From positions 36,702,165 through 36,766,164 of the forward strand of contig OX424564.1 in assembly GCA_949152475.1 (NCBI GenBank): a DNA stretch of 64,000 nt, in the 5' to 3' direction. A program made the position numbers and the translations under genes. The notes beneath the pieces were generated by a model that saw nothing but the letters and a program-made list of their open reading frames with translations, made no database searches and was not told where the DNA came from. Of the stretch, positions 1 to 64,000 are shown in pieces; the stretch's first letter is position 1; every line of letters begins with the position of its first letter. The DNA is from Terebella lapidaria (Eukaryota > Annelida > Polychaeta > Terebellida > Terebellidae).

Positions 1-739
1 GTCTTGAGCCCCTGATTCCAGTGATATCTTATTTTTTGCGCTGCGACGTAAACTGACGTCACAATGACGTCATAAACGTCGAAAATCCGAAATTTCAAAG
101 GGTCATAACATCGTCAATAGTGTATGGAATCCCTTGAAATTTGATATGCATTTTGACAGCATTGACCTCTACGAACTCAAGTACAAAGGTCAAAGGTCAA
201 GGTCAAGGTCATCGAAATCCCAGAAAAACACGTTTTCTGTAATAACATCCGTTTGAATCATCGTGGGTTCATGAAATTTGACCCATATCATTCAGAAGAG
301 GTATATCAATCAGACAAATATGTCAATTCCATGATTGACCTCGAACTTTGTCTATAATCTGACAAAACTCAATCAGGACTCTATGAGGATTTTGGATTTT
401 ACAGATATTTTTTATGTTTTCATGGCTCCAATTTTTAAACATTTACTGAACATTCAATTCTAAAGCATTTCATGCAGTCAGTTGCAGTGTTATTTCTAGT
501 TTATGGTCCACTTTTCACATTTGGAATAAATTGAAAACTCGCCGAGATATCAAAGTAGAAAGAGCAGTGGGGCGAATCTGATTCTCAATCCATTCACACA
601 ACAATAAGCTGTAGAAACGATAACCCCCTGTGGACATGTCTTCTTCTAAATATACACACTCGGTCACATAGTAGTACAGTATATCATGTCTAAATACAGT
701 CTGTGTCAAGCGACAGGCCACTTTATATCAGAACTTTAT

Positions 740-769
740 TACTTGCCAGAATCTTCGATTTTGGCAAGT
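740..769 (+). other. F4 5' terminal hairpin (first array copy)
   Basis: Arms ACTTGCCAGAATC (741-753) and GATTTTGGCAAGT (757-769) pair over 13 bp with one G-T wobble around a TTC loop. The same hairpin recurs every 1156 bp (741, 1897, 3053, 4209, 5365, 6521, 7677). It is followed by TATGTTGGTCGG and a GTTT-rich tract, as in every other subfamily of this window. Its arm is complementary, with one mismatch, to the subterminal repeat GGTTCTGGCAAGT of the F4 3' end at 9574-9586. By position and form this is an element 5' terminus, not a gene. Confidence 0.8.
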
Positions 770-914
770 ATGTTGGTCGGTTGGTTTGTGGGTTTATGTG
801 TTTGTTTGTCCGTCTGTGAACCCTCTAGCGTCCACATTTCTTGCTTGATTATTTCCAAACTTGGTGTGCACATTCTGTAGGATAACGGCTCGCGACTGCA
901 CGATTTTGGTGATG

Positions 915-1082
915 CTAGGTCAAAGGTCAAGGTCAAGGTCACGCAAAACGTTGAAAACACATAAATGGTCATAACTTCGGTTCTAATGGTCCTAGAGACT
1001 TCAAATCAAGTCCATATTGTAGATAAACTCGAGTTCTATCTTCTGTGACCTTGATCTCGACATTTGACCTTGACCTTGAGAA
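915..1082 (+). promoter_or_regulatory. Cluster of AGGTCA nuclear-receptor-type half-sites (example from unit 1)
   Basis: At 915-940 four AGGTCA half-sites lie in direct repeat with spacings of 1, 0 and 0 bp, including two TCAAGGTCA sites. About 100 bp downstream (1047-1080) three TGACCT half-sites lie on the opposite strand. A full 1156-bp unit holds 14 half-sites by my count (739-1894). TCAAGGTCA is the known extended monomer site of SF-1/NR5A and ERR-type receptors, AGGTCA with 1-bp spacing suits RXR/HNF4/COUP-type dimers, and 0-bp spacing suits GCNF/NR6A1. The sites are seen; binding is not shown. Similar clusters recur through nearly all F1, F3 and F4 bodies. Confidence 0.35.
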
Positions 1083-1201
1083 GTTCGCCTGAGGTCGAAG
1101 TCAAGGTCAAGTACGAAGGTCGGCGCAGCATATCGAGTAGTATATCGTTGGAAAGGTCTTGAGCCCCTGATTCCAGTGATATCTTATTTTTTTGCGCTGC
1201 G

Positions 1202-1235
1202 ACGTAAACTGACGTCACAATGACGTCATAAACGT
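1202..1235. promoter_or_regulatory. Paired CRE-type TGACGTCA sites (example from unit 1)
   Basis: Two perfect TGACGTCA palindromes (1210-1217 and 1221-1228) start 11 bp apart, flanked by two further ACGT cores, giving four ACGT cores spaced 10, 11 and 9 bp. The same arrangement recurs at 2366, 3522 and so on in the array, and at 13896, 14332, 14767, 16044, 16480, 16912, 23004 and 23437 in other bodies. TGACGTCA is the consensus for CREB/ATF bZIP proteins. Regulatory activity is only inferred. Confidence 0.35.
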
Positions 1236-4200
1236 CGAAAATCCGAAATTTCAAAGGGTCATAACATCGTCAATAGTGTATGGAATCCCTTGAAATTTGA
1301 TATGCATTTTGACAGCATTGACCTCTACGAACTCAAGTACAAAGGTCAAAGGTCAAGGTCAAGGTCATCGAAATCCCAGAAAAACACGTTTTCTGTAATA
1401 ACATCCGTTTGAATCATCGTGGGTTCATGAAATTTGACCCATATCATTCAGAAGAGGTATATCAATCAGACAAATATGTCAATTCCATGATTGACCTCGA
1501 ACTTTGTCTATAATCTGACAAAACTCAATCAGGACTCTATGAGGATTTTGGATTTTACAGATATTTTTTATGTTTTCATGGCTCCAATTTTTGAACATTT
1601 ACTGAACATTCAATTCTAAAGCATTTCATGCAGTCAGTTGCAGTGTTATTTCTAGTTTATGGTCCACTTTTCACATTTGGAATAAATTGAAAACTCGCCG
1701 AGATATCAAAGTAGAAAGAGCAGTGGGGCGAATCTGATTCTCAATCCATTCACACAACAATAAGCTGTAGAAACGATAACCCCCTGTGGACATGTCTTCT
1801 TCTAAATATACACACTCGGTCACATAGTAGTACAGTATATCATGTCTAAATACAGTCTGTGTCAAGCGACAGGCCACTTTATATCAGAACTTTATTACTT
1901 GCCAGAATCTTCGATTTTGGCAAGTATGTTGGTCGGTTGGTTTGTGGGTTTATGTGTTTGTTTGTCCGTCTGTGAACCCTCTAGCGTCCACATTTCTTGC
2001 TTGATTATTTCCAAACTTGGTGTGCACATTCTGTAGGATAACGGCTCGCGACTGCACGATTTTGGTGATGCTAGGTCAAAGGTCAAGGTCAAGGTCACGC
2101 AAAACGTTGAAAACACATAAATGGTCATAACTTCGGTTCTAATGGTCCTAGAGACTTCAAATCAAGTCCATATTGTAGATAAACTCGAGTTCTATCTTCT
2201 GTGACCTTGATCTCGACATTTGACCTTGACCTTGAGAAGTTCGCCTGAGGTCGAAGTCAAGGTCAAGTACGAAGGTCGGCGCAGCATATCGAGTAGTATA
2301 TCGTTGGAAAGGTCTTGAGCCCCTGATTCCAGTGATATCTTATTTTTTTGCGCTGCGACGTAAACTGACGTCACAATGACGTCATAAACGTCGAAAATCC
2401 GAAATTTCAAAGGGTCATAACATCGTCAATAGTGTATGGAATCTTTTGAAATTTGATATGCATTTTGACAGCATTGACCTCTACGAACTCAAGTACAAAG
2501 GTCAAAGGTCAAGGTCAAGGTCATCGAAATCCCAGAAAAACACGTTTTCTGTAATAACATCCGTTTGAATCATCGTGGGTTCATGAAATTTGACCCATAT
2601 CATTCAGAAGAGGTATATCAATCAGACAAATATGTCAATTCCATGATTGACCTCGAACTTTGTCTATAATCTGACAAAACTCAATCAGGACTCTATGAGG
2701 ATTTTGGATTTTACAGATATTTTTTATGTTTTCATGGCTCCAATTTTTAAACATTTACTGAACATTCAATTCTAAAGCATTTCATGCAGTCAGTTGCAGT
2801 GTTATTTCTAGTTTATGGTCCACTTTTCACATTTGGAATAAATTGAAAACTCGCCGAGATATCAAAGTAGAAAGAGCAGTGGGGCGAATCTGATTCTCAA
2901 TCCATTCACACAACAATAAGCTGTAGAAACGATAACCCCCTGTGGACATGTCTTCTTCTAAATATACACACTCGGTCACATAGTAGTACAGTATATCATG
3001 TCTAAATACAGTCTGTGTCAAGCGACAGGCCACTTTATATCAGAACTTTATTACTTGCCAGAATCTTCGATTTTGGCAAGTATGTTGGTCGGTTGGTTTG
3101 TGGGTTTATGTGTTTGTTTGTCCGTCTGTGAACCCTCTAGCGTCCACATTTCTTGCTTGATTATTTCCAAACTTGGTGTGCACATTCTGTAGGATAACGG
3201 CTCGCGACTGCACGATTTTGGTGATGCTAGGTCAAAGGTCAAGGTCAAGGTCACGCAAAACGTTGAAAACACATAAATGGTCATAACTTCGGTTCTAATG
3301 GTCCTAGAGACTTCAAATCAAGTCCATATTGTAGATAAACTCGAGTTCTATCTTCTGTGACCTTGATCTCGACATTTGACCTTGACCTTGAGAAGTTCGC
3401 CTGAGGTCGAAGTCAAGGTCAAGTACGAAGGTCGGCGCAGCATATCGAGTAGTATATCGTTGGAAAGGTCTTGAGCCCCTGATTCCAGTGATATCTTATT
3501 TTTTTGCGCTGCGACGTAAACTGACGTCACAATGACGTCATAAACGTCGAAAATCCGAAATTTCAAAGGGTCATAACATCGTCAATAGTGTATGGAATCC
3601 CTTGAAATTTGATATGCATTTTGACAGCATTGACCTCTACGAACTCAAGTACAAAGGTCAAAGGTCAAGGTCAAGGTCATCGAAATCCCAGAAAAACACG
3701 TTTTCTGTAATAACATCCGTTTGAATCATCGTGGGTTCATGAAATTTGACCCATATCATTCAGAAGAGGTATATCAATCAGACAAATATGTCAATTCCAT
3801 GATTGACCTCGAACTTTGTCTATAATCTGACAAAACTCAATCAGGACTCTATGAGGATTTTGGATTTTACAGATATTTTTTATGTTTTCATGGCTCCAAT
3901 TTTTAAACATTTACTGAACATTCAATTCTAAAGCATTTCATGCAGTCAGTTGCAGTGTTATTTCTAGTTTATGGTCCACTTTTCACATTTGGAATAAATT
4001 GAAAACTCGCCGAGATATCAAAGTAGAAAGAGCAGTGGGGCGAATCTGATTCTCAATCCATTCACACAACAATAAGCTGTAGAAACGATAACCCCCTGTG
4101 GACATGTCTTCTTCTAAATATACACACTCGGTCACATAGTAGTACAGTATATCATGTCTAAATACAGTCTGTGTCAAGCGACAGGCCACTTTATATCAGA

Positions 4201-7200
4201 ACTTTATTACTTGCCAGAATCTTCGATTTTGGCAAGTATGTTGGTCGGTTGGTTTGTGGGTTTATGTGTTTGTTTGTCCGTCTGTGAACCCTCTAGCGTC
4301 CACATTTCTTGCTTGATTATTTCCAAACTTGGTGTGCACATTCTGTAGGATAACGGCTCGCGACTGCACGATTTTGGTGATGCTAGGTCAAAGGTCAAGG
4401 TCAAGGTCACGCAAAACGTTGAAAACACATAAATGGTCATAACTTCGGTTCTAATGGTCCTAGAGACTTCAAATCAAGTCCATATTGTAGATAAACTCGA
4501 GTTCTATCTTCTGTGACCTTGATCTCGACATTTGACCTTGACCTTGAGAAGTTCGCCTGAGGTCGAAGTCAAGGTCAAGTACGAAGGTCGGCGCAGCATA
4601 TCGAGTAGTATATCGTTGGAAAGGTCTTGAGCCCCTGATTCCAGTGATATCTTATTTTTTTGCGCTGCGACGTAAACTGACGTCACAATGACGTCATAAA
4701 CGTCGAAAATCCGAAATTTCAAAGGGTCATAACATCGTCAATAGTGTATGGAATCCCTTGAAATTTGATATGCATTTTGACAGCATTGACCTCTACGAAC
4801 TCAAGTACAAAGGTCAAAGGTCAAGGTCAAGGTCATCGAAATCCCAGAAAAACACGTTTTCTGTAATAACATCCGTTTGAATCATCGTGGGTTCATGAAA
4901 TTTGACCCATATCATTCAGAAGAGGTATATCAATCAGACAAATATGTCAATTCCATGATTGACCTCGAACTTTGTCTATAATCTGACAAAACTCAATCAG
5001 GACTCTATGAGGATTTTGGATTTTACAGATATTTTTTATGTTTTCATGGCTCCAATTTTTAAACATTTACTGAACATTCAATTCTAAAGCATTTCATGCA
5101 GTCAGTTGCAGTGTTATTTCTAGTTTATGGTCCACTTTTCACATTTGGAATAAATTGAAAACTCGCCGAGATATCAAAGTAGAAAGAGCAGTGGGGCGAA
5201 TCTGATTCTCAATCCATTCACACAACAATAAGCTGTAGAAACGATAACCCCCTGTGGACATGTCTTCTTCTAAATATACACACTCGGTCACATAGTAGTA
5301 CAGTATATCATGTCTAAATACAGTCTGTGTCAAGCGACAGGCCACTTTATATCAGAACTTTATTACTTGCCAGAATCTTCGATTTTGGCAAGTATGTTGG
5401 TCGGTTGGTTTGTGGGTTTATGTGTTTGTTTGTCCGTCTGTGAACCCTCTAGCGTCCACATTTCTTGCTTGATTATTTCCAAACTTGGTGTGCACATTCT
5501 GTAGGATAACGGCTCGCGACTGCACGATTTTGGTGATGCTAGGTCAAAGGTCAAGGTCAAGGTCACGCAAAACGTTGAAAACACATAAATGGTCATAACT
5601 TCGGTTCTAATGGTCCTAGAGACTTCAAATCAAGTCCATATTGTAGATAAACTCGAGTTCTATCTTCTGTGACCTTGATCTCGACATTTGACCTTGACCT
5701 TGAGAAGTTCGCCTGAGGTCGAAGTCAAGGTCAAGTACGAAGGTCGGCGCAGCATATCGAGTAGTATATCGTTGGAAAGGTCTTGAGCCCCTGATTCCAG
5801 TGATATCTTATTTTTTTGCGCTGCGACGTAAACTGACGTCACAATGACGTCATAAACGTCGAAAATCCGAAATTTCAAAGGGTCATAACATCGTCAATAG
5901 TGTATGGAATCCCTTGAAATTTGATATGCATTTTGACAGCATTGACCTCTACGAACTCAAGTACAAAGGTCAAAGGTCAAGGTCAAGGTCATCGAAATCC
6001 CAGAAAAACACGTTTTCTGTAATAACATCCGTTTGAATCATCGTGGGTTCATGAAATTTGACCCATATCATTCAGAAGAGGTATATCAATCAGACAAATA
6101 TGTCAATTCCATGATTGACCTCGAACTTTGTCTATAATCTGACAAAATTCAATCAGGACTCTATGAGGATTTTGGATTTTACAGATATTTTTTATGTTTT
6201 CATGGCTCCAATTTTTAAACATTTACTGAACATTCAATTCTAAAGCATTTCATGCAGTCAGTTGCAGTGTTATTTCTAGTTTATGGTCCACTTTTCACAT
6301 TTGGAATAAATTGAAAACTCGCCGAGATATCAAAGTAGAAAGAGCAGTGGGGCGAATCTGATTCTCAATCCATTCACACAACAATAAGCTGTAGAAACGA
6401 TAACCCCCTGTGGACATGTCTTCTTCTAAATATACACACTCGGTCACATAGTAGTACAGTATATCATGTCTAAATACAGTCTGTGTCAAGCGACAGGCCA
6501 CTTTATATCAGAACTTTATTACTTGCCAGAATCTTCGATTTTGGCAAGTATGTTGGTCGGTTGGTTTGTGGGTTTATGTGTTTGTTTGTCCGTCTGTGAA
6601 CCCTCTAGCGTCCACATTTCTTGCTTGATTATTTCCAAACTTGGTGTGCACATTCTGTAGGATAACGGCTCGCGACTGCACGATTTTGGTGATGCTAGGT
6701 CAAAGGTCAAGGTCAAGGTCACGCAAAACGTTGAAAACACATAAATGGTCATAACTTCGGTTCTAATGGTCCTAGAGACTTCAAATCAAGTCCATATTGT
6801 AGATAAACTCGAGTTCTATCTTCTGTGACCTTGATCTCGACATTTGACCTTGACCTTGAGAAGTTCGCCTGAGGTCGAAGTCAAGGTCAAGTACGAAGGT
6901 CGGCGCAGCATATCGAGTAGTATATCGTTGGAAAGGTCTTGAGCCCCTGATTCCAGTGATATCTTATTTTTTTGCGCTGCGACGTAAACTGACGTCACAA
7001 TGACGTCATAAACGTCGAAAATCCGAAATTTCAAAGGGTCATAACATCGTCAATAGTGTATGGAATCCCTTGAAATTTGATATGCATTTTGACAGCATTG
7101 ACCTCTACGAACTCAAGTACAAAGGTCAAAGGTCAAGGTCAAGGTCATCGAAATCCCAGAAAAACACGTTTTCTGTAATAACATCCGTTTGAATCATCGT

Positions 7201-8213
7201 GGGTTCATGAAATTTGACCCATATCATTCAGAAGAGGTATATCAATCAGACAAATATGTCAATTCCATGATTGACCTCGAACTTTGTCTATAATCTGACA
7301 AAACTCAATCAGGACTCTATGAGGATTTTGGATTTTACAGATATTTTTTATGTTTTCATGGCTCCAATTTTTAAACATTTACTGAACATTCAATTCTAAA
7401 GCATTTCATGCAGTCAGTTGCAGTGTTATTTCTAGTTTATGGTCCACTTTTCACATTTGGAATAAATTGAAAACTCGCCGAGATATCAAAGTAGAAAGAG
7501 CAGTGGGGCGAATCTGATTCTCAATCCATTCACACAACAATAAGCTGTAGAAACGATAACCCCCTGTGGACATGTCTTCTTCTAAATATACACACTCGGT
7601 CACATAGTAGTACAGTATATCATGTCTAAATACAGTCTGTGTCAAGCGACAGGCCACTTTATATCAGAACTTTATTACTTGCCAGAATCTTCGATTTTGG
7701 CAAGTATGTTGGTCGGTTGGTTTGTGGGTTTATGTGTTTGTTTGTCCGTCTGTGAACCCTCTAGCGTCCACATTTCTTGCTTGATTATTTCCAAACTTGG
7801 TGTGCACATTCTGTAGGATAACGGGGATGACGAACCGGCATAGCAACCGGCCCCATTCCCGGTTTTTAGCAGTAATTTGTCTCATGACCAAAGATCCTGT
7901 GCATGCACCAGATATGCGTGGCAACAAAATCGCTCCCATCATAAGCAAAATTGCATGCTTCACACTTTTGTCTTTTCGCACTGTAGCGTCCACAATTTTT
8001 GCTCTAGCATCTCCAAACTTTTTTGATGTATAGCTATCCACCCTGTAACGGCACTGCATGTTTTTGAAGAAAGTCAGTTCATTGATAACGTCACTAAAAA
8101 TTCTTGAAAACTCGTAAAATCCCTATCTTTAACAAGGGGCAAATTTTCAAAAATTCACACAGCAGTCAATTTTATAGCAGTACCTCTGAAATTCAGTTCA
8201 TTAATATATGTTG

Positions 8214-9200
8214 ATATTGTCCATCAAATGGCGAAATTTTACTTGGAACGGTTGAACGTCAATGACGTCACGACGTAAAACGTCAATTTTCGAAATAGGG
8301 CTATATATCGGAAAGTATTTGTCGTACAAAGAAGCGGATTGCACCTTTGGAAAGCTCGTTGAATTATCATTTAGGGGGTTACTCTCCGATAGTTTTTCAC
8401 CATGACAGATTTCCACTATGACGTCACAAACGTGAAGCCTATCATACCAATTTTTCGAATTTCCAGAGAACTTTCAAACATCTACATCGCACTCACATTT
8501 GAGGATATTGGACTGTAGTTGTGAGAACGTATGTGGAATATTAATTCTCAGCTATATTCCGAGTTTCAACACGCTACATGCAACATATATGACGTCATGA
8601 CGTAAAAGGTCAAGTTTCAAAATGGGCTATTTATCGGAGAGTATTTGTCGTACAGAGAAGCCGCTTGCACCATTGGAAAGCTCGTTGTTTTCTGGTTTAG
8701 AAGAGCACTGTACAATACTTTTCCGCCATGACAGACTTCCCGATATGACTTATAAACGTAATGCCTGTCATATCAATATTTCGACTTTTCAGCAAACATT
8801 CAAACATCCACAGTGCACTCAAATTTGAAGCTTTTGGACTGTAATTCTGACAACACATGTGGAATATTAATACCAAGCCATCTACTGAGTTTCAAGACGT
8901 CACGTGCAACGACAGTGACGTCATGACGTCAAACGTCAACTTTCGAAATTAGGTTGTATCTCGAGTCGGTAAGTATTCATCCTAGAGTGGGACAGATTAC
9001 ACCGTCGGAAAGCTCGTTCAATTCTGCTTAAATAGGCCACGTATGGTTCTTTGCCCCCATCGTAATTTTTTTCGATATGATGTCATAAACGTTAGGCCAG
9101 TCATACTTTTTAGCAAACTTTCAAGCATCCACATTGCACTCAAATTTGAAGCTATTCGACTGTAATTCTGACAACACATGTGGAATATTAATACTCTGCC
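8214..9200 (+). repeat. F2-type core: three diverged monomers of about 327 bp
   Basis: TGACGTCA anchors lie at 8263, 8590 and 8916, spaced 327 and 326 bp. Each monomer carries the phrases TATATCGGAAAGTATTTGTC (or diverged forms) and GGAAAGCTCGTTGAATT. The same core, less diverged, fills the F2 bodies at 18113-19125 and 19690-20370. Short frames here are incidental and are shared only with those repeats. Confidence 0.8.
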
Positions 9201-9455
9201 ATTTTCATTGTGGACTTTAAACCAAGTGCATATTGTAGATAAACTCGAGTTCTATTGTCTGTGACCTCGACCTTGACATTTGACCTTGACCTTGAGAGTT
9301 TGACAAGAGGTCAATGTCAAGGTCAGGTACGAAGTTCAGTACACTATTCAGTGTAGTATATCGTTAGGAAGTTATTGGTCTCCTGAGTCCAGTGATGTCT
9401 TATTTTTGGTGCTTTGACGTTCAATGAGGTAATAATGACAGTTTGAGTAGTTTGT

Positions 9456-9508
9456 GAAGTAAAATGAAGTAAAATGAAGTAAAGTAAGTAAGTAAATGTA
9501 GTAAGTAG
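9456..9508 (+). repeat. Short GAAGTAAAAT / AAGT minisatellite
   Basis: About five degenerate copies of a 4-10 bp motif (GAAGTAAAAT, then AAGT steps) inside the 3' part of the F4 chimera. Likely replication slippage; no further meaning is apparent. Confidence 0.8.
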
Positions 9509-9573
9509 GGAAGAACGTTTCGTCAATTTGTTCGATTCCATGTGTCATGTCATTGGTATATGACATATATTTT

Positions 9574-9605
9574 GGTTCTGGCAAGTGTGTGCCCTATGGG
9601 CTCTC
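9574..9605 (+). other. F4 3' terminus: subterminal repeat plus TAT-loop hairpin
   Basis: GGTTCTGGCAAGT (9574-9586) is the inverse of the F4 5' arm with one mismatch. It is followed by GCCC-TAT-GGGC (9591-9601) and the end CTCTCG. The next bases are a GTTT tract that belongs to another element body. The layout matches the F1, F2 and F3 3' ends. Confidence 0.75.
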
Positions 9606-9608
9606 GTC

Positions 9609-9662
9609 TTGTTTGTTTGTTTGTTTGTTTGTTTGTTTGTTTGTATGTTTGTCTGTCTGTCT
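9609..9662 (+). repeat. (GTTT)n/(GTCT)n microsatellite
   Basis: Tetranucleotide tract directly after an F4 3' end. Tracts of this kind follow every 5' terminus in the window and are where other elements are inserted. Confidence 0.95.
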
Positions 9663-10496
9663 GTTATGACGATAGCGGGCTCAATTCTTGTCGCATTTTC
9701 ATGAAATTTTCACACAATATGCATAAGCAGCTTCCGCATAAGCCTTTCGTTTCTGAAGGTCAAAGGTCAAAAATTGACGCCAAGGTCATTGAAAAACCAA
9801 AAAATTTAAAATCGTAATAACTCCAGTTATATTTTATGTGGACTTTCGAGATTTCTTGCATCGATTACTATGGCCAATTCGGCATCTTTTGATGTATGGC
9901 CGACAGCTGTTGCATCAAAATTGACGATTTTGACTCCGGGTTAAAAAGACGGGGGTCAGGAGTTTCTGGATCAAAAGTTTCATGCATTGCTGTGCAGTCA
10001 ATTCTTGTCGGATTCTTATGAAATTTTCACAGCACATGCACACAAGATGTCGGCATATTCCTGTTGTTTCTCAAGGTCAAAAGTCAAGAATTAACGCCAA
10101 GGTCATTGAAAAACAAAAAAAATAAAAATGGCCATAACTCCACTTTCATTCCACCTGCACTTCCAAAAGTGTTCACGTCTTTTATTATGGTCAATTGTGC
10201 ATCATTTGGTGTATGACCGACAGCAGTTGAATCAAAATTGACGATTTAAACTCCAGGTGAAATACATGGGGGTCAGGAAGTTCGGATCCAAAGTTTAACA
10301 CATTGCTGTGCAGTCGATTCTTGTGTGATTTTGACGAAATTCTCACATAATATGTGCACGAAATGTCCGCATAACCCTTTTGATTTGGAACATCATAGCT
10401 CTGAAACTGTTGTCACGGCAACAGAAAATCGTTACTGAAAAGCATTACATGAAAACGATAATAGCATTGCTATATGAAACATTCCGCTTCACATCG

Positions 10497-10590
10497 CCAG
10501 CCACGTTAGTGCTGAGCGTAGAGCGTAGGACTTTGAATCCACAGACCCGGGTTCAATACTATCTCAAAACTATTTTTTTTTCTCCATTAA
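10497..10590 (+). mobile_element. tRNA-Gln-like SINE head, copy 1
   Basis: An A-box-like TAGTGCTGAGCGTAGAGCG (10506-10524), an anticodon-arm-like GGACTTTGAATCC with TTG at the anticodon position, and a B-box-like GGGTTCAATAC (10549-10559) are spaced as in a tRNA and followed by a T-rich tail. The GGACTTTGAATCC arm is typical of tRNA-Gln. Acceptor and T stems do not pair, so it is tRNA-derived and not a working tRNA gene. Copies 2 and 3 lie at 11271 and 11922. Confidence 0.6.
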
Positions 10591-10983
10591 AAGATCATGT
10601 ATTCAATTCCAAACAACGAAACAACACATTCGTAGTGTACAAAATCAGCCAATAAATGTAGCACGAGTAATCTTTATCGTTATACTATGAATTCCTTAAA
10701 GTCATTTAACAGTGTCTCATTGGTTCCATTATGATCGTGTCCTTCATGCATCATAACGCATCTGTGTTAAGTCCATTCTGGCATGATTTGTATTCACCGA
10801 GTGTCTCTATTCGTTTTGTTCACTTGTTGTCATTGTAATTTTTCATCTGTAACTTACAAGATCATGATCATGCTTTCAATTCTGAAGAATGTAGCAGCAC
10901 AATTTAATATTATTACAGTATTATGATGCAAGGGTTTATAGACCAAAGCTGGATTATAGACTTCTCTTCAAGTTCATTACTTT

Positions 10984-11010
10984 ATTTTGCCAAGTCCTAG
11001 CTCTCTGAGC
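10984..11010 (+). other. F5-type 3' terminus, copy 1
   Basis: ATTTTGCCAAGT (10984-10995) is followed by CCTA and the hairpin GCTC-TCT-GAGC (11000-11010), then GATTGCTTCA and the leader of the next element body. The distance from AAGT to the loop is 8 nt, as in the F2 end. The loop is TCT rather than TAT. No matching 5' arm (ACTTGGCAAAAT) was found in the window. Confidence 0.55.
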
Positions 11011-11270
11011 GATTGCTTCAGTTGTATGTTGCTCAGCGATCAAATATGTGTTCTGTCCGTCTGTTCGCACGATAGCGGGCGCAATCCTTGTCGGAATGAC
11101 ATGAAATTTTCAAAGAAGATGCGCATAAGACTCCTGCACAAGCCTATTGATTTTGAAGGTCATAGCTTAAAAACTGTTGTCTTGGCGACTGAAAAACCGT
11201 TACATAACTATAACTATGGAGGCTGGAAAACCATAAAGTAACTGTTACATGGAATACACTTCTTCACACT

Positions 11271-11362
11271 GTCGGCAACGTTGGTGCAGTGGATAGAGCG
11301 TAAGACTTTGAATCCAAAGACCCGTGTTCAACCCTCCCTCAAAACTCTAATCTCTTTTATCT
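11271..11362 (+). mobile_element. tRNA-Gln-like SINE head, copy 2
   Basis: A-box-like TTGGTGCAGTGGATAGAGCG (11281-11300), GACTTTGAATCC arm, and B-box-like GTGTTCAACCC (11334-11344), followed by a CT/T-rich tail. Sequence just upstream (ATACACTTCTTCACACTGTC) resembles that before copy 1, so the head is part of a longer repeat. Confidence 0.6.
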
Positions 11363-11921
11363 CTAACTTAGTTTTTATAAAGTCAGTTGCAGTGTTATTT
11401 CTAGTTTATAATGCACCTTTTACATTTGGAATATATTGAAAACTCGCCGAGATATCAAAGTGGAAAGAGCAGTGTTATTTTTTTATGCACCAGGAGTTAT
11501 TTTCATAGTTTTCATTTCATACTTAACTATTTGTCGCTATAAATATCACTTAACAGTGTCTCATTGGTTCCATTATGATCGTGTCTTTTATGCGTCATAG
11601 CGCATCCGTGTTAGCTCCATTCTATCAATAATACATACATCATTATATCGTTCCATCTCGGTTGCGTAGTAATACAGTATATCATAAAAGTATCCAAATG
11701 CAGATCTCAAACAACATTTCTTTTGTTTTGTGACTCAGAGGTGTACAAGTGATATAACGAAGCCTAAAACTCTTGTCTAAATACAATCTGTGGCAAGCGA
11801 CAGGCTCTTTTATATCAGAACTATCCTGGGTGACGAAACTGCGTGGAGATCAGCCCCATTCCCGGTTTTTAGCAGTAATTTGCCGTAAAGGACCTGTTAC
11901 AATACAACACAACTTGATGCT

Positions 11922-12010
11922 GTCAGCCCCGTTGGTGCTGTGCATAGAGCTCAGGACTTTCAATCCACGGACCCGGGTTCAACTCTCTCTCAAAACTTTT
12001 TTTTTTCTCT
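11922..12010 (+). mobile_element. tRNA-Gln-like SINE head, copy 3
   Basis: A-box-like GTTGGTGCTGTGCATAGAGC, GGACTTTCAATCC arm, and B-box-like GGGTTCAACTC (11974-11984), then a T-run at about 12000. Diverged from copies 1 and 2 but clearly the same unit. Confidence 0.6.
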
Positions 12011-12160
12011 CTAACTTACAGGATCATGTCTTTTATAGCATAACTGCACAATTTAATACATGTACAACTTACTTAACAGCAACTAGAAAAAACTATTCAA
12101 GTCTCTCTCAAAACGTTTTTTAGCTGGTTTATTATAGACTTCTTTTCAAGTTCATTACTT

Positions 12161-12188
12161 TATTTTGCCAAGTCCTAGCTCTTTGAGC
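12161..12188 (+). other. F5-type 3' terminus, copy 2
   Basis: ATTTTGCCAAGT, CCTA, then GCTC-TTT-GAGC (12178-12188), followed by GATTGCTTCATTTG and a GTCT tract. It differs from copy 1 mainly in the loop (TTT against TCT), which fits a stem under constraint with a freer loop. Confidence 0.55.
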
Positions 12189-12198
12189 GATTGCTTCA

Positions 12199-12200
12199 TT

Positions 12201-12239
<39 letters not shown>

Positions 12240-13228
12240 TAGCACGATACAGGCCACAGTTTTAGTGCGAGCATCACGAAATTTTTCAGATAGGTAGGTA
12301 TTCACCCAGGAAGGACACCGAAAGTTTTTGAAGAAAATCGGTTTATTGATGACGTCATCAAAAATTCTTGAAAACTCGAAAAATCCCTATCTTTAACATG
12401 GGGCGATTTTTCAAAAATTCATAACTCGTTCAATTTTCAATGAATTCTCTTGAAATTTCAGTCACATGTGTAGAATGACATCCTATACACACATTATAAT
12501 TTTGACTCGGATCGGACCCGGATTACGGATTTGACAGCTATTTGAATTTAACATTGAAAACTCCATTTAACTTATATTTTATATTATATTTCGGTCTATT
12601 GTGCATATTTCAGCTTGATTTTTCCTACAAAGTGGCGGACTATCATGGTCCATAAACTGAAAAAATTTCATCCGGATCGGATCCGGATTCCGGATTTTAT
12701 GGATACATTTATTTTTCTTCTGGATCCAATTTTTAAAAAATAATTCAACATTTAATTTTGAAGTTTTTTATGTAGAAAATTGCAGTGTTATTTCTAGTTT
12801 ATGGTGCACTTTTCATGTTGAAAATATATTGAAAACTCGCTGAGATATCAAGACGGAAAGAGAGGTGGGGTAAATCTGTCTGTCAGCCCGTTCACACGCC
12901 AATAAGATGTGGAAACGATTACCCCCTGTGCACTTGTACCGTCTCTAATATCAACACTCGGTCGCGTAGTAATACAATATGCCTTGTATGCATCTGAATA
13001 CTGATCTCAAACAACATTTCTGTGGTTTCCTAACTCAGTGACACACAAGTGATATAACAAAGCCTAAAACTCTTGTCTAAATACAATCTGTGGCAAGCCA
13101 GGGGCTCTTTTATATCAGCACTATCGGGGGTGACGAAAACGCGTAGGGAGCACCATTCATCTAAAAACCAAAGATCCTGTACATGAAACGGATATACGCA
13201 GGGTCTCTTCTACTTGCGGAGCTTTATT
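12199..13228 (+). mobile_element. Element body without termini (F2/F4-related)
   Basis: A (GTCT)n tract (12199-12240) and the inner block TTAGCACGATACAGGCCACA begin a body resembling the F2 leader (GATGACGTCATCAAAAATTC). A GATCCGGAT repeat pair (12508-12688) and the common 3' domain (12780-12935, with GAAAACTCGCTGAGATATC and ACCCCCTGTGCAC) follow, then a tail with GGGGGTGACGAAAACGCG near 13126. The tail matches the untruncated one after 48285. No 5' hairpin is seen and no clear 3' hairpin. Confidence 0.55.
12508..12688. repeat. Pair of near-palindromic CGGATCGGAYCCGGAT blocks
   Basis: Two blocks, at 12508-12525 and 12670-12688, sit about 162 bp apart in similar flanks (CGGATTTGACAG or a diverged form downstream). 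A homologous pair lies at 48517 and 48685. The repeated ATCCGGAT palindrome is unlike the rest of the window. Confidence 0.6.
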
Positions 13229-13426
13229 AGTTGACGAATTGAAAATTCGACAACTATGTTGGTCAGTTCCGTTTGTTAGTTGACGAATTAAAAATTCGTC
13301 AACTATGTTGGTCAGTTCGGTTTGTCTGTTTGTTACTTGACGAAATTAAATTTCGTCAAGTATGTTGGTCAGTTGCGTTTGTCTGTCTGTTTGTTTGTTA
13401 CTTGACGAAATTAAATTTCGTCAAGT
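13229..13426 (+). other. Four stacked 5' termini: F2, F2, F1, F1
   Basis: Hairpins at 13229-13255 (F2, slightly decayed), 13278-13304 (F2), 13335-13361 (F1) and 13400-13426 (F1). Each is followed by TATGTTGGTCAG and a short GTTTG stretch that runs into the next hairpin. This is what successive insertion of elements into the GTTT tract just inside the previous 5' end would produce. The matching 3' ends follow downstream in reverse order (15636 F1, 17806 F1, 19355 F2, and 20415 or 21451 F2). Confidence 0.8.
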
Positions 13427-13439
13427 ATGTTGGTCAGTC

Positions 13440-13505
13440 GCGTTTGTCTGTCTGTTTGTTTGTTTGTTTGTTTGTTTGTTTGTTTGTGTGTTTGTTTGTG
13501 TGTTA
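13440..13505 (+). repeat. (GTTT)n microsatellite with GTCT/GTGT variants
   Basis: The longest uninterrupted landing tract in the window. It begins GTTTGTCTGTCTGTTTG and serves as the reference for the interrupted tract after 28832. Confidence 0.95.
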
Positions 13506-15605
13506 GCGCTCCACAGGTCACAATTTTGATCGTAGAATCATGCAAATAGGTCAGAAGATGTGCAATCAAATACAGATGGATGAGTTCATTTTTGGGAGGT
13601 CAAGGTCAAATATTGAGTTCAAGGTCACGCAAAACGTCAAAAACACATAAATGGCCATAACTCCGGTTCTAATTGTCCTAGAGACATCAAACTAAGTTCA
13701 TGTTGTAGATATACTTGAGTTCTATCTTCTGTGACCTTGACATTGACATTTGACCTTGACCTTGAGAAGTTCGCCATAAGGTGAATGTCAAGGTCAAGTA
13801 CGAATGTCAGCGCACCATATCGAGTAGTATATCGTTGGAAAGGTCTTGACCCCCTGATTCCAGTGATACCTTATTTTTGGCGCTGCGACGTAAACTGACG
13901 TCACAATGACGTCATAAACGTCAAATTTCCGAAATTTCAAAAGGCCATAACATCGTTAATACTGTATGGAATCTCTTGAAACTTGATATGCATATTGACA
14001 GCAATGACCTCTACGAATTTAAGTACAAAGGTCAAAGGTCAAGGTCAAGGTCATCGAAATCCTAGAAAAACACGTTTCCGGTAATAAGATCCGTTTGAAT
14101 TGTCGTAGGTTCATGAAATTTGAACCATATCATTCAGAAGAGGTATAGCAATCGGGCGTATATGTCAATTTCATGATTGACCTTGAACTTGGTCAGGAAA
14201 ATAAGGTCATATGAGGAAAACTTCAAGGTCAAATTTTCAAACTAACTGAAACCTATCAAGTAGTATATCAAATGAAAGGTCTTGATTGCCTGGTACATAA
14301 TGTCTCATCAGTTTTGAGATGTGACGTTTATTGACGTCACAGTGACGTCATAAACGTTAATTTTCCGAAATTTCAAACGGTCGTAGTGTCCACAAATCTT
14401 GTTTGAATCTGATGAAATTACACATTTATAATATATGTCTTCATGCACAGGCAATGCACAATTTTCGTGACTCAAGGTCAAAGATCAAGGTCAAGGTCAC
14501 GCAAAATGTTAAAAACACATCAGTGGCCATAACTTCGGTTCTATTTGTTATAGAGACTTCAAACCAAGTTCATATTGTAGATAAACTCGAGTCCTATCTT
14601 CTGTGACCTTGGCCTTGGCATTTGATCTTGACCTTGAGAAGTTCGCCTAAGGTGAATGTCAAGGTCAAATACGAAGGTCATCGCACCATATCGATTAGTA
14701 TATCGTTGGAAAGGTTTTGAGCCATTGATTGCAGTGATGCCCTATTTTCGGCGCTGCGACGTACACTGACGTCACAATGACGTCATAAACGTCAAAGTAC
14801 CGAAATTTCAAAAGGCCATAACAGCGTCAATACTGTATGGAATACCTTGAAACTTGACATGCATATTAATAGCATTGACCTTTAAAAATTGAAATACAAA
14901 GGTCAAAGGTCAAGGTCAAGGTCATTGAAATCCCAGAAAAACACCCTTTCGGTTATAACATCAATGTATGTTTGTTTGTTAGCGCTCTAGAGGTCACAAT
15001 TTTGATTCCAGAATCATGAAAACTGGTAGTAAGATGCACAATCAACTTATGACGGATGAGTTCACTTTTGGGAGGTCAAGGTCGAAAATTGAGGTCAAGG
15101 TCAATGAAAAGGTCAAAATCGAATAATTGCAATAACTCCGCTCCCAATCAAGTCTAATTTTTCTAAGTATTATTGTAATTTTATTTGGTCAATTCCCTAT
15201 CATATGATGTATGTTTGATGGCCGTACGACCAAAACTGCCGATTTGCGACAGAGGTCGAAAATTCGGGGGTCAAGATTTTCGTTTTTGGGGATCCCAACG
15301 TTTTAGACTATGTTTTTTAACCAAGTTTCAATATCTTTTTTTTATGATTTGTACTCAGGAGTTGTGCCTCATCAATTCCAACAAAACTTTGAAATTTCAG
15401 ACCTCAAGGTCAAGAATTAAGGCCAAGGTCACGGTGAAAATGAAGCAACTCTCACGTCTAATGTCTAAAATTGTAGACTATACTGCTGGATGATGTTCAG
15501 GAGATGGCTTAAATATCTCGATTTCTAATGCTAGGGGTTGTTCAGGGAATGATTTCAATGTGTAAATTTGTGTACATGTTTAAATGTAAACAAATGTGTA
15601 AATTA

Positions 15606-15636
15606 TTTCGTCAAGTGTTGGCCTATGGCCGATTTT
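15606..15636 (+). other. F1 3' terminus
   Basis: TTTCGTCAAGT (15606-15616) is the inverse of the F1 5' arm. One base later TTGGCC-TAT-GGCCGA (15618-15632) forms a 6-bp hairpin with one wobble, and the element ends GATTTT. GTTT tract and inner body of another F1 copy follow. Confidence 0.85.
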
Positions 15637-17806
15637 TTGTTTGTTTGTGTGTTAGCGCTCCACAGGTCACAATTTTGAACGTAGAATCATGGAATTAGGG
15701 CATAAGATGTGCAATCAAGTATAGATGGATGAGTTCACTTTTGGAAGATCAAGGTCAAATATTGAGGTCAAGGTCACGCAAAACGATAAAAACACATAAA
15801 TGGCCATAACTCCGGTTTTAATTGTCCTAGAGACTTCAAACCAAGTTCATATTGTAGATAAACTCGAGTTCTATCTTCTGTAACCTTGACCTTGACATTT
15901 GACCTTGACCTTGAGAAGTTCGCCTAAGGTGAATGTCAAGGTCAAATACGAAGGTCAGCGCACCATATCGAGTAGTATATCGTTGGAAAGGCCTTGACCC
16001 CCTGATTGCAGTGATACCTTATTTTCGGCGCTGCGACGTAAAGTGACGTCACAATGACGTCATAAACGTCAAATTTCCGAAATTTCAAAAGGCTATAACA
16101 TCGTCAATACTGTATGGAATCTCTTCAAACTTAATATGCATATTGACAGCAATGACCATTACGAATTTAAGCACAAAGGTCAAAGGTCAAGGTCAAGGTC
16201 ATCGAAATCCCAGAAAAACACGTTTCCGGTAATAACATCAGTTTGATTTGTCGTAGGTTCATGAATTTTGAACCATATCCTTCAGAAGAGGTATAGTAAT
16301 CGAGTGTATATGTCAATTTCATGATTGACCTTGAACTTTGTCAGGAAAATAAGGTCATATGAGGAAAACTTCAAGGTCAAATTTTCAAACTAACTGAAAC
16401 CTATCAAGTAGTATATCAAACGAAAGGTCTTGATTCCCTGGTACATACTTTCTCATCAGTTTTGAGATGTGACGTTTATTGACGTCACAGTGACGTCATA
16501 AACGTTAATTTTTCGAAATTTCAAACGGTCATAGTGTCCACAAATCTTGTTTGATTCTAATGAAATTATACAGGTATGAAATATGTCTTCATGCACAGGC
16601 AATGCACAATTTTCGTGACTCAAGGTCAAAGATCAAGGTCAAGGTCACGCAAAATGTTAAAAACACATAAGTGGCCATAACTCCGGTTCTATTTGTTATA
16701 GAGACTTCAAACCAAGTTCATATTGTAGATATGAGTCCTATCTTCTGTGTCCTTGACCTTGGCATTTGACCTTGACCTTGAGAAGTTCGTCATGAGGTGA
16801 ATGTCAAGGTCAAGTACGAAAGTCAGCGCACCATATCGAGTAGTATATCGTTGGAAAGGTTTTAAGCCCCTGATTGCAGTGATACCCTATTTTCGGCGCT
16901 GCGACGTACATTGACGTCACAATGACGTCATAAACGTCAAATTACCGAAATTTCAAAAGGCCATAACAGCGTCAATACTGTATGGAATACCTTGAAACTT
17001 GACATGCATATTAATAGCATTGACCTTTACGAATTGAAATACAAAGGTCAAAGGTCAAGGTCATCGAAATCCCAGAAAAACACCTTTTCGGTTATAACAT
17101 CTGTTTGAATCGTTGTAGTCTCATAAAATTTGAACCATATCATTCAGAAGAGGTATAGCAATCAGACTTATATGTCAATTCCATGATTAACCTTGAACTT
17201 GATCGGAAAAATGAGGTCACATGAGCAAAACTTCAAGGTCAAATTTTCAAACTAACTAAAAGCTATCAAGTAATATATCAAATGGAAGGCCTTGAACCCA
17301 TGATAAATAGTTTCTCATCAGTTTTCAAATGTGACGTTTATTGACGTCACAGTGACCTCATGTACGTAAATTTTTCGAAATTTTGAAAAGCCACAGTGTC
17401 CGGAATTCTTGTTCGATTCTGATGGAATTGTTCAAGTATAATTTATATCTTCATGCACGGGCAATGCACAATTTTTGTGACCCAAGGTCAAAGGTCAAGG
17501 TCAAGGTCAAAGAAAAGGTCAAAATCACGAAAATTGCCATAACTTCGGAACTATTCGTCATAGAAAGTTCAAACTGGGACCATATTGTAGCATATCAAAA
17601 GGTCTTTGTCCGCTGACCTTGAATGTGCACTTTGACCTTGACCTTGAAAAGTTTGCCCAACGTAAAAATTTCAGGAAAAAAGTATCTTTCTTCAAATTTT
17701 GAGGAGTTGTTCAGTAAATCTTTTCAATGTGTAAATTATGGGTAAATGTTTTAAATGTAAACAAATGTTTAGTCATTTCGTCAAGTGTTGGCCTATGGCC
17801 GATTTT
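15637..17806 (+). mobile_element. Long F1 body resuming after a nested insertion, with 3' terminus
   Basis: Begins within a GTTT tract (TTTGTTTGTGTG), then GCGCTCCACAGGTCAC, with CRE pairs at 16044, 16480, 16912 and 17342 (430-436 bp core period), and ends with the F1 3' terminus at 17776-17806. The best reading is the remainder of the element whose 5' hairpin is at 13335. Near-copies lie at 32887-35067 and 50124-52324. Confidence 0.75.
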
Positions 17807-19355
17807 TTGTCTGTTTGTCTGTTTGTCTGTTCGCACGTTACAGGCCACAGTTTTCAAGCTAGCATCCCGAAACTTTTTTGATAGATAGGTATCCGCCCTG
17901 GGACGGCACCGAACGTTTTTGAAAGAAATCGGTTCGTTGATGACGTCATCAAAAATCATTGAAAAATCGAAAAATCCCTATCTCTCATCATTGGCGGATT
18001 TTCAAAAATTCACACAGCAGTCACATTCAGACCGATATCTCTGAAATTCAACACACCGATATACAATGATATCTTCCATCGAACTGCGAAGTTTTACTCG
18101 GATTGTTCAAACGTCAATGACGTCACGACGTGAAACGTCATTTTTCGAAATCGGGCTATATATCGGAAAGTATTTGTCGTACAGAGAAGCGAATTGCACT
18201 ATTGGAAAGCTCGTTGAATTCTGGTTTAGAAGGGTACTGTCCGATACTTTTCCGCCATGAAAGATTTTCCGCTATGACGTCATAAACGTAAGGCCTGTCA
18301 TACCAATTTTTCGACTTTTCAGCAAACTTTCAAACATCTACAGTGCACTCAACTTTGAAGGTATTGAACTGTAATTATCTGCACGTATGTGAAATAATGA
18401 TATCCAGCCACATACCAAGCTTCAACACGCTACGTGCAACGTCAATGACGTCATGACGTAAAACGTCAATTTTCGAAATCGGGCTATATATCGGAAAATA
18501 TTTGTCGTACAGAGAAGCGAATTGCACCATTGGAAAGCTCGTTGAATTCTGGTTTAGATGGGTACTGTCCGATACTTTTCCGCCATGATAGATTTTCCGC
18601 TATGACGTCATAAACGTAAGGCCTATCATACCAATTTTTCGACTTTTCAGCAAACTTTCAAACATCTACAGTGCACTCAAATTCAAAGGTATTGAACTGT
18701 AATTAACAGAACGTATGTGAAATAATGATATCCAGTCACATACCAAGTTTCAACACGCTAGGTGCAACGTCAATGACGTCATGACGTAAAACGTCAATTT
18801 TCAAAATGGGGCTATATATCAAAAAGTATTTGTCGTAGAGAGAAGCGGATTGCACCATTGGAAAGCTCGTTGAATTCTGGTTTAGAAGGGTACTGTCCGA
18901 TACTTTTCCGCCATGATAGATTTTCCGCTATGACGTCATAAACGTAAGGCCTGTCATACCAATTTGTCGACTTTTCAGCAAACTTTCAAACATCCACAGT
19001 GCACTCATATTCGATATTATTGGACTGTAATTATCAGAACGTATGTGGAATAATGATGCCCAGCCATTTAACAAGTTTCAGCACGCTATGTGCAACGTCA
19101 ATGACGTCATGACGTAAAACGTCAATTTCCGAATTGGTGCTAATTACATTAAACAGATTACTGACTTTGTTTTCTTATTTATTGCCCCATAAGAAACACA
19201 TGCACGATTTTGGTCAATATCCGTCAATCGGATAAGAGAAATTCATGCAAATTAGGGGATTTCATGGTCTTTATTCAACTCAGATCTGAATACTCGTTTT
19301 GACATAATTGCAATTTTTATGGCAATTCGTCAACTGCCGGGCCTATGGCCCCTCG
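17807..19355 (+). mobile_element. F2 body resuming after a nested insertion, with 3' terminus
   Basis: Begins in a GTCT/GTTT tract, then GTTCGCACGTTACAGGCCAC and four core monomers with anchors at 18113, 18441, 18769 and 19097, exactly 328 bp apart. It ends at the F2 3' terminus (19324-19355). Its 5' hairpin is most simply the F2 copy at 13278. Confidence 0.75.
18113..19125 (+). repeat. F2 core: tandem 328-bp monomers
   Basis: GTCAATGACGTCA-type anchors are exactly 328 bp apart. Each monomer has clustered ACGT cores, GGGCTATATATCGGAAA, GGAAAGCTCGTTGAATTC and CGCTATGACGTCATAAACGT. Unlike F1 and F3 cores it lacks AGGTCA clusters but keeps the ACGT clusters. Confidence 0.9.
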
Positions 19356-19383
19356 TTAGTTGACGAATTAAAATTCGTCAACT
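19324..19383 (+). other. F2 3' terminus abutting an F2 5' terminus
   Basis: AATTCGTCAACT (19324-19335), hairpin GGGCC-TAT-GGCCC (19339-19351) and end CTCG (19355) are followed after one T by TAGTTGACGAATT, the 5' hairpin of the next F2 copy (19358-19383). This fixes both ends of the family to within a base or two. Confidence 0.85.
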
Positions 19384-20415
19384 ATGTTGGTCAGTTCCGT
19401 TTGTTTGTATGTCTGTTAGCACGTTACAGGCCACAGTTTTCGAGCTAGCATCCCGAAACTTTTTTGATAGATAGGTATCCGCCCTGGGACGGCACCGAAC
19501 GTTTTTGAAAGAAATCGGTTCATTGATGACGTCACCAAAAATCATTGAAAATCCCTATCTCTCATCATTGGCGGATTTTCAAAAATTCACACAGCAGTCA
19601 CATTTGGACCGATATCTCTGAAATTCAGCACACCGATATATAATGGTATCTCCCATCGAACTGCGAAGTTTTACTCGGATTGTTCGAACGTCAATGACGT
19701 CACGACGTGAAACGTCATTTTTCGAAATGGGGCTATATATCGGAAAGTATTTGTCGTACAGAGAAGCGAATTGCACCATTGGAAAGCTCGTTGAATTCTG
19801 GTTTAGAAGGGTACTGTCCGATACTTTTCCGCCATGATAGATTTTCCGCTATGACGTCATAAACGTAAGGCCTGTCATACCAATTTTTCGTTTTTTTCAG
19901 CAAACTTTCAAACATCTACAGTGCACTCAAATTTGAAGGTATTGAACTGTAATTATCAGAACGTATGTGAAATAATGATATCCAGCAACACACCAAGTTT
20001 CAACACGGTAGGTGCAACGTCAATGACGTCACCACGTAAAACGTCAATTTTTGAAATGGGGCTATATTTCGAAAAGTATTTGTCGTACAGAGAAGCTAAT
20101 TGCACCATTGGAAAGCTCGTTGAATTCTGGTTTAGAAAGGTACTGTCCAATACTTTTCCGCCATGATGGATTTTCTGCTATGAGGTCATAAACGTAAGGC
20201 CTGTCATACAAGATTTACGGCTTTTCAGCAAACTTTCAAACAAGCACAGTGCACTCAATTTTGGAGGTAATAGGCTGTAATTATGAGAACGTATGTGGAG
20301 CGTTATTATTCTGGGACGTCCCAAGTTTCAACACGCTACGTGCAACGTCACTTCGGTATGACGTAATTGACGTTTCTATGGCAAATTCGTCAACTGCCGG
20401 GCCTATGGCCCCTCG
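19357..20415 (+). mobile_element. F2 element with both termini (about 1.06 kb)
   Basis: 5' hairpin 19358-19383, a short GTTTGTATGTCTG tract, inner block GCACGTTACAGGCCACAG, core anchors at 19690, 20019 and 20347 (329 and 328 bp), and 3' terminus with subterminal repeat 20384-20395, hairpin 20399-20411 and CTCG at 20415. It is non-autonomous, with no plausible coding region. It is the smallest F2 copy here with both ends. Confidence 0.85.
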
Positions 20416-20585
20416 TAATTGTATGTCCATCAGTAAGATGTCTGTTAGCACGATAGCGACCACAATTCTGGAGATATTTTCACGAAAATTTACACGGTTA
20501 TTCTTTATGTTAAAGACTAGAAATGGTTCAATTTTCGTGAAAATCGGTTGAGTGAAGACGTTACAAAAATATCTAAAAAATTCCT

Positions 20586-21110
20586 CACGCTGCCGCCACA
20601 GTAGCCACACCAATGCCCAGCCATGGGATATACCAGCATTTATTCTGAGCGCGGTCTCTCGTACGCTATATACTTCACGCGCAGTAACTTCAAGCGACAG
20701 ATTGGCTCAGTCAGTAAAGGCGTTAGGTGGTGGTGCGCGGGGTCACGGGTTCGATTCCTATTGTCTTTTTTTTTTTTTAAATTCCGACTAAATGACTTTT
20801 TCTGTTTCTGAGTGTTTTTTTGTATTAATTCTGATATGTTTTCCACAGTCACCCTTTTATCTAATTCTATTGTTTCGCGATATTAAATCAAAATCAAGCC
20901 TGAAGCAGAAAACACAAAGAATCCACTACTTGGTGCCTTTATCACTGTTTATGGAGTTTGAAAAAAAAAAAAACGTTTCATGAATATGCATGAGTGGAAT
21001 ATTTCAGTGTGTCTTCGGATGAATTATTTGATCCAGCTACAATTTTCATTGCAAAATGTTGTATTTTACGTTTGTTTCTGGCATCATCAAAATCTGATTG
21101 CATCCTACAC
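20586..21110 (+). mobile_element. tRNA-derived SINE with 5' leader and 3' tail, copy 1
   Basis: A leader (CACGCTGCC through CACGCGCAGTAAC) precedes an A-box-like TGGCTCAGTCAGTAAAGGCG (from 20703) and a B-box GGGTTCGATTCC (20747-20758), followed by a run of about 14 T. The sequence then continues to a tail with GGCATCATCAAAATCTG near 21079. Leader, boxes and part of the tail are shared with 39592-39975. The tail 21006-21096 is similar to the reverse complement of the 369-bp satellite at 57360-57452. Exact ends are uncertain. Confidence 0.65.
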
Positions 21111-21621
21111 GTACGTTTAATTTCCGAAATTTCAAAAGGCAATAACAGCGTCAATACTGTATGGAGTATCTTGAAACTTGTTGTACCCATTGATAGTATT
21201 GACCTCTACGAATTGTAGTACAAAGGTCAAAGATCAAGGTCAAAGTCATCGAAATCCCAGAAAAAACACCTGTAAAGTAATAACATTTGCTTGAATCGTC
21301 GGAGTCATCGATTTTGAACCACTTCATTCGGAAGCGGCAAAACAATCAAATGTGTATGTCATGTCCAGATAATAACATTACTATGACCTTGACCTTTCAC
21401 ATTGAGATGAAAGTTTGCGAATTCGTCAACTGCCGGGCCTATGGCCCCTCGTAATTGTATGTCCATCAGTAAGATGTCTGTTAGCACGATAGCGACCACA
21501 ATTCTGGAAATATTTTCACGAAAATTTACACGGTTATTCTTTATCTTAAAGACTAGAAATGGTTCAATTTTCGTGAAAATCGGTTGAGTGAAGGCGTTAC
21601 AAAAATATCTAAAAAATTCCT

Positions 21622-22146
21622 CACGCTGCCGCCACAGTAGCCACACCAATGCCCAGCCATGGGATATACCAGCATTTATTCTGAGCGCGGTCTCACGTAC
21701 GCTATATACTTCACGCGCAGTAACTTCAAGCGACAGATTGGCTCAGTCAGTAAAGGCGTTAGGTGTTGGTGCGCGGGGTCACGGGTTCGATTCCTATTGT
21801 CTTTTTTTTTTTTTTTAAATTCCGACTAAATGACTTTTTCTGTTTCTGAGTGTTTTTTTTGTATTAATTCTGATATGTTTTCCACAGTCACCCTTTTATC
21901 TAATTCTATTGTTTCGCGATATTAAATCAAAATCAAGCCTGAAGCAGAAAACACAAAGAATCCACTACTTGGTGCCTTTATCAATGTTTATGTAGTTTGA
22001 AAAAAAAAAACGTTTCATGAATATGCATGAGTGGAATATTTCAGTGTGTCTTCGGATGAATTATTTGATCCAGCTACAATTTTCATTGCAAAATGTTGTA
22101 TTTTACGTTTGTTTCTGGCATCATCAAAATCTGATTGCATCCTACA
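21622..22146 (+). mobile_element. tRNA-derived SINE, copy 2 (duplicated with its host unit)
   Basis: Same element as at 20586, displaced by 1036 bp, with GGTGTTGG in place of GGTGGTGG in the anticodon region and different homopolymer lengths. B-box at 21783-21794. Confidence 0.65.
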
Positions 22147-22491
22147 CGTACGTTTAATTTCCGAAATTTCAAAAGGCAATAACAGCGTCAATACTGTATG
22201 GAGTATCTTGAAACTTGTTATACCCATTGATAGTATTGACCTCTACGAATTGTAGTACAAAGGTCAAAGATCAAGGTCAAAGTCATCGAAATCCCAGAAA
22301 AAACACCTGTCCAGTAATAACATTTGCTTGAATCGTCGGAGTCTCATCGATTTTGAACCACTTCATTCGGAAGCGGCAAAACAATCAAATGTGTATGTCA
22401 TTTCCAGATAATAACATTACTATGACCTTGACCTTTCACATTGAGATGAAAGTTTGCGAATTCGTCAACTGCCGGGCCTATGGCCCCTCGT

Positions 22492-22568
22492 TACTTGGCC
22501 AAATGAAATTTGGTCAAGTATGTTGGTCGGTTGCGTTTGTTACTTGGCCAAATGAAATTTGGTCAAGT
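22492..22568 (+). other. Two stacked F3 5' termini
   Basis: Hairpins at 22493-22519 and 22542-22568 have arms ACTTGGCCAAAT and ATTTGGTCAAGT and a 3-nt GAA-type loop. Each is followed by TATGTTGGTCGGTTGCGTTTG. The first is a 49-bp stub that ends where the second begins. Confidence 0.8.
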
Positions 22569-24992
22569 ATGTTGGTCGGTTGCGTTTGTTTGTTTGTTTG
22601 TTTGTTTGTTTGTCAGTACGCACTCTAGCGTCCACAATTCCAGTTCTATCCTTCCCAAACTTGGTCGGAATATTCTGTAAGACAATGGCTTGGACGAGTT
22701 CGAAGATGGGCATTCAAGGTCAAATATTGAGGTCAAGGTCATGCAAAATGTCGAAAACACATAAATGGCCATAACACCGGTTCTAATCGTCCTAGAAACT
22801 TCAAACTAAGTTCATATTTTAGACAAACTCGAGTTCTATCTTCCGTGACCTTGACCTTGACATTTGACCTTGACCTTGAGAAGTTCGCCTGAGGTCGAAG
22901 TCAAGGTCAAATACAAAGGTCGGCGCAGTATATCGAGTAGTATATCGTTGGAAAGGTCTTGAGCCCCTGATTCCAGTGATATCTTATTTTCTGCGACGTA
23001 AACTGACGTCACAATGACGTCATAAACGTCGAAAAGCCGAAATTTCAAAGGGTCATAACATCGTTAATAGTGTATGGAATCCCTTGGAATTTGATATGCA
23101 TTTTGACAGCATTCACCTCTACGAATTAAAGTACAAAGTTCAAAGGTCAAGGTCAAGGTTACCGAAATCCCAGAAAAACATGTTTTCGGTTATAACATCT
23201 GCTTGAATCGCAGCAGACTCCTGAAATTTGATCCATATGATTCAGAAGAGATATGGCAATCAGACGTGTATGACAAGTTCATGATTGGTTTTGAACTTGG
23301 TCGGCAAAATGAGGTCACATGAGCAAAACTTGAAGGTCAAATTTTCAAACTTACTGATACCTATCAAATAGTACATCAAATCGAAGGTATCAGTCCCCTG
23401 ATACATACTGTTCCATGCTTTTTCAGATGTGACGTCTACTGACGTCACAGTGACGTCATAAACGTCAATTTTTCAAAATTTCAAAAGGCCATAGTGTCCG
23501 TAATTCTTTTTTGATTCTGATTAAATTATTCAAGTATAATCTGTATGTCCATACACAGGCAGTGCACAACTTTCGTGACCCAAAGTCACAGGTCAAAGCC
23601 AAGGTCAAGGAATAGGTCAAAATCACATAAATGGCCATAACTTCAGTTCTATATGTCAGGAAGATTTTAAATTAAATGCATACTGTAAATAAACTCAAAG
23701 TCTATCTTCAGTGACCTTGACCGTGACCTTTGACCATGACCTTGACCCAACCGCTCAAGGTCAAACTTTCATGAGAAAACAATAATATCTCTGACTCTCA
23801 ATTTGATGCTTGAATACGATGTATTGTTGGTCCCTTATGCTCCACGTCAATTTTGAGTCTGATCGGATAAGCCATTGGGATGAAATTGACGTTCTTATGG
23901 CAACAAAGCTGGTCCCATTATAAGCAAAATCGCATATCCCGAGCTATCTATACTGATAACTGCCTGAATGATGATTGTGAAAATCTGTCAGTAGACTGTC
24001 TTATAAGTGAGGTCAAGTTCTTCCAGTTAAAAAAATTTCAAGGTCAAATGTCAAAGCCCGAGGTCAATATTGACCTTCAATGGAAAATCGTGTAGGTCAC
24101 TATATCTCAACTGTTAATGAAAACAGGAACGCAAAAGTAAAACCAGAATGTTGTCTTCACCTAGCCTAGAAACATTTGTATTTACACCTAAGGCCTACGA
24201 CCCATAGCCTTTCAAGTGCCTTGGTAAAATTTGACCTTAAAAATGACCTTGACCTTCACTTTTTAAAAATTTTGAAAGGTCTTCAAGAGTACTTTCCGAA
24301 TCTGTTGCCATTTTAAAAATATGATGATATTTCAGGTCACTATGACGTCAAACGTGATTTTAATTTGAATTAGAACCTGTCGGTTCCCATAGTCATGTTG
24401 GAGTGTGCAGGTTGCATGCACCGCAAGCGCCCACCACGACTCCGTCATTGTGAATATCTACGAGGAAACAATGTGTTCAATAACAGTATTATTCCTAGTT
24501 TATGATGCACTTTTCATATTTGCAATACATTGAAAACTCACCGAGATATCTTCATGGAAAGAGCAGTGGGGGTAAATCTTGTCCCCAGACCGTTTATACA
24601 CCAATAAGTTGTGGAAACGATTACCCCCTGTGCACGAGTCCCATTCTAACTATAATGATTCGGTCGTGTAGTAACACAATATACCTCGAATAATCTAAAT
24701 ATTTACTTCAAAACAACGTTGCTGTTGTTTTCTAACTCAGTGATGTCCAGATGACACAAAGCCTAAAAGCCATGATGTATTTACTACAATTTCAGGCACG
24801 AAACACTCCTTATTATTCAAACTATTGGCGATGACGAACCGGGTTCGAACCGGGTTTTTATAAATAACTTGTATATATGCATAGGATATTGTTACTTGAC
24901 GAAATCAAACATTTTGTCAAGTATGTTGATCGGTTCTGTTTGTTACTTGGCCAAATGAAATTTGGCCAAGTATGTTGGTCGGTTGCGTTTGT
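22541..24992 (+). mobile_element. F3 array unit 1 (2452 bp)
   Basis: 5' hairpin, seven TTTG repeats, inner block TCAGTACGCACTCTAGCGTC, then AGGTCA-rich core with CRE pairs at 23004 and 23437 (433 bp apart). Next come a low-AGGTCA middle (23780-24400), the common 3' domain (GAAAACTCACCGAGATATC near 24530, ACCCCCTGTGCAC), and a tail ending GATGACGAACCGGG. An F1-like 5' stub and another F3 stub close the unit. It lacks the F3 3' hairpin. It differs from unit 2 by a 5-bp deletion (TTGGC type) near 22990. Confidence 0.85.
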
Positions 24993-25020
24993 TACTTGGC
25001 CAAATGAAATTTGGTCAAGT
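24893..25020 (+). other. Stacked 5' termini: F1-variant, F3, F3
   Basis: Hairpins at 24894-24922 (arms ACTTGACGAAAT and ATTTTGTCAAGT, followed by TATGTTGATCGG), 24945-24971 and 24994-25020 (both F3). The F1-variant stub and one F3 stub repeat at 27350 in the same order. Confidence 0.8.
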
Positions 25021-27449
25021 ATGTTGGTCGGTTGCGTTTGTTTGTTTGTTTGTTTGTTTGTTTGTCAGTACGCACTCTAGCGTCCACAATTCCAGTTCTA
25101 TCCTTCCCAAACTTGGTCGGAATATTCTGTAAGACAATGGCTTGGACGAGTTCGAAGATGGGCATTCAAGGTCAAATATTGAGGTCAAGGTCATGCAAAA
25201 TGTCGAAAACACATAAATGGCCATAACACCGGTTCTAATCGTCCTAGAAACTTCAAACTAAGTTCATATTTTAGACAAACTCGAGTTCTATCTTCCGTGA
25301 CCTTGACCTTGACATTTGACCTTGACCTTGAGAAGTTCGCCTGAGGTCGAAGTCAAGGTCAAATACAAAGGTCGGCGCAGTATATCGAGTAGTATATCGT
25401 TGGAAAGGTCTTGAGCCCCTGATTCCAGTGATATCTTATTTTTGGCGCTGCGACGTAAACTGACGTCACAATGACGTCATAAACGTCGAAAAGCCGAAAT
25501 TTCAAAGGGTCATAACATCGTTAATAGTGTATGGAATCCCTTGGAATTTGATATGCATTTTGACAGCATTCACCTCTACGAATTAAAGTACAAAGTTCAA
25601 AGGTCAAGGTCAAGGTTACCGAAATCCAAGAAAAACATGTTTTCGGTTATAACATCTGCTTGAATCGCAGCAGACTCCTGAAATTTGATCCATATGATTC
25701 AGAAGAGATATGGCAATCAGACGTGTATGACAAGTTCATGATTGGTTTTGAACTTGGTCGGCAAAATGAGGTCACATGAGCAAAACTTGAAGGTCAAATT
25801 TTCAAACTTACTGATACCTATCAAATAGTACATCAAATCGAAGGTATCAGTCCCCTGATACATACTGTTCCATGCTTTTTCAGATGTGACGTCTACTGAC
25901 GTCACAGTGACGTCATAAACGTCAATTTTTCAAAATTTCAAAAGGCCATAGTGTCCGTAATTCTTTTTTGATTCTGATTAAATTATTCAAGTATAATCTG
26001 TATGTCCATACACAGGCAGTGCACAACTTTCGTGACCCAAAGTCACAGGTCAAAGCCAAGGTCAAGGAATAGGTCAAAATCACATAAATGGCCATAACTT
26101 CAGTTCTATATGTCAGGAAGATTTTAAATTAAATGCATACTGTAAATAAACTCAAAGTCTATCTTCAGTGACCTTGACCGTGACCTTTGACCATGACCTT
26201 GACCCAACCGCTCAAGGTCAAACTTTCATGAGAAAACAATAATATCTCTGACTCTCAATTTGATGCTTGAATACGATGTATTGTTGGTCCCTTATGCTCC
26301 ACGTCAATTTTGAGTCTGATCGGATAAGCCATTGGGATGAAATTGACGTTCTTATGGCAACAAAGCTGGTCCCATTATAAGCAAAATCGCATATCCCGAG
26401 CTATCTATACTGATAACTGCCTGAATGATGATTGTGAAAATCTGTCAGTAGACTGTCTTATAAGTGAGGTCAAGTTCTTCCAGTTAAAAAAATTTCAAGG
26501 TCAAATGTCAAAGCCCGAGGTCAATATTGACCTTCAATGGAAAATCGTGTAGGTCACTATATCTCAACTGTTAATGAAAACAGGAACGCAAAAGTAAAAC
26601 CAGAATGTTGTCTTCACCTAGCCTAGAAACATTTGTATTTACACCTAAGGCCTACGACCCATAGCCTTTCAAGTGCCTTGGTAAAATTTGACCTTAAAAA
26701 TGACCTTGACCTTCACTTTTTAAAAATTTTGAAAGGTCTTCAAGAGTACTTTCCGAATCTGTTGCCATTTTAAAAATATGATGATATTTCAGGTCACTAT
26801 GACGTCAAACGTGATTTTAATTTGAATTAGAACCTGTCGGTTCCCATAGTCATGTTGGAGTGTGCAGGTTGCATGCACCGCAAGCGCCCACCACGACTCC
26901 GTCATTGTGAATATCTACGAGGAAACAATGTGTTCAATAACAGTATTATTCCTAGTTTATGATGCACTTTTCATATTTGCAATACATTGAAAACTCACCG
27001 AGATATCTTCATGGAAAGAGCAGTGGGGGTAAATCTTGTCCCCAGACCGTTTATACACCAATAAGTTGTGGAAACGATTACCCCCTGTGCACGAGTCCCA
27101 TTCTAACTATAATGATTCGGTCGTGTAGTAACACAATATACCTCGAATAATCTAAATATTTACTTCAAAACAACGTTGCTGTTGTTTTCTAACTCAGTGA
27201 TGTCCAGATGACACAAAGCCTAAAAGCCATGATGTATTTACTACAATTTCAGGCACGAAACACTCCTTATTATTCAAACTATTGGCGATGACGAACCGGG
27301 TTCGAACCGGGTTTTTATAAATAACTTGTATATATGCATAGGATATTGTTACTTGACGAAATCAAACATTTTGTCAAGTATGTTGATCGGTTCTGTTTGT
27401 TACTTGGCCAAATGAAATTTGGCCAAGTATGTTGGTCGGTTGCGTTTGT
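24993..27449 (+). mobile_element. F3 array unit 2 (2457 bp)
   Basis: Nearly identical to unit 1. Recognisable landmarks are displaced by 2457 bp (for example the CRE pair, the GACGTCAAACGTG block and the GAACCGGGTTCGAACCGGG tail). It ends with the same F1-variant stub and F3 stub. No coding potential beyond short chance frames. Confidence 0.88.
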
Positions 27450-27531
27450 TACTTGGCCAAATGAAATTTGGTCAAGTATGTTGGTCGGTTGCGTTTGTTT
27501 GTTACTTGACGAAATGTAAATTTCGTCAAGT
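27350..27531 (+). other. Stacked 5' termini: F1-variant, F3, F3, F1
   Basis: Hairpins at 27351-27379, 27402-27428, 27451-27477 and 27504-27531. The last is a true F1 end lying inside the GTTT tract of the F3 copy at 27451. It opens the 26.9-kb F1 block, after which that F3 copy resumes at 54408. Confidence 0.8.
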
Positions 27532-28769
27532 ATGTTGGTCAGTCGAGTTTGTCTGTCTGTTTGTTTGTTTGTTTGTTAGCGCTCTACAGGTCACAATTTT
27601 GATCGTAAAGTCCCGAAAATTTGTCAGAAGATGTGCAGTCAGTACTCGACCAAGTGATTAACTTTTATGAGGTCAAGGTCAAATATTGAGGTCAAGGTCA
27701 CGCAAAACGATAAAAACACATAAATTGTCATAACTCCAGTTCTATTCGTTATAGAGACTTCAAACCAAGTTCATATTGTAGATAAACTCGAGTTCTATCT
27801 TTTGTGACCTTGACCTTGGCATTTGACCTTGACCTTGAGAAGTTCGTTATGAGGTGAATGTCAAGGTCAAGTACGAAGGTCAGCGCACCATATCGAGTAG
27901 TATATTGTTGGAAAGGTCTTGAGCCCCTGATTCCAGTGATATCTCATTTTTGGCGCTGCGACTTAAACTGATGTCACAATGACGTCATAAACGTCAAAAA
28001 TCCGAAATTTCAAAGTGCCATAACATGGTCAATAGTGTATGGAATCCCTTGAAATTTGATATGCATTTTGACAGCATTGACCTCTACGAACTGAAGTACA
28101 AAGGTCAAAGGTCAAGGTCAAGGTCATTGAAATCCCAGAAAAACACGTTTCTTGTAATAACATCCGTTTGAATTGTCGTAGGTTCATGGAATTTGAACCA
28201 TATCATTCAGAAGAGGTATAGCAATCGGACCTATATGTCAATTCCATGATTGACCTCAAACTTTGTCTATAATCTGAAAAAACTTAATCAGAATCCTATG
28301 ATAATTCTGGTTTTTACAGATATTTTTTATGTTTTCATGGCTCCAATTTTCACAAATTTACTGAACATTTAATTCTAAATCATTTATGCAGTCAGTTGCA
28401 GTGTTATTTCTAGTTTATGGTCCACTTTTCACATTTGGAATAAATTGAAAACTCGCCGAGATATCAAAGTAGAAAGAGAAGTGGGGTGAATCTGATTCTC
28501 AATCCGTTCACACACCAATAAGCTGTAGAAACGATTACCCCCTGTGGACATGTCCCCTTCTAAATATACACACTCGGTTGAGCAGTAGTACAGTATATCA
28601 TATATGTATCCAAGTGCACATCTCAAACAACAAAACAATTCTTTTGTTTTCTGACTCAGAGGTGTCAAACTGGTATAATAAAGCCTAAAACTCATGTCTA
28701 AATACAGTCTGGGTCAAGCGACAGCCCACTTTATATCAGAACTTTTATTACTTTGATTTTGGCAATTAT
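27503..28769 (+). mobile_element. F1 unit of the 1272-bp type (1267 bp), no 3' terminus
   Basis: 5' hairpin 27504-27531, GTCT/GTTT tract, GCGCTCTACAGGTCAC block, AGGTCA/CRE core, common 3' domain, and tail ending TTTATATCAGAAC. It then has a decayed F4-like hairpin remnant (TTTGATTTTGGCAATT) fused to the next F1 5' end. Diverged from the 1272-bp units at 41188-48285 but collinear with them. Confidence 0.8.
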
Positions 28770-28881
28770 TACTTGACGAAATGTAAATTTCGTCAAGTAT
28801 GTTGGTCAGTCGAGTTTGTCTGTCTGTTTGTTACTTGACGAAATGTAAATTTCGTCAAGTATGTTGGTCAGTCGCGTTTGT
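28770..28881 (+). other. Two stacked F1 5' stubs
   Basis: Hairpins at 28771-28798 and 28833-28860 are each followed by TATGTTGGTCAGTC and a short GTTT/GTCT stretch that runs into the next terminus. The second belongs to the tract that resumes at 31360 and again near 32887. Confidence 0.8.
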
Positions 28882-29069
28882 TACTTGACGAAATTAAATT
28901 TCGTCAAGTATGTTGGTCAGTTGCGTTTGTCTGTCTGTCTGTCTGTCTGTTTGTTTGTTTGTTAGCGCTCTACAGGTCACAATTTTGATCGTAGAGTGCT
29001 GAAAATTTGTCAGAAGTTGTGCAGTCAATACTCGACCAAGTGATTAACTTTTGGGAGGTCAAGGTCAAA

Positions 29070-30240
29070 AATTGAGGTCAAGGTCAAGCAAAAGGTCAAA
29101 ATCGAAAAATCGCGATAACTCCGTTTTTAATCAATGTTATTTTTTCTAGCTATTTTTATATTTTTCTATGGTCAATTCCGCATCATATGATGCATGCCCG
29201 ATGGTCGTACGACCAAAACTCCCGATTTTCGGTCCAGGTCGAAAATTTGGGGGTCACGAATTTAGGCTTTTTTCTACCTCGCAATATTCAAAACCATATT
29301 ATAGAGCAAATTCCCGATATATGTTGCTGATTTTCACTCAGAAGTTGTGCCTTATCACACAAAACACGATTGTGAAGCTATAGGACTCAAGGTCAAGAAT
29401 TAGAGTTAAGGTCATAGTAAAGGTCAAAATCGAAAAATTGCAATAACTTGGCTTTTGATCAAAATTAATTTTTCTAAACATTTTTGTATTTTTATTTGGT
29501 CAATTCGACATCTGCTGACGTATGTCCGATGGTTGTACGACCAAAACTCCCGATTATCGCCCATGGTTGAACATTTGGGGGTTTTCAGATCATTTGTATT
29601 TTGTGCAATATTCAAACCGTTATTGTGGAGTCAGAATCCGATAGAAGTTGCTGATTTTTAATCAGTAGGTGTGTCTTATCATACTGAACATATGTGTAAA
29701 GATGTAGGACTCAATATCAAGAATTACAGTTAAAGTCATAGTAAAGGTCAAAATCGAAAAATCGCAATAACTCCGTTTCTATTCAATGTTATTTTTTCTG
29801 AGTATTTTTATATTTTTTTATGGTCAATTCCGCGCCCTGCGGTGCATGCCCGATGGTCGTACGACCAAAACTCCCGATTTTCGGTCCAGGTCGAAAATTT
29901 GAGGGTCATGATTTTATGGTTTCATGTCTCGCAACCTTCAACCCCATATTGCGAGGCCAATTTCTGATATGGGTTATTGATTTTTACTCAGGAGTTGTGC
30001 CTTATCAAATTGAACAAATCTGTGGAGTTTCTTAACTCAAGGTTGAAAATTAAGGTCAAGGTCATGTAAAAGGTCAAAATCGAAAAATCGCAATAACTCC
30101 ACTTTTGATCAACATTAATTTTTGTCAGTATTTTTGTATTTTTATATGGTTAATTCGGCGTCAAATGGTGTATGTGCGATGGTCGTACGACCAAAAGTCC
30201 CGATTATCGCCCGGTGCCGAAAATCTGGGGGTCATGTGCA
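29070..30240 (+). repeat. F1 core, 325-bp class, diverged monomers
   Basis: Each monomer runs from GGTCAAAATCGAAAAATCG through ATGGTCAATTC, GTACGACCAAAACTCCCGAT, GAAAATTTGGGGGTCA and a TCAGGAGTTGTGCC-like end. Monomers are visibly older than the 325-bp copies at 38300-39560. Confidence 0.85.
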
Positions 30241-30542
30241 AGTTGCATAGTGGTAGCCCTAGTGTAGTGGCCGCAAAATTACCTCACATAAGTTGCCAAT
30301 TTATAGGAGATATGAAATGTTTTATGCAGATTTGAATACACAAATGTGAAACGTGGACTTTCTTGCCCTAATTCTCCAATTGAGTTGACTGTGAAAGTTG
30401 GTTATCAATACTAGTTTGGGTTATAAAGTTACAGTTATTTTGGATCGATTTCTTCGTGCAGTCATGCCGACATGCATGCGGTCATACATGTACAGTAAAT
30501 GTTGTTCTCCATGGGGAAGGGGAATATGGCAATTTATTGTAT

Positions 30543-30650
30543 GATGGCTCGGTGGCCGAGTGGTTCCAGCACTCGCTCTATAACACGTAGGCTTTTGACT
30601 CTGCTAGTTCGAATCTACCTGCTTTTAAATATTTTTTTTTTGCTCTTTAT
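30543..30650 (+). mobile_element. tRNA-Leu/Ser-like SINE head
   Basis: A-box-like TGGCCGAGTGG (30553-30563) and B-box AGTTCGAATCT (30606-30616) are spaced as in a class II tRNA and followed by a T-rich tail. The would-be acceptor strands do not pair, so this is not a functional tRNA gene. Only one copy is seen in this window. Confidence 0.55.
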
Positions 30651-31371
30651 TTTTTTCAAGAATATCCAGTACCATTATAATCTATTATAGTGGTTTTATC
30701 CAAGAACTTTTTGCAATTTGTTTTGATATATTATGAATATACACTGTTGAATGATCATTTGGTACTAATATGGCGTGCAAAAATTATCGTTGCCTCTGTC
30801 ATATAATACCAGTATAGCATGCAAAAACGGCCATCACGATCTGCTTGAACTCATTAGATAGTTCTCCGAAGATGCAGCATCATGATATGAAAGTTACCAA
30901 GTTGTAGTAACGAACATTTATAGCAGTGTTGTATTCTATAATTTTTCTTATATTGACATCATCAAAATTTTGTGCTGTTAGTAGTATATATTATGTTGAT
31001 ACACACATCGATTGAATGTTTTGAATGAGTCAGTCTCAAATGGCTGGGTCTTGCTCAGGAGACGTCATAAAGATTCAATATGTATGTCTGCTCAGGAGTT
31101 GTGCATTATTAATTCTAACAAATTTGTGAAAATTCAGAATTCAAGGGCCAAGGTCACTGTGAAAATGAAGCAACTCTTGTCTAATTTTAAAATTGTGAAT
31201 TCTTCTGCTGGGTGATGCTCAGGAGGTGTCTTAAAAGTGCCAATTTCTAATGCTAGAAGTTGTTCAGTATATCTTTTCAATGTGTAATTAATGAGTAAAT
31301 GTTTTAAATGTAAACAAATGTTTAGTTATTTCATCAAGTGTTGGCCTATGGCCGATTTTCTGTCTGTTTGT

Positions 31372-32886
31372 TACTTGCCGGAATCTAAAGATTTCGGCAA
31401 GTATGTTGGTCGGTTGGTTTGATTGATTGATTGATTGTTTGTTTATCTGTTAGTGCTCTACAGGTCGCAATTGTACAGTGATTGTTACGTTACTTGGGGT
31501 ATGTAATCTGTAGGATAATAGGCAGGCACCGCACACTTTTGGTGAGTCTAGGTCAAAGGTCAAGGTCAAGGTCAAGCAAAGCGTCGAAAACACATAAGTG
31601 GCCATAACTCCAGTTCTAATTGTCGTAGAGACTTCAAATCAAGTGCATATGGTAGATATACTCGAGTTCTATCTTTTGTGACCTTGACCTTGACATTTGA
31701 CTTTGACCTTGAGAGTTCGCCTGAGGTCGAATATTTGACCTTGGAGGTCACCTCCTCCGATTTTCGATCTGATGCTTGGAAACGATGTCGGACCGGTCCC
31801 TTATGGTCAATGTCAATTTTTAGCGCGATCGGTCAATCCGTTATGACGTAATTGACGTTTCTATGGCAACGAAATCGGTCCCATTATAAGCGAAATTGCA
31901 TGTTGCAAGCTGTCCATGCTGATAAAAGCGTCAATAATGTGCGTAAAAATCTAATGATACACCTGTTTATAGCCAAGGACGAGTTCTTTTGTTCCGCGAA
32001 ATTTCAAGGTCGAACGTCGGAAGCCAAGGTCAATATTGACCCGCAAGTGAAAACCATGTAGGTCACTATATCTCAGGAAGTAAGCAAGATAGAGACACGA
32101 AAGTAAATCCACAGTATTGCACTCACTTAGCCTATCAACTTTTGTATTTACACCTAAGGCGTATGGCCGATAGCCTTTGCAAGCGCCTGAGGTCGAAGTT
32201 GACCCAAAAAATGACCTTGACCTTGACCTTTCGCGAAAATATCGAGTAGTAACTCGTTTGAAAGGTCTTCGGGAGTAGTTTCGATATATGTTCTTATTTT
32301 TGGAATCTGACGTCATATGACGTCATAATGACGTGAAACGTGATTTTATCATACTTCAATTGATTGTTTACGTGAGATGCATAAACCATTTATGATTATT
32401 GTTGATCCGGTGCTCTGGTAAGTATTGGGGATACCTACTGAAGCTATTTGACAAATATCAGTTCAATAATTGCAGTGGTAATGGCCTAATTGACCTTTTT
32501 ATGACGGAAAATTGGAGAAAATTTCATTTGTTTGTCTTTTCATACTCATAGCGTCCACATTTGTTGCTTGATTCTTTTCAAATTTGATGTAGATATTCTG
32601 TAGGATAATGGCTCTTGACAAAATGATTTTGAGAAAAATAGCTCTATTGATGACGTCACAAAAGATCCGAATCCTATCAGTCTTTCATGACCACAAACTG
32701 CTTATGCTAGGAAAGAAATATAATACTTTTTTCAATGTTTTCCATCAACTATACAAAATCTAGAAAAATGCCATTACTCATATTTAAAATAACCAGATGC
32801 ATCAACTTTGCAAAAAATTCAGTCTTTGGTAAAAGTTCAAGGTCATTGCCAGCTATTCCGGCAAGTTAGTCGACTATGTCGGTTCA
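31372..32886 (+). mobile_element. F4-variant element with both termini (about 1.5 kb)
   Basis: 5' hairpin 31373-31402 (arms ACTTGCCGGAATCT and AGATTTCGGCAAGT), then a GATT/GTTT tract, AGGTCA core, a region with GACGTCATATGACGTCATAA near 32309, and a 3' end with ATTCCGGCAAGT (32855-32866). AGTCGAC-TAT-GTCGGTT (32868-32884) follows and can pair over 7 bp with two wobbles. It sits inside a GTCTGTTTGT tract of an F1 element. The 3' end could alternatively contain a decayed F2-type 5' remnant (TTAGT...CTATG), so the terminal hairpin is less certain than in other families. Confidence 0.65.
31417..31440 (+). repeat. (GATT)n microsatellite
   Basis: GATTGATTGATTGATTG replaces the usual GTTT tract just inside this F4-variant 5' end, showing local drift of the tract. 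Confidence 0.9.
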
Positions 32887-35067
32887 TTTGTTTGTTTGTG
32901 TGTTAGCGCTCCACAGGTCACAATTTTGATCGTAGAATCATGGAATTAGGTCAGAAGATGTACAATCCAATATCGATGGATGAGTTCATTTTTGGGAGGT
33001 CAAGGTCAAATATTGAGGTCAAGGTCATGCAAAACGATAAAAACACATAAATGGCCATAACTCCGATTCTAATTGTCCTAGAGACTTCAAACCAAGTTCA
33101 TATTGTAGATAAACTCGAGTTCTATCTTCTGTGACCTTGACCTTGGCATTTGACCTTGACCTTGAGAAGTTCGCCTAAGGTGAATGTCAAGGTCAAGTAC
33201 GAAGGTCAGCGCACCATATCGAGTAGTATATCGTTGGAAAGGTCTTGACCTCCTGATTGCAGTGATACCCTACTTTCGGCGCTGCGACGTACACTGACGT
33301 CACAATGACGTCATAAACGTCAAATTTCCGAAATTTCAAAAGGCCATAACATCGTCCATACTTTATGGAATCTCTTCAAACTTGATATGCATATTGACAG
33401 CAATGACCTCTACGAATTAAACTACAAAGGTCAAAGGTCCAAGTCAAGGTCATCGAAATCCCAGAAAAACACGTTTCCGGTAATAACATCCGTTTGATTT
33501 GTCGTAGGTTCATGAATTTTGAACCATATCCTTCAGAAGAGGTATAGTAATCGAGTGTATATGTCAATTTCATGATTGACCTTGAACTTTGTCAGGAAAA
33601 TAAGGTCATATGAGGAAAACTTCAAGGTCAAATTTTCAAACTAACTGAAACCTATCAAAGAGTATATCAAATGAAAGGTGTTGATTCCCTGGTACATACT
33701 TTCCCTTCAGTTTTGAGATGTGACGTTTATTGACGTCACAGTGACGTCATAAACGTAAATTTTTCGAAATTTCAAACGGTCATAGTGTCCACAAATCTTG
33801 TTTGATTCTAATGAAATTATACAGGTATAATATATGTTTTCATGCACAGACAATGCACAATTTTTGTGACTCAAGGTCAAAGATCAAGGTCAAGGTCATG
33901 CAAAATGTTAAAAACACATAAGTGGCCATAACTCTGGTTCTATTCGTTATAGAGACTTCAAACCAAGTTCATATTGTAGATAAACTCGAGTCCTATCTTC
34001 TGTGACCTTGACCTTGGCATTTGACCTTGACCTTGAGAAGTTCGCCATGAGGTGAATGTCAAGGTCAAGTACAAAATTCAGCGCACCATATCGAGTAGTA
34101 TATCGTTGGAAAGGTTTTGAGCCCCTGATTGCAGTGATACCCTATTTTCGGCGCTGCGACGTACACTGACGTCACAATGACGTCATAAACGTCAAATTAC
34201 CGAAATTTCAAAAGGCCATAACAGCATCAATACTGTATGGAATACCTTGAAACTTGACATGCATATTAATAGCATTGACCTTTACGAATTGAAATACAAA
34301 GGTCAAAGGTCAATGTCAAGGTCATCGAAATCCCAGAAAAACACCTTTTCGGTTATAACATCTGTTTGAATCGTTGTAGTCTCATAAAATTTGAACCATA
34401 TCATTCAGAAGAGGTATAGCAATCAGACTTATATGTCAATTCCATGATTAACCTTGAACTTGATCGGAAAAATGAGGTCACATGAGCAAAACTTCAAGGT
34501 CAAATTTTCAAACTAACTAAAAGCTATCAAGTAATATATCAAATGGAAGGCCTTGAACCCGTGATAAATAGTTTCTCATCAGTTTTCAAATGTGACATTT
34601 ATTGACGTCACAGTGACCTCATGTACGTAAATTTGTCGAAATTTCGAAAAGCCACAGTGTCCGGAATTCTTGTTCGATTCTGATGGAATTGTTCAAGTAT
34701 AATTTATATCTTCATGCACGGGCAATGCACAATTTTCGTGACCCAAGGTCAAGGGTCAAGGTCAAGGTCAAAGAAAAGGTCAAAATCACAAAAATTGCCA
34801 TAATTTCGGAACTATTCGTCATGGAAAGTTCAAACTGGGACCATATTGTAGCATATCAAAAGGTCTTTGTCCGTTGACCTTGAATGTGCACTTTGACCTT
34901 GACCTTGAAAAGTTTGCCCAACGTAAAAATTTCATGAAAAAAGTATCTTTCTTCAAATGTCGAGGAGTTGTTCAGTAAATCTTTTCAATGTGTAAATTAT
35001 GGGTAAATGTTTTAAATGTAAACAAATGTTTAGTCATTTCGTCAAGTGTTGGCCTATGGCCGATTTT
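32887..35067 (+). mobile_element. Long F1 body resuming after nested insertions, with 3' terminus
   Basis: Starts in TTTGTTTGTGTGTTAGCG, the continuation expected for the F1 5' end at 28833. Four AGGTCA/CRE cores of about 435 bp follow (CRE pairs near 33296, 33732, 34168 and 34604), then the F1 3' terminus (35037-35067). Closely similar to 15637-17806 and 50124-52324. Confidence 0.78.
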
Positions 35068-37383
35068 TTGTTTGTTTGTTTGTGTGTTTGTTTGTGTGTT
35101 AGCGCTCCACAGGTCACAATTTTGATCGTAGAATCATGCAAATAGGTCAGAAGATGTGCAATCAAATATAGATGGATGAGTTCATTTTTGGGAGGTCAAG
35201 GTCAAAAATTGAGGTCAAGGTCAAAGAAAAGGTCAAAATCAAAAAATCGAGATAACTCCGTTTCTAATCAATATTATTTTTTCTAGGTATTTTTATATTT
35301 TTCTATGGTCAATTCCGCATCATTTGATGCATGCCCGATGGTCGTACGACCAAAACTCTCGATTTCCGGTCCAGGTCTAAAATTTGGGGGTCAAGAATTT
35401 AGGTTTTTCCTGCCTCACAATATTCAAAACCATATAATAGAACAATTTCCTGATAGATGTTGCTGATTTTCACTCAGAAGTTGTGCCTTGTCACACGAAA
35501 CACGATTGTGAAGTTATAGGACTCAAGGTCAAGAATTAGAGTTAAGGTCATAGTAAAGGTCAAAATAAAAAAATCGCAATAACTTCGCTTCTGATCAAAA
35601 TTAATTTTTCTAAACATTTTTGTATTTTTATTTGGTCATTTCGACATCAGCTGACGTATGTCCGATGGTTGTACGACCAAAACTACCGATTATCGCCAAA
35701 GGTCGAAAATTTGGGGGTTTTGAGATCATTTGTATTTTGTGCAATATTCAAACCGTTATTGTGGAGTCAGAATCCAATATAAGTTGCTGATTTTTAATCA
35801 GTAGGTGTGTCTTATTACATTGAACATATGTATAAAGGTGTAGGACTCAAGATCAAGAATTACAGTTAAAGTCATAGTAAAGGTCAAAATCGAAAAATCG
35901 TGATAACTCCGCTTCTAATCAAGATTATTTTTTCTGTGTATTTTTATATTTTTCTATGGTCAATTCCGCATCACATGATGCATGTCTGATGGTCGTATGA
36001 CCTAAACTCTCGATTTTCGGTCCAGGTCGAAAATTTGGGGGTCATGAACTTAGGTCTTGCTTGTCTCAATTTTCAAAACCCTATTGTAGAGCCAGGATCC
36101 AATATATGTTTCTGATTTTTACTCAGGAGTTGTGCCTTATCACGCAGATCAAGATCCTGAAGTTTCAGAGCTCAGGGTCAAGGATTAGAGTTAAGGTCAT
36201 AGTAAAAGTCAAAATCGAAAAATCGTGATAACTCCGCTTCTAATTAAGATTATTTTTTCTGTGTAATTTTATATTTTTCTATGGTCAATTCCGCATCACA
36301 TGATGCATGTCTGATGGTCGTATGACCTAAACTACCGATTTTCGGTCCAGGTCGAAAATTTGGGGGTCATGAACTTAGGTCTTGCTTGTCTCAATTTTCA
36401 AAACCCTATTGTAGAGCTAGGATCCAATATATGTTTCTGATTTTTACTCAGGAGTTGTGCCTTCTCACGCGAAACAAGATCCTAAAGTTTCAGAGCTCAG
36501 GGTCAAGGATTAGAGTTAAGGTCATAGTAAAGGTCAAAATCGAAAAATCGTGATAACTCCGCTTCTAATCAAAATTATTTTTTCTGTGTATTTTTATATT
36601 TTTCTATGGTCAATTCCACATCACATGATGCATGTCTGATGGTCGCATGACCTGAACTCTTGATTTTCGGTCCAGGTTGAAAATTTGGAGGTCATGAACT
36701 TAGGTCTTGCTTGTCTCAATTTTCAAAACCTTATTGTAGAGCCAGGATCCAATGTATGTTTCTGATTTTTACTCAGGAGTTGTGCCTTCTCACGCAGAAC
36801 ATGACTGTGAAGTTATAGGGCTCAAGGTCAAGAATTACAGTTAAGGTCATAGTAAAGGTCAAAATTGAAAAATCGTGATAACTCCGCTTGTAATCATGAT
36901 TATTTTTTCTGATTATTTTTGTATTTTTTTATGGTCAAATCCGCATCATATGATACATGTCTAATGGCCGTACGACCAAAACTGCCGATTTGCGACAGAG
37001 GTCGAAACTTCGGGGGTCAAGATTTTCGTATTTGGGGATTCCAACGTTTTAGACTATGTTTTTTAACCAAGTTTCAATATCTTTTTTTTATGATTTGTAC
37101 TCAGGAGTTGTGCCTCATCAATTCCAACAAAAGTTTGAAATTTCAGTCCTCAAGGTCAAGAATTAAGGCCAAGGTCACGGTGAAAATAAAGCAACTCTCA
37201 CGTCTAATGTCTAAAATTGTAGACTATACTGCTGGATGATGTTCAGGAGATGGCTTAAATATCTCGATTTCTAATGCTAGGGGTTGTTCAGGAAATGATT
37301 TCAATGTGTAAATTTTGTGTACATGTTTAAATGTAAACAAATGTGTAAATTATTTCGTCAAGTGTTGGCTTATGGCCGATTTT
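35068..37383 (+). mobile_element. F1 body with six 325-bp core monomers and 3' terminus
   Basis: GTTT/GTGT tract and GCGCTCCACAGG block, then monomers anchored at 35232, 35559, 35882, 36207, 36532 and 36857 (spacing 327, 323, 325, 325, 325). It ends at an F1 3' terminus (37353-37383, hairpin TTGGCT-TAT-GGCCGA). The 5' terminus is not adjacent; by nesting it would be one of the stubs at 28770 or 27503. Confidence 0.75.
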
Positions 37384-38082
37384 ACTGCATGTCGATCAGA
37401 TGAATATACAATGTATGTTTGTTTGTTAGCGCTCTAGAGATCACAATTTTGATTCCAGAATCATGAAAACTAGTCGTAAGATGCACAGTCAACATATGAC
37501 GGATGAGTTCACTTTTGGGAGGTCAAGGTCGAAAATTGAGGTCAAGGTCAATGAAAAGGTCAAAATCGAATAATTGCAATAACTCCGCTCCTAATCAAGT
37601 CTAATTTTTCTAAGTATTATTGTAATTTTATTTGGTCAATTCCCTATCATATGATGTATGTCCGATGGCCTTACGACCAAAACTGCCGATTTGCGACAGA
37701 GGTCGAAAATTCGGGGTCAAGATTTTCGTTTTTGGGGATCCCAACGTTTTAGACTATGTTTTTTAACCAAGTTTCAATATCTTTTTTTATGATTTGTACT
37801 CAGGAGTTGTGCCTCATCAATTCCAATGAAAGTTTGAAATTTCAGACCTCAAGGTCAAGAATTAAGGCCAAGGTCACGGTGAAAATGAAGCAACTCTCAC
37901 GTCTAATGTCTAAAATTGTAGACTATACTGCTGGATGATGTTCAGGAGATGGCTTAAATATCTCGATTTCTAATGCTAGGGGTTGTTCAGGAAATGATTT
38001 CAATGTGTAAACTTTGTGTACATGTTTAAATGTAAACAAATGTGTAAATTATTTCGTCAAGTGTTGGCCTATGGCCGATTTT
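37384..38082 (+). mobile_element. Short F1 element (about 0.7 kb), ACTGCATG-type 5' end
   Basis: Begins ACTGCATGTCGATCAGATG directly after GATTTT of the previous element, then a short GTTTGTTTG, GCGCTCTAGAGATCAC, one 325-class core monomer, and the F1 3' terminus (38052-38082). Same type as 49434, 52325 and 53016. Confidence 0.8.
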
Positions 38083-38279
38083 TACTTGACGAAATTAAAT
38101 TTCGTCAAGTATGTTGGTCAGTTGAGTTTGTCTGTTTGTCTGTTTGTCTGTTTGTTTGTGTGCACTCTACAGGTCACAATTTTGGTCGTATCGTCATGAA
38201 CCTTCACCAGAAGGTGGACAATCAATTTCGTACCAAGTGGTAAACTTTTAGGAGGTCAAGGTCAAAAATTGAGGTCAAG

Positions 38280-39560
38280 GTCATAGAAAAGGTCAAAATC
38301 GAAAAATCGCGATAACTTCGCTTCTAATTGAGATTATTTTTTCTGGGTATTTTTATATTTTTCTATGGTCAATTCTGCATCATCTGATACATGTCCGATG
38401 GTCGTACGTCCAAAATTCCTGATTTTCGGTCCAGGTCGAAAATTTGGGGGTCAAGAATTTAGGTTATTCCTGTCTCACAATATTCAAAATCATATTATAG
38501 AGCCAGGTTCCAATATATGTTGCTGATTTTTACTCAGGAGTTGTGCCTTATCACGCAGAACAAGATCCTGAAGTTTCAGAGCTCAGGGTCAAGGATTAGA
38601 GTTAAGGTCATAGTAAAGGTCAAAATTGAAAAATCGTGATAACTCCGCTTGTAATCATGATTATTTTTTCTGATTATTTTTGTATTTTTCTATGGTCAAA
38701 TCCGCATCATATGATACATGTCCGATGGTCGTATGACCAAAACTCTGGATTTTCGGTCCAGGTCGAAAATTTGGGGGTCATGAACTTAGGTCTTGCTTGT
38801 CTCAATTTTCAAAACCCTATTGTAGAGCCAGGATCCAATATATGTTTCTGATTTTTACTCAGGAGTTGTGCCTTCTCACGCAGAACATGACTGTGAAGTT
38901 ATAGGGCTCAAGGTCAAGAATTACAGTTAAGGTCATAGTAAAGGTCAAAATTGAAAAATCGTGATAACTCCGCTTGTAATCATGATTATTTTTTCTGATT
39001 ATTTTTGTATTTTTCTATGGTCAAATCCGCATCATATGATACATGTCCGATGGTCGTATGACCAAAACTCTGGATTTTCGGTCCAGGTCGAAAATTTGGG
39101 GGTCATGAACTTAGGTCTTGCTTGTCTCAATTTTCAAAACCCTATTGTAGAGCCAGGATCCAATATATGTTTCTGATTTTTACTCAGGGGTTGTGCCTTC
39201 TCACGCAGAACATGACTGTGAAGTTATAGGGCTCAAGGTCAAGAATTACAGTTAAGGTCATAGTAAAGGTCAAAATTAAAAAATCGTGATAACTCCGCTT
39301 GTAATCATGATTATTTTTTCTGATTATTTTTGTATTTTTCTATGGTCAAATCCGCATCATATGATACATGTCCGATGGTCGTATGACCAAAACTCTGGAT
39401 TTTCGGTTCAGGTCGAAAATTTGGGGGTCATGAATTTAGGTTTTTCCTGTCTCACAATATTCAAAACCACATTATAGAGCCAGGTTCCAATATATATTGC
39501 CGGATTTTACTCAGGAGTTGTGCCTGATCACGCAGAATAAGATTGTGAAGTTGTAGAACT
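38280..39560 (+). repeat. F1 core: tandem 325-bp monomers
   Basis: Landmarks recur exactly 325 bp apart (for example TAATCATGATTATTTTTTCT at 38652, 38977 and 39302), and copies are almost identical. A parallel array lies at 44690-45600, also 325 bp. Each monomer has GTCCAGGTCGAAAATTTGG, TCAGGAGTTGTGCC and several AGGTCA sites. Confidence 0.93.
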
Positions 39561-39591
39561 CAAGGTCACGAGTTTTCCCGATCGAATTCTG

Positions 39592-39975
39592 CACGCTGCC
39601 AGTCCAATGTACAGCCATGGCATAATTCAGTGTTTATCCTGAGCGAAGTCTCTCCTACGCACTATACTTTACACGTGTTGAGTTTCAATGAACAGAATGG
39701 CGCAGTCAGTAGAGGCGTTAGGTTTGTGTGCGATGGGTCAGTGGTTCGATTCTCACTGTTGACTAATTTTTTTTTTCTTCTAAAATTCAATTCCAAATGA
39801 CTTTCTGTTTCTGAGTGGTCTTGTAAGCATCCCAAACCTGCCATGCTTTATGTAATTCTATTGTTTCGAATTATAATGATCACCTTTGAAGGAAAAAACA
39901 CTGTTCCACGAATAGCGACAAACTATTTTATCGGGCTTTCTAGTGGTATCATCAAAATCTAGTTTGTTCTTTATA
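39592..39975 (+). mobile_element. tRNA-derived SINE, diverged third copy
   Basis: Leader CACGCTGCC and CAGCCATGG, A-box-like TGGCGCAGTCAGTAGAGGCG (39698-39717), B-box-like GTGGTTCGATTCT (39741-39753), T/C-rich run, AAATGACTTTCTGTTTCTGA, and a tail with TGGTATCATCAAAATCT. Same family as the pair at 20586 and 21622 but clearly older. Confidence 0.6.
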
Positions 39976-40966
39976 TTTAAAGTTACAAGCCGCTTTAAAT
40001 TCAGCATTACGGCCACAACTGTGAATAATCTGTGGTATTAGCTAACAAATGCATGACAAAAGGCGTGTACCAGATGATATGTCTGCTTCATATGATGCAT
40101 GTGGGATTGGGGGTCTGGTAAGTTGCATGGCGAATGGCCCAGATTAAAACACTGTATCGTGTCATTTTACAGGGTCTCATTGGTTTCATTATGATCGAGA
40201 GATGCATGTTTTTGTCATAACGCGTGTGTGTTAACTCCATGCTTCATAGGGTATAAGCCAGAAATAGACTTGGGGATGCCTCACACGTTGAGGATTCCGT
40301 TTTAAGTGACGTCATTTCGCCAGATGTATGGTTGCCTAGGGAGACAACGCGAAGCGATATTGATCCACGTGCTGGTTTATTTTGCGCGTGTGGAAGTCTG
40401 GTTTTGGGAAAAGCAAAAATTCCGATGGTATTCCCCGGGATTTGGAGTAGAGAAAGGTTTTGCTGCATGTATGCTATGTCGGCAAATGCGATCTGAAAAC
40501 GAGCTAAATTGACAGGGGTCCTGTTCAACGTCATTTTATGAAAAATTGGTACTATCATGCTCTATAGTGACCTAGATTTTATTGAAGTACTATGATTATA
40601 CTATCACACCCTGTCAACCGTTAAGCCCTAATTTTTTTTTTGGAAAGGTGAAACGCACACCCGAAGTTGCCCAATTTAACATTGATTTAAATGCAGCCAA
40701 TAATTGGTCATTTCAACCCCATAGCCTTAAAATATTACCTAATTACAACTGTTTGTTAATATAAAAAACATTGATAAAAAGAAGACAAGCAATTATTAGG
40801 TCATATTTTAGGGCTGTGCAATCGCCACATGTCTAAGCCTCTCTATTTGTTTTGTCTACTTGTTGTCAATGTAATTTCATATTTGTACGGGAATATTTGC
40901 TGTTTGTTATTCGCTCATTTTTAGGCTATCGATATTTGTTTTTGGATTTTTGTAATTTTGATATAT
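39976..40966. other. Mostly unrecognised low-copy sequence within the F1 element
   Basis: AT-rich and without a convincing gene. The only window matches I see are TGTTAACTCCATGCTTC and a TCTCATTGGTTTCATTATGA stretch (also near 10710 and 11550) and a TTGTTGTCAATGTAATTT stretch (also near 10825). The block 40250-40560 is more GC-rich, and a minus-strand frame (40244-40558, 104 codons) spans it with no recognised domain. It may be part of another old element. Confidence 0.4.
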
Positions 40967-41187
40967 TTTAGGTTTTTTAGTAGTGGTATCATCAAAATTT
41001 TGTGCCGTTAGCATGGTTAGAGGTAATATATTATGTTGATACATACGCAAACTAGATGTTTCAAATGGTTCAGTTTCCAATGCTATATGTTGTCAGGGGA
41101 TGCCATAAATGTGTAAATAATGAGTAAATGTTTTGAATGTAAACAAATGTGTAGATTTTCGTCAAGTGTTGGCCTATGGCCGATTTT

Positions 41188-42459
41188 TACTTGACGAAAT
41201 GTAAATTTCGTCAAGTATGTTGATCAGTCGAGTTTGTCTGTCTGTCTGTCTGTTTGTTTGTTTGTTAGCGCTCTACAGGTCACAATTTTGATCGTAAAGT
41301 CCCGAAAATTTGTCAGAAGATGTGCAGTCAGTACTCGACCAAGTGATTAACTTTTATGAGGTCAAGGTCAAATATTGAGGTCAAGGTCACGCAAAACGAT
41401 AAAAACACATAAATGGTCATAACTCCGGTTCTATTCGTTATAGAGACTTCAAACCAAGTTCATATTGTAGATAAACTCGAGTTCTATCTTCTGTGACCTT
41501 GACCTTGGCATTTGACCTTGACCTTGACAAGTTCGCCATGAGGTGAATGTCAAGGTCAAGTACGAAGGTCAGCGCACCATATCGAGTAGTATATCGTTGG
41601 AAAGGTCTTGAGCCCCTGATTCCAGTGATATCTCATTTTTGGCGCTGCGACGTAAACTGACGTCACAATGATGTCATAAACGTCAAAAATCTAAAATTTC
41701 AAAGGGCCATAACATCGTCAATAGTGTATGGAATCCCTTGAAATTTGATATGCATTTTGACAGCATTGACCTCTACGAACTGAAGTACAAAGGTCAAAGG
41801 TCAAGGTCAAGGTCATTGAAATCCCAGAAAAACACGTTTAAGGTAACAACATCCGTTTGAATTGTCGTAGGTTCATGAAATTTGAAGCATATCATTCAGA
41901 AGAGGTATAGCAATCGGACCTATATGTCAATTCCATGATTGACCTCAAACGTTGTCTAAAATCTGACAAAACTTAATCAGAATCCTATGATAATTCTGGA
42001 TTTTACAGATATTTTTTATGTTTTCAGGGCTCCAATTTTCACAAATTTACTGAACATTCAATTCTAAAGTATTTCATGCAGTCAGTTGCAGTGTTATTTC
42101 TAGTTTATAGTCCACTTTTCACATTTGGAATAAATTGAAAACTCGCCGAGATATCAAAGTAGAAAGAGCAGTGGGGTGAATCTGATTCTCAATCCGTTCA
42201 CACACCAATAAGCTGTAGAAACGATTACCCCCTGTGGACATGTCCCCTTCTAAATATACACACTCGGTCGAGCAGCAGTACAGTATACCATATATGTATC
42301 CAAGTGCACATCTCAAACAACAAAACAATTCTTTTGTTTTCTGACTCAGAGCTGTCAAACTGGTATATTAAAGCCTAAAACTCATGTCTAAATACAGTCT
42401 GGGTCAAGCGACAGGCCACTTTATATCAGAACTTTTATTACTTTGATTTTGGCAATTAT
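41188..42459 (+). repeat. 1272-bp F1 unit 1
   Basis: 5' hairpin 41189-41216, GTCT/GTTT tract, AGGTCA/CRE core, common 3' domain, tail TATATCAGAACTTTTATTAC, decayed F4-like remnant TTTGATTTTGGCAATTA, then the next 5' end. No 3' terminus. Units 2-4 repeat it almost exactly. Confidence 0.92.
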
Positions 42460-43731
42460 TACTTGACGAAATGTAAATTTCGTCAAGTATGTTGATCAGT
42501 CGAGTTTGTCTGTCTGTCTGTCTGTTTGTTTGTTTGTTAGCGCTCTACAGGTCACAATTTTGATCGTAAAGTCCCGAAAATTTGTCAGAAGATGTGCAGT
42601 CAGTACTCGACCAAGTGATTAACTTTTATGAGGTCAAGGTCAAATATTGAGGTCAAGGTCACGCAAAACGATATAAACACATAAATGGTCATAACTCCGG
42701 TTCTATTCGTTATAGAGACTTCAAACCAAGTTCATATTGTAGATAAACTCGAGTTCTATCTTCTGTGACCTTGACCTTGGCATTTGACCTTGACCTTGAC
42801 AAGTTCGCCATGAGGTGAATGTCAAGGTCAAGTACGAAGGTCAGCGCACCATATCGAGTAGTATATCGTTGGAAAGGTCTTGAGCCCCTGATTCCAGTGA
42901 TATCTCATTTTTGGCGCTGCGACGTAAACTGACGTCACAATGATGTCATAAACGTCAAAAATCTAAAATTTCAAAGGGCCATAACATCGTCAATAGTGTA
43001 TGGAATCCCTTGAAATTTGATATGCATTTTGACAGCATTGACCTCTACGAACTGAAGTACAAAGGTCAAAGGTCAAGGTCAAGGTCATTGAAATCCCAGA
43101 AAAACACGTTTAAGGTAACAACATCCGTTTGAATTGTCGTAGGTTCATGAAATTTGAAGCATATCATTCAGAAGAGGTATAGCAATCGGACCTATATGTC
43201 AATTCCATGATTGACCTCAAACGTTGTCTAAAATCTGACAAAACTTAATCAGAATCCTATGATAATTCTGGATTTTACAGATATTTTTTATGTTTTCAGG
43301 GCTCCAATTTTCACAAATTTACTGAACATTCAATTCTAAAGTATTTCATGCAGTCAGTTGCAGTGTTATTTCTAGTTTATAGTCCACTTTTCACATTTGG
43401 AATAAATTGAAAACTCGCCGAGATATCAAAGTAGAAAGAGCAGTGGGGTGAATCTGATTCTCAATCCGTTCACACACCAATAAGCTGTAGAAACGATTAC
43501 CCCCTGTGGACATGTCCCCTTCTAAATATACACACTCGGTCGAGCAGCAGTACAGTATACCATATATGTATCCAAGTGCACATCTCAAACAACAAAACAA
43601 TTCTTTTGTTTTCTGACTCAGAGCTGTCAAACTGGTATATTAAAGCCTAAAACTCATGTCTAAATACAGTCTGGGTCAAGCGACAGGCCACTTTATATCA
43701 GAACTTTTATTACTTTGATTTTGGCAATTAT
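42460..43731 (+). repeat. 1272-bp F1 unit 2
   Basis: Displaced exactly 1272 bp from unit 1 with very few differences (for example ATATAAACAC for ATAAAAACAC near 42670). Ends in the same remnant-plus-5'-end junction. Confidence 0.93.
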
Positions 43732-46700
43732 TACTTGACGAAATGTAAATTTCGTCAAGTATGTTGATCAGTCGAGTTTGTCTGTCTGTCTGTCTGTTTG
43801 TTACTTGACGAAATTAAATTTCGTCAAGTATGTTGGTCAGTTGCGTTTGTCTGTCTGTCTGTCTGTCTGTTTGTTTGTTAGCGCTCTACAGGTCACAATT
43901 TTGATCGTAAAGTCCCGAAAATTCGTCAGAAGATGTGCAATTAGTACTCGACCAAGTGATTAACTTTTGGGAGGTCAAGGTCAAAAATTGAGGTCAAGGT
44001 CAAAGAAAAGGTCAAAATCGAAAAATCGCGATAACTTCGCTTCTAATTAAGATTAATTTTTTGGGGTATTTTTATATTTTTCTAAGGTCAATTCTGCATA
44101 ATCTGATGCATGTCCGATGGTCGTACGACCAAAATTCCCGATTTTCGGTCCAGGTCGAAAATTTGGGGGTCAAGAATTTAGGTTTTTCCTGTCTCACAAT
44201 ATTCAAAACCTTATTATAGAGCCAGGTTCCAATATATGTTGCTGATTTTTACTCAGGAGTTGTGCCATATCACTCAGAACAAGATCCTGAAGTTTCAGAG
44301 CTCAGGGTCAAGGATTAGAGTTAAGGTCATAGTAAAGGTCAAAATCCAAAAATCGTGATAACTCCGCTTCTAATCAAGATTATTTTTTCTGTGTATTTTT
44401 ATATTTTTCTATGGTCAATTCCGCATCACATGATGCATGTCTGATGGTCGTATGACCTGAACTCTCGATTTTCGGTCCAGGTCGAAAATTTGGGGGTCAT
44501 GAACTTAGGTCTTGCTTGTCTCAATTTTCAAAACCCTATTGTAGAGCCAGGTTCCAATATATGTTTCTGATTTTTACTCAGGAGTTGTGCATTCTCACGC
44601 AGAACATGACTGTGAAGTTGTAGGGCTCAAGGTCAAGAATTACAGTTAAGGTCATAGTAAAGGTCAAAATTGAAAAATCGTGATAACTCCGCTTGTAATC
44701 ATGATTATTTTTTCTGATTATTTTTGTATTTTTCTATGGTCAAATCCGCATCATATGATGCATGCTCGATGGTCGTATGACCAAAACTCTGGATTTTCGG
44801 TCCAGGTCGAAAATTTGGGGGTCATGAACTTAGGTCTTGCTTGTCTCAATTTTCAAAACCCTATTGTAGAGCCAGGTTCCAATATATGTTTCTGATTTTT
44901 ACTCAGGAGTTGTGCATTCTCACGCAGAACATGACTGTGAAGTTGTAGGGCTCAAGGTCAAGAATTACAGTTAAGGTCATAGTAAAGGTCAAAATTGAAA
45001 AATCGTGATAACTCCGCTTGTAATCATGATTATTTTTTCTGATTATTTTTGTATTTTTCTATGGTCAAATCCGCATCATATGATGCATGCTCGATGGTCG
45101 TATGACCAAAACTCTGGATTTTCGGTCCAGGTCGAAAATTTGGGGGTCATGAACTTAGGTCTTGCTTGTCTCAATTTTCAAAACCCTATTGTAGAGCCAG
45201 GATCCAATATATGTTTCTGATTTTTACTCAGGAGTTGTGCCTTCTCACGCAGAACATGACTGTGAAGTTATAGGGCTCAAGGTCAAGAATTACAGTTAAG
45301 GTCATAGTAAAGGTCAAAATTGAAAAATCGTGATAACTCCGCTTGTAATCATGATTATTTTTTCTGATTATTTTTGTATTTTTCTATGGTCAAATCCGCA
45401 TCATATGATACATGTCCGATGGTCGTATGACCAAAACTCTGGATTTTCGGTCCAGGTCGAAAATTTGGGGGTCATGAATTTAGGTTTTTCCTGTCTCACA
45501 ATATTCAAAACCACATTATAGAGCCAGGTTCCAATATATATTGCCCGATTTTACTTAGGAGTTGTGCCTGATCACGCAGAATAAGATTGTGAAGTTGTAG
45601 AACTCAACCTATTTTAGGTTTTTTAGTAGTGGCATCATCAAAATTTTGTGCCGTTAGCATGGTTAGAAGTAATATATTATGTTGATACATACGCAAACTA
45701 GATGTTTCAAATGGTTCAGTTTCCAATGCTATATGTTGTCAGGGGATGCCATAAATGTGTATATAATGAGTAAATGTTTTGAATGTAAACAAATGTGTAG
45801 ATTTTTCGTCAAGTGTTGGCCTATGGCCGATTTTTTGTTTGTTAGCGCTCTACAGGTCACAATTTTGATCGTAAAGTCCCGAAAATTTGTCAGAAGATGT
45901 GCAGTCAGTACTCGACCAAGTGATTAACTTTTATGAGGTCAAGGTCAAATATTGAGGTCAAGGTCACGCAAAACAATAAAAACACATAAATGGTCATAAC
46001 TCCGGTTCTATTCGTTATAGAGACTTCAAACCAAGTTCATATTGTAGATAAACTCGAGTTCTATCTTCTGTGACCTTGACCTTGGCATTTGACCTTGACC
46101 TTGACAAGTTCGCCATGAGGTGAATGTCAAGGTCAAGTACGAAGGTCAGCGCACCATATCGAGTAGTATATCGTTGGAAAGGTCTTGAGCCCCTGATTCC
46201 AGTGATATCTCATTTTTGGCGCTGCGACGTAAACTGACGTCACAATGATGTCATAAACGTCAAAAATCTAAAATTTCAAAGGGCCATAACATCGTCAATA
46301 GTGTATGGAATCCCTTGAAATTTGATATGCATTTTGACAGCATTGACCTCTACGAACTGAAGTACAAAGGTCAAAGGTCAAGGTCAAGGTCATTGAAATC
46401 CCAGAAAAACACGTTTAAGGTAACAACATCCGTTTGAATTGTCGTAGGTTCATGAAATTTGAAGCATATCATTCAGAAGAGGTATAGCAATCGGACCTAT
46501 ATGTCAATTCCATGATTGACCTCAAACGTTGTCTAAAATCTGACAAAACTTAATCAGAATCCTATGATAATTCTGGATTTTACAGATATTTTTTATGTTT
46601 TCAGGGCTCCAATTTTCACAAATTTACTGAACATTCAATTCTAAAGTATTTCATGCAGTCAGTTGCAGTGTTATTTCTAGTTTATAGTCCACTTTTCACA

Positions 46701-47036
46701 TTTGGAATAAATTGAAAACTCGCCGAGATATCAAAGTAGAAAGAGCAGTGGGGTGAATCTGATTCTCAATCCGTTCACACACCAATAAGCTGTAGAAACG
46801 ATTACCCCCTGTGGACATGTCCCCTTCTAAATATACACACTCGGTCGAGCAGCAGTACAGTATACCATATATGTATCCAAGTGCACATCTCAAACAACAA
46901 AACAATTCTTTTGTTTTCTGACTCAGAGCTGTCAAACTGGTATATTAAAGCCTAAAACTCATGTCTAAATACAGTCTGGGTCAAGCGACAGGCCACTTTA
47001 TATCAGAACTTTTATTACTTTGATTTTGGCAATTAT
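43732..47036 (+). repeat. 1272-bp F1 unit 3, interrupted by a complete F1 element
   Basis: The unit's first 70 bp (43732-43801) and its remainder (45835-47036) are separated by a 2033-bp element. Total span 3305 minus 2033 equals 1272, the exact unit length. The insertion point lies in the GTCTGTTTGT tract just inside the 5' hairpin. Confidence 0.92.
43802..45834 (+). mobile_element. F1 element with both termini (2033 bp), boundaries defined by the interrupted repeat
   Basis: TACTTGACG at the left and GGCCGATTTT at the right. 5' hairpin 43803-43829, GTCT tract, 325-bp core monomers to about 45607, a fused 3' region (from CCTATTTTAGG), subterminal repeat 45804-45814 and hairpin 45816-45830. 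Restoring the host unit needs removal of exactly this segment, with no duplicated target bases. It is a shorter sister of 38083-41187. Confidence 0.92.
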
Positions 47037-48285
47037 TACTTGACGAAATGTAAATTTCGTCAAGTATGTTGATCAGTCGAGTTTGTCTGTCTGTCTGTCT
47101 GTTTGTTTGTTTGTTAGCGCTCTACAGGTCACAATTTTGATCGTAAAGTCCCGAAAATTTGTCAGAAGATGTGCAGTCAGTACTCGACCAAGTGATTAAC
47201 TTTTATGAGGTCAAGGTCAAATATTGAGGTCAAGGTCACGCAAAACAATAAAAACACATAAATGGTCATAACTCCGGTTCTATTCGTTATAGAGACTTCA
47301 AACCAAGTTCATATTGTAGATAAACTCGAGTTCTATCTTCTGTGACCTTGACCTTGGCATTTGACCTTGACCTTGACAAGTTCGCCATGAGGTGAATGTC
47401 AAGGTCAAGTACGAAGGTCAGCGCACCATATCGAGTAGTATATCGTTGGAAAGGTCTTGAGCCCCTGATTCCAGTGATATCTCATTTTTGGCGCTGCGAC
47501 GTAAACTGACGTCACAATGATGTCATAAACGTCAAAAATCTAAAATTTCAAAGGGCCATAACATCGTCAATAGTGTATGGAATCCCTTGAAATTTGATAT
47601 GCATTTTGACAGCATTGACCTCTACGAACTGAAGTACAAAGGTCAAAGGTCAAGGTCAAGGTCATTGAAATCCCAGAAAAACACGTTTAAGGTAACAACA
47701 TCCGTTTGAATTGTCGTAGGTTCATGAAATTTGAAGCATATCATTCAGAAGAGGTATAGCAATCGGACCTATATGTCAATTCCATGATTGACCTCAAACG
47801 TTGTCTAAAATCTGACAAAACTTAATCAGAATCCTATGATAATTCTGGATTTTACAGATATTTTTTATGTTTTCAGGGCTCCAATTTTCACAAATTTACT
47901 GAACATTCAATTCTAAAGTATTTCATGCAGTCAGTTGCAGTGTTATTTCTAGTTTATAGTCCACTTTTCACATTTGGAATAAATTGAAAACTCGCCGAGA
48001 TATCAAAGTAGAAAGAGCAGTGGGGTGAATCTGATTCTCAATCCGTTCACACACCAATAAGCTGTAGAAACGATTACCCCCTGTGGACATGTCCCCTTCT
48101 AAATATACACACTCGGTCGAGCAGCAGTACAGTATACCATATATGTATCCAAGTGCACATCTCAAACAACAAAACAATTCTTTTGTTTTCTGACTCAGAG
48201 CTGTCAAACTGGTATATTAAAGCCTAAAACTCATGTCTAAATACAGTCTGGGTCAAGCGACAGGCCACTTTATATCAGAACTTTT
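47037..48285 (+). repeat. 1272-bp F1 unit 4, last of the array
   Basis: Collinear with units 1-3 until TATATCAGAACTTTT at about 48285. It then runs on into GGGGGTGACGGACCGG and a longer tail instead of the remnant-plus-5'-end junction. It therefore shows what the truncated units have lost. Confidence 0.88.
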
Positions 48286-48780
48286 GGGGGTGACGGACCG
48301 GCTTATTAAACGGGCCCATTCCCGGTTTTTACCGGTAATTATTCTCAGGACCAAAGGTCCTGTGCATGTACCAGATATCCGTGTGTTACTTGAAAATCCT
48401 TATCTTTAACATGGGGCGAACTTTCAAAAATTCGTAACTTGCTCAGTTTTTTAGATATTGATTTGAAATTTTATACACACATGAAGAGTAACAACTTCTA
48501 TCGATTTGTCAAGGCCGATCCGGATCTGATCCGGATTACGGATTTGACAGCCATTTGAATTGAACATTGAAAACTCCATTTAACAAATATTTTTTTTATT
48601 TTATTCCGGTCTGTTAAGCATATATCACGTTGATTTTCTTGCAGAAAGTGGTTGGACGTTATTGTTCACAAAGTATCAAAGTTTGATCCGGATCCGATCC
48701 GGATCACGGATTCTACAGCCTTTTGAATTTAACATTGAAAACTGCATTTACCACATTCAGTTTTCGGACAATCATCCTGA
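48286..48780 (+). mobile_element. Untruncated tail and GATCCGGAT-repeat segment
   Basis: Continues unit 4 with CCCATTCCCGGTTTTTACC (compare 7850 and 11860) and then a segment homologous to 12370-12720 with two GATCCGGATC blocks (48517 and 48685). At about 48780 it joins the middle of a long F1 body (GAGGTATAGCAATCAGAC). No terminus is visible at either junction, so this is a recombinant. Confidence 0.55.
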
Positions 48781-49433
48781 GGTATAGCAATCAGACTTAT
48801 ATGTCAATTCCATGATTAACCTTGAACTTAATCGGAAAAATGAGGTCACATGAGCAAAACTTCAAAATCAAATGTTCAAACTAACTAAAAGCTATCAAGT
48901 AATATATCAAATGGAAGGCCTTGAACCCATGATAAATAGTTTCCCATCAGTTTTCAAATGTGACGTTTATTGACGTCACAGTGACCTCATGTACGTAAAT
49001 TTTTCGAAATTTCCAAAAGCCACAGTGTCCGGAATTCTTGTTCGATTCTGATGGAATTGTTCAAGTATAATTTAAATCTTCATGCACGAGCAATGCACAA
49101 TTTTCGTGACCCAAGGTCAAGGCTCAAGGTCAAGGTCAAAGAAAAGGTCAAAATCACAAAAATTGCCATAACTTCTGAACTATTCGTCATAGAAAGTTCA
49201 AACTGGGACCATATTGTAGCATATCAAAAGGTCTTTGTCCGCTGACCTTAAATGTGCTTTGACCTTGACCTTGAAAAGTTTGCCCAACGTAAAAATTTCA
49301 TGAAAAAAGTATCTTTCTTCAAATGTCGAGGAGTTGTTCAGTAAATCTTTTCAATGTGTAAATTATGGGTAAATGTTTTAAATGTAGACAAATGTTTAGT
49401 CATTTCGTCAAGTGTTGGCCTATGGCCGATTTT
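48781..49433 (+). mobile_element. 3' fragment of a long F1 body with 3' terminus
   Basis: Matches the last 650 bp of 15637-17806 and ends in the F1 3' terminus (49403-49433). Its upstream part was replaced at about 48780. Confidence 0.75.
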
Positions 49434-50123
49434 ACTGCATGTCGATCAGATGAATATACAATGTATGTTTGTTTGTTAGCGCTCTAGAGGTCACAATTTT
49501 GATTCCAGAATCATGAAAACTGGTCGTAAGATGCACAGTCAACATATGACGGATGAGTTCACTTTTGGGAGGTCAAGGTCGAAAATTGAGGTCAAGGTCA
49601 ATGAAAAGGTCAAAATCGAATAATTGCAATAACTCCACTCCTAATCAAGTCTAATTTTTCTGAGTATTATTGTAATTTTATTTGGTCAATTCCCTATCAT
49701 ATGATGTATGTCCGATGGCCGTACGACCAAAACTGCCGATTTGCGACAGAAGTCGAAAATTCGGGGGTCAAGATTTTCGTTTTTGGGGATCTCAACGTTT
49801 TAGACTATGTTTTTTAACCAAGTTTCAATATCATTTTTTATGATTTGTACTCAGGAGTTGTGCCTCATCAATTCCAACAAAAATTTGAAATTTCAGACCT
49901 CAAGGTCAAGAATTAAGGCCAAGGTCACGGTGAAAATGAAGCAACTCTCACGTCTAATGTCTAAAATTGTAGACTATACTGCTGGATGATGTTCAGGAGA
50001 TGGCTTAAATATCTCGATTTCTAATGCTAGGGGTTGTTCAGGAAATGATTTCAATGTGTAAATTTTGTGTACATGTTTAAATGTGTAAATTATTTCGTCA
50101 AGTGTTGGCCTATGGCCGATTTT
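49434..50123 (+). mobile_element. Short F1 element (690 bp)
   Basis: ACTGCATG-type 5' end, GTTTGTTTG, GCGCTCTAGAGGTCAC, one 325-class monomer and the F1 3' terminus (50093-50123). Very close to 52325 and 53016. Confidence 0.85.
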
Positions 50124-52324
50124 CTGTTTGTCTGTTTGTTTGTTAGTTTGTTTGTTTGTTTGCTTGTTAGCGCTCCACAGGTCACATTTTTGAACGTAGA
50201 ATCATGGAATTAGGTCAAAAGATGTGCAATCAAGTATAGATGGATGAGTTCATTTTTGGAAGGTCAAGGTCAAATATTGAGGTCAAGGTCACGCAAAACG
50301 ATAAAAACACATAAATGGCCATAACTCCGGTTCTAATTGTCCTAGAGACTTCAAGCCAAGTTCATATTGTAGATAAACTCGAGTTCTATCTTCCGTGACC
50401 TTGACCTTGGCATTTGACCTTGACCTTGAGAAGTTTGCCTAAGGTGAATGTCAAGGTCAAATACGAAGGTCAGCGCACCATATCGAGTAGTATATCGTTG
50501 GAAAGGTCTTGACCCCCTGATTGCAGTGATACCTTATTTTCGGCGCTGCGACGTAAACTGACGTCACAATGACGTCATAAACGTCAAATTTCCGAAATTT
50601 CAAAAGGCTATAACATCGTCAATACTGTATGGAATATCTTCAAACTTGATATGCATATTGACAGCAATGACCTTTACGAATTCAAGTACAAAGATCAAAG
50701 GTCAAGGTCAAGGTCATCGAAATCCCAGAAAAACACGTTTCCGGTAATAACATCCATTTGATTTGTCGTAGGTTCATGAATTTTGAACCATATCCTTCAG
50801 AAGATGTATAGTAATCGAGTGTATATGTCAATTTCATGACTGACCTTGAACTTTGTCAGGAAAATAAGGTCCTATGAGGAAAACTTCAAGGTCAAATTTT
50901 CAAACTAACTGAAACCTATCAAGTAGTATATCAAATGAAAGGTCTTGATTCCCTGGTACATACTTGATCATCAGTTTTGAGATGTGACGTTTATTGACGT
51001 CACAGTGACGTCATAAACGTTAATTTTTCGAAATTTCAAACGGTCATAGTGTCCACAAATCTTGTTTGATTCTAATGAATTTATACAGGTATGAAATATG
51101 TCTTCATGCACAGGCAATGCACAATTTTCGTGACTCAAGGTCGAAGATCAAGGTCAAGGTCACGCAAAATGTTAAGAACACATAAGTGGCCATAACTCCG
51201 GTTCTATTTGTTATAGAGACTTCAAACCAAGTTCATATTGTAGATAAACTCGAGTCCTATCATCTGTGTCCTTGACCTTGGCATTTGACCTTGACCTTGA
51301 GAAGTTCGTCATGAGGTGAATGTCAAGGTCAAGTACGAAAGTCAGCGCACCATATCGAGTAGTATATCGTTGGAAAGGTTTTGAGCCCCTGATTGCAGTG
51401 ATACCCTATTTTCGGCGCTGCGACGTACACTGACGTCACAATGACGTCATAAACGTCAAACTACCGAAATTTCAAAACAGCGTCAATACTGTATGGAATA
51501 CCTTGAAACTTGACATGCATATTAATAGCATTGACCTTTACGAATTGAAATACAAAGGTCAAAGGTCAAGGTCAAGGTCATCGAAATCCCAGAAAAACAC
51601 CTTTTCGGTTATAACATCTGTTTGAATCGTTGTAGTCTCATAAAATTTGAACCATATCATTCAGAAGAGGTATAGCAATCAGACTTATATGTCAATTCCA
51701 TGATTAACCTTGAACTTGACCGAAAAAATGAGGTCACATGAGCAAAACTTCAAGGTCAAATTTTCAAACTATCTAAAAGCTATCAAGTAATATATCAAAT
51801 GGAAGGCCTTGAACCCATGATAAATAGTTTCCCATCAGTTTTCAAATGTGACGTTTATTGACGTCACAGTGACCTCATGTACGTAAATTTTTCGAAATTT
51901 CGAAAAGCCACAGTGTCCGGAATTCTTGTTTGATTCTGATGGAATTGTTCAAGTATAATTTATATCTTCATGCACGGGCAATGCACAATTTTCGTGACCC
52001 AAGGTCAAGGGTCAAGGTCAAGGTCAAAGAAAAGGTCAAAATCACAAAAATTGCCATAACTTCGGAACTATTCGTCATAGAAAGTTCAAACTGGGGACCA
52101 TATTGTAGCATATCAAAAGGTCTTTGTCCGCTGACCTTGAATGTGCACTTTGACCTTGACCTTGAAAAGTTTGCCCAACGTAAAAATTTCATGAAAAAAA
52201 TATCTTTCTTCAAATGTCGAGGAGTTGTTCAGTAAATCTTTTCAATGTGTAAATTATGGGTAAATGTTTTAAATGTAAACAAATGTTTAGTCGTTTCGTC
52301 AAGTGTTGGCCTATGGCCGATTTT
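50124..52324 (+). mobile_element. Long F1 body (2.2 kb) with 3' terminus, no adjacent 5' end
   Basis: Opens CTGTTTGTCTGTTTG after the short element's GATTTT, as expected for a host tract resuming after insertion. Four ~435-bp cores (CRE pairs near 50562, 50996, 51431 and 51860), then the F1 3' terminus (52294-52324). Sister of 15637-17806 and 32887-35067. Confidence 0.78.
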
Positions 52325-53706
52325 ACTGCATGTCGATCAGATGAATATACAATGTATGTTTGTTTGTTAGCGCTCTAGAGGTCACAATTTTGATTCCAGA
52401 ATCATGAAAACTGGTCGTAAGATGCACAGTCAACATATGACGGATGAGTTCACTTTTGGGAGGTCAAGGTCGAAAATTGAGGTCAAGGTCAATGAAAAGG
52501 TCAAAATCGAATAATTGCAATAACTCCGCTCCTAATCAAGTCTAATTTTTTTAAGTATTATTGTAATTTTATTTGGTCCATTCCCTATCATATGATATAT
52601 GTCCGATGGCCGTACGACCAAAACTGCCGATTTGCGACAGAGGTCGAAAATTCGGGGGTCAAGATTTTCGTTTTTGGGGATCCCAACGTTTTGGACTATG
52701 TTTTTTAACCAAGTTTCAATATCTTTTTTTTATGATTTGTACTCAGGAGTTGTGCCTCATCAATTCCAACAAAAGTTTGAAATTTCAGACCTCAAGGTCA
52801 AGAATTAAGGCCAAGATCACGGTGAAAATGAAGCAACTCTCACGTCTAATGTCTAAAATTGTAGACTATACTGCTGGATGATGTTCAGGAGATGGCTTAA
52901 ATATCTCGATTTCTAATGCTAGGGGTTGTTCAGGAAATGATTTCAATGTGTAAATTTTGTGTACATGTTTAAATGTGTAAATTATTTCGTCAAGTGTTGG
53001 CCTATGGCCGATTTTACTGCATGTCGATCAGATGAATATACAATGTATGTTTGTTTGTTAGCGCTCTAGAGGTCACAATTTTGATTCCAGAATCATGAAA
53101 ACTGGTCGTAAGATGCACAGTCAACATATGACGGATAAGTTCACTTTTGGGAGGTCAAGGTCGAAAATTGAGGTCAAGGTCAATGGAAAGGTCAAAATCG
53201 AATAATTGCAATAACTCCGCTCCTAATCAAGTCTAATTTTTTTAAGTATTATTGTAATTTTATTTGGTCCATTCCCTATCATATGATATATGTCCGATGG
53301 CCGTACGACCAAAACTGCCGATTTGCGACAGAGGTCGAAAATTCGGGGGTCAAGATTTTCGTTTTTGGGGATCCCAACGTTTTAGACTATGTTTTTTAAC
53401 CAAGTTTCAATATCATTTTTTTATGATTTGTACTCAGGAGTTGTGCCTCATCAATTCCAACAAAAGTTTGAAATTCCAGACCTCAAGGTCAAGAATTAAG
53501 GCCAAGGTCACGGTGAAAATGAAGCAACTCTCACGTCTAATGTCTAAAATTGTAGACTATACTGCTGGATGATGTTCAGGAGATGGCTTAAATATCTCGA
53601 TTTCTAATGCTAGGGGTTGTTCAGGAAATGATTTCAATGTGTAAATTTTGTGTACATGTTTAAATGTGTAAATTATTTCGTCAAGTGTTGGCCTATGGCC
53701 GATTTT
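52325..53706 (+). repeat. Two tandem short F1 elements (691 bp each)
   Basis: Units 52325-53015 and 53016-53706 are head to tail, each ACTGCATG-type at the left and GATTTT at the right, with 3' hairpins at 52997-53011 and 53688-53702. They share the TTTTTTTAAGTATT and TTTGGTCCATTCC variants, so they arose from one copy. Confidence 0.9.
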
Positions 53707-54407
53707 ACTGCATGTCGATCAGATGATTATACAATGTATGTATGTTTGTGAGCGCTCTAGAAGTCACAATTTTGATCGTAAAATCCCGAAAATTTGTCAG
53801 AAGATGTGCAGTCAGTACTCGACCAAGTGATTAACTTTTGGGAGGTCAAGGTCAAAAATTTAGGTCAAGGTCATAGAAAAGGTCAAAATCGAAAAATCGG
53901 GATAACTTCGCTTCTAATTAAGAAATTTTTTTGCGAGTATTTTTATATTTTTCTATGGTCAATTCTGCATCATATGATGCATGTCCGATGGTCGTACGAT
54001 CAAAATTCCCGATTTTCGGTCCAGGTCGAAAATTTGGGGGTCACGAATTTAGTTTTTTTTTGGTCTTGCAACATTCAAAACCATATTGTGGAGCCAGGTT
54101 CTGATATATGATCTTGATTTTTACTCAGGAGTTGTGCCTCATCAATTCCAACAAAAGTTTGAAATTTCAGATCTCAAGGTCAATAATTAAGGCCAAGGTC
54201 ATGGTGAAAATGAAGCAACTCTCACGTCTAATGTCTAAAATTGTAAACTATACTGCTGGATGATGTTCAGGAGATGGCTTAAATATATCGATTTCTAATG
54301 CTAGGGGTTGTTCAGGAAATGATTTCAATGTGTAGATTTTGTGTACATGTTTTAAATGTAATCAAATGTGTAAATTATTTCGTCAAGCTTGGCCTATGGC
54401 CGATTTT
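53707..54407 (+). mobile_element. Short F1 element, mosaic core, closing the block
   Basis: ACTGCATG-type 5' end, then the GTAAAATCCCGAAAATTTG leader of another F1 type and one diverged core monomer, then the short-type 3' region with a 1-nt shorter terminus (TCGTCAAGCTTGGCC; hairpin 54389-54403). Its GATTTT is followed directly by the GTTT tract of F3 unit 3. Confidence 0.75.
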
Positions 54408-56708
54408 TTGTTTGTTTGTTTGTCAGTACGCACTCTAGCGTCCACAATTCCAGTTCTATCCTTCCCAAACTTGGTCGGAATATTCTGTAAAACAATGGCT
54501 TGGACGAGTTCGAAGATGGGCATTCAAGGTCAAATATTGAGGTCAAGGTCATGCAAAATGTCGAAAACACATAAATGGCCATAACACCGGTTCTAATCGT
54601 CCTAGAAACTTCAAACTAAGTTCATATTTTAGACAAACTCGAGTTCTATCTTCCGTGACCTTGACCTTGACATTTGACCTTGACCTTGAGAAGTTCGCCT
54701 GAGGTCGAAGTCAAGGTCAAATACAAAGGTCGGCGCAGTATATCGAGTAGTATATCGTTGGAAAGGTCTTGAGCCCCTGATTCCAGTGATATCTTATTTT
54801 TGGCGCTGCGACGTAAACTGACGTCACAATGACGTCATAAACGTCGAAAAGCCGAAATTTCAAAGGGTCATAACATCGTTAATAGTGTATGGAATCCCTT
54901 GGAATTTGATATGCATTTTGACAGCATTCACCTCTACGAATTAAAGTACAAAGTTCAAAGGTCAAGGTCAAGGTTACCGAAATCCCAGAAAAACATGTTT
55001 TCGGTTATAACATCTGCTTGAATCGCAGCAGACTCCTGAAATTTGATCCATATGATTCAGAAGAGATATGGCAATCAGACGTGTATGACAAGTTCATGAT
55101 TGGTTTTGAACTTGGTCGGCAAAATGAGGTCACATGAGCAAAACTTGAAGGTCAAATTTTCAAACTTACTGATACCTATCAAATAGTACATCAAATCGAA
55201 GGTATCAGTCCCCTGATACATACTGTTCCATGCTTTTTCAGATGTGACGTCTACTGACGTCACAGTGACGTCATAAACGTCAATTTTTCAAAATTTCAAA
55301 AGGCCATAGTGTCCGTAATTCTTTTTTGATTCTGATTAAATTATTCAAGTATAATCTGTATGTCCATACACAGGCAGTGCACAACTTTCGTGACCCAAAG
55401 TCACAGGTCAAAGCCAAGGTCAAGGAATAGGTCAAAATCACATAAATGGCCATAACTTCAGTTCTATATGTCAGGAAGATTTTAAATTAAATGCATACTG
55501 TAAATAAACTCAAAGTCTATCTTCAGTGACCTTGACCGTGACCTTTGACCATGACCTTGACCCAACCGCTCAAGGTCAAACTTTCATGAGAAAACAATAA
55601 TATCTCTGACTCTCAATTTGATGCTTGAATACGATGTATTGTTGGTCCCTTATGCTCCACGTCAATTTTGAGTCTGATCGGATAAGCCATTGGGATGAAA
55701 TTGACGTTCTTATGGCAACAAAGCTGGTCCCATTATAAGCAAAATCGCATATCCCGAGCTATCTATACTGATAACTGCCTGAATGATGATTGTGAAAATC
55801 TGTCAGTAGACTGTCTTATAAGTGAGGTCAAGTTCTTCCAGTTAAAAAAATTTCAAGGTCAAATGTCAAAGCCCGAGGTCAATATTGACCTTCAATGGAA
55901 AATCGTGTAGGTCACTATATCTCAACTGTTAATGAAAACAGGAACGCAAAAGTAAAACCAGAATGTTGTCTTCACCTAGCCTAGAAACATTTGTATTTAC
56001 ACCTAAGGCCTACGACCCATAGCCTTTCAAGTGCCTTGGTAAAATTTGACCTTAAAAATGACCTTGACCTTCACTTTTTAAAAATTTTGAAAGGTCTTCA
56101 AGAGTACTTTCCGAATCTGTTGCCATTTTAAAAATATGATGATATTTCAGGTCACTATGACGTCAAACGTGATTTTAATTTGAATTAGAACCTGTCGGTT
56201 CCCATAGTCATGTTGGAGTGTGCAGGTTGCATGCACCGCAAGCGCCCACCACGACTCCGTCATTGTGAATATCTACGAGGAAACAATGTGTTCAATAACA
56301 GTATTATTCCTAGTTTATGATGCACTTTTCATATTTGCAATACATTGAAAACTCACCGAGATATCTTCATGGAAAGAGCAGTGGGGGTAAATCTTGTCCC
56401 CAGACCGTTTATACACCAATAAGTTGTGGAAACGATTACCCCCTGTGCACGAGTCCCATTCTAACTATAATGATTCGGTCGTGTAGTAACACAATATACC
56501 TCGAATAATCTAAATATTTACTTCAAAACAACGTTGCTGTTGTTTTCTAACTCAGTGATGTCCAGATGACACAAAGCCTAAAAGCCATGATGTATTTACT
56601 ACAATTTCAGGCACGAAACACTCCTTATTATTCAAACTATTGGCGATGACGAACCGGGTTCGAACCGGGTTTTTATAAATAACTTGTATATATGCATAGG
56701 ATATTGTT
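54408..56708 (+). mobile_element. F3 array unit 3, remainder after the F1 block
   Basis: Starts TTGTTTGTTTGTTTGTCAG and follows F3 units 1 and 2 throughout (same landmarks, offset 31,815 bp from unit 1). It has the intact GGCGCTGCGACG as in unit 2. Its 5' hairpin is at 27451. It closes with the F1-variant 5' stub and a single F3 hairpin. Confidence 0.85.
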
Positions 56709-56786
56709 ACTTGACGAAATCAAACATTTTGTCAAGTATGTTGATCGGTTCTGTTTGTTACTTGGCCAAATGAAATTTGGTCAAGT
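56708..56786 (+). other. Stacked 5' termini: F1-variant, F3
   Basis: Hairpins 56709-56737 and 56760-56786. The extra F3 stub seen after units 1 and 2 is absent, which accounts for the 49-bp length difference. Confidence 0.8.
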
Positions 56787-56958
56787 ATGTTGGTCGGTTG
56801 CGTTTGTTTGTTTGTTTGTTTGTTTGTTTGTCAGTACGCACTCTAGCGTCCACAATTCCAGTTCTATCCTTCCCAAACTTGGTCGGAATATTCTGTAGGA
56901 CAATGGCTCGGACGAGTTCGAAGATGGGCATTCAAAGTCAGATTTTCATGAAAGCATA

Positions 56959-58129
56959 TATCAATGTAAGTATCAATCTATTACCACCAATACATCCAGA
57001 TTTTGATTATGTTAATAACAAACGTAAAGTACAACATTTTGCAATAGAAACAAAGCCTGACCAAATATTTTATCCAAAGACACACTGGCGTCATCAGGGG
57101 CAGACAGTGTGTTAAATGTAGTTTTTCCTACTGTACACCTGATAGAATTAGTATACAACTGCCCAACAACCTATGAAAAAAAATATATAAATCCAATACG
57201 AACCCCATGCAATAGATATATGATAAGTACATAAGTACCTAATCACAAGCCAAAAGGCTACTGAGTTGATGGTATCCTCGGGGACAAATTTAACGTCCGC
57301 CAGCAGTGAAACCGACTCAGGGGTATCAATGTAAGTATCAATCTATTATCACCAATACATCCAGATTTTGATGATGGTAATAACAAACGTAAAGTACAAC
57401 ATTTTGCAATAGAAACAAAGCCCGACCAAATAGTTTATCCAAAGACACACTGGCCGCATCAGGGGCAGACAGTGTGTTAAAGGTAGTTGTTTCTACTGTA
57501 CACATGATGGAATTAGTATACAACTGCCCAACAACCTATGAAAAAAAAAATATATAAATCCAATACGAACCCCATGCAATAGATATATGACAAGTACATA
57601 AGTACCTAATCACAAGCCAAAAGGCTCCTGAGTTGATGGTATCCTCGGAGACAAATTTTTAACGTCCGCCAGCAGTGACACCGACTCAGTGGTATCAATG
57701 TAAGTATCAATCTTTTACCACCATTACATCCAGATTTTGATGATGGTAATAACAAACGTAAAGTACAACATTTCGCAATAGAAACAAAGCCCGACCAAAT
57801 AGTTTATCCAAAGACACACTGGCGTCATCAGGGGCAGACAGTGTGTTAAATGTAGTTGTTTCTACTGTACACCTGATGGAATTAGTATACAACTGCCCAA
57901 CAACCTATGAAAAACATTAATATATAAATCCAATACAAACCCCAAGCCAAAAGGCTACTGAATTGATGGTATCCTCGGGGACAGATTTAACATCCGCCAG
58001 CAGTGACACCGACTCAGTGGTATGAATGTGAGTATCGATCTATTCCTACCAATACATCCAGATTTTGATGATGTTAATAACAAACGTAAAGTACAACATT
58101 TTGCAATAGGAACAAAGCCCGACCAAATA
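56959..58129. repeat. 369-bp tandem satellite, 3.2 copies
   Basis: Units start TATCAATGTAAGTATC at 56959, 57324 and 57693, and a partial at 58021 (periods 365, 369, and 328 after a deletion). Each has ACATCCAGATTTTGATGATG, GGCAGACAGTGTGTTAAA and CCGCCAGCAGTGA. Copies differ by a few percent. Read on the minus strand, a 90-bp part resembles the SINE tail at 21006-21096. The same satellite begins again at 63769 at the identical junction. Confidence 0.9.
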
Positions 58130-58733
58130 TGTGACCTTGACCTTTGACCTTGATTTAGTATTTAAAGGTCAAATGTTCGAAAATATGCGAAATCGTTTTC
58201 ACAATTTTTCTGGCTAAACTTCATAACGAAATGTTTGCAGAATGTACCAGAGTATCCAGTAAGTAGACATGGTTAACAGATCAGAAAATTTGGGTCAACG
58301 TTTTAATGTCGAGGTCATAAATTAGATTATGAACACATAACTTGCCATAACTTCGGTTCTAACACACATATGGACTTCAAATTAGGTTCACATTGTACCA
58401 AGCGCCAATGCAGATCTTCTGTGATCTTTGCCTCCGACCTTTGACCTTGACCTTTGAAAGGTCAGCCAAGATCAAATTTTTGCATAAAATCACATTTCAT
58501 GCAAATCTATAGAGCATCATATCAAATCAGAGGACTTGAAGACACAAATTGTCCATAAGACGTTATTGGGCGTCATAGTGACGTCATGAATGACCTGAAA
58601 ACACATTTCGTCATATCTTCAGTTCAAATTACTGGAGAGACCTCGAATTAGATTCATATGAATGAACTCGTAATATGTGACCTAATATGTGATCTTTTGA
58701 CCTTGACGGTGATCTGGTACTGGCTTTATTTCC

Positions 58734-58778
58734 ATTTGGCCAAGTGTCGCGCTATGCGCGACAGGCCTCGGGCTCTCG
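58734..58778 (+). other. F3 3' terminus: subterminal repeat plus 8-bp hairpin
   Basis: ATTTGGCCAAGT (58734-58745) is the exact inverse of the F3 5' arm. TGTCGCGC-TAT-GCGCGACA (58745-58763) is a perfect 8-bp stem with TAT loop, followed by GGCCTCGGGCTCTCG to 58778. It is the longest terminal stem in the window. Confidence 0.88.
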
Positions 58779-61105
58779 TTTGTTTGTTTGTCAGTAAGCA
58801 CTCTAGCGTCCACAATTCCAGTTCTATCGTTCCCAAACTTGGTCGGAATATTCTGTAGGACAATGACTCGGACAAGTTCGAAGATGGGCATCCAAGGTCA
58901 AATAACAAGGTCAAGGTCACGCAAAACGTTGAAAATACATAAGTGGCCATAACTGCGGTTCTAATCGTCGTAGAGACTTCAAACCAAGTTCATAGTGTAG
59001 ATAAACTCGAGTTATATCTTCCTTGACCTTGACCTTGACATTTGACCTTGACCTTGAGAAGTTCGCCTGAGGTCGAAGTCAAGGTCAAGTACGAAAGTCA
59101 GCGCACCATATCGAGTAGTATATCGTTGGAAAGGTTTTGAGCCCCTGATTGCAGTGATACCCTATTTTCGGCGCTGCGACGTAAACTGACGTCACACTGA
59201 CGTCATAAACGTCGAAAATCCGAAATTTCAAAGGGTCATAACATCGTCAATAGTGTATGGAATCCCTTGGAATTTGATATGCATTTTGACAGGATTGACC
59301 TCTATGAATTGAAGTACAAAGGTCAAAGGTCAAGGTCAAGGTTACCGAAATCCCAGAAAAACACATTTTCGGTTATAACATCTGCTTGAATCGCAGCAGA
59401 CTCCTGAAATTTGATCCATATGATTCAGAAGAGATATGGCAATCAGACGTGTATGACAATTTCATGATTGGTTTTGAACTTGGTCGGCAAAATGAGGTCA
59501 CATGAGCAAAACTTGAACGTCAAATTTTGAAACTGACTAAAACATATCAAATAATACATCAAATGGAAGGTCTCGGCCCCTGATACATACTGTTCCATGC
59601 TTTTTCAAATGTGACGTTTACTGACGTCACAGTGACGTCATAAACGTCAATTTTTCAAAATTTCAAAAGGCCATAGTGTCCGTAATTCTTGTTGGATTCT
59701 GATTAAATTTATCCAGTATAATCTGTATGTCCATACACAAGCAGTGCACAACTTTCGTGACCCAAAGTCACAGGTCAAAGCCAAGGTCAAGGAATAGGTC
59801 AAAATCACATAAATGGCCATAACTTCGGTTCTATATGTCACAAGGACTTCAAACCAAATGCATACTGTAAATAAACTCAAATCTATCTTCAGTGACCTTG
59901 ACCGTGACCTTTGACCTTGACCCAACCGCTCAAGGTCAAACTTCATGAGAAAACAATATCATCTCCGACTCTCAATTTGATGCTTGAATACGATGTATTG
60001 TTGGTCCCTTATGCTCCACGTCAATTTTGAGTCTGATCAGATAAGCCATTGTGACGAAATTGACGTTCTTATGGCAACAAAGTCGGTCCCATTATAAGCA
60101 AAATCGCATATCCCGAGCTATCTATACTGATAACTGCCTGAATAATGATTTTGAAAATCTGTCAGTAGATTGTCTTATAAGTGAGGTCGAGTTCTTACAG
60201 CTAAAAAAATTTCAAGGTCAATTGTCAAAGCCCGAGGTCAATATTGACCTTCAATGGAAATTCGTGTAGGTCACTATGTCTCAACTGTTAATGAAAATAG
60301 GAACGCAAAAGTAAAGCCAGAATGTTGTCTTCACCTAGCCTAGAAACATTTGTATTTGCACCTAAGTCCTACCACCCACAGCCTTTCTAAGTGGCTTGGT
60401 CGAATTTGACCTTAGAAATGACCTTGACCGTCAATTTTTAAAAAAAAAAAATGAGTAGTAACTCGTTTGAAAGGTCTTCAAGATTGCTTTCCGAATCTAA
60501 ATCGGATGATATTTTACGTCACTGTGACGTCAAACGTGATTTTAAGTTGAATTAGAACCAGTCGGTTCCCATAGTCATGTTGGTGTGTGCAGGTGGCATG
60601 CACCGCAAGCGCCCACCACTACTCCGTCATTGTGAATATTTACGAGGAAACAATGTGTTCAATAACAGTATTATTCTTAGTTTATGATGCACTTTTCATA
60701 TTTGCAATACATTGAAAACTCACCGAGATATATTTATGGAAAGAGCAGTGGAGTAAATCTGATCTTCAACCCGTTTATACACCAATAAGTTGTGTTAAGG
60801 ATTACCCCCTGTGCACGAGTCCCATTCTAACTATAATGATTCGGTCGTGTAATAACACAATATACCTCGATTAATCTAAATATTTACTTCAAAACAACAT
60901 TGCTGCTGTTTTCTAAGTCAGTGATGTCCAGATGACACAAAGCCTATGAGCCATGATGTATTTACTACAATTTGAGGCACGAAACACTCCTTACTACAAT
61001 TTGAGGCACGAAACACTCCTTATTATTCAAACTATTGGCGATGACGAACCGGGTTCGAACCGGGTTTTTATAAATATCTTGTATATATATGCATAGGATA
61101 TTGTT
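58779..61105 (+). mobile_element. F3 array unit 5 body
   Basis: Starts in the TTTG tract right after the complete F3 element, then TCAGTAAGCACTCTAGCG and a body collinear with units 1-3 but a few percent diverged. It carries GGTTGCGTTT-type stubs only at its end and a short duplicated CACGAAACACTCCTTA segment near 60980-61020. No 3' terminus. Confidence 0.8.
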
Positions 61106-61183
61106 ACTTGACGAAATCAAACATTTTGTCAAGTATGTTGATCGGTTCTGTTTGTTACTTGGCCAAATGAAATTTGGTCAAGT
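61105..61183 (+). other. Stacked 5' termini: F1-variant, F3
   Basis: Hairpins 61106-61134 and 61157-61183, same order as at 56708 and 63530. Confidence 0.8.
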
Positions 61184-63580
61184 ATGTTGGTCGGTTGCGT
61201 TTGTTTGTTTGTTTGTCAGTAAGCACTCTAGCGTCCACAATTCCAGTTCTATCGTTCCCAAACTTGGTCGGAATATTCTGTAGGACAATGACTCGGACAA
61301 GTTCGAAGATGGGCATCCAAGGTCAAATAACAAGGTCAAGGTCACGCAAAACGTTGAAAATACATAAGTGGCCATAACTGCGGTTCTAATCGTCGTAGAG
61401 ACTTCAAACCAAGTTCATAGTGTAGATAAACTCGAGTTATATCTTCCTTGACCTTGACCTTGACATTTGACCTTGACCTTGAGAAGTTCGCCTGAGGTCG
61501 AAGTCAAGGTCAAGTACGAAAGTCAGCGCACCATATCGAGTAGTATATCGTTGGAAAGGTTTTGAGCCCCTGATTGCAGTGATACCCTATTTTCGGCGCT
61601 GCGACGTAAACTGACGTCACACTGACGTCATAAACGTCGAAAATCCGAAATTTCAAAGGGTCATAACATCGTCAATAGTGTATGGAATCCCTTGGAATTT
61701 GATATGCATTTTGACAGGATTGACCTCTATGAATTGAAGTACAAAGGTCAAAGGTCAAGGTCAAGGTTACCGAAATCCCAGAAAAACACATTTTCGGTTA
61801 TAACATCTGCTTGAATCGCAGCAGACTCCTGAAATTTGATCCATATGATTCAGAAGAGATATGGCAATCAGACGTGTATGACAATTTCATGATTGGTTTT
61901 GAACTTGGTCTGCAAAATGAGGTCACATGAGCAAAACTTGAACGTCAAATTTTGAAACTGACTAAAACATATCAAATAATACATCAAATGGAAGGTCTCG
62001 GCCCCTGATACATACTGTTCCATGCTTTTTCAAATGTGACGTTTACTGACGTCACAGTGACGTCATAAACGTCAATTTTTCAAAATTTCAAAAGGCCATA
62101 GTGTCCGTAATTCTTGTTGGATTCTGATTAAATTTATCCAGTATAATCTGTATGTCCATACACAAGCAGTGCACAACTTTCGTGACCCAAAGTCACAGGT
62201 CAAAGCCAAGGTCAAGGAATAGGTCAAAATCACATAAATGGCCATAACTTCGGTTCTATATGTCACAAGGACTTCAAACCAAATGCATACTGTAAATAAA
62301 CTCAAATCTATCTTCAGTGACCTTGACCGTGACCTTTGACCTTGACCCAACCGCTCAAGGTCAAACTTCATGAGAAAACAATATCATCTCCGACTCTCAA
62401 TTTGATGCTTGAATACGATGTATTGTTGGTCCCTTATGCTCCACGTCAATTTTGAGTCTGATCAGATAAGCCATTGTGACGAAATTGACGTTCTTATGGC
62501 AACAAAGTCGGTCCCATTATAAGCAAAATCGCATATCCCGAGCTATCTATACTGATAACTGCCTGAATAATGATTTTGAAAATCTGTCAGTAGATTGTCT
62601 TATAAGTGAGGTCGAGTTCTTACAGCTAAAAAAATTTCAAGGTCAATTGTCAAAGCCCGAGGTCAATATTGACCTTCAATGGAAATTCGTGTAGGTCACT
62701 ATGTCTCAACTGTTAATGAAAATAGGAACGCAAAAGTAAAGCCAGAATGTTGTCTTCACCTAGCCTAGAAACATTTGTATTTGCACCTAAGTCCTACCAC
62801 CCACAGCCTTTCTAAGTGGCTTGGTCGAATTTGACCTTAGAAATGACCTTGACCGTCAATTTTTAAAAAAAAAAAATGAGTAGTAACTCGTTTGAAAGGT
62901 CTTCAAGATTGCTTTCCGAATCTAAATCGGATGATATTTTACGTCACTGTGACGTCAAACGTGATTTTAAGTTGAATTAGAACCAGTCGGTTCCCATAGT
63001 CATGTTGGTGTGTGCAGGTGGCATGCACCGCAAGCGCCCACCACTACTCCGTCATTGTGAATATTTACGAGGAAACAATGTGTTCAATAACAGTATTATT
63101 CTTAGTTTATGATGCACTTTTCATATTTGCAATACATTGAAAACTCACCGAGATATATTTATGGAAAGAGCAGTGGAGTAAATCTGATCTTCAACCCGTT
63201 TATACACCAATAAGTTGTGTTAAGGATTACCCCCTGTGCACGAGTCCCATTCTAACTATAATGATTCGGTCGTGTAATAACACAATATACCTCGATTAAT
63301 CTAAATATTTACTTCAAAACAACATTGCTGCTGTTTTCTAAGTCAGTGATGTCCAGATGACACAAAGCCTATGAGCCATGATGTATTTACTACAATTTGA
63401 GGCACGAAACACTCCTTACTACAATTTGAGGCACGAAACACTCCTTATTATTCAAACTATTGGCGATGACGAACCGGGTTCGAACCGGGTTTTTATAAAT
63501 ATCTTGTATATATATGCATAGGATATTGTTACTTGACGAAATCAAACATTTTGTCAAGTATGTTGATCGGTTCTGTTTGT
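61156..63580 (+). mobile_element. F3 array unit 6 (2425 bp)
   Basis: Almost identical to unit 5 (landmarks displaced 2425 bp, same short duplication near 63405-63445), so units 5 and 6 are a younger pair than their split from units 1-3. Ends in the F1-variant stub followed by an F3 5' end. Confidence 0.85.
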
Positions 63581-63608
63581 TACTTGGCCAAATGAAATTT
63601 GGTCAAGT
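63530..63608 (+). other. Stacked 5' termini: F1-variant, F3
   Basis: Hairpins 63531-63559 and 63582-63608. Confidence 0.8.
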
Positions 63609-64000
63609 ATGTTGGTCGGTTGCGTTTGTTTGTTTGTTTGTCAGTAAGCACTCTAGCGTCCACAATTCCAGTTCTATCGTTCCCAAACTTGGTCGGAATA
63701 TTCTGTAGGACAATGGCTCGGACGAGTTCGAAGATGGGCATTCAAGGTCAGATTTTTATGAAAGCATATATCAATGTAGGTATCAATCTATTACCACCAA
63801 TACATCCAGATTTTGATTATGTTAATGCCAAACGTAAAGTACAACATTTTGCAATAGAAACAAAGCCCGACCAAATAGTTCATCCAAAGACACACTGGCG
63901 TCATCAGGGGCAGACAGTGTGTTAAATGTAGTTGTTTCTACTGTACACCTGATGGAATTAGTATACAACTGCCCAACAACCTATGAAAAAAAATATATAT
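63581..64000 (+). mobile_element. F3 element with 369-bp core, cut by the window end
   Basis: 5' hairpin and leader, then at 63769 the 369-bp satellite with the same entry junction (AAAGCATATATCAATGTA) as the complete copy at 56759. The rest lies outside the window. Confidence 0.8.

Follow-up and report, generated by a model that had tools for sequence, protein, structure and literature searches.

The bracket-like order of element ends at 13227-22490 of the window (the whole 64-kb stretch of DNA that was analysed) is real, and it is best explained by nested insertion, with an overlay in which units would have been duplicated in tandem, hairpins amplified and entire stacks copied. The elements appear to be HINEs, i.e., non-autonomous Helentron-like rolling-circle elements, and for this explanation as a whole (HINE identity, nested insertion and overlay) we estimate a probability of about 0.85. 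Small non-coding mobile elements are clustered in this 762-million-base genome, and copies sit in the GTTT/GTCT tract of their relatives, the older element being split into a bare 5' hairpin on the left and tract, body and 3' end on the right. By inserting into their own GTTT-rich patch, the elements would therefore pile up like matched brackets, nearly all of them facing one way within a cluster.

From 5' to 3', the elements consist of a palindromic 5' end, a GTTT/GTCT tract (20-60 bp inside the 5' end in each element class), a repeat-rich body, a complementary 3' arm and a GC hairpin. The 5' subTIR palindrome of HINEs is present, with a 13-bp stem 1-2 nt from the junction, and two of these palindromes folded at -11.9 kcal/mol each (z -7.8 and -7.4). 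Also present, in five classes, is a 3' subTIR complementary to the 5' one and followed by a palindrome, for instance ACTTGACGAAAT as 5' arm with ATTTCGTCAAGT plus GGCCTATGGCC as 3' arm and hairpin or, in a second class, AGTTGACGAATT with AATTCGTCAACT plus GGGCCTATGGCCC; three 3' ends folded with z of -1.9, -1.2 and -4.2, two of them barely beyond shuffles. Further HINE features are the microsatellite tracts and central tandem repeats of 317-436 bp, the T-rich/TT target without target-site duplication (tract counts being conserved in 6 of 10 satellite splits and not in 4) and the lack of coding capacity, no open reading frame of at least 150 aa being found in the 64-kb window. Canonical Helitrons have a 5' TC, a 3' CTRR and an A|T target; they were rejected, the ends here being TTA(C/G)TTG... 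and mostly ...CTCG, ...TTCA or GATTT next to T. The genome holds 150 scored Helitron_like_N matches (234 candidates), taken as positions alone, many of them in open frames of more than 2,200 aa, and the enzyme would come from Helentron-like Rep/helicase elements of this same genome. The F1 5' core had no match in a scan of IMG/VR. Exact-pattern counts of the two ends are unequal, with 1,041 5' and 820 3' ends for F1 and 618 5' and 658 3' ends for F4.

At the locus itself (Table 1), the four stacked 5' hairpins and the 3' termini described in an earlier note on this DNA were found again, the palindromes at 13227, 13276, 13333 and 13398 (F2, F2, F1, F1) and the 3' ends starting at 15611 and 17781 (F1) and at 19330, 20390, 21426 and 22465 (F2). 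The two stacked F2 hairpins are of different subtypes, here termed F2s (bracket a) and F2 (bracket b). The mirror order proposed in that note stands for the inner three brackets, which close as F1, F1 and F2, the F2 at class level only; the body subtype of b differs from the direct bodies of two un-nested TTCGG hairpins. The outermost bracket had been mispaired: its closing at 20415/21451 was rejected because hairpin a starts a satellite monomer, and the 1,036-bp units are hairpin-less tails recurring at -19.7 and -17.3 kb. Resumption in a GTTT/GTCT tract followed by the expected body, which was said to occur after each 3' end, is seen after 15635 (F1) and 17805 (F2) and fails after 20414, where there is no GTTT tract ('TAATTGTATGTCCATCAG...') and the next 1,036-bp unit is unlike the body behind hairpin a elsewhere. 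Hairpins a, b and c have uninterrupted relatives (paralogues without the inner elements) that match them exactly as far as the break; d runs straight into its own body.

The outer 5' end at 13227 is the start of a ~1.08-kb (~1,077-bp) satellite monomer, and 12601-13226 is 99.8% identical to one satellite monomer. By LIFO order, in which the last element to arrive is the first to close, the satellite body of hairpin a would resume at ~65249, past the window, after an F3 3' end at 65226 (1.2 kb beyond the window end; satellite body start, 65291). The left half at 13227 and the right half at 65249 fit different monomer subtypes and their tract units are not additive; if this pairing holds, the nesting is ~52 kb deep in one satellite monomer. 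In the order that we propose, d (F1) lies within c, which lies within b (F2), which in turn lies within satellite monomer a; 3' of b there would follow F2 element e, the hairpin-less tails and an F3/F1 complex, monomer a resuming only at ~65.25 kb.

Table 1. Features of the stacked locus and its surroundings (window coordinates).
Feature	Position	Strand	Remarks
Right half of ~1.08-kb F2s satellite monomer	12190..13226	+	99.6% over 1,028 bp to intact monomer; preceded by F6 3' end at 12167
Left half of the 12190..13226 monomer, as predicted by LIFO order	hairpin at -3984		~16 kb upstream
Bracket a: F2s 5' palindrome plus TTCCGTTTG, left part of satellite monomer	13227..13275	+	Equals first 49 bp of intact monomer at -12740; break at GTTTG|TTAG
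Bracket b: F2 5' palindrome and start of GTTT/GTCT tract	13276..13332	+	Up to break, equals uninterrupted F2 at -57581
Bracket c: F1 5' palindrome and tract start	13333..13397	+	Up to break, equals uninterrupted F1 at 66513
Bracket d: complete F1 element (5' palindrome, tract, body, 3' arm, hairpin)	13398..15635	+	Both ends called; direct body
Remainder of c: tract, F1 body, F1 3' end (17781-17805)	15636..17805	+	Resumed body of subtype (A) predicted from hairpin c
Remainder of b: tract, F2-class body with 328-bp repeats, F2 3' end	17806..19355	+	LIFO class match
Complete F2 element e, end to end after b	19356..20414	+	5' palindrome 19356, direct body, 3' end 20390
Hairpin-less 1,036-bp tail unit, F2 3' end	20415..21450	+	97.8-98.3% copies at -19741, -17318 and 21451
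Second hairpin-less tail copy	21451..22490	+	98.3% to copy 20415..21450
F3 5' palindromes and F3 bodies, tandem units of ~2.45 kb; third unit broken at tract after hairpin 27449	22491..27501	+	
~27 kb of F1 (and one F4) elements in tract of third F3 unit	27502..54400	+	F1/F4 ends called
F3 body resumed after 27-kb insert	54401..56706	+	22593-24993 and 54404-56808 are 99.67% identical
More F5/F3 tandem units	56707..64000	+	

Further downstream, two F3 tandem units (22490-25046 and 24942-27503) are 99.7% identical, and the F1 3' end at 54383 is followed by F3 tract and body. Judged by sequence identity, the unbroken F3 units are the apparent empty site for the 27-kb insert within the window itself, the halves of the split unit being ~99.7% identical to them.

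Landing of newcomers in the GTTT tract inside an older 5' end, as suggested in the earlier note, is well supported. The 264 kb read contain 35 intact and 10 split satellite monomers; all 10 are broken in the tract behind the 5' hairpin, and each right half comes directly after a 3' end, which belongs to a known class in 7 cases and to a further type in 3. In six splits the two halves together have as many TTTG and TCTG units as the intact monomer, i.e., there is no target-site duplication, and in four, including 13227, the numbers disagree (unit counts were compared with the nearest intact monomers; for two right halves, two or three of the four nearest). The halves are closest to different monomer subtypes in four splits (-79404, -37508, -21246 and 13227). 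A 904-bp monomer interrupted by a complete F2 element of 2,347 bp (-57581..-55235) provides an empty site: the resumed half of the monomer is 100% identical over 856 bp, and its tract units (1+3 TTTG and 5 TCTG) are the same as in 20 intact monomers. For the hairpins at -80533 and 66269, with satellite on the left, no matching body was found. The tract makes up 4,468 of 250,000 letters, yet holds 48 of 145 hairpins (66 others start tandem units, 26 are at a 3' end and 5 elsewhere), and the stacked-hairpin junction is GTTTG|TTA in 45 of 48. Among the matches listed, neighbours within 20 kb were on the same strand in 70 cases and on the opposite strand in 1, the F1 strand comparison being drawn from 100 listed places.

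Insertion, we infer, takes place between two Ts (T|T), so that the tract would offer a target on its T-rich strand alone and the orientation would be fixed; since each newcomer would bring a fresh tract, the landing pad would renew itself and the array would grow from inside. That this is a transposon family with a self-renewing, orientation-locked landing pad, homing to GTTT tracts and forming one-strand, inside-out nested stacks tens of kilobases deep whose order is the insertion history, has in our view an even chance of being correct.

When compared with shuffled orders, LIFO order is above the shuffled level here and in the C1 clusters, although many resumptions fail it. The 72 3' ends used comprise 31 before resumed bodies, 14 before hairpin-less tails, 21 directly before a hairpin and 6 before unlabelled sequence (direct pairs, n = 89; one 5' end with an unlabelled body was left out). 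Of the 31 resumed bodies, 21 are of the class given by strict LIFO, against a mean of 11.9 in shuffles (a result reached by 4 of 20,000), and 10 are not; LIFO at any depth accounts for 27. The F1 hairpin subtype predicts the resumed body in 8 of 11 cases (shuffled 3.4; 34 of 20,000); the table used for prediction is itself ambiguous for four of the seven hairpin types, and it gave no prediction for one resumption. The LIFO, F1-subtype and tract-occupancy counts leave out the final 89 kb of the 264-kb stretch, in which all the called ends were F4 on the minus strand. Taken alone, the 55-kb C1 stretch shows no gain over shuffles (6 of 9 strict, shuffled 6.0) because all nine resumptions are of one class. 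The LIFO rules for the 31 bodies were made on the same sequence and the patterns for ends and bodies were widened once on it, so the tests on C11 and on the 55-kb C1 stretch are not blind; with the patterns then fixed, 20 kb yielded 1 resumption, which was correct.

The tests on the C1 clusters used exact-match positions and covered only clusters on the plus strand between 33.4 and 48.4 Mb, without isolated single copies. Among the matches listed, 5 of 58 F1 3' ends were unmatched versus 17.0 in shuffles (0 of 20,000), F1 and F4 together paired within the same class in 73 of 97 cases (shuffled 50.4; 0 of 20,000), most of the 73 pairs being simple side-by-side, and nested closings alone reached 16 of 27 (shuffled 11.7; 488 of 20,000). 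Also among the matches listed, 4 of 10 stacks were not fully closed, and one stack of five hairpins had four closed. For the unmatched-F1 test and stack closing, 3' ends less than 760 bp apart were merged, and for nested closings same-class 3' ends less than 1,400 bp apart; the F1 and F4 test used no merging, and these last two were restricted to clusters of four or more.

Alternatively, the stacked hairpins might form a short satellite in which slippage between GTTT tracts multiplied a 5'-end unit of 49-70 bp; the bodies would then have multiplied separately and the mirror order would be accidental. This would suit the minus-strand stack at 159211-159848, which looks like hairpin amplification: its 11 F4 hairpins follow a repeating spacing pattern (63, 67, 63, 59), and the sequence read downstream has just two F4 3' ends, too few for the stack. 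It would also suit the two identical F3 hairpins at 22491 and 22540 (49-bp period). Stacked hairpins without matching 3' ends, which the earlier note regarded as speaking against nesting, do occur in that minus-strand stack and are absent for b, c and d, whose matched bodies and 3' ends led us to reject a pure hairpin satellite for 13227-22490. Classes, however, alternate in one stack (F2s, F2, F4, F4, F1 at 66269-66513), whose inner three close in mirror order (F1 3' end at 68729, F4 3' ends at 70017 and 71601); split monomers keep their repeat counts in 6 of 10, and hairpin subtype predicts the resumed body. A hairpin satellite is refuted for clean splits and very improbable overall. Composite transposition, in which a stack formed elsewhere arrived or was copied whole, bearing multiple 5' ends and at least one 3' end, so that nesting is not local history, we consider unlikely. 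It has been proposed for Fusarium and maize Helitrons, and terminator bypass and multi-5' elements are published (PMC5148889, PMC3288121 and PMC12628747, in the parts consulted); here, the F2s-F2s-F6 stack recurs at -73751, -46404 and -37508, and an F5 5' end appears with the same left flank six times. These recurrent stacks share their outer left flanks, however, so local duplication explains them too; the 904-bp monomer is intact apart from the single complete element within it, and a nested start is still needed.

Unlike halves, above all the outermost pair (13227 with 65249), might have been brought together by recombination at GTTT/GTCT tracts, either as unequal exchange or as tract-mediated joining. 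The four split monomers with halves nearest to different subtypes, the four with non-additive tract counts (the outermost included) and the long duplications that start and end in tracts (22593-24993 and 54404-56808) agree with it, whereas ordered hairpin stacks are not created by recombination alone, repeat counts are conserved in six splits and all ten right halves lie directly after a 3' end; as an account of the whole pattern we find it rather improbable. Nested insertion with its overlay does not make this a dated stack, as the earlier note would have it: because the same stacks are found at more than one place and a hairpin can be amplified by itself, at best a relative order is obtained and the stack is not simply a dated pile. 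Since tandem duplication, hairpin amplification and hairpin-less tails occur, the stacked hairpins are not all separate insertions. Comparison of inner and outer copies by divergence in the 55-kb C1 stretch gave no readable age order, because five F1-A bodies (three direct, two resumed) are identical over 2,134 bp; some distances (over 0.15) are unreliable because repeat numbers differ.

Likenesses to known systems refer to the parts of the published accounts that were consulted. HINEs and Helentrons (Thomas et al., 2014; PMC4067079) have a palindromic subTIR a few bases from the 5' end, a 3' subTIR and then a palindrome, microsatellite or tandem repeats in some copies, no coding capacity and a T-rich/TT target without target-site modification, all shared by the elements here, whereas self-nesting in the own tract, bracket order and single orientation are seen here and are not described in those parts. 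The Cg_HINE elements of the Pacific oyster (PMC7492417) have the same parts as ours (5' subTIR, complementary IR, GTCY-type microsatellite in several elements, satellite-like central repeats, 3' subTIR and palindrome), plus TT insertion and no TSD; in the consulted text they are densely interspersed in both orientations, whereas here they are clustered, stacked and on one strand per cluster. FoHeli Helitrons with multiple 5' termini (PMC5148889) are similar in their short (<200 bp) 5' duplications ascribed to self-insertion, which in that account is a proposed model, whereas matching 3' halves, empty sites and order are available here. Multiple termini from nested insertion are also known from maize Helitrons (PMC3288121), which have a CTAG-type 3' end, unlike here, and for which the consulted sections describe no self-carried landing tract. 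The tandem arrays of Xiong et al. (2016, as told in PMC12628747), with many 5' ends and one 3' end, resemble a 1,156-bp F4 array here with a called 3' end only after the last copy, but our tandem monomers also act as landing sites. Overall, in the parts consulted of PMC4344730, PMC12628747, PMC3288121, PMC4067079, PMC7492417 and PMC5148889, self-insertion and nesting are described and an orientation-locked self-carried tract is not; priority is not claimed.

The principle is covered by published self-insertion models, and here it is readable and checkable against undamaged copies. In those accounts, as far as consulted, rolling-circle self-insertion was inferred from odd multiple termini; the dozens of near-identical intact monomers in this genome are built-in empty sites, from which the choice of target, the absence of target duplication, the strand rule and the order of insertion are directly readable. 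Hairpin counts over-count insertions. One simple rule would link three observations already in the literature, namely multiple 5' ends, microsatellites inside HINEs and satellites from Helentrons, and a self-carried landing pad, if true, may allow these elements to expand without hitting genes and may seed satellite arrays.

Non-coding repeat units make up much of the window, all of their called ends lie on the plus strand, and a scan of the whole 64 kb returned no ORF of 150 aa or more. Every complete unit opens TTA(C/G)TTG... with a ~29-bp palindrome, behind which come ATGTTGGTC (or a close variant), a GTTT/GTCT tract, and a body often containing 317–436-bp repeats; at its 3' end the unit has an arm whose sequence complements the first half of the 5' palindrome, and with it a GC hairpin. 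The arms separate five classes (F1, F2, F3, F4, and F6), the names F1 and F2 coming from the earlier note and the others, up to F6, being added here. In DNA folding two 5' palindromes were strong (z −7.8 and −7.4) and three 3' ends weaker (z −1.9, −1.2, and −4.2). The units agree in structure, target, and absence of coding with the HINEs of the relevant sections of PMC4067079 and with oyster HINEs, as treated in part of PMC7492417. Window coordinate x corresponds to contig C11 position 36,702,164 + x, negative values and those >64,000 lying in the flanks; the genome comprises 761.6 Mb in 438 contigs.

Units, opposite-strand Helitron_like_N matches, and class arms (window coordinates unless a contig is named)
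Feature	Position	Strand	Remark
F1 element (d)	13398-15635	+	own body directly behind hairpin
Resumed F1 body	end 17805	+	after d
Resumed F2 body	end 19355	+	after F1 body ending 17805
Complete F2 element	19356-20414	+	end to end with F2 body ending 19355
Two 1,036-bp units	20415-22490	+	without 5' palindrome, each with F2 3' end; after F2 element 19356-20414
Hairpin-less units between two same-class 3' ends	20415-22490; 37358-38057; 49408-50098; 52299-54383		~1,036 bp (F2), 691 bp (F1)
Helitron_like_N, C1	38.28, 38.30, 41.19, 41.32, 46.39, 47.15, 47.24, 47.33 Mb	opposite	among the matches listed
Helitron_like_N, C3 and C11	C3 25.08, 39.58, 40.62 Mb; C11 36.54 Mb	opposite	among the matches listed
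F1 arms, 5'/3'			ACTTGACGAAAT/ATTTCGTCAAGT
F2 arms, 5'/3'			AGTTGACGAATT/AATTCGTCAACT
F3 arms, 5'/3'			ACTTGGCCAAAT/ATTTGGCCAAGT
F4 arms, 5'/3'			ACTTGCC(A/G)GAAT/ATTC(T/C)GGCAAGT
F6 arms, 5'/3'			ACTTGGC(G/A)AAAT/ATTT(T/C)GCCAAGT
F5			5' end with F1 arms

Four hairpins are stacked in <200 bp: a at 13227 (F2s, the F2 subtype that starts a satellite monomer), b at 13276 (F2), c at 13333 (F1), and d at 13398 (F1). The earlier note had read them as brackets closed in mirror order, and the three inner ones (d, c, and b) do close as claimed (F1, F1, F2). For c the resumed body, i.e., the remainder of the split element, is the one predicted by the F1 hairpin subtype; the closing of b at 19355 agrees in F2 class but not in subtype, since un-nested hairpins of the same subtype at −57581 and −32739 carry another F2 body.

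Order was tested over 230 kb (175 kb of C11 and 55 kb of C1) with a class rule trained on direct pairs, in which hairpin and body agreed in 89 of 89 cases where a body label was obtained. The body expected from the top of the stack resumed in 21 of 31 cases, against 11.9 with shuffled labels (≥21 in 4 of 20,000 shuffles), and 27 of 31 fitted some open hairpin. The 55-kb C1 stretch by itself held nine resumptions, all F1, and gave the order test no power. In 8 of 11 cases the resumed body was the one predicted from the F1 subtype of the hairpin (shuffled 3.4; 34/20,000), with one more case yielding no prediction, and the single resumption in 20 kb examined once the rules were fixed was correct. 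C1 clusters outside the rule-making were tested on exact-match positions only, and their counts all hold among the matches listed: F1 3' ends lacked a partner in 5 of 58 cases (shuffled 17.0; 0/20,000), 20 of 26 stacked hairpins were closed, and 6 of 10 stacks were wholly closed. For F1 and F4 together, the own class was on top at 73 of 97 3' ends (shuffled 50.4; 0/20,000), another class at 13, and the stack was empty at 11. Support was weak when the count was confined to 3' ends preceded by another 3' end (16/27 vs. 11.7; 488/20,000; among the matches listed).

The junction GTTTG|TTA was present at 45 of 48 stacked hairpins. The 145 hairpins counted over 250 kb divide into 48 located in a preceding hairpin's tract, 26 at a 3' end, 66 beginning a tandem unit, and 5 elsewhere; tracts make up 4,468 of the 250,000 letters. 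Neighboring F1 5' ends within 20 kb share a strand in 70 of 71 cases (first 100 among the matches listed). A T|T target inside the tract with a fixed T-rich strand, inferred from the Helentron literature (section 6 of PMC4067079), would account for the one-strand pattern.

The outer bracket fared differently from what had been claimed. The first 49 bp of a ~1,077-bp satellite monomer, a type that occupies much of the 82 kb upstream, make up hairpin a; 12601–13226 is 99.8% identical to one monomer, which the hairpin carries on. Its expected body (GCACGATACAGGCCACAGTTTTAGTGCG) is absent after 20414, where closure had been placed, and next occurs after an F3 3' end at 65226. If the last-in, first-closed pairing is right, one satellite monomer has been split by 52 kb. 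Two points call for caution about this pairing: the sequence to the left of a fits the 1,077-bp subtype (100% over 524 bp), that of the right half the 1,069-bp subtype (98.7%), and the tract halves hold three TTTG and two TCTG units vs. 5–6 and three in an intact monomer, an unequal sum. Recombination may have occurred here afterwards, or a boundary between subtypes may lie at this point.

A census of 264 kb gave 45 satellite body starts and 53 F2s hairpins. Hairpin, tract, and body are joined in 35 monomers, 10 bodies have no hairpin next to them, and 18 hairpins are without a body of their own, 12 of these with satellite sequence to the left. In sequence order the 10 lone bodies pair nested with 10 of those 12, one pair within another, leaving −80533 and 66269 unpaired. 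All ten breaks fall within the tract, and every right half directly follows a 3' end (F2 in three cases, F3 in two, F6 in two, a further type in three). This further type, TTTCGACAA(G/A)TTTGGCCTT(T/C)AGGCCAATGGTATCTCG, precedes the right halves at −76863, −34914, and −4962. An identical F2s-F2s-F6 stack opens three of the splits, perhaps copies of one another, which leaves at least eight distinct breaks. The TTTG and TCTG units of both halves add up to those of the intact monomer near the right half in six splits (−79404, −73751, −57630, −46404, −29314, and −8420) and are unequal in four (−37508, −21246, −3984, and 13227). The cleanest is a complete 2,347-bp F2 element in a 904-bp monomer, its resumed half identical over 856 bp. 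Two F3 units of ~2.45 kb are unbroken within the window (mutually 99.7%), and a third is interrupted within its tract at 27,501 and continues from 54,401 (54404–56808 vs. 22593–24993, 99.67%). Intact satellite monomers and unbroken F3 units act as empty sites, a natural experiment, and hairpins a, b, and c have uninterrupted relatives whose identity runs to the break.

Simple nesting is accompanied by other processes. A tandem array of 1,155–1,156-bp F4 copies (−3881 to 9580), ~99.9% alike inside the window, has numerous 5' ends and a single called 3' end, behind its final copy, resembling the plant arrays related in part of PMC12628747. Hairpin-less tails, which occur behind differing bodies, comprise pairs of F1 3' ends ~671 bp apart (n = 10) and an F2 form of ~1,014 bp (n = 4); they share TG(C/T)ATGTC(C/G)ATCAG, similar to what follows a normal 5' palindrome, a likeness by which they may be end-to-end copies minus the palindrome. 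On the minus strand, 159211–159848 looks like an array of amplified hairpins, with 11 F4 5' palindromes at repeated spacings of 63, 67, 63, and 59 and few 3' ends. Whole stacks also recur. Because of these processes, the "dated stack" of the earlier note survives as a relative order, and only at places where the two halves and their repeat counts are consistent. Divergence gave no dates because copies are too alike: at C1:46453001–46508000 five F1-A bodies in differing nesting contexts are identical over 2,134 bp, suggesting that the elements were active, or were copied, recently.

Candidate machinery is plentiful in the genome, with 150 Helitron_like_N matches scored among 234 candidates, many in open frames >2,200 aa. 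By eye, those within ~60 kb of hairpins or 3' ends, among the matches listed, run against the hairpin-to-3' direction, on the opposite strand. PMC4067079 describes one Helentron whose gene is in minus orientation. Multiple 5' termini from self-insertion (in part of PMC5148889) and nesting (in part of PMC3288121) have been proposed; to these our analysis adds a probable landing pad that each element carries and renews, used on one strand, together with evidence by which it can be read.
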